A stretch of 25,511 bases of DNA from a virus: the IMG/VR virus record IMGVR_UViG_3300035183_000559, positions 1-25,511 of that record; one strand, given 5' to 3'. Under the pieces are notes generated by a model that saw only the letters and a list, made by a program, of their open reading frames with translations, had not been told where the DNA came from and searched no databases. This document shows positions 1-25,511 of this stretch, piece after piece (the first letter of the stretch is position 1; each line of letters starts with the position of its first letter). Position numbers and translations under genes: made by a program.

Positions 1-328
1 TAGGATTAGGAGTGTATCTACCTCCTACATAATTACCAGCATGATAATGAATAAAGTCTGATGGTAACCTAGACGCTACTACATCTTTAAACTTTTTATT
101 TTTTCTATTCTGAACTAAGCATCTATGATTTTTAGTTACCATTAAATCACACGCAGTATTACTAATATGAACAAGATTAAGTACGTTGTTATACTGCATA
201 TAGGCTAAAGGTTTAACAAAATCTATACGTAAATCTTTATGCCACTGAGCTACTAAATCATCTTTATTCAAACTATCTATACGTACCCATCCACGCAAAG
301 TAAGTAATTCAGTATCTCTAGAATAACA
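1..328 (-). other. N-terminal splicing region of an intein in the DNA polymerase
   Basis: Residues 366 to 474 of the polymerase reading frame. Block A begins with Cys: CYSRDTELLTLRGWVRIDSL matches the pattern of a nucleophilic Cys, DTE, T..G and I..L. It is followed by NKDDLVAQW, where GD.V is usual. Block B is seen as LMVTKNHRCLV with the T..H signature (T430, H433). These blocks are characteristic of Hint-type inteins. GC content by hand count is about 31% over 1-328 against about 46% over 361-660 of the polymerase part, which fits separate acquisition. The C-terminal splice junction (blocks F and G) and any homing endonuclease domain lie beyond the left edge, so splicing competence cannot be judged. 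Confidence 0.88.
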
Positions 329-1423
329 TTGCTGCAAGTTAGGGTCACTACAGGAAAGTCTACCGGTCCTGGCTCCGGCAACTCGGTACGACGGATGCAA
401 TCTACCCGTTTCTGGATTGATCATCTCTACGATGTTCCTGCCGAAACTAGTGCACAGCTTTTTCAGTTTCTGGTATCTGGCGAATGGTTTACAAATATCC
501 AAGTAAGAAAAATCAACCAATGTATGAGCATCCGTCATCAGCTTACCAGTTTCGGTCACTGGCCATATAGCTCTACTAGCTGGTGGTAGCGTTCGCTCCA
601 AATACTCAGCGACTTTAGTATCGGTTATATCATCCAATCCCGTCTGTTGCTTCAAATCTTCAGTAGCTTCTACCAGCTCTTCTCTCCATTTGACTACGTT
701 CTGCATATGGTGCTTTTTGTCGAATGCAATACCATTCAACTCCATGTCCACCAAACCATGCTGAGCTTCGACGTACAGCTTATACACGTTCCAGAGCCCC
801 AATTTCTGCATTTTTGGGGCCAACGTGTCATAGATTCTTTTCACTACTATTGCGTCCGTGGCAGAGTATCTGACCTGTTCGAATGATAACTGCATCACTG
901 ACCAATCAGATGCTCCGGCTCTCTTGTTCAAATCCTCCTTGAACAACGCTTCAGCCATGGCTTCCAAGGAAGCAGACTTTTGTTCGAAATATAAATGGTG
1001 GAGCACGATCCTGGACATGATACACGTGCACTCCATAGGACCGTAATCAACACCATACCACTTTCTCAAAAACTTCAGATCGAATTGCAGGTTATGGAAT
1101 ACGGATGGTCTGGTTTCAAAGAGCGTTCTTATCTTGGCTTTCAGGTCTTCCGTCTGCTCTATTTCAAACATATCGAAGATTGCCACACTTTTACCAGAGA
1201 AGATCTGTAGCAATCGTATACGCGATCTATACGGGTCTAACGCAGCTTTATCATTCCCTTTGTATTTAGGTAGCGCACCAGTCTCGGTATCAGCTCCTAT
1301 GATACCGACACCTCGTATGAGCTTATCCAAAGCCTGGTGCGCTGTTTTTACATCCGTAATGAATATACAAGGGTACTCTACAGAGTTATACGTAACGCTG
1401 AATTCTCTAGGTAAAGTACCCAT
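1..1423 (-). CDS. polA: Family A DNA polymerase with 3'-5' exonuclease, interrupted by an intein (partial, runs off left edge)
   Basis: Replicative phage DNA polymerase of the Pol I/T7 gp5 family. The frame stays open from the ATG at 1423 to the left edge, giving 474 visible residues. The N-terminal DnaQ-like exonuclease shows Exo I (GADTE, D45 and E47), Exo II (HNLQFD, D115) and Exo III (YSATD, Y186 and D190). A polymerase thumb follows, then GARTGRLSCSDPNLQQ (about 350-365), the conserved stretch just before polymerase motif A. At C366 the protein switches to an intein instead of continuing as the usual IP. The finger and palm parts lie outside the window. An in-frame TAG lies 18 nt upstream, so 1423 is the first ATG in this frame. 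The start is 7 nt after the stop of the ssDNA-binding protein gene, so the gene closes the replication operon as seen here. No close Shine-Dalgarno is visible, and translation may be coupled. Confidence 0.93.
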   Translation of the reverse strand, partial: MGTLPREFSVTYNSVEYPCIFITDVKTAHQALDKLIRGVGIIGADTETGALPKYKGNDKAALDPYRSRIRLLQIFSGKSVAIFDMFEIEQTEDLKAKIRTLFETRPSVFHNLQFDLKFLRKWYGVDYGPMECTCIMSRIVLHHLYFEQKSASLEAMAEALFKEDLNKRAGASDWSVMQLSFEQVRYSATDAIVVKRIYDTLAPKMQKLGLWNVYKLYVEAQHGLVDMELNGIAFDKKHHMQNVVKWREELVEATEDLKQQTGLDDITDTKVAEYLERTLPPASRAIWPVTETGKLMTDAHTLVDFSYLDICKPFARYQKLKKLCTSFGRNIVEMINPETGRLHPSYRVAGARTGRLSCSDPNLQQCYSRDTELLTLRGWVRIDSLNKDDLVAQWHKDLRIDFVKPLAYMQYNNVLNLVHISNTACDLMVTKNHRCLVQNRKNKKFKDVVASRLPSDFIHYHAGNYVGGRYTPNP

Positions 1424-1430
1424 ACGTCCA

Positions 1431-2087
1431 TCACAGAATGTCTAGTGCAGATTCAAAACCGCTTTCGCCTCCAGCCGTTCCAACTTCGCTCTCTGGTGAT
1501 GCGAATGAAATGGCATCATCCAGAGCTTCGAGTATTCCATCGGCTTTGGGAGCAGCATCGAACCTAACACCATCGTCATGCACGATGTTTAGTTTTAGTA
1601 GCTTGTACGAAAACCCTTTCTTGTCGAGATACGGCTGAATGACTGCTCGTACCCACATACCGGCTTTCACGGCTTCCAAGCTCTGTCCTGCCGTTATATC
1701 CGGTTGTGAATTACTCTTCAGTACCATGACCCAATTACCAGGAAACCCGTCATACTTCGATTGGTCTCCATCTCTAAACATGGGTAGTTCCCATTTGGCT
1801 TTCGGACCGAACGCTTCGACGTCTTTTCCAAAAGCCTGCAGGCACATGGCACTGCACATCTTCTGGATTTCCTTGAGCTGGGCTTTCTTGTCCTTACATT
1901 GAGCAGGATAATCCTCCTCTTTCTTCGGACATAACAACGTAAAACCATATTTCGGTTTATCGTACTTGGTATTCGGAGTAACCAAGTTCACGAAAGCGGC
2001 TCTACCCCACGGAGTAGCAATGAGTTCTCCATGGATTCCACCATACGCGTTCTTATAAAATTCACCTACTTTTCTTTCTTTCATCAT
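1431..2087 (-). CDS. DUF2815-type single-stranded DNA-binding protein
   Basis: About 218 residues. The sequence resembles DUF2815 phage proteins, which adopt an OB fold like T7 gp2.5 and coat ssDNA during replication. Typical segments are the N-terminal GEFYKNAYGGIHGELIATPW, WGRAAFVNLVTPN, KYGFTLLCPK and VRAVIQPYLDKKGFSYKLL. The C-terminus is acidic and ends in hydrophobic residues (SGFESALDIL), like the tails SSBs use to contact polymerase and nucleases. The frame opens further upstream, but the start at 2087 (or the adjacent ATG at 2084) has GAGGAT just ahead and avoids overlap with the upstream nuclease gene. It lies between the nuclease gene and the DNA polymerase gene in one minus-strand operon. 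Function is inferred from the family. Confidence 0.82.
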   Translation of the reverse strand: MMKERKVGEFYKNAYGGIHGELIATPWGRAAFVNLVTPNTKYDKPKYGFTLLCPKKEEDYPAQCKDKKAQLKEIQKMCSAMCLQAFGKDVEAFGPKAKWELPMFRDGDQSKYDGFPGNWVMVLKSNSQPDITAGQSLEAVKAGMWVRAVIQPYLDKKGFSYKLLKLNIVHDDGVRFDAAPKADGILEALDDAISFASPESEVGTAGGESGFESALDIL

Positions 2088-2109
2088 ACTATCCTCTTTC
2101 AGTTTACTA

Positions 2110-3300
2110 TCAACACTCACTGTCATCGTCAAAAGCATCGAGCATACTGGTAGCATCAGGTAGTGCTGGTCTACTATCGTCTTCCAGCACTACCAATGGA
2201 GCACCTTTTTTAACAGTAAGATGATCCACTTTACCTTTACCGAGCAGCTTTTCAGCTTCACCAATGCCAATGACTTTTTTCTTCCAAGGCTCCTGTAGTC
2301 CGAGAAGTTCGAGCTCTTTCATCGCAGCTTCATCGTCTATCCATCTTCGTTTAACCGTACCCTCGACCACTTTCAATCCTTTCACTGGATTGCCCTGCTT
2401 GAATCTCCACAATGCGTGCTTCCTCGTCTGAGAAATGAAATTCTCGACCAACCTACCATATCGGATGACCTTGACTATCTGTTCATCCGTCGTAGCCGTC
2501 ACCGTTGGAAGCTCGACGGCATCCATGCCTTCCAAATCTACCTCGATCTTCCTGCTGATATCTTTCTTGAAAGCCGTACATACGGGCTTGGCTTTACACC
2601 ATTCACACCATTCCCCTACTTTGAATTTAGGTTTCGGTGATCGTGACGCATTGATGGCTTTTATGTATCTGGCTCTGGCTTTCTCTAGCTGGCTTCGCTT
2701 GAACCAATGATACGTATAGGGCTCTTCGTGCGTTGGTTGATACACGCAGCATTTGGCTCTGGCTACTTTCAGCTTTGGATGTTTCTTCTCTATCATGTCC
2801 ATCGCACAAACCGAATAGAAAATGAATTGTTCGGAATCCGGCTCTACACGATGGTATCCAGTCTTGATATCGATTATTTTTATTATCAGTTCACCTTTAT
2901 CATCGTATTGTACTATCAATACGTCGGCAGTACCTCCGGCATCCAACTCTTCCGAAAGCATTAGTTTCTTTTCAAGCAGTATTTGCTTACCGGTGACTAT
3001 CTCTTCCAAGTCTTCCTTCCACAAAGTATTCCAGTAATTGTCAACGAATTCTTTGACGTCTGGTTCCAAGTCTCGTTGCTCTCGTCTCGGTGTACCTTTG
3101 TACAGATGGTCCAACTCCATCCGTACCCTGCTTTCACACAACGCATGGATATAGGTTCCTCTTTCAGCAGCTTTACTCGGTGGAATGTCCGGTAGCGTTG
3201 CGACCAGACTAGCCCAGCCATGACAATTGACCCATATATGACTAGTGCTTCCACCATACCTATGGTGTTTTTTCTCCTCTATGGATATCACATCATTCAT
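2110..3300 (-). CDS. DUF2800-type PD-(D/E)XK (RecB/Cas4-like) nuclease
   Basis: About 396 residues. The N-terminus (STSHIWVNCHGWASL) and the early GTYIHALCE motif (H52) are typical of DUF2800/RecB-like phage nucleases. The catalytic core is seen as GGTADVL (D126) followed by IIDIKTGYH (D144 and K146), and then a Gln motif (EQFIFYS). A later Cys group, GEWCEWCKAKPVC (C232, C235, C241), resembles the metal or Fe-S cluster Cys of Cas4/AddB nucleases, but a fourth ligand is not obvious. The start at 3300 is chosen over a longer frame because AGGAGG lies 4 nt upstream and the ATG overlaps the previous stop (ATGA), a coupled junction. It probably processes DNA ends or recombination intermediates during replication. 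Confidence 0.85.
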   Translation of the reverse strand: MNDVISIEEKKHHRYGGSTSHIWVNCHGWASLVATLPDIPPSKAAERGTYIHALCESRVRMELDHLYKGTPRREQRDLEPDVKEFVDNYWNTLWKEDLEEIVTGKQILLEKKLMLSEELDAGGTADVLIVQYDDKGELIIKIIDIKTGYHRVEPDSEQFIFYSVCAMDMIEKKHPKLKVARAKCCVYQPTHEEPYTYHWFKRSQLEKARARYIKAINASRSPKPKFKVGEWCEWCKAKPVCTAFKKDISRKIEVDLEGMDAVELPTVTATTDEQIVKVIRYGRLVENFISQTRKHALWRFKQGNPVKGLKVVEGTVKRRWIDDEAAMKELELLGLQEPWKKKVIGIGEAEKLLGKGKVDHLTVKKGAPLVVLEDDSRPALPDATSMLDAFDDDSEC

Positions 3301-4190
3301 ACCGCCTCCTCTATCAGCTCGATCAATTTCGCGCATTGAGCATCTCGCGCGGATTTCCATCCGGCTTTCCAGGCAGGCTCCCACATAAGCTCCCATGCAG
3401 CCGTCCACGTCAACTTTCCCACCCATTCCTTCGCTGCGAGCCAGACTGCGTCCCTTGCTAGAGCAATTGCAGCTTCCCATGCAGCACGCCTTGCTGCGTA
3501 CGTAGCCCATTCGTTGACCGTAGCCTTTGCTGCTTCGATCGCAGCTTCACGAGGAGCGAGCATGACTGCGGCTCCGATCGTACCCTCCTTTATTTTAACC
3601 GCAGCATTCCACACAGCATTCCACGCGACATCTCTAGCTGCTTTCTTTGCTGCGACGATGGCCGCGTCACGTGCTGCGGTCTTTATCGATTCCATCACAG
3701 CTTCGAACGCAGCATTTCTGATGGCATCCCACGCTGCTGACCTCATCTCCTCACATTCTTCATCCTTCGCTACCATCGTATATGCATCATGAGATACCGC
3801 CCTCACTGTATCACGTAATACACGCATCACTACGTCATCGACTGCTTTCCACGCCAATGCACGTGTTTCCGACGATTCGTCTCTCGCTGCGATCAGCTCT
3901 TCTCTGGTAGCCTTTCCTTGTATGAAGTCTTCCGCAACTTCGATAGCACGCTTTGCACTATCATCAGGAAACCATTGCTCCACTTGCTTCGCACACCATA
4001 TCGCAAAGCGACGCAGGGTTTTTGTATCTATCAAGGTTTCTCTACACACCAATAGCAATTTGTCTTCGAATGGCATCAAAGGAATTTTCAAAATATCGAC
4101 GACCGTACCACTCCATCGATCAGGAAAATAGTTTTCTAAATAACTTGGAATGACCAGATCGAGATTATCATTTATCGTCACTGTCTTCAT
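3297..4190 (-). CDS. Ala/Trp-rich helical repeat protein, downstream copy of a tandem pair
   Basis: 297 residues. The first 105 or so form a conserved globular part: DRWSGTVVDILK, MPFEDKLLLVCRETLID, LRRFAIWCAKQVEQW and AIEVAEDFIQGKATREEL. The rest is a long run of Ala-rich helical repeats with regularly spaced Trp (AAWEAA, AAWELMWEPAWKAGWK). The next gene upstream is a paralogue, identical at roughly 60% of positions over the first 105 residues. Similar Ala/Trp repeat proteins occur in phages and bacteria, some labelled putative immunity proteins, but I know of no proven function. The last codons (Glu-Glu-Ala-Val) are GAGGAGGCGGTA and double as the Shine-Dalgarno of the nuclease gene, which overlaps by ATGA. 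Its place in the replication operon suggests a role with helicase and nuclease, or host interference. That is inference. Confidence 0.85.
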   Translation of the reverse strand: MKTVTINDNLDLVIPSYLENYFPDRWSGTVVDILKIPLMPFEDKLLLVCRETLIDTKTLRRFAIWCAKQVEQWFPDDSAKRAIEVAEDFIQGKATREELIAARDESSETRALAWKAVDDVVMRVLRDTVRAVSHDAYTMVAKDEECEEMRSAAWDAIRNAAFEAVMESIKTAARDAAIVAAKKAARDVAWNAVWNAAVKIKEGTIGAAVMLAPREAAIEAAKATVNEWATYAARRAAWEAAIALARDAVWLAAKEWVGKLTWTAAWELMWEPAWKAGWKSARDAQCAKLIELIEEAV

Positions 4191-5071
4191 GCCGCCTCCT
4201 CTATCATCCTAATCAATGTCCCACATTGCTGATTCCTCACGAATTCCCATTTGTCTTTCCACGTGGCTTTCCACGTAGCTATCCACAATGTACTCACCAC
4301 CAAACCCCTCGCTGCCATCCGAACAGCATGCCTCGATAGAGCAAGCGCTGATTCCCATGCAGCACACCTAGCTGCATCCGTAGCAGATTCCATCACTGTA
4401 GCTTTTGCTGCTTCCATCGCAGCTTCCCAGTCACCATAGTGACATCTGACCCCAGGTGAATCGCTGACTGATCTCACCACAGCTTCATATGCAGTCTCCC
4501 GTGCAGCATCTCTAGCTGCTTTCATCACTGCTACCTCGATCACGTCAGAGACAGCCTTTCTGGCAGCTTCCATCGCAGGCTCCCATGCCGCATGTTTGAC
4601 CGCTTCCAACTTCGCTGACCTCATCGCCTCGCATGCTTCATTCTCTGCTATCAGCTCAGCTACACGACGAGATGCAATCCTCACTGCCTCGTCTGCTTCA
4701 CACCTCATTGCTGCGTCGACTTCATGCTTCACTGAATTCCATGCCCTGTCACACAATCGATTCCTCACTTCGATCAGTTCTTCTCTGGTCGCCTTTCCTT
4801 GTATGAAGCTCTCCGCAACGTCGATCGCATGTTTCGAAAGGTAATCAGATGACAAGTAACCAACCCCTCTAGCGCACCATATCGCAAAACGACGCAGGGT
4901 GTTTGCATCGATCAAGTCTTCTCTACACACCACTAGCAATTTGTCTTCGAACGGCATCGTAGGAAGTTTCAAAACATCGAGAACGGTACCACTCCATCGA
5001 TCAGAAAAATGTTTCGTTATTTCGTCCGGAACATTCCAGTTACGCATATCATCGATCGTCACTGTCTTCAT
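4187..5071 (-). CDS. Ala/Trp-rich helical repeat protein, upstream copy of a tandem pair
   Basis: 294 residues, paralogous to the gene that follows it. It shares DRWSGTV, MPFEDKLLVVCREDLID, LRRFAIWCA and FIQGKATREELI. The C-terminal two thirds are Ala-rich helices, more diverged and with fewer Trp than the other copy. One stretch (SVSDSPGVRCHYGDWEAA) breaks the repeat pattern. The start ATG overlaps the helicase stop (ATGA), with AGAGG about 7 nt upstream. The final Glu-Glu-Ala-Ala codons carry GAGGAGGC and serve as the ribosome site for the next copy, which also starts with an ATGA overlap. The pair probably arose by duplication together with its translation signal. Function unknown. Confidence 0.85.
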   Translation of the reverse strand: MKTVTIDDMRNWNVPDEITKHFSDRWSGTVLDVLKLPTMPFEDKLLVVCREDLIDANTLRRFAIWCARGVGYLSSDYLSKHAIDVAESFIQGKATREELIEVRNRLCDRAWNSVKHEVDAAMRCEADEAVRIASRRVAELIAENEACEAMRSAKLEAVKHAAWEPAMEAARKAVSDVIEVAVMKAARDAARETAYEAVVRSVSDSPGVRCHYGDWEAAMEAAKATVMESATDAARCAAWESALALSRHAVRMAARGLVVSTLWIATWKATWKDKWEFVRNQQCGTLIRMIEEAA

Positions 5072-6330
5072 ATTCCAACCTCTTTCATCCCTTTCATCTT
5101 CATCATCAGTACGTCATGCACTCTTACGTCCAACGTGTTTTCAGCAAGCATGTAATATATGAACACTCCTTTACTGGTACCGATTCTATGCACTCTATCC
5201 TGTGCTTGAATCAGGTGAGCAGGACTCCACGGCAGTTCGACGAACAATGCGTTACTCGCCACGTGTAAGTTCAATCCAACTCCACCAGCAACTATATTGC
5301 ACACAATACGTTTGATTTGTCCAGACCAAAATTTTTCGACGTACTCATTTCTTTTCTCCAAAGACGTATCACCGTGTATCACCTCGGCGTTTTCTAGTTT
5401 CTTGGCGAGTATTTCACCTAGTTCCCTATGCCAAACGAAGATGACTAGTGGTTCATCCTGAGGAAAACACTCGATCCATTCCAATGCGCTCTCTAGCTTG
5501 GCCATTCCGATGGCTCGCAATACAGTGGCGACAGGTCTTGGCATCACTCCACCAGAATCGATGACTTTTTCCACGACGTCTTCATCGATGTCCAGCATAT
5601 CGCTCAGTACCGTGCTATCTACTTTCACCCAAATCTTGGCATGAGTTTTCTCTGGTAAATCGGCAAGTACTTGTCTCTTCCGTCTTTTGATCGCTACTTT
5701 CTCGAACACCTTTCTCAATACCGGAGTGTTTTTGAATCCCTTGTAATCGAAACCTCTCGGAGTGAATGGGTTAGGTACTTTATGACAAAAAATTTCTCTG
5801 AATCCGTTGAGGCTTCCCAAGCTCCTCACTGCTTTACCACCATCGTTCAACCCTCCAAGTAGTATCTTCAACGTCACATAGTAGTCCCCAGCCGAGTTCG
5901 TCGCAGGGGTTGCCGTGCTCAACCAAATCCTCGCATCTCCATTCCTCTCCACCAAACGTAGGAACGCCTTACATCTCTTCGTGTTTTCGGTCTTGATTGC
6001 CAGATGGGATTCGTCACCGATGATCACGTCCCAGCGTACACGCAGCAATGCATCGATATGTTTGGCACCGATCAGCTTATCCCAGTTGATGACCGTGTAC
6101 TCGGCTTCACTACTGTTCCAAACACTGATCTCTCGCTCCCAGTTCATGACTATGCTCTTCGGACATAGTACCAATACTTTCAATCTGGCTGGCTGGTTAG
6201 CGCTTGCCACCACGTTCACGGCACCGATCAGTTGACAGGTCTTGCCTAAACCGGGCTCATCAGCTATCAATGCTCTCTTCCTACTGCTCAAAAACGAGAC
6301 ACCAGTTTCTTGGAACGGATACAATTTCAT
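5068..6330 (-). CDS. SNF2-family (superfamily 2) DNA helicase/translocase
   Basis: 420 residues, a compact phage SNF2 protein. Motif Q/I is present as YPFQETGVSFL and DEPGLGKT (24-31, Walker A). Motif Ia is VLVLCPKSIVMNWEREI, motif II is DESH (106-109) and motif III is LSTATP (138-142). The second RecA-like lobe has VIHGDTS, motif V (GGVGLNLHVASNALFVE) and motif VI (QAQDRVHRIGTSKG). It likely acts as an ATP-driven dsDNA translocase that remodels forks or recombination intermediates. It is the first gene of the minus-strand replication operon, with AGGGGG about 4 nt before its ATG and a divergent promoter region upstream. Its 3' end overlaps the first Ala/Trp-rich gene by ATGA. Confidence 0.93.
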   Translation of the reverse strand: MKLYPFQETGVSFLSSRKRALIADEPGLGKTCQLIGAVNVVASANQPARLKVLVLCPKSIVMNWEREISVWNSSEAEYTVINWDKLIGAKHIDALLRVRWDVIIGDESHLAIKTENTKRCKAFLRLVERNGDARIWLSTATPATNSAGDYYVTLKILLGGLNDGGKAVRSLGSLNGFREIFCHKVPNPFTPRGFDYKGFKNTPVLRKVFEKVAIKRRKRQVLADLPEKTHAKIWVKVDSTVLSDMLDIDEDVVEKVIDSGGVMPRPVATVLRAIGMAKLESALEWIECFPQDEPLVIFVWHRELGEILAKKLENAEVIHGDTSLEKRNEYVEKFWSGQIKRIVCNIVAGGVGLNLHVASNALFVELPWSPAHLIQAQDRVHRIGTSKGVFIYYMLAENTLDVRVHDVLMMKMKGMKEVGI

Positions 6331-6339
6331 TTTTCCCCC

Positions 6340-6388
6340 TTGACAATTTTCGTCACCGAAAACTACTATCGGTTTCTCGTTATGTCAA
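6340..6388. promoter_or_regulatory. Divergent promoters with a central palindromic operator candidate
   Basis: On the plus strand TTGACA (6340-6345) is followed after 18 nt by TACTAT (6364-6369), pointing to the ribbon-helix-helix gene. On the minus strand a second TTGACA (complement of 6383-6388) points to the helicase operon; its -10 is weaker (TAGTTT at 17 nt). Between the two -35 boxes lies the inverted repeat ACCGA-9 nt-TCGGT (6355-6373), placed so that a bound protein would cover both promoters. The neighbouring ribbon-helix-helix protein is the obvious candidate repressor. The boxes are seen in the sequence; the function is inferred. Confidence 0.6.
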
Positions 6389-6419
6389 TTTTTAAAAAAC
6401 AAAACATAGGAGGACTATC

Positions 6420-6623
6420 ATGGTTTATTTAAACAACAAACCGGGTCGTTATATGGGTGTCGTGTTGAAAGAGGAAACGTATCAGGCTTTGAAACAGCTA
6501 GCTACAAAGGAGCGAAGAACGTTGTCTTCTTTCGTACGATTGTTCATCGAGGATTGTTTGGCAGAAAAATACAATATTCAGCCAAATAAAAACCCACATC
6601 CGAAACAAGTCAGATGTGGGTGA
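6420..6623 (+). CDS. Ribbon-helix-helix (Arc/CopG-like) small DNA-binding protein
   Basis: 67 residues. The core RYMGVVLKEETYQALKQLA followed by KERRTLSSFVRLFIEDCL has the beta-strand, helix, turn, helix layout of Arc/MetJ/CopG repressors. The strand (MGVVL) would contact DNA as a dimer. The C-terminal tail is basic and polar. AGGAGG sits 6 nt before the ATG, and the gene is transcribed away from the helicase operon from a shared divergent promoter region. It probably regulates itself and the replication operon, binding either the ACCGA-TCGGT palindrome upstream or the repeated TCATG sites downstream. A hairpin overlaps the stop codon. Confidence 0.82.
   Translation: MVYLNNKPGRYMGVVLKEETYQALKQLATKERRTLSSFVRLFIEDCLAEKYNIQPNKNPHPKQVRCG
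6592..6621 (+). other. Stem-loop overlapping the end of the ribbon-helix-helix gene
   Basis: ACCCACATC (6592-6600) and GATGTGGGT (6613-6621) are perfect 9-bp arms around a 12-nt loop that contains part of the last codons. No T-run follows, so it is not a standard intrinsic terminator. It may stabilise the 3' end of the short mRNA or act as a weak terminator. Confidence 0.5.
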
Positions 6624-6640
6624 CACAGTTAGCGTAAGGA

Positions 6641-6689
6641 CTCCTCATGTACTTTTCATGAAACACCCCTCATGTGATTTCATGAGGAG
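6641..6689. repeat. Cluster of four TCATG sites inside an inverted repeat (operator candidate)
   Basis: CTCCTCATG (6641-6649) is the exact complement of CATGAGGAG (6681-6689). Inside, the unit TCATG or TCATGA recurs at 6645, 6656, 6670 and 6680, spaced 11, 14 and 10 nt, close to one helical turn apart. The cluster lies just before the ribosome site (AGGAGG at 6723-6728) of the primase gene. Arrays of short half-sites are the usual target of ribbon-helix-helix proteins, and one is encoded directly upstream. It could also fold in RNA as two small hairpins. Confidence 0.55.
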
Positions 6690-6734
6690 CACTCATTACA
6701 ATAAGTACCCCATACATTCATAAGGAGGACTCAC

Positions 6735-9317
6735 ATGAACGACAATACACCAACCATTCCAGGAACGCAAGCACTTGCTTCATTCATTACACCTTTCAAC
6801 TATTCATTGGTCACCATTTCAGTACAGATAGATGGATCACATCCATTCGTCCCTTTACAAACTGCTCATTTCAACATCACCAAAAACGGAAAGTTCACAC
6901 ACGCTTTTACACCGGAGGAGCTTTGTACTCAAGAAACATACAGAGAACTACTCACCATTCAGAAAGAGACACGTAGAGCTATCTACTTCACGCCAAATGA
7001 AGGTAACGGTATTGCCGATCAGTACGGCAACTCAGCGAAAGCGTCCAACATCACTACGTTCAAAGCACTCTTCATCGATGACGATGGCAACCGGCTACCT
7101 GTAATCCTCGAATACCTTTCCAGATACCGCCTCAAGCCGCACTTCATCATAAAGACGTCCAAAAACAAACATCATATCTACCTGCTTTTGACCGATACAC
7201 CAGTCACCGATGAGTCTCGTCTTCAATGGAAAGCAGTACAGAAAACGCTGTCGTATCTGGGGGATTTCTCATCCCAGCCAGTTACTGATTCATCCATGGA
7301 TGACATCAATCAATTGCTACGGCTACCTTCGTTCTACAATCTCAAAAACCCAACGGAACCATACAAGGTCACCATTCACGCATCTTCCAATCACCCGAAA
7401 TACCTTTTACCGGACATCTATACGGCCTTGAATGCCCAAAGGGCGTTAGACCATCTCTCTGTCAGCACCTTGCATGCAGCAGGGCTTACCGGGCCTGACA
7501 TCGATCCCATATCGTATTCCTATGAACCATACAAAACTCCTGAGGGCTTTCTACCTACAGGCTCCCGTAGACCGTACTGCAAAAAGTTCATCGACCATCT
7601 CCTAGAAAACACGATCAAACTAGAGGACCATGAATTCCTCGATAATTCGTTGATCGGTTTCGTCTTCAACCACATCGCCCCCACGTATCCCGATGGCTCT
7701 ACTCGTAACGATTATCTACCCGGCGGTAGAGTCTGGAAAAACCTCATGCAGTACAAGCATGATGCGATCAGAGCCAGAAAAGAGCGGTATTTACAAAAAA
7801 TATCGCTGGCAGCATCCAAAACATTGGAAGATTTGCAGGCTTTGAACGATGAAACACTACCAGATACGTTCTACCTCGATTTCCCTGGTCCCGTCGGTAT
7901 GCTGGTACGTGAATTTCACGCTGCTTATTCATTCATTCCATTGGAAGTCATCTTTGCAGCGTCTCTCATGCTATCGGGTTATTTGAAAGCTCATACATAT
8001 CGATTGAAAAATTCCTGGGCCATGCTAAACGGTGTCATCGTGTCACAGTCTGGTTCAGGTAAGTCTACCATCCTCAGCGCCATTCGAAGTCTTTTATCCC
8101 GTTTCGATATCGAATCCAAATACTCCGGCTATCTACAAGAACCAGCCTCAGTACAGGTTCTTCACGATCAGGTATACCGGTGTGGTGGTGTAGCAACTTT
8201 AGCCCTGGACGAATCGTCAGGGTTTCTCACCAAGCTCTACAACACCAAATCTCAAAACTACGAGACAGCCGTCAGGACTTACATGAAAGAGTCTACTACG
8301 GCTCCCGGAGGCAATGGCACCTATTTCACCTGTCCTGCATCTCGTGCATTCGAAGCGGAAGCGATTACGAATGGTTTGGTAGCGTACTGGTTTTACATAC
8401 AACCTCAGTACTTCGATAAAATCTTCCAACCGCATGATGTCAGTGACGGCTTTCTGGCTCGTTTTCTGATGTTCAAAGTTCCAAAGCAGGAAGAAACCAT
8501 CGATCTGACCGTAGAACGCAAAAGCCCTTCATATGAACCAAGCCCGGAAGTGCTCATGTGGGTAGAGTCTTTGTTGAAAAGACGGCCTCTCTTCACTCGT
8601 TCGAGTATTCGGGAATTCATGGAAAACACAGTTGCCATGGCCCCAGTACAGGGTAGTTCAAACAGTCGAGACGCCATCAGAAAAGCTCACCTATTTGCCG
8701 AAAGAGCGTTGGTAGATACCAAGAAAGCAGAAATACTCGATCCCGAAGGCTTCGTAGACCTTCGACTTTCACCAAAGGGAGAGGAGATGGTATCCACGTA
8801 TATATCCCTCGTCAATTCTCTCAATACAGCAGCAGTCAAAGCTCACAGAGACATCAGCGGTGATGATGAATCGGAAGCACCAGAGTCTTCCTTGTACCTA
8901 AGACAGCGGGAGATGCTGTGTCGCATGATCGCCGTCTGCTCCAATGTCGTGGATTCTAGTAGTACGACTGGCCTCGTGGATGACGAGATAGTGTTTCATT
9001 GCACTAAATACATGGAATTCAATCTCTTGAGGTTCATCAAAAAAGGCGGATTCGAGATCATAACGGAATCCGAAGAAGACAAATGCGAGAGATACCTAGT
9101 AAAAGCAATCTTGAAAGCCAAAAGAACGAGTGCAGACGGATGGGTTACGATCAATCAAATAGCAAAAGCGCTCTCGTACAGGTTTAGAACAGAGTTTAGT
9201 AACTGGCGTAAAGTTTTAGAGAGAATGGCTAAAGAAGGTAACATCGTCACACTATTTCAAGACAGGCACCGAGTGACCGGAAAGCCTATCCTCAAATATA
9301 CGGTGATACAGGATTGA
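6735..9317 (+). CDS. Primase-helicase: RepB-like primase domain plus DUF3987-type ATPase
   Basis: 860 residues. The N-terminal part looks like an archaeo-eukaryotic/RepB-type primase: ALFIDDDGNR (acidic residues 115-117), KPHFIIKTSKNKHHIYLLL (about 134-152) and INQLLRLPSFYNLKN. The middle carries a DUF3987-like P-loop domain: SQSGSGKST (Walker A, about 437-445) and TLALDESSG (Walker B, about 490). The C-terminus (about 780-860) looks like a winged-helix region (DGWVTINQIAKALSYRFRTE). It likely unwinds DNA and lays primers for the family A polymerase encoded across the divergent promoter. AGGAGG lies 6 nt before the ATG. It is transcribed toward the AT-rich, repeat-containing region that may be the origin. 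Confidence 0.87.
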   Translation: MNDNTPTIPGTQALASFITPFNYSLVTISVQIDGSHPFVPLQTAHFNITKNGKFTHAFTPEELCTQETYRELLTIQKETRRAIYFTPNEGNGIADQYGNSAKASNITTFKALFIDDDGNRLPVILEYLSRYRLKPHFIIKTSKNKHHIYLLLTDTPVTDESRLQWKAVQKTLSYLGDFSSQPVTDSSMDDINQLLRLPSFYNLKNPTEPYKVTIHASSNHPKYLLPDIYTALNAQRALDHLSVSTLHAAGLTGPDIDPISYSYEPYKTPEGFLPTGSRRPYCKKFIDHLLENTIKLEDHEFLDNSLIGFVFNHIAPTYPDGSTRNDYLPGGRVWKNLMQYKHDAIRARKERYLQKISLAASKTLEDLQALNDETLPDTFYLDFPGPVGMLVREFHAAYSFIPLEVIFAASLMLSGYLKAHTYRLKNSWAMLNGVIVSQSGSGKSTILSAIRSLLSRFDIESKYSGYLQEPASVQVLHDQVYRCGGVATLALDESSGFLTKLYNTKSQNYETAVRTYMKESTTAPGGNGTYFTCPASRAFEAEAITNGLVAYWFYIQPQYFDKIFQPHDVSDGFLARFLMFKVPKQEETIDLTVERKSPSYEPSPEVLMWVESLLKRRPLFTRSSIREFMENTVAMAPVQGSSNSRDAIRKAHLFAERALVDTKKAEILDPEGFVDLRLSPKGEEMVSTYISLVNSLNTAAVKAHRDISGDDESEAPESSLYLRQREMLCRMIAVCSNVVDSSSTTGLVDDEIVFHCTKYMEFNLLRFIKKGGFEIITESEEDKCERYLVKAILKAKRTSADGWVTINQIAKALSYRFRTEFSNWRKVLERMAKEGNIVTLFQDRHRVTGKPILKYTVIQD

Positions 9318-9344
9318 AACAGTATTTGATTATGTACCCATCAT

Positions 9345-9470
9345 ATGAAGATTAAAACAATGGTTTATAAAAAGCAGTATCATTGTGGTATCGAAGTACC
9401 GGGGTTGAGTGGGTCCTGTGTACCAGTGTACTGGGTGTGTATGGGCTGTTTACACAAAGTAAGTAATTGA
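9345..9470 (+). CDS. Possible 41-residue Cys-containing microprotein
   Basis: A short open frame after the primase gene encodes a basic start (MKIKTMVYKKQYHCG) and a C-terminal VCMGCLHKVSN with a CxxC pair; there are four Cys in all. No clear Shine-Dalgarno precedes the ATG, and the segment leads into AT-rich, noncoding-looking DNA. It is listed because the Cys spacing resembles small metal-binding peptides. It may well be a chance frame. Confidence 0.22.
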   Translation: MKIKTMVYKKQYHCGIEVPGLSGSCVPVYWVCMGCLHKVSN

Positions 9471-9809
9471 AATTATTACATAAAAGGGTGAATTTTGCTC
9501 ATATGTGTAACGTGTACCGTTTGTATATATATAAATATGAATATGAGAATGAATGAATGAATATAGGAAGAGTATAGAATAGTAATACACGGTAGTATAA
9601 AATGTGGAGTATATACCTACATATATATATATATCTATATATCTATATCTAATAAATACAGCTACTTACAGAGATACCCCCTTCTGTGTACTCGATCAGT
9701 TACACCACCAGTACATGGTAATACACAGTTGAAAGATGAGAGCGTTATTTTTTAAATGATACCAAGAAGTTATGAGTTGTTTGTCGACGTTACACGGTAC
9801 TATGTGAAC
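9471..9809. other. Gene-free AT-rich region, candidate DNA unwinding element
   Basis: No convincing gene lies here. From about 9522 to 9660 the DNA is strongly AT-rich, with alternating TA runs (ATATATATATATAT at 9621-9634), repeated CTATAT/ATCTAT units and four adjacent GAAT/TGAA units near 9548-9560. It lies between the primase-helicase gene and a cluster of GC-rich direct repeats, the common layout of replication origins with an easily melted part beside protein-binding iterons. Function is inference. Confidence 0.45.
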
Positions 9810-9919
9810 GGCAAGAGCCGGTACGAGCCTATCCCAGTGAGAGGCAAGAGCCGGTACGAGCCGATGTGTCATACCGGTACGAGCCGATGTGTCATACCGG
9901 TAGTAGTCGATGCGTCGTC
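9810..9919. repeat. Iteron-like direct repeats
   Basis: A 23-base unit beginning CCGGTACGAGCCGATG occurs exactly twice in tandem (9851-9873 and 9874-9896). A third diverged copy follows at 9897-9919. An overlapping 20-base repeat, GGCAAGAGCCGGTACGAGCC, occurs at 9810-9829 and 9844-9863. The units are GC-rich against AT-rich surroundings and contain the palindrome CCGG. They resemble initiator-binding iterons. The third copy overlaps the longest reading of the next small gene. Confidence 0.65.
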
Positions 9920-10227
9920 AATCTAGCGATATGAAAGCCAAAACCTGCAAATGTGATCTGTTCAAGATGTTCTTCTCCAACACCGAGAGTCGGGCCGCCT
10001 GCAAAACGCTCGGTCTTCGTTGCGTGCCCGCCCGCCAGTGGATCGATGCAGAGGCTCTCCCTGCCCCTATAAAGCGATCTAAGCGGGTAAGACGTATCCT
10101 ACTATGGGATGCGGTCTTAATTCATCCTGACGACGTTGCAAGGGCCTTTAAACGCAAATTCATACGAGAGATCGATGAACGTCTCCACAAAGACTGGGTT
10201 ACGCTGATAGGAAGACACCTGGAATGA
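9910..10227 (+). CDS. Small basic protein of unknown function
   Basis: 105 residues from the ATG at 9910, or 98 from the ATG at 9931; neither has a Shine-Dalgarno. The latter avoids the repeat cluster. The protein is basic with a CKC pair and an aromatic/helical middle (DLFKMFFSNTESRAACKTLG), then KRSKRVRRILLWDAVLIHPD and DVARAFKRKFIREIDE. The middle could be a helix-turn-helix, but I do not recognise a family. It sits between iteron-like repeats and a G-rich tract with a large inverted repeat. An origin-binding role is possible but unproven. Confidence 0.5.
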   Translation: MRRQSSDMKAKTCKCDLFKMFFSNTESRAACKTLGLRCVPARQWIDAEALPAPIKRSKRVRRILLWDAVLIHPDDVARAFKRKFIREIDERLHKDWVTLIGRHLE

Positions 10228-10232
10228 CCTCA

Positions 10233-10308
10233 TAGGGGGGTAGGTAGGTATGGGAAGGGAAGGTATGGGAAGGTAAGGTAGGTAGGGGAAGGTAGGTAAC
10301 GTAGTGGC
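10233..10308 (+). repeat. Purine-rich tract with G-runs
   Basis: A strongly strand-biased stretch made of GGTA, GGGAA and GGTAGG units, beginning with a run of six G, with pyrimidines almost only T. It ends in the direct repeat GTAGTGGCG/GTAGTGGCG. Multiple G-runs could support G-quadruplexes on the plus strand. It lies in the convergent gap between the small basic protein gene and the transglycosylase gene, immediately before a long inverted repeat. Confidence 0.6.
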
Positions 10309-10319
10309 GGTAGTGGCGG

Positions 10320-10365
10320 TAACTAACCTAGTCACGACTGGTAGTGGTCGTGACTAGGTTAGTTA
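10320..10365. repeat. Perfect 19-bp inverted repeat with 8-nt loop
   Basis: The arm TAACTAACCTAGTCACGAC (10320-10338) is exactly complementary to 10347-10365, around the loop TGGTAGTG. No T-run follows on either strand, so a simple intrinsic terminator is unlikely, although the site lies between convergent genes where a bidirectional terminator would be expected. Other readings are a cruciform or single-strand origin, or a recombination or packaging site. Confidence 0.8.
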
Positions 10366-10385
10366 AGGTAGGGCGATTGGTACGG

Positions 10386-10916
10386 CTAGCTCATGGGTAG
10401 GTTTTCCAATACCTTCACTAGATAGTCTTTGGTTTCTTGCGGTGAGCTTTTGGAACACGGCTTACCGGAATTATACAAGCACAAGGCATTCGGCACCGAA
10501 TTGTTTTTTAAATTTTCGGCGAGAATCTTTACACCACATTCGATATTCAATTTCGGGTTATATAATTCATAAGGCTCTATTCCACATCGTGATGCATTGA
10601 ACGGCATTACTTGCATGATGCCTCTAGCACCAGATTTCGATGTCGCCTCTGGATTCTTGGCAGATTCAGTGACGGCGATCGAATGTACCAATGCTTTTGG
10701 TACGCGATGACGCTCGGCGGCTCTATCGATCATCTCATTGAATGTTGCTTCCGATGGTATTGGCTGTAACCCCATCGCGTTCAAGCCGGATTGATATAAT
10801 TGCATCGAATACTGACGTACTTTCTGTTCCGTTTTCAGATATACTCTCGATACGATAGGTAAGCTCAGCACGCCTGCGATCATGACTGCCATTATGTTCT
10901 TATTCATTGGTGACAT
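10386..10916 (-). CDS. Membrane-anchored lytic transglycosylase (SLT domain)
   Basis: 176 residues from the ATG at 10916; the ATG at 10907 is equally possible. An N-terminal hydrophobic segment (NIMAVMIAGVLSLPIV, 7-22) would act as a signal anchor. The C-terminal half is an SLT/goose-lysozyme-like domain: the catalytic Glu is in AVTESAKNPEAT (E84), followed by SGARGIMQVMP (95-105), the NIECGVKILAENL helix and ALCLYNSG with Y148. Such enzymes cleave the MurNAc-GlcNAc bond of peptidoglycan. With the anchor it could be a SAR-like endolysin or a virion/entry muralytic enzyme. It overlaps the preceding 70-residue gene; GGAGGA sits within that gene's end. The neighbouring lipoprotein and membrane peptide favour lysis. 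Confidence 0.85.
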   Translation of the reverse strand: MSPMNKNIMAVMIAGVLSLPIVSRVYLKTEQKVRQYSMQLYQSGLNAMGLQPIPSEATFNEMIDRAAERHRVPKALVHSIAVTESAKNPEATSKSGARGIMQVMPFNASRCGIEPYELYNPKLNIECGVKILAENLKNNSVPNALCLYNSGKPCSKSSPQETKDYLVKVLENLPMS

Positions 10917-11112
10917 ATTCCTCCGAAAGTGTTTTTAGTATGTTAAATGTTACTTTTCTAGGCAGTGAAAACAAACGTTCAGCGATTGCCAGGATACGTG
11001 ATATCGGTATTTGTTTGTCATAGTGAAGCCAATCGATCAAACCCGCTAATGAATGACGTTCACCATGCATATAGTCTTCTATACATGCGGCTACCAATTC
11101 ATATCGTGTCAT
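10900..11112 (-). CDS. Small helical protein of unknown function in the possible lysis block
   Basis: 70 residues starting at the ATG at 11112, which has AAAGGA about 8 nt upstream; a longer reading from 11157 runs through an inverted repeat and lacks a good site. The protein is probably all-helical (YELVAACIEDYMHGE, LAGLIDWLHYD, ISRILAIAERLFSLP, FNILKTLSEEY). It has no signal peptide or clear membrane span. It overlaps the start of the transglycosylase gene, so the two are likely co-translated. I do not recognise a family. Confidence 0.7.
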   Translation of the reverse strand: MTRYELVAACIEDYMHGERHSLAGLIDWLHYDKQIPISRILAIAERLFSLPRKVTFNILKTLSEEYVTNE

Positions 11113-11133
11113 AGTCTGTTTCCTTTCATTGAA

Positions 11134-11166
11134 GTAGCCACCATGGCGGTATACCATGGTGGCTAC
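11134..11166. repeat. 13-bp perfect inverted repeat
   Basis: GTAGCCACCATGG (11134-11146) and CCATGGTGGCTAC (11154-11166) pair exactly around a 7-nt loop. On the plus strand GTTTTCG follows; on the minus strand no T-run follows. It sits between the 28-residue membrane peptide and the 70-residue gene and may set the ratio of upstream to downstream expression by stopping or stabilising the transcript. Confidence 0.65.
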
Positions 11167-11175
11167 GTTTTCGTG

Positions 11176-11262
11176 TTACATCAAAACCTTTAATTGAGAC
11201 AGTAGATACAACATTCCTATGGCAGATGTTGAATATAACCAGTATTTCAATAATTCGTTCAT
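11176..11262 (-). CDS. 28-residue single-span membrane peptide
   Basis: A very short gene starting 4 nt after the lipoprotein stop. Its Shine-Dalgarno (AGGAAG) lies in the last codons of that lipoprotein gene, about 9 nt before the ATG. The product begins MNELLKYW and has one hydrophobic stretch (LYSTSAIGMLYLLSQLKVLM), enough to span a membrane. Tight coupling to a lipoprotein and proximity to a muralytic enzyme suggest a lysis or envelope role, such as a tiny holin or spanin-associated peptide. That role is inference. Confidence 0.5.
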   Translation of the reverse strand: MNELLKYWLYSTSAIGMLYLLSQLKVLM

Positions 11263-11266
11263 ATGA

Positions 11267-11563
11267 TTAGCTTCCTGATTCCATGGTTTCTTGTTTTTGA
11301 TTGCGAGAGAATAGACCGTCCAAAAACCCCGGTTTCAATTCTCTTTTCGTTATTTCGCTTTCCTCTTTTGCACGGAATTGAAAGAATTGATTTGGAGCAT
11401 CGTTAGATTCTTTAGCAGTCTTTAAAGCTCCGTTCATGCCGTCATACAAGGCTTTCAATCCCTTTGGTGAGCCCTCTATTTTAGCGTAGTCTCCATAGTG
11501 TCCAGAGACTGCGCAGCCAGTCAGCGCAGCAATCGTTATACCAGTCAATAAAAATTTAATCAT
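11267..11563 (-). CDS. Small lipoprotein, spanin-like candidate
   Basis: 98 residues. The start at 11563 is set by AGGAG about 8 nt upstream and by the signal peptide it yields: MIKFLLTGITIAALTGC with a lipobox ending in C17. Longer readings place the signal peptide internally. The mature part is short and charged, with a central helical region (GLKALYDGMNGALKTAKE) and a polar C-terminus. It should be lipid-anchored, and a small outer-membrane lipoprotein in this position suggests an o-spanin-like role. No separate i-spanin is visible unless the 28-residue peptide contributes. Transport or superinfection exclusion are alternatives. Confidence 0.75.
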   Translation of the reverse strand: MIKFLLTGITIAALTGCAVSGHYGDYAKIEGSPKGLKALYDGMNGALKTAKESNDAPNQFFQFRAKEESEITKRELKPGFLDGLFSRNQKQETMESGS

Positions 11564-11736
11564 ATTGCAGTCTCCTATTATACGTTGATGAATGAGCATC
11601 CTGCTCATTCTGATGCATATAGGACGGATAGTGTTTCTAAAATCTTTAACTGTATTTAAGGTTTTGTGATTTGCTGCAATCGAATCATTTAAGAATGCCA
11701 CCGAGAATATCGATGGCATCAATTAAATGACTTGAA

Positions 11737-12327
11737 TTAGACTAGGGTTCCGTCCTCTAAGAATTCGTATTTGTTGGTGATGATGGTTTCTTCTATGTAT
11801 TTGTCCGAATAGATATAGTTTTCTTCGTCATATGCGATGTTCATTAGTGCGTTTTTTAAATCTGTCATGATGTCATCATAGGTAGACTCCCACGGTTCAT
11901 TGAATAGCATCTCGTGCAATGCTTTACCTTTGTTAGAATTCACATACTTCAATTCTCCCATGACATAAGCCAATCTGTCTTTGGTGCTTTCGGTTAGGTA
12001 TTTCGATAGTTTTTTACGATACAGCAAATCCAAGTATATTCCATATAGGTCAGCATCGAAGGATACTTTACACGTGTCTCGATACGTATCCATATGGTCT
12101 ATATTCATGTTGTATATGACGTTGTTTTTGATGTGTTCACGCAGGTACATGGGTAGATAATCATAGTCAGCAATCGAACCATCGTTAACGTCATCAAACA
12201 TTTTTTCTAGAAACAATCGCATATCCTCATTCAATGCATCTTCGTGGATGTCCCGATAGCATTCTATGGCGTGTTTTCGCGCATCTTCGGATAGTTCATG
12301 GTATTGGTATGTTTTTTCGTTTTTCAT
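11737..12327 (-). CDS. Accessory protein type A', last gene of the paralogous cassette
   Basis: 196 residues. The N-terminus (KTYQYHELSEDARKHAIECY) belongs to a motif widespread in phages (Y.F.ELSEEA...AIE.), usually annotated as hypothetical. The central part (DADLYGIYLDLLYRKKLSKY), YVNSNKGKALHEMLFNEPWE and the ending FLEDGTLV are shared almost word for word with the 200-residue gene at the start of the cassette. It starts directly behind a structured repeated leader with AAGGAGG five nt before the ATG. No catalytic motif is visible. Function unknown. Confidence 0.85.
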   Translation of the reverse strand: MKNEKTYQYHELSEDARKHAIECYRDIHEDALNEDMRLFLEKMFDDVNDGSIADYDYLPMYLREHIKNNVIYNMNIDHMDTYRDTCKVSFDADLYGIYLDLLYRKKLSKYLTESTKDRLAYVMGELKYVNSNKGKALHEMLFNEPWESTYDDIMTDLKNALMNIAYDEENYIYSDKYIEETIITNKYEFLEDGTLV

Positions 12328-12425
12328 AGTTTCCTCCTTACAATTGTATACATTTACATAGTTTTTAGGTCAGGCATCCGAAGCGATAGACTATGATTAG
12401 CATAGTTTTTATCGCTTCGGATGCC
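12328..12425 (-). promoter_or_regulatory. Structured leader repeat, copy 1
   Basis: The 5' leader of gene A'. It contains a perfect 16-bp stem (12373-12388 with 12410-12425) closed by a loop that holds a smaller stem ACTATG/CATAGT (12390-12395, 12401-12406). A linker and AAGGAGG lead to the start codon. The block is nearly identical to copies before two other genes in the cassette. A weak sigma70-like pair (CTGACC, 17 nt, TATACA) can be read in the linker. Confidence 0.75.
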
Positions 12426-12461
12426 GTAAAGCGGCTTATACTTGTACTTTCTTCCTTTGCT

Positions 12462-13016
12462 TTAACGATTTTCGTTTTTTAGTTTCGCATCGACATCAAT
12501 ACCGTAACTATTCATGAGCCAGTGTATGAAGTATGCGCGCTTATCCTCTATTGATTCAAATTGTAGTGGTGGTAGGTCTTTGAATGGTACCTTAGCGCCG
12601 TGTTTAGTTGCTAGTATATTGAGATCGTACACATCAGATTCAATCGATCTTAGTAACGGTTTGATGTCTGATTCGGATGTTTTGAGTAGTTCGATAGTTC
12701 TTGATAAGTCATTAGCTGTCCTGTCGGCAATAAATTGCTTAGCATCCTTCCATTTGTATGGAACATGGCTTAAACAGCAGAAAGTTATATACCATTCTGT
12801 ATTATTTTTTATACTAGTAGCGAATAGTTTATACCTTTCTGGTGTAGGGAATATGTATAATTCTTCTTCCGGATTATATGTGTTTCTGTAAAGTCTTGCT
12901 ATTTGAAACGTAGGATCTTCTGGATCATAATAAATGCGTTTGCGTACATATGGTATAGGCGTTTCCTTAGCACTCAGCACGTTGGTTGAATTGCTTGCTA
13001 TAGTTTCGTTTTTCAT
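12462..13016 (-). CDS. Accessory protein type B', short paralogue
   Basis: 184 residues from the ATG at 13016 behind AAGGAT; a GTG-started reading adds eight residues that merely translate the ribosome site. It is related to the 298-residue gene upstream: shared starts (KNETIA, RNETIA), QIARLYRN/EIARLYQN, W.DAK..IA, LA..HGA and WLM..YGIDV.AK..NE. It ends where the longer paralogue's C-terminal domain begins, so it looks like a truncated duplicate lacking about 95 residues. No remnant of the missing domain is seen downstream. Function unknown. Confidence 0.8.
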   Translation of the reverse strand: MKNETIASNSTNVLSAKETPIPYVRKRIYYDPEDPTFQIARLYRNTYNPEEELYIFPTPERYKLFATSIKNNTEWYITFCCLSHVPYKWKDAKQFIADRTANDLSRTIELLKTSESDIKPLLRSIESDVYDLNILATKHGAKVPFKDLPPLQFESIEDKRAYFIHWLMNSYGIDVDAKLKNENR

Positions 13017-13113
13017 AGTTTCATCCTTACAGTCATACACATTTACATAGTTTTTAGGTCAGGCATCCGAAGCGGTAGACTATGATTAGAATAGTTTTTA
13101 TCGCTTCGGATGC
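13017..13113 (-). promoter_or_regulatory. Structured leader repeat, copy 2
   Basis: The same leader before gene B'. The stem arms are 13063-13077 and 13099-13113, with one G-T pair where copy 1 has A-T. The loop keeps CATAGTC (minus strand), while its partner is ACTATT instead of ACTATG. The linker AAAAACTATGTAAATG and the GGATGAAACTATG start region are conserved. Confidence 0.75.
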
Positions 13114-13169
13114 TTTGATATTCTGTTTTTCTCAAGTATCCATGTTTGTTACTTGCTTATAGTGCGGCA

Positions 13170-14066
13170 TCATTGATTGAATAACCTATTTACTTCCGAT
13201 AGCGGTATTCGGTGACATCCTATGTTTATTGTATCGTTTGTTACTTCGGAGACCGTAAAACCACCGATCGTAGCGTTGCGTATGTCCTCTCCGGCTTGCA
13301 GACGCTTGAATAGCGCTTGAGCTTCGGTCAAAGGTACGTTTGCTCCGTGCGATGTCTCGATTGTATCGCCCTTGATTCTTAGCATTACTGGGCAATCGTA
13401 TATGGGATAGTGATACTCATGGTTACGCCATCTTGTTAGGGTTTCGGTTTTCTCTAATGCTCTCTGTTTTAATTCGGCCTCATACTTTTCATTTAGTTTA
13501 CGGCTTATTGTTCGTTCGTTTTCGATCTTAGCAATGACATCGATACCGTATCTGGTCATGAGCCACCGAGCGATAGCATCGATCTGATCTGATTCCGATC
13601 CATGTTCGGTTGATGGCAGACTATCTATCGATATGTTGGCACCATGCTCGATTGCCAGTCTTTTAAGATCGGTTACTAAAGCCAGTAAGTAAGACAATTG
13701 ATATGTGAATCCTGATCGGGAGCGTTTGATACGTTCGATATGCTTTACTATCTGCCCCATCACGTCATTGGCAATCACGTGTTTAGCATCATCCCAATCG
13801 AGCGGAATACCGCGCATCTCGCAAGTAACAACGTACGATTCGAGATGCTTTGTTGCGTAAGGGATATGCGTTTGATGTTTGCCTTTCGTTGTGATGCTAT
13901 ACGAATATGATGTGTACACCGCTATCGTGTTATTCTGATACAGCCGCGCTATTTCGGTTCTGTAACTGTATAACCTTGTACGGTCATACCAAAACGAACC
14001 GTTATGGTTTTTCCCGTAGGGCTTTACTTGGTTTGCCCAGCGATGTGCTATAGTTTCGTTTCTCAT
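13170..14066 (-). CDS. Accessory protein type B, two-domain paralogue
   Basis: 298 residues from the ATG at 14066 behind AAGGAT (a GTG reading adds eight). The N-terminal ~190 residues match the shorter B' protein. The C-terminal part, after a charged helix (SRKLNEKYEAELKQRALEK), carries IETSHGANVPLTEAQALF and a closing INIGCHRIPLSEVNRLF. That C-terminal pattern (ETS.GA.VPL ... GCH.I) recurs in phage proteins of unknown role. No enzymatic motif is evident. It sits second in the minus-strand cassette, behind leader copy 3. Confidence 0.82.
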   Translation of the reverse strand: MRNETIAHRWANQVKPYGKNHNGSFWYDRTRLYSYRTEIARLYQNNTIAVYTSYSYSITTKGKHQTHIPYATKHLESYVVTCEMRGIPLDWDDAKHVIANDVMGQIVKHIERIKRSRSGFTYQLSYLLALVTDLKRLAIEHGANISIDSLPSTEHGSESDQIDAIARWLMTRYGIDVIAKIENERTISRKLNEKYEAELKQRALEKTETLTRWRNHEYHYPIYDCPVMLRIKGDTIETSHGANVPLTEAQALFKRLQAGEDIRNATIGGFTVSEVTNDTINIGCHRIPLSEVNRLFNQ

Positions 14067-14160
14067 AGTTTCATCCTTACAATTGTACACATTTACATAG
14101 TTTTTAGGTTAAGCATCCGAAACGATAGACTATGATTAGAATAGTTTTTATCGTTTTAGA
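14067..14160 (-). promoter_or_regulatory. Structured leader repeat, copy 3, overlapping the end of gene A
   Basis: The third copy precedes gene B and its distal stem arm overlaps the last codon and stop of gene A. The arms are about 14117-14127 and 14149-14159. Compared with copy 1 the stem shows a paired change (G-C to A-T in GAAACG/CGTTTT), which supports selection on base pairing. The outer end of the stem has decayed, as the gene's 3' codons occupy it. The linker and start region are conserved. Confidence 0.7.
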
Positions 14161-14758
14161 TTAGGGTTCCGTCCTCTGAAAACACGCACGCGCTGTCGGT
14201 AAGCAGATCTTCTATGAAGAGGTCTGAATATACATGTTCCTCTCTGTCACGTATGATGCACGCCAGCGCGCTTTGCATGTCTGTTCTGATCCTTTCCCTG
14301 ATTCTTTCATAGGTAGATTCCCACGGTTCATTGAATAGCATCTCGTGCAATGCTTTACCTTTGTTAGAATTTACATAGTTCGCTGTTCCCATAACACGGG
14401 CTAACCTGTTTTTGGTGCTATTGGTTAGGTACTTCGATAGTTTTTCATTATATAGCAAATCCGAGTATATTACACCAAGATCAGCATCAAAGGATACTTT
14501 GCATATACCTTTATAAGGATCAGTAACCTTTACAGACATATTATATATGACGTCGTTTTTGATGTGTTTACGTAGGTACATGGGTATATAATCATAGTCA
14601 ACAATCGAACCATCGTTAACAGCATCCAATATGTTATCAAGAAACGATTCGAAGCATGTTTTTAGTATGTCTTCGTGCTTATCGCGAAAGTATTCGATGG
14701 CGTTTTTTTGAGCATCTTCGGATAGTTCATGGTATTGGTATGTTCTTTCGTTTCTCAT
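14156..14758 (-). CDS. Accessory protein type A, first gene of the paralogous cassette
   Basis: 200 residues, paralogue of the last gene of the block. Shared stretches include TYQYHELSEDA, DGSI.DYDY.PMYLR.HIKN, KVSFDADL, YVNSNKGKALHEMLFNEPWE and EDGTLI. The N-terminal ELSEDA motif is common in phage proteins without known function. The start is behind GAGAGGAAACT; unlike the other three genes it lacks the long leader repeat. Instead it follows a sigma70-like promoter (14833-14861) and a different hairpin. It is likely the promoter-proximal gene of a four-gene unit. Confidence 0.85.
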   Translation of the reverse strand: MRNERTYQYHELSEDAQKNAIEYFRDKHEDILKTCFESFLDNILDAVNDGSIVDYDYIPMYLRKHIKNDVIYNMSVKVTDPYKGICKVSFDADLGVIYSDLLYNEKLSKYLTNSTKNRLARVMGTANYVNSNKGKALHEMLFNEPWESTYERIRERIRTDMQSALACIIRDREEHVYSDLFIEDLLTDSACVFSEDGTLI

Positions 14759-14790
14759 AGTTTCCTCTCATAGCACTATTAGAGTGTTTT

Positions 14791-14829
14791 AAGCGTTGAA
14801 TACTAAAATAATTTTTCAACGCTTTTTTT
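14791..14829 (+). terminator. Intrinsic terminator on the plus strand
   Basis: AAGCGTTGAA (14791-14800) pairs exactly with TTCAACGCTT (14815-14824), and a run of seven T ends at 14829. On the plus strand this is a textbook Rho-independent terminator, though no plus-strand gene ends here. It would block antisense reading out of the minus-strand cassette into the control region. On the minus strand the same hairpin lies in the 5' leader of gene A. Confidence 0.75.
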
Positions 14830-14832
14830 ACT

Positions 14833-14861
14833 AGTATGCAAACATGATGTTTACTTGTCAA
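14833..14861 (-). promoter_or_regulatory. Sigma70-like promoter of the accessory cassette with internal palindrome
   Basis: On the minus strand TTGACA (complement of 14856-14861) is followed after 17 nt by CATACT (complement of 14833-14838), placing transcription start near 14826. The spacer contains AAACATGATGTTT (14840-14852), a 6+1+6 palindrome suited to a repressor. Gene A starts about 70 nt downstream. Confidence 0.6.
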
Positions 14862-14899
14862 TGGTAGATTCGTAGTTTTTTCACGTTTCCTTGAGTTTT

Positions 14900-14933
14900 T
14901 TAGTTCACTAGAATTCTAGTTCTAGTGAACTAA
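14900..14933. repeat. 34-bp palindrome, operator candidate
   Basis: TTAGTTCACTAGAA (14900-14913) and TTCTAGTGAACTAA (14920-14933) are perfect 14-bp arms around TTCTAG, with further internal symmetry (CTAGAATTCTAG). It lies between the minus-strand cassette promoter and the plus-strand genes, with no T-run. A binding site for a dimeric or tetrameric regulator is the simplest reading. Confidence 0.65.
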
Positions 14934-15210
14934 CCGAGCCGACCGCGCTTGCGGAGCCTTCCTGCTTCGCAGCGCTGCTAGCGTTTACGCACGCTGAACC
15001 GCTGAAACAGTATCGAGCAAAGACGTAGGTATGAACGAAGGTTAGTATGATGAGCTTGAGACTTATCGTAATTATGTCGAGCGAATGACACGTGAAACGT
15101 TTAGGGAATCCATTAAAATCGATCGAGGGCTGAGCGTTCCGATTAACCGCCCCCCACCGCGTGGTTTTTTCATTATGGATGAAAACTTGTCCTTGGTGTA
15201 TAATACTTAT
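14934..15210 (+). other. Leader region without a convincing gene
   Basis: The first part is GC-rich and contains a bulged stem (GCGCTTGCG with CGCAGCGC, about 14946-14974). It does not fold as a tRNA. A short stem CCAC/GTGG followed by six T lies near 15155-15170 and could be a weak terminator. TATAAT at 15199-15204 lies 6 nt before an ATG, with only a poor -35 (TGGATG). The next gene's frame stays open back to an ATG at 15085, but that start has no ribosome site. Confidence 0.4.
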
Positions 15211-15516
15211 ATGAGCAACAGAGATAACGATAACGAAAAGAATCTGCCCGAGCCTTATGGCTGTTCATACCCGTCTATCGAGGTTTTGAATCCTGAAACT
15301 CCAGATGAAGTAGCTACACGAGCTGATTTGCTAGAGCTACACGCCATACAATCAAACCTGCGTATGGCTTGGGAGCGTGTATTCTGTATTGATGACGTAT
15401 GCAAACTGGCTAATACCAGTATGAAGCTGATAAGAATGAGAAGAGACGTACTTAAGTTACCTACGGGAAGTGGTAAGGATAGTTATTCAAAAAATTTTTA
15501 CGAGCCTCTTGATTAA
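15211..15516 (+). CDS. Small acidic N-terminus protein of unknown function
   Basis: 101 residues from the ATG at 15211; a longer reading from 15085 adds 42 residues with a terminator-like stretch inside and no Shine-Dalgarno. The N-terminus is acidic and polar (MSNRDNDNEKNLPEP). The C-terminal part has helices (ATRADLLELHAIQSNLRMAW, IDDVCKLANTSMKLIRMRRD) that could be DNA-binding. Its position at the head of the virion region makes a small terminase subunit conceivable, but no family is recognised. Two small genes follow on the same strand. Confidence 0.62.
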   Translation: MSNRDNDNEKNLPEPYGCSYPSIEVLNPETPDEVATRADLLELHAIQSNLRMAWERVFCIDDVCKLANTSMKLIRMRRDVLKLPTGSGKDSYSKNFYEPLD

Positions 15517-15561
15517 AGCAAACAGTTTGTTTATTGTACTAACTAATTTGAGAGAGTGTAT

Positions 15562-15798
15562 ATGTCTTACAGGAAAGACCCTGGTACAGATGCATTGTTG
15601 TTTATAGGATTCTGTCTTTTCATGGTTTACGGAGTACTAGACTATTACTACCATATAACTGCTTTTCTAATGGCAATCCTCATAGTCAGTTCAATCACCA
15701 TTGGGACCATTTCTGAGTACATTAGTGACAGGAGATCGAAGAAGTTGCATGAAGATAGTGTTCCTGTAGTTAGTGAAGATACATCTATACTATGTTGA
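15562..15798 (+). CDS. Two-span small membrane protein (holin-like candidate)
   Basis: 78 residues starting at 15562 behind GAGAGAG; a GTG reading from 15556 adds two. Two hydrophobic helices (LLFIGFCLFMVYGVL and ITAFLMAILIVSSITIGTI) flank a short polar turn (DYYYH), followed by a basic then polar tail (DRRSKKLHEDS). Length, two spans and a charged tail fit small phage holins. It is, however, near the terminase, not next to the transglycosylase. An envelope function other than lysis is possible. Confidence 0.6.
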   Translation: MSYRKDPGTDALLFIGFCLFMVYGVLDYYYHITAFLMAILIVSSITIGTISEYISDRRSKKLHEDSVPVVSEDTSILC

Positions 15799-15810
15799 AT
15801 TGGAGGCTCT

Positions 15811-15948
15811 ATGTACTGTAATTGTGCTTGGTATACCTGTAGCCCGTGCTCTTTCAGAGCATACAGGCCGGTAGTACAGTTCGTTCCGGTATGGTGGAAC
15901 TATTGGACGTTTCCGTGTAATCGTGTGAACTACGCTTCGTGTTGTTAG
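15811..15948 (+). CDS. 45-residue Cys/Trp-rich microprotein
   Basis: A short gene with a strong ribosome site (TTGGAGG, 5 nt before the ATG), 12 nt after the preceding membrane-protein gene. The product has seven Cys (CxC at 3-5, CxxC at 10-13, C36 and a final CC) and four Trp in 45 residues, with a PVVQFVPVWWNYW centre. Cys pairs suggest metal binding or disulfides, perhaps in a virion or secreted setting like the Cys-rich capsid and structural genes downstream. Its stop overlaps the end of the convergent terminase gene by 4 nt. No family is recognised. Confidence 0.62.
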   Translation: MYCNCAWYTCSPCSFRAYRPVVQFVPVWWNYWTFPCNRVNYASCC

Positions 15949-17807
15949 TTTTTTACCCACACGACATCCTCAGTAGAGGATGTGAACGAGGCTTCTAGTG
16001 CTGGTTGCATAGATGTCGAATCGTTCTGGCGTGAAGCCTGGTTGCTTATAAAGACTCTATACTTCTCTTGCCATCTCAAGCCACCGGAATGTATCGGTCT
16101 CGTAGCTCCTGGTGTAAGACCTGCTCTGTAGAGTGCTGCCATGACGCAGAGAATGGCTGAGTCTGCTTCATTGGGAGAGTGGGCATTTTTGGGGCTTATG
16201 GCAGCCATTCTGTTGATGTAGTCTGCTTTGTACTCCAGTACTTCCTTGTTACCTTTTTCCAGTATTCTTCTGTTCACTATTTGACTTATCGTTTTATCAT
16301 CCAGCCCTCTTACTTGTTTATGCTGGATGAACTTTCGTAGAAGTACCCACATTTCTATGGGTGGTAGGTAGACTAGGGTATCATCTTTGTTTTTTATGAT
16401 ACTACCATTGGTTGATACTATTTTCAGAGGAGTATACTCTGTACGCATCTTGAGCTTCAGTAGTTCACCCAAGGCTCTACCGATACCAGTGGCATCCAAA
16501 GCCAGATAGTTGAGTGAACAATTATATTTATTCATGTAGTGATTGACCTGCTCGGCTATCTGTAGTTCTGCCGAGGATTCTGCTCCTTGATGGATGACGA
16601 TATAATGCATGAGCTGGTCATACATGAAATCGATGACCATTTGCCCGTTGGTAGTGTGGCCTATCAATGCAAATCTCAATACACACCCTTTACTACCGGT
16701 AGATACGGCTGGGTCCAAGCCTGCTACTACCGTTAGAGGATAGAGACCAGACCACTCTGCTCTATGAGTAACCTTGGATTCTTCTATGAATTGAGGAGAT
16801 AGTATCACCTTCTCCAAAGACTTTGGTCTCCAGAAGCCTAGAACGAAGCGATAGAAGGCGTCTGAGTCTACTCCGTACGTTTGGATTTTTTCTGCTATAC
16901 CTTCCTCCGTTATCAGGAATTTAGATAAAGCAGCTTTTTTTATAGGGTCTGTTTCTCGTATGGCTGGGGAGTCGTACGGAGAGAAATAAAGGCAAATGCC
17001 GTTTTTATGTGTAGTTCTCCATTTTTTATGTGTTTCTGGAGATACCGATTCCCAGCCGTCTTGTGGTGTTGCCAAGGCCCCGTGTAGATCGTTTTTATCA
17101 GAAGAGTTACCGATACCGAAAAGCTGAAAGAAAGGGGTACCCTGTTCTAGGTTTGGGAGAGCTTTTACTAAGTTAGTGGATATATCCGTACACTCGTCCA
17201 GTACGAGCATGAGACCGTCATCTGGGTGGCGTCCGATCAATGTGGAGAGCGTTCTTTCCGTGTCACCTTCTCTGATGGCAGTAGCAAACATGCCATGTAT
17301 TTTATCTTTGGAGCCTGGATATATTACTTTTGGTGGTTTACCTCCTAGTACCTGGCATGGTAAGGGTACTTGGGTATTTTCTACCAGCTTGACCACGTAG
17401 CCCCATATACGAGACTCCAGTGAATCGAGTGTAGTGGAGGATATGACGGCAGATCGTTTTTTAGGGGAAGCCAGCCACCAGAGTAGTGCTATCTTTGCTA
17501 CTGTCATGGACTTACCCACACCAGCACCAGCGGCCAGTATGACATGCGTCCAGCCTTCGCAGTGAGCACGGAACATCTCTTCTTGCCAGTAATTATTTGT
17601 AAGTACCATGTACGGCCAGATATGGTCGTGAGCTTTCATCATGTTTTCTAGCTTGACCTCTGGAGCCACGGCATCCTTGTAGAGTTTTAGATACACTTGG
17701 TAAGGATGGCATAAAGGCAGTTTCAGACCATTGACTTCGATGGTATTATCTACATTGACTTGCCAGCCCTCTGCCAAGCATAGTTCTTTCAAGGATTTTT
17801 TATTCAT
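15945..17807 (-). CDS. terL: Terminase large subunit (TerL)
   Basis: 620 residues, the motor and nuclease that packages DNA into the procapsid. The ATPase shows Walker A LAAGAGVGKS (91-100), Walker B LMLVLDE (199-205, E205 catalytic) and a coupling-motif region near FGIGNSSD. The RNase H-like nuclease has GLDPAVSTG (D365), YLALDATGIG (D438) and NEADSAIL (D549), the three acidic metal ligands. Length is normal for the family. It is on the minus strand although the portal and capsid genes are on the plus strand. Its start codon overlaps that of the plus-strand neighbour within a shared CATG. GGAAG lies about 11 nt upstream, inside that neighbour. Confidence 0.93.
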   Translation of the reverse strand: MNKKSLKELCLAEGWQVNVDNTIEVNGLKLPLCHPYQVYLKLYKDAVAPEVKLENMMKAHDHIWPYMVLTNNYWQEEMFRAHCEGWTHVILAAGAGVGKSMTVAKIALLWWLASPKKRSAVISSTTLDSLESRIWGYVVKLVENTQVPLPCQVLGGKPPKVIYPGSKDKIHGMFATAIREGDTERTLSTLIGRHPDDGLMLVLDECTDISTNLVKALPNLEQGTPFFQLFGIGNSSDKNDLHGALATPQDGWESVSPETHKKWRTTHKNGICLYFSPYDSPAIRETDPIKKAALSKFLITEEGIAEKIQTYGVDSDAFYRFVLGFWRPKSLEKVILSPQFIEESKVTHRAEWSGLYPLTVVAGLDPAVSTGSKGCVLRFALIGHTTNGQMVIDFMYDQLMHYIVIHQGAESSAELQIAEQVNHYMNKYNCSLNYLALDATGIGRALGELLKLKMRTEYTPLKIVSTNGSIIKNKDDTLVYLPPIEMWVLLRKFIQHKQVRGLDDKTISQIVNRRILEKGNKEVLEYKADYINRMAAISPKNAHSPNEADSAILCVMAALYRAGLTPGATRPIHSGGLRWQEKYRVFISNQASRQNDSTSMQPALEASFTSSTEDVVWVKN

Positions 17808-18369
17808 GTTGAAGTTTCTTCCTTTTATAGCTCCTAAAGAGTTTGTCTTTAGAGACCCAGATACCGATTATGAGTATAGAGCCAATACCAAAGAAGCTCT
17901 GATCAAGCATATCGTATCATACAGAAGCCAGAATGGATTGGAACCGATCGAGCATTTGAATGTAGTCTTGGAAAACTACTGGTGCAGTTTACCCGAGAAC
18001 GTGGGCAGTTGTCAGGAGTATAAGTTGCAACGAGGCTGGTTTGCTACGTGGAGGGGTGCCGTTCAGGTAGTGAAAAACGTATTCTATGGAGAAGACAATC
18101 TGGTCGAACCGGAGGAAGCCGACAGGAGAGCCGGTATTTGTGTCAAATGTCCTGAAAATGTTTTCCCAGACAAGGGCCCCTTCATAGCATGGAGTGATGA
18201 ATTGGCTCAAGCGTCTACTGGTGGTAGAAAGAGTAAGCACTATAATGAATTGGGGAATTGCGCCATATGTAGCTGTCCGTTGAAAGCTAAGGTATGGGCT
18301 AAACATGCGAAACTCACTGAAGATGAGAATCTGAAAGCCCCAGATTTTTGTTGGCAGAAAAGAGTATGA
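17806..18369 (+). CDS. Cys-rich putative zinc-binding protein upstream of the portal
   Basis: 187 residues from the ATG at 17806 (AAGGA 10 nt upstream); longer readings run antisense into the terminase. The N-terminus (MLKFLPFIAPKEFVFRD) leads to NGLEPIEHLNVVLENYWC, a helical part with SCQEYKLQRGWFATWRGA, and then two Cys groups: ICVKC (112-115) and CAICSC (152-157), plus C182. The spacing suits a treble-clef or zinc-ribbon site. It is encoded between terminase and portal, with its stop overlapping the portal start (ATGA), so a packaging or head-assembly role is plausible. No specific family is claimed. Confidence 0.75.
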   Translation: MLKFLPFIAPKEFVFRDPDTDYEYRANTKEALIKHIVSYRSQNGLEPIEHLNVVLENYWCSLPENVGSCQEYKLQRGWFATWRGAVQVVKNVFYGEDNLVEPEEADRRAGICVKCPENVFPDKGPFIAWSDELAQASTGGRKSKHYNELGNCAICSCPLKAKVWAKHAKLTEDENLKAPDFCWQKRV

Positions 18370-20768
18370 CGAGCATTACAGATTTTTATGGTGGTCGAAG
18401 ACTGGAAGTGACGGATGCTGGGGTAGAGATTCCCAAGCAGGTCATAAACACGGTAGCTGCCGCTAAGAGCATCTATTTCAAGCTGAGAAACAATCACATA
18501 AAGCGGATCATGCTGTATGCTGAGATAAATGGCATGATAGCCGGTAATGCTCCTTATGATGTCAATAAACTCAGGGAAGCAAATCTAACGCATATAAGCA
18601 ATTTCAACACGTTGGAGCCTAGGAGCTTGTATGAAAGAGCAGGGCTTGCGTATTGGAATCTTCTCTTCACCTCAGAAAAGATAATCAACTTCACCTTTCG
18701 CTATCCTGGAGTACCGGAGGCCAGCCACTATGCTGAAATAGTGGGTAGGCATTGGGATAGAGTAGTGAGAACCATGTGGAGGAGTTTCGATACGAACGTA
18801 GCTGTTTTGTGTGGGCAGTTAGTCAAATTCGGGATATCTCCAATCATCTGGCCTGATGAGAACGAGATGCATTGGAGAGTGGTAGAACTAAGTAAGTTTT
18901 ACGTAGCAGACCAGTCTGCGTCCGATCTGGATTTACTTAGTATTGCTTGTGTCGAGACGGAAGTCGCTATCGTCTATTTGATGGAAGTATTCAATGAGTA
19001 TAGAAATAGACGTAACGAAACGGATTGGAATATCGATCAGCTCGAAAAGTTTTTGATCTGGATAGCGAACAATGTGAATAAAGACCCTCTGGCAGTCTAT
19101 GACCAAACAGAGCTGGAAAGAAAGCTATCTGCTGGAGACATATCGTACGATAGGATGTATAACGAGACCGTTCGTTTGGTGAGTCTTTATTATAAAGAAA
19201 ACGACGGTACCATCACTCATTTCATGTTTCATAGAGATTGGGATGATGGAGGAGAATTTCTCTACAAGAACAAAAGCCAGTATAGATCGTTCGATGATTG
19301 TTTACTGATATTCACTCAGTCGCCTGGTGAGCAGTTCATACATGGAAACAGAGGCATTGGACACAAAGTATTCAGCATATGTCAAGCCAAGATGATGTTG
19401 GACAATAGCTTGGTCGACATGGCTAGGTGGAGCAGTACTCCCATACTCAAATCCCCTGCAATGACCGTCAAAGACTCGGAACAGGTACGTTTCTACCCAG
19501 GAGTACCAACGTACATAGGTAGTTCTGAATTCGTGCAAAACAATCTTGGTGCAAATCTTCAAGGCGTGATTGCCACGAGCCAGTATTTCTCTAATCTGCT
19601 TCAGCAGAATGCTGCGTTTTCTGGTGATGATCCTGGGGTTCAAGACAGGTCTCTGGGAAGCCTGTCTCCATCCCAGACGAGGTTGCAAGCGTTCAAAGAG
19701 TTTGGAGTTTTGAGAAACCAGGTAAACCATTTCTATAGTACCTTCGATGTGCTCCTGCGTCAGATGGTCATTAGGATGGTCAATGCTACTTCAATGGAAA
19801 AAACGTACGATATATTCCAGGAATGGAAAGAACGTTGTGTTCAAGATGGTGTTCCTGAAGAGCTATTCAAACCTAGAAAGAAAGGAATGCTACCCCAGTA
19901 CTGGGAAGTACATGCAACGAGAAGCGCTGGTGCTGGTAGTCAGGTAGCAGAGATCATTGCGTTGCAGGAGCTACAGCCATTGGTTGGAAGTTTCGGAAGA
20001 AGGGAACAAGAAGCGTATAAACGGGACTATATCAAAGCTACTGTTGGGGCTGATAGGGTTGCAGCATACACGCAAGATAGCCAGGATGTCGATGAAGTTG
20101 GTGGTGGTGCTTCGTTGGCAGGTCTGGAAAATACTGTGATGCAAGACGGTAAGTCTCCATTGTTCAGCCCAGCCAATGATCATAGAAGCCATGTGGCGAT
20201 TCATTTGGCTTTGGCTAATCAAATCATACAAGGAATTACTGAACAACAAATAGACGTAGTACAGGCCGATAGGGTATTTACTGTATTGATTCCTCACCTA
20301 CAGGAGCACATGCAGGCTCTATCGCAAAATATATTTGCTCAAGCCTTCGTGCAGCAGATACAAAAAACCGTAGGAGGTGTGATTCAGTATGCTCAAGTCA
20401 ATCGTAGAAATGCCGTTAGAGCACTAGAGGCCAAACGAAAACAGGAGATGGAAGACGTAGAGAACACTCGACGAGTAATGACTGAACAAGAGAGGGAAGA
20501 TTATAAGGTTCAGAAAGACGAGGCTAGAAAAGACTTCAAGTTGATGGCACAAGAGAAGCGTGTCAATGAAGCCAATAGGAAGCGAGCAGAGACGCTCCAG
20601 CAAAAAACAGATGCTACGGTACAAGCAATCAGAGAGAAAACGAGAGCGCAGGTTGCAGCTATAAATAAGAAGGAGAATCCTAGCATCGAGAGAACCAATG
20701 CTAGTGAAGAATTGTCGAATATGACGAATGGTAGTACTCCAACACCTTACGATTTCGAGCCGCAATAA
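18366..20768 (+). CDS. Portal protein
   Basis: 800 residues from the ATG at 18366, which overlaps the previous stop; a TTG reading at 18348 is less likely. The first 550 residues look like a large phage portal, forming the dodecameric ring through which DNA enters the head: an alpha/beta stretch with FGISPIIWPDENEMHWRVVE, RGIGHKVFSICQAKMMLDNS, and a helical stem/crown region around SLSPSQTRLQAFKEFG. About residues 680-775 form a long charged coiled coil (KRKQEMEDVENTRRVMTEQE and on), similar to the barrel extension of large podovirus-type portals. Context after terminase and before scaffold and capsid supports the call. No single diagnostic motif exists for portals. Confidence 0.82.
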   Translation: MTSITDFYGGRRLEVTDAGVEIPKQVINTVAAAKSIYFKLRNNHIKRIMLYAEINGMIAGNAPYDVNKLREANLTHISNFNTLEPRSLYERAGLAYWNLLFTSEKIINFTFRYPGVPEASHYAEIVGRHWDRVVRTMWRSFDTNVAVLCGQLVKFGISPIIWPDENEMHWRVVELSKFYVADQSASDLDLLSIACVETEVAIVYLMEVFNEYRNRRNETDWNIDQLEKFLIWIANNVNKDPLAVYDQTELERKLSAGDISYDRMYNETVRLVSLYYKENDGTITHFMFHRDWDDGGEFLYKNKSQYRSFDDCLLIFTQSPGEQFIHGNRGIGHKVFSICQAKMMLDNSLVDMARWSSTPILKSPAMTVKDSEQVRFYPGVPTYIGSSEFVQNNLGANLQGVIATSQYFSNLLQQNAAFSGDDPGVQDRSLGSLSPSQTRLQAFKEFGVLRNQVNHFYSTFDVLLRQMVIRMVNATSMEKTYDIFQEWKERCVQDGVPEELFKPRKKGMLPQYWEVHATRSAGAGSQVAEIIALQELQPLVGSFGRREQEAYKRDYIKATVGADRVAAYTQDSQDVDEVGGGASLAGLENTVMQDGKSPLFSPANDHRSHVAIHLALANQIIQGITEQQIDVVQADRVFTVLIPHLQEHMQALSQNIFAQAFVQQIQKTVGGVIQYAQVNRRNAVRALEAKRKQEMEDVENTRRVMTEQEREDYKVQKDEARKDFKLMAQEKRVNEANRKRAETLQQKTDATVQAIREKTRAQVAAINKKENPSIERTNASEELSNMTNGSTPTPYDFEPQ

Positions 20769-21118
20769 TGTTTATCGAAGATTTGATAAAATCAGAAGAG
20801 AGGCAGAAACTACTGTTGGCTGCTTTGTCTAATTTATATCAGTGTGGGTATTTCCCTGCTGCATTGGAATTGGCGATGACACGTGCCGGTATAATAGACG
20901 GACCGGACGTCACTGAAAGAGCAGCTATCCAAAGAGGCTTCATAGAAGGTTATAAAGAAGCCTTGATGGATTTATATCATTTCAACGAGCGTTATGTATT
21001 GGGCGCCAAACAAAGCTCCACGAAAGCAGATTATGGAGCATTGAGCGCTTTGGTAGCACAAGGTGTACTAACGAAGGAAGAAGCCGATGGAATCGCAACA
21101 GCCAATAAACCCAAATAA
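20768..21118 (+). CDS. Small helical virion-region protein
   Basis: 116 residues. The ATG overlaps the portal stop by one base (TAATG), so translation is coupled. Mostly helical and mildly acidic (SEERQKLLLAALSNLYQCGY, AAIQRGFIEGYKEALMDLYH), with a closing ALSALVAQGVLTKEEADG that resembles short helical segments of head-assembly proteins. It could be a head completion or portal-associated factor. I do not recognise a family. Confidence 0.8.
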   Translation: MFIEDLIKSEERQKLLLAALSNLYQCGYFPAALELAMTRAGIIDGPDVTERAAIQRGFIEGYKEALMDLYHFNERYVLGAKQSSTKADYGALSALVAQGVLTKEEADGIATANKPK

Positions 21119-22370
21119 TGCAATGCTCCCGCCTCAGGGTAGTCAATCCGTGACTGCATCTGCGATCATGGGTACTCTCAAACCTGCTGATGATCCTTTG
21201 GATTTCATCAAGCAAAACTTGAGGAGTACTCCTGAGCCGGTACAAGTAGTGATACAGCAGGACATACCTACACAAGTAGTTACTCCTCCTCCTTCTGCTA
21301 GCACAGGTCAGTCGACAGAAACACCTCAATCAAAACCTGTAGAAACCAAAGAGGGAGAACAGCCTTCCAATGATCTGCTTTCGTCAGTGACGAAAGAGAA
21401 ACCTACCAAAGAGCAGTCGCTGGCACATCTTCGCAAGAAAGCAGAAAGTTTTGAAAATCTCGCCAAGCAGCATGAAGCGAAAGTTTTGGAACTAGAGGCG
21501 GAAGTAGCTAGGTTGAAGAAGCTCGAAGAAGACGAGCTGCCCAAAGTAAAGGATAGAGTAAAAAGTTTAGAGCATTATGAAAAGCTATACGCACTAGAGC
21601 TATCTCCAGAGTATCAGGAGCAGTATCTAAAACCTATCGAACAAGCCAAGGAACGTCTGAAAGCCATTGGTGCTGAGTATGAGATACCTCAGGACATAAT
21701 GGAACAGGCCAGTACCATCACAAATAAAAAACAACTCAATCAGTTTCTCATAGAACACTTCGATGAGTTAGGAGCATTGGAAGTAAAGAATGTAATCAAC
21801 GATATACAGAATCTACAAACGAAAGCCGAACAAGCAAAGAAGCAGCCGGCCATTGCTTTGGAGGAGATGCGCCAGAACGCAGAATCCAGAGAAATGCAAG
21901 ATTTACAAGTGAGGACCCAGAAGATTACGCACAACGCTACTCAAGGATGGATAAAAGCTCTGAATGAACTGAACGCCGAAGACAAGTATCCTGAGCTTAA
22001 AATAGTAGATGGTGATTTCAAGCATAATGAAATTTCTCGACCAATCGTCGAGAACGCGTCCGCAGAGTATGGCAAATTCGTGACGTTATTGGCGCATCTG
22101 GGATTAAAAGAGCTACCGGAAGAAGCCGCTTCCATCATAGCCAAGCGATTTGCCCTTTCTGAAGCGGCATTGGTCATGGCACAAAGCAGGGCGCATCACT
22201 ATAACGCTGCACAAGAACTGATAAACAATTCACGGAGACATGCTCAACTCAATAGACCGCCGATTGGTGGCTATATGAACGTAGAATCTGGTAGTGCTCA
22301 AGGAGCTAGACCCAGCAGTCCAACACATGCTGCTGATATTCTACTTAGTCAGGTATTGAGTAAAAAATAA
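21087..22370 (+). CDS. Scaffold-like coiled-coil protein
   Basis: 427 residues. The start at 21087 lies 32 nt inside the preceding gene, with AAGGAAG about 6 nt ahead; the later ATG at 21123 has no site. The N-terminus is Pro/Gln/Thr-rich and disordered. A coiled coil follows at about 100-160 (AKQHEAKVLELEAEVARLKK), then a long helical middle and a polar C-terminus ending DILLSQVLSKK. This composition and the position directly before the major capsid gene fit an internal scaffolding protein, which guides capsid assembly and is then removed. No protease domain is visible. A terminator-like hairpin follows. Confidence 0.75.
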   Translation: MESQQPINPNNAMLPPQGSQSVTASAIMGTLKPADDPLDFIKQNLRSTPEPVQVVIQQDIPTQVVTPPPSASTGQSTETPQSKPVETKEGEQPSNDLLSSVTKEKPTKEQSLAHLRKKAESFENLAKQHEAKVLELEAEVARLKKLEEDELPKVKDRVKSLEHYEKLYALELSPEYQEQYLKPIEQAKERLKAIGAEYEIPQDIMEQASTITNKKQLNQFLIEHFDELGALEVKNVINDIQNLQTKAEQAKKQPAIALEEMRQNAESREMQDLQVRTQKITHNATQGWIKALNELNAEDKYPELKIVDGDFKHNEISRPIVENASAEYGKFVTLLAHLGLKELPEEAASIIAKRFALSEAALVMAQSRAHHYNAAQELINNSRRHAQLNRPPIGGYMNVESGSAQGARPSSPTHAADILLSQVLSKK

Positions 22371-22388
22371 GCTATTGTGTATAGCTTA
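22368..22388 (+). terminator. Terminator-like hairpin after the scaffold gene
   Basis: TAAGCTAT (22368-22375) pairs with ATAGCTTA (22381-22388) around TGTGT, followed by CTTTTGT. The stem overlaps the end of the scaffold stop codon. The T-run is short, so termination is probably partial, or the stem protects the upstream mRNA end. Confidence 0.5.
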
Positions 22389-22561
22389 CTTTTGTGCATA
22401 TCCTGACATTACGTACCTGTACGATACACAGGAAGGAAGCTCTACCTATGAATTGAGCAGCGAGTATCCGGCAGCCCCGATAAAAGCTACTCGTAAAAAT
22501 GATTGAGACTCTAAGTCTTTGATATTTTTACGCTTGTTGTTGGCTTTTATTGGAGAATCCT
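22389..22561 (+). promoter_or_regulatory. Leader of the major capsid gene
   Basis: A 173-nt noncoding stretch. It contains a stem CGAGTA/TACTCG (22461-22466, 22488-22493) and a small AGACT/AGTCT hairpin near 22506-22518 before a T-rich stretch. The ribosome site is GGAG, 6 nt before the ATG at 22562. No convincing -35/-10 pair is visible. A separate promoter or RNA processing site is expected for high capsid expression. Confidence 0.4.
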
Positions 22562-24445
22562 ATGTCAGGCTGTCTAACCCCAGAGAAGGTGCAGGAGGCA
22601 TTTCTCGCTGCCCCGCCGCTCATTTCACAACAGATTCTTGACCTTACTATTAAGCATCCAAACTGGTTGCGTGACGTATTTGAAGTCGAGGAGTGGCCTC
22701 GTGGTTCAGGTACGATCATGGAGCAGATCGTTTTCCGTGGATCGATGCCTCAAATAGAACGAGGTTTTGATAGATGGAAAAAGATTGCAAATCTTGCTGG
22801 ATGTAATCCATGCGAAGGGCCGGACTGTAATTATAACTGGACTCCGTTCGGTGGTCACGGTTTTGAAAGAAAGATTACCGAGCTGATGTCTCGTGATTTT
22901 CGTTCTCCTGAATACTGTATTCATGAGATTCAAACCACGGCACATTTTCGAGAAGTCTTTGCAAAGATAGTCGAGAATTTGTTTGCTCAGGTCAATTTCT
23001 TTAAGGAGATGAACATCGGACACAATTTCTTGGTATCTCTTGCCAAGAAATATGTGGTCGATTCGTCTGGTGCTAAACCCAATCCACATAATCCCTATGT
23101 GTATCGAAACATAGGTACGGCTCAACTATCGAATCTGAACATCGGACTCCTAGAGTTTTTCTATGAGCAGCTAAGGCGTATGCCTGATGCTATTCCGTAT
23201 GATGTCATCGATGGTGCTCCGATATACAGCTTGCTGGCTTCTCACCAGTTGCTTGCTCGCATGTATAGGGATGACCAAAACCTGCGACAAGATGTGAGGT
23301 TCAGCGGTTTGGCGAATGACTTGCTCATGAAATACAATTTCATGTCAACCATTCGTGGAATGTTTATCGCTGCTCCCATCCTGTATCCGAGGAGGTTTAA
23401 CATTGTGAATGGTGAGCCTGTAGAGGTTTTGCCGTTCGTGAATGGAGTACCTGCTGAAGTAGGGAGCTATACGAGCATCAACCCCGAGTATGAGTTGGCT
23501 ACCCATGAAGAAGTACTGATTCATGGTAAGTTTCCGTTCAAAGTATTCTATCTCCCAACAGAAACTACTTTGGGAGAGAATACTTCGTTTGGACCAGAGT
23601 ACTCGATGCTGAACAGTTGGTTGTGGGTGAACCCGCTTACGAATTGTGATCCGTTCAGGCGGGTAGGGTACTTTGCAACATCTGCAAAAATAGGGCTTTC
23701 GCAACAGTTTAGTGATGGTATTTTCGGTATACTCGTTACTAGACCGAGCCAGGCTCTCATGTTTGGACAGAATCCGTTGCCAGTATGTCCTGATCCGATT
23801 CCGCAACCGTGTAACAATGTGGTGCCTGATGTGACATGCCCGTGTCCGGTCATTGTAAGTGTCAATCAAAACAAGATTACTCCTACAAACTGGCAATTTA
23901 CGTTTGCTACACCTGTTCAGGGTGTCGTGGGTAATCCGGTTCAGTTGGCGCTGGATAACGGCGGGTACATTACTGGTACACTGCTGGCTATTTCTCCGGA
24001 TGGATTTACGGCAGAGATTTCACTGCCTGCTAATTACACCGGAGCTGATTGTGGTCATGTTATTAGTATTTACTGTGATGTGACACTTGGATGTAGTGCT
24101 ACTGTCGTATCTGGATGTGATTGTAGAAGTGGTCAGACGAACCGAGTAGAGCTTACTCTGTCCAATCCGATTAAAGCTGACGCGGTCGGAGACATAATAC
24201 TAGCGTGCTTCGGTGATGGTACTACGGCTCAATTGACCGTGCTGGGTATCAACCAGGCAACGCTTACATGGACAGTCGGCTATGCTCCTGGTTTTGGACC
24301 TACGGATGATCCGACTGGATCTGGCACGACGCTGCTCAACTACGACATGCTATGTGATAGAGGTGGAGTGATTAAGGTATGCGTACCTCCGACCACCGAT
24401 GCTACATGTCCTGCATGTGAGGTTGGAGTAGTACCGTGCGTTTAA
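22562..24445 (+). CDS. Major capsid protein with Cys-rich C-terminal extension
   Basis: 627 residues from the ATG at 22562 (GGAG 6 nt ahead); a TTG reading adds four. The first ~400 residues behave as a capsid subunit: LTPEKVQEAFLAAPPLISQQ, GSGTIMEQIVFRGSMP, FAKIVENLFAQVNFFKEMNI and GYFATSAKIGLSQQFSDGIF. The position after a scaffold-like gene, its own leader and a following terminator-like stem support the call. From about residue 407 the protein changes: many Cys (PVCPDPIPQPC, VTCPCP, GCDCRSG, CPAC) and beta-rich, Ig-like segments (VIVSVNQNKITPTNWQFTFA, VELTLSNPIKADAVGDIILA), suggesting two surface domains fused to the capsid protein. A minor head or tail protein is a less likely alternative. 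Confidence 0.72.
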   Translation: MSGCLTPEKVQEAFLAAPPLISQQILDLTIKHPNWLRDVFEVEEWPRGSGTIMEQIVFRGSMPQIERGFDRWKKIANLAGCNPCEGPDCNYNWTPFGGHGFERKITELMSRDFRSPEYCIHEIQTTAHFREVFAKIVENLFAQVNFFKEMNIGHNFLVSLAKKYVVDSSGAKPNPHNPYVYRNIGTAQLSNLNIGLLEFFYEQLRRMPDAIPYDVIDGAPIYSLLASHQLLARMYRDDQNLRQDVRFSGLANDLLMKYNFMSTIRGMFIAAPILYPRRFNIVNGEPVEVLPFVNGVPAEVGSYTSINPEYELATHEEVLIHGKFPFKVFYLPTETTLGENTSFGPEYSMLNSWLWVNPLTNCDPFRRVGYFATSAKIGLSQQFSDGIFGILVTRPSQALMFGQNPLPVCPDPIPQPCNNVVPDVTCPCPVIVSVNQNKITPTNWQFTFATPVQGVVGNPVQLALDNGGYITGTLLAISPDGFTAEISLPANYTGADCGHVISIYCDVTLGCSATVVSGCDCRSGQTNRVELTLSNPIKADAVGDIILACFGDGTTAQLTVLGINQATLTWTVGYAPGFGPTDDPTGSGTTLLNYDMLCDRGGVIKVCVPPTTDATCPACEVGVVPCV

Positions 24446-24453
24446 AGTGAATG

Positions 24454-24483
24454 GTGGGGAGGGGATTGGTTTCCCCTCCCCAT
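24454..24483 (+). terminator. GC-rich stem-loop after the capsid gene
   Basis: GGGGAGGGG (24456-24464) and CCCCTCCCC (24473-24481) pair exactly around ATTGGTTT, and a T-A pair extends the stem. Only ATTCTG follows, so it is a strong stem without a T-run. It likely reduces read-through from the highly expressed capsid gene or protects its 3' end. Confidence 0.6.
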
Positions 24484-24508
24484 TCTGAATATGTAGGGAA
24501 ATGCTTTT

Positions 24509-25511
24509 GTGGCTACCCGTTCTTTAGAATACACATCTCAGAATAGGTTATCGTGTACTGGATGTTCTCCAGCGGAAGTAATCCTTTGTGTCAAGTCTGA
24601 GCTAGTAGCTCTACCAAACTGTCCTACCTACAATCACGCTATTCCTAGCGATCCTACCAGTTTATCGGCTCAAGCTGGTATCGATAGACCCAGCTTGGGA
24701 TTCATATACGCTACTCTCGTAAATTATGTACGGTTTAATGGGCAGTGTGGTGGCTCGTTTTATAGATACATTTTTGAATACGACGATGCGCAGCTAGTCA
24801 CTCCTGCAAAAGGTATCGATTGCAGAGATGTGATGGGAGTGGTCTGCGAAGGATGCTTGACTGAATGGGTTAGAAGTATAGTAGGTCAAGATGTAATCGT
24901 AGAGGAAAGGACTCAAGGTTACATCACGATCAGAAACCAGCGAGGGTGTGAGTTTACTTTCAGGCGAGGGTGGACCAGACTGGTTCAAGATGTAAACACC
25001 GGAGACGTAACGATTACGTATCCAGATGGAAGCACAGACGTAATACAGATTCCAACTTGTGTTAGTATACGTCAGTGCTTTTCTGGTGTCGACACCAACA
25101 CGATCGATTACACATATAACTCAGCAACAGGGCAACACAGTGCCGATGTAAAGATATCCGCACAACCAGGCAATGATTTGCAGGCATTGGCCGATGGATT
25201 GTTCGTAGATTTTTCAGCAGCATGCCCTGAAATACGGCAGTGCTTTTCTGGAACAGATACCAATACGATCGATTACACGTATAACCCGTTGACCGGTGAT
25301 CACAGCGCTGACGTAAAAATTTCTGCACAACCAGGCAATGACTTGCAGGCATTGGCCGATGGATTATTTGTAGATATCGGAGCGGCATGCCCTGAAATAC
25401 GGCAGTGCTTTTCTGGAACAGATACCAATACGATCGATTACACGTATAACCCGTTGACCGGTGATCACAGCGCTGACGTAAAAATTTCTGCACAACCAGG
25501 CAATGACTTGC
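24509..25511 (+). CDS. Repeat-containing structural protein (partial, runs off right edge)
   Basis: At least 334 residues from a GTG start with AGGGA about 9 nt ahead; no in-frame ATG lies nearby upstream, and the frame is open to the edge. The N-terminal ~185 residues are Cys-containing (LSCTGCSPAEVILC, CEGCLTEW) with a beta-rich stretch (GYITIRNQRGCEFTFRRGW). Then 55-residue tandem repeats begin, each with IRQCFSG, TNTIDYTYN, HSADVKISAQPGNDLQALAD and a closing CPE. Such beta-rich repeats are typical of phage fibres, spikes and head or tail decorations. Its place directly after the capsid gene and the shared Cys-rich style suggest a virion surface protein. Exact role unknown. Confidence 0.8.
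   Translation, partial: MATRSLEYTSQNRLSCTGCSPAEVILCVKSELVALPNCPTYNHAIPSDPTSLSAQAGIDRPSLGFIYATLVNYVRFNGQCGGSFYRYIFEYDDAQLVTPAKGIDCRDVMGVVCEGCLTEWVRSIVGQDVIVEERTQGYITIRNQRGCEFTFRRGWTRLVQDVNTGDVTITYPDGSTDVIQIPTCVSIRQCFSGVDTNTIDYTYNSATGQHSADVKISAQPGNDLQALADGLFVDFSAACPEIRQCFSGTDTNTIDYTYNPLTGDHSADVKISAQPGNDLQALADGLFVDIGAACPEIRQCFSGTDTNTIDYTYNPLTGDHSADVKISAQPGNDL
25070..25511 (+). repeat. 165-bp tandem repeats inside the structural gene
   Basis: Repeat units start at the CGG/CGT Arg codon at 25070, 25235 and 25400, exactly 165 nt (55 codons) apart. Units 2 and 3 are identical over all 112 visible bases of unit 3, while unit 1 differs at many silent and some coding positions. More units may follow beyond the window. 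Confidence 0.9.

What the first reader, a model, noticed from the sequence alone, without database searches (positions are those of the whole stretch)
1..328. Intein inserted at the DPNLQQ site of a phage family A DNA polymerase
The polymerase frame changes from the conserved pre-motif-A stretch to a Cys-initiated Hint block A (CYSRDTELLTLRG) and a block B with T..H (VTKNHR). GC drops from about 46% to about 31% at the same point. The insertion lies beside the catalytic centre, so the polymerase should be inactive until splicing occurs. Splicing could therefore act as a post-translational switch on genome replication.
Basis: partly seen in the sequence, partly recalled or inferred. Interest (0 to 1): 0.72.

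Follow-up and report, generated by a model that had tools for sequence, protein, structure and literature searches.

The report
Intein inside a phage DNA polymerase
A phage's DNA-copying enzyme gene is interrupted, next to its active centre, by the front half of a self-splicing protein element (an intein), of a kind already known in other phage genes; the contig ends inside it, so splicing and any regulatory role remain unproven.

Summary
Observation confirmed. On the minus strand (1423->2) a family A DNA polymerase reads through its 3'-5' exonuclease and into the conserved TGRLS..DPNLQQ segment, then continues in frame into 109 aa starting CYSRDTELLTLRGW, to the contig end. This is the N-terminal part of an intein: it aligns from its first Cys with inteins in phage NAMPT, ribonucleotide reductase, TerL, PhoH, primase-helicase and polymerase genes (best E 5e-12; score 159 against a shuffled maximum of 49), with block A and the block B TxxH motif. 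GC falls from 44.7% to 31.1% at the junction. The window is the entire IMG/VR record, so blocks F/G, the terminal Asn and the C-extein cannot be read. The closest polymerase relative (46% identity, same phage lineage) is uninterrupted and reads PNFQQ|SPRD, so +1 would probably be Ser, which is compatible with splicing. A second uncultivated phage carries a complete, unrelated intein one codon away (PAFQ|C...HN|TVPK). Vequintavirus polymerases carry a similar intein after motif A. So it is an intein at a recurrent conserved target: a new member of a known kind. 'Inactive until spliced' is a reasonable inference. 'Splicing as a replication switch' has no evidence here.

The parts
329..1423 (-). 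N-extein: family A DNA polymerase residues 1-365 (3'-5' exonuclease plus thumb/palm up to TGRLSCSDPNLQQ)
   Evidence: Pfam DNA_pol_A_exo1 1.2e-19 and DNA_pol_A 2e-14; 46% identity over 364 aa to the intein-free relative L028; residues D45, E47, N111, Y186, D190 kept in all seven polymerases aligned
329..346 (-). DPNLQQ, last six residues before the insertion; Klenow-equivalent site between N678 and I679, 27 residues before catalytic D705 (numbering from own knowledge of E. coli Pol I)
2..328 (-). N-terminal 109 residues of an intein (Hint splicing domain), cut by the contig end
   Evidence: tblastn to phage inteins from residue 1, best E 5e-12; Hint_2 0.0036; shuffles; low-confidence model whose best Foldseek hits are nearly all inteins, none significant
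287..328 (-). Block A: CYSRDTELLTLRGW, Cys1 codon 328-326, Thr at position 6
116..148 (-). Block B: DLMVTKNHRCL, with the TxxH motif (T65, H68)
   Evidence: invariant T and H

Best explanation
The polymerase gene carries an in-frame, Cys1 intein of the family common in phage replication, nucleotide-metabolism and packaging genes, inserted between the positions of E. coli Pol I N678 and I679. Translated as one precursor, it most likely splices autocatalytically: Cys1 thioester, attack by a +1 Ser, Asn cyclization, ligation of ...DPNLQQ to SPR.... This restores the DNA-binding strand before motif A. The missing part is probably about 200-230 aa, with a LAGLIDADG-type homing endonuclease region as in its nearest relative, ending in ...GN. 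Its most likely role is that of a homing element at a conserved target, not a regulator. Shown: N-extein, junction, blocks A and B, empty site in a relative. Inferred: C-terminal half, +1 Ser, splicing, homing.
For: Junction and homology. Nearest inteins are complete, 304-335 aa, ending CGN|T or GN|C, one with LAGLIDADG_3 at 3e-05. The closest polymerase relative, on a 63 kb contig sharing terminase (40%) and another structural protein (35%) with this phage, has an uninterrupted polymerase reading NPNFQQ|SPRDKEFRKSF and no detectable intein. Most other family A polymerases have I/L/V at that position, so Ser in this lineage fits an intein's need for a nucleophile. An unrelated complete intein sits one codon upstream in L054: PAFQ|CCVGETEVV...AVHN|TVPKHTKYA, Intein_splicing 4.4e-12, DNA_pol_A 6e-49; intein-free homologue DLP_5 reads PAFQTIPKH. 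GC drop at the junction.
Against: Blocks F/G, terminal Asn, +1 residue and C-extein are not in the record. The predicted structure is low confidence (mean pLDDT 57.5), with no significant fold match. NCBIfam's intein_Nterm model did not report the fragment, though it scored a clearly homologous complete intein only below its cut-off. No second copy of the same intein at exactly this site was found.
Confidence: 0.88

Rival explanations
1. The splicing step is a regulated post-translational switch: the polymerase stays inactive until a signal permits splicing.
For: The insertion is 27 residues before the motif A aspartate, so the precursor is probably inactive. Kelley et al. (PMC5050341) argue that phage inteins sit in functional motifs with regulatory implications; the Mic1 paper proposes it for TerL (PMC7156551).
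Against: No signal, conditional residue or expression data here. The closest relative manages without the intein. Conserved sites are also what homing alone predicts.
Confidence: 0.06
2. A split intein in a fractured gene: the polymerase N-half and N-intein end shortly beyond the contig, the C-half is encoded elsewhere, and trans-splicing joins them.
For: The fragment ends at about 109 aa, near where split inteins usually divide. Fractured genes with split inteins are known in phages (Dassa et al. 2009, cited).
Against: No stop codon before the contig end. No C-half or motif A sequence elsewhere in the window. The nearest homologues are contiguous.
Confidence: 0.04
3. Assembly chimera: the end of the polymerase contig was joined to an intein from another gene or organism.
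For: The junction lies 328 bp from a contig end, the composition shifts there, and inteins are shared between genes.
Against: The join is in frame and exactly at Cys1, in a motif that takes an unrelated intein one codon away in L054, in a lineage with a splice-compatible Ser at +1. A random join would rarely meet all of these.
Confidence: 0.03
4. A Hint-like relic that cleaves but no longer splices, leaving a split or truncated polymerase.
For: The C-terminal half is unseen, so loss of the terminal Asn or +1 nucleophile cannot be excluded.
Against: Cys1, T65 and H68 are intact; the frame is open; exonuclease motifs are conserved, so the gene is not obviously decaying.
Confidence: 0.04

Closest known systems
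Intein in the DNA polymerase of Vequintavirus FV3-like phages (NHEP1, EPFV3, VB-EcoM-WM)
   Same: Same intein family (39-40% identity over about 85 aa, E 1e-11 to 5e-12) in a polymerase with a DNA_pol_A domain
   Different: Different insertion point: after motif A (GDAH|C...CGN|CNNAK) rather than before it; the polymerase is otherwise very divergent
Intein in the family A polymerase of IMGVR_UViG_3300015371_000003 (L054)
   Same: Same conserved segment, one codon upstream (PAFQ|C...HN|TVP)
   Different: Unrelated intein sequence (score 42, inside shuffle range), 271 aa, with an HNH endonuclease ORF nested in another frame
TerL intein of IMGVR_UViG_3300033141_003018 (L050)
   Same: Closest intein found in viral contigs, 42% identity over the first 79 aa; complete, 335 aa, ends CGN|T
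   Different: Host gene is TerL; LAGLIDADG_3 region present there, unseen here
Group I introns in phage DNA polymerase genes (Pf-WMP3, phiL7, Certrevirus CB7)
   Same: Mobile self-splicing elements at conserved polymerase sites (PMC3428280; PMC7344957)
   Different: RNA-level splicing; here the insert is in frame and encodes a Hint domain

Membership tests
Intein (Hint splicing element) | In-frame insertion at a conserved site of a host protein that exists without it in relatives | tested here: met
   L028 and other polymerases are uninterrupted at the site
Intein (Hint splicing element) | Block A with Cys/Ser at position 1 | tested here: met
   CYSRDTELLTLRGW; the homologous intein matches listed begin at this Cys
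Intein (Hint splicing element) | Block B TxxH | tested here: met
   VTKNHR, T65 and H68 invariant
Intein (Hint splicing element) | Blocks F/G with terminal Asn (usually His-Asn or Gly-Asn) | not testable with these tools
   Contig ends at 109 aa; present in homologues
Intein (Hint splicing element) | Cys/Ser/Thr at +1 of the C-extein | tested here: inconclusive
   Not in this record; Ser at the equivalent position of the closest relative
Intein (Hint splicing element) | Hint fold | tested here: inconclusive
   Low-confidence all-beta model; top 26 Foldseek hits are intein or Hint-like domains but none has E <= 0.001
Intein (Hint splicing element) | Protein splicing activity | not testable with these tools
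   Needs expression or mass spectrometry
Mobile intein (homing endonuclease type) | LAGLIDADG or HNH endonuclease domain | not testable with these tools
   Would lie beyond the contig end; LAGLIDADG_3 in homologue L050
Family A DNA polymerase | 3'-5' exonuclease domain and PolA TGRLS..DPNLQ segment | tested here: met
Family A DNA polymerase | Motifs A, B and C | not testable with these tools
   Would lie in the missing C-extein; not elsewhere in the window; present in L028

The most novel reading that the evidence does not exclude
Splicing of this intein is conditional and times phage genome replication, with the pre-motif-A segment a recurrent intein target because blocking it fully silences the polymerase; or the gene is fractured and the polymerase is made by trans-splicing.
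Probability: 0.08. Interest if true: 0.65.

Novelty: new member of a known kind. Interest (0 to 1): 0.33.

Why it matters
It adds a clear case of an intein beside the catalytic centre of a replicative family A polymerase. With L054 it shows that two unrelated inteins have settled one codon apart in the same segment, and with the vequintaviruses that related inteins have reached a second site in the same kind of enzyme. This makes the polymerase a usable test system for whether phage inteins merely home to conserved DNA or are kept as regulators. It also warns that annotation and assembly of phage polymerase genes can break at inteins.

Tried and rejected
Exact-peptide scans with the polymerase and the terminase in viral contigs found no relatives. 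DNA patterns for [DN]PN[LF]Q-x-C..xDT gave no hit in viral contigs and nine hits in genome contigs; the seven translated lie in very short ORFs (chance), the other two are further Streptococcus infantis contigs. tblastn with terminase, portal-like and capsid-like proteins found nothing in 50,697 phage records. A search for the missing C-extein elsewhere in the window found nothing, so no split gene is visible. An intron was considered and rejected, because the insert is in frame and aligns as a Hint domain from its first residue. The PDB sequence search with the fragment gave only chance hits. Literature: no description of an intein at this polymerase site was found in the held papers; subscription literature and InBase were not searchable.

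Full report
What is in the window. The window is the complete IMG/VR record of 25,511 bases. Its leftmost gene, on the minus strand, is an open frame of 474 aa from 1423 to 2 that runs off the contig end. Residues 61-205 match DNA_pol_A_exo1 and residues 289-377 match DNA_pol_A; it lies next to a Gp2.5-like ssDNA-binding protein and a PD-(D/E)XK exonuclease. The family A segment ARTGRLSCSDPNLQQ is reached at nt 329. The frame then continues, without a stop, as CYSRDTELLTLRGWVRIDSLNKDDLVAQW... to the contig end.

The insert is an intein. tblastn of the 109 aa against 50,697 phage records gives 179 records at E <= 0.01; the listed matches begin at insert residue 1 and lie in well-known intein hosts: NAMPT, ribonucleotide reductase, thymidylate synthase, TerL, PhoH, primase-helicase and DNA polymerase. 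The best E is 5e-12. Against ten intein N-termini the local alignment score is 97-159, and none of 500 shuffles reached it. Block A (Cys1, Thr6) and block B (T65..H68) are conserved. Pfam Hint_2 matches at 0.0036, below its curated cut-off. A model built from four sequences is poor (pLDDT 57.5); its best fold matches are nearly all inteins, but none is significant. GC falls from 44.7% to 31.1% at the junction.

What relatives add. The closest polymerase (46% identity) lies on a 63 kb contig that also shares the terminase (40%) and a structural protein (35%) with this phage. Its gene is uninterrupted and reads GARTGRVSGSNPNFQQ-SPRDKEFRKSF...DFSQIEVR, and no intein was detected in that record. 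So the +1 residue here is probably Ser. In most other family A polymerases retrieved without selecting for this position it is I, L or V, which could not act as a splicing nucleophile; the Ser lineage is one that could host an intein.

Is the site known? Vequintavirus (FV3-like) polymerases carry a similar intein, but after motif A, at GDAH|C...CGN|CNNAK. A broader pattern scan found one other uncultivated phage, L054, with a complete intein in this same segment: TGRLSCKAPAFQ|CCVGETEVV...GIAVHN|TVPKHTKYAQRIRR...DYGQGELR, with both Pfam Intein_splicing (4.4e-12) and DNA_pol_A (6e-49). The first Cys is taken as Cys1 because this places Thr at position 6, and because intein-free homologue DLP_5 reads DPAFQTIPKH. 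Its site is therefore one codon upstream of the window's, and its sequence is not detectably related to this intein (score 42; shuffle maximum 46). Two unrelated inteins have thus reached nearly the same place.

How it most likely works. The nearest complete inteins (TerL in L050, primase-helicase in L051 and L052) are 304-335 aa and end in GN followed by Thr or Cys; L050 contains a LAGLIDADG_3 match. By analogy the missing part here is about 200-230 aa with an endonuclease region and a terminal Asn. The precursor should splice autocatalytically and restore the polymerase. From the family A fold, the insertion separates the exonuclease and thumb from all three catalytic motifs, so the precursor is probably inactive; this is inference. 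A regulatory switch is possible but not supported: the relative lives without the intein, and conserved motifs are also the expected targets of homing.

Limits. The C-terminal half of the intein, the +1 residue and motif A are not in the record, and no C-half is elsewhere in the window. A split intein, a dead intein or a chimeric join cannot be fully excluded, though each needs additional assumptions. Near-identical records may have been withheld from the searches.

Verdict. The finding is a new member of a known kind: an intein in a phage replication gene, at a site close to but not identical with one other case found here. The switch hypothesis remains open.

Noticed in passing
L054:7038-7511 (inside intein 6773-7585): An HNH endonuclease ORF (PHROG 7e-45) is nested out of frame within the polymerase intein, so one stretch encodes both an intein in one frame and a homing-type nuclease in another; compare the 'hidden HNH' of PMC11855218, where no intein splicing domain was found.
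   Followed up: partly
L028:1804-2244: An HNH endonuclease gene (PHROG 3e-48), 47% identical to the nested L054 one, overlaps the end of the intein-free polymerase gene of the closest relative.
   Followed up: partly
3297-4190 and 4187-5071 (-): Two adjacent Ala-rich proteins of 297 and 294 aa beginning MKTVTI are evidently tandem paralogues of unknown function.
   Followed up: no
11737-12327, 12462-13040, 13170-14090, 14156-14758 (-): Two gene pairs look like paralogues (KTYQYHELSEDA... and MY[DN]CKDETM...) arranged A', B', B, A in the direction of transcription, suggesting a duplicated two-gene unit.
   Followed up: no
25067-25511: A 165-bp tandem repeat (2.7 copies) in a long ORF runs into the right contig end, so the right break is in a repeat while the left break is in the intein.
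   Followed up: no
15945-24445: Terminase, portal-like and capsid-like proteins have no tblastn match in 50,697 phage records; only one related contig (63 kb, L028) was found, so this is a poorly sampled phage lineage.
   Followed up: partly
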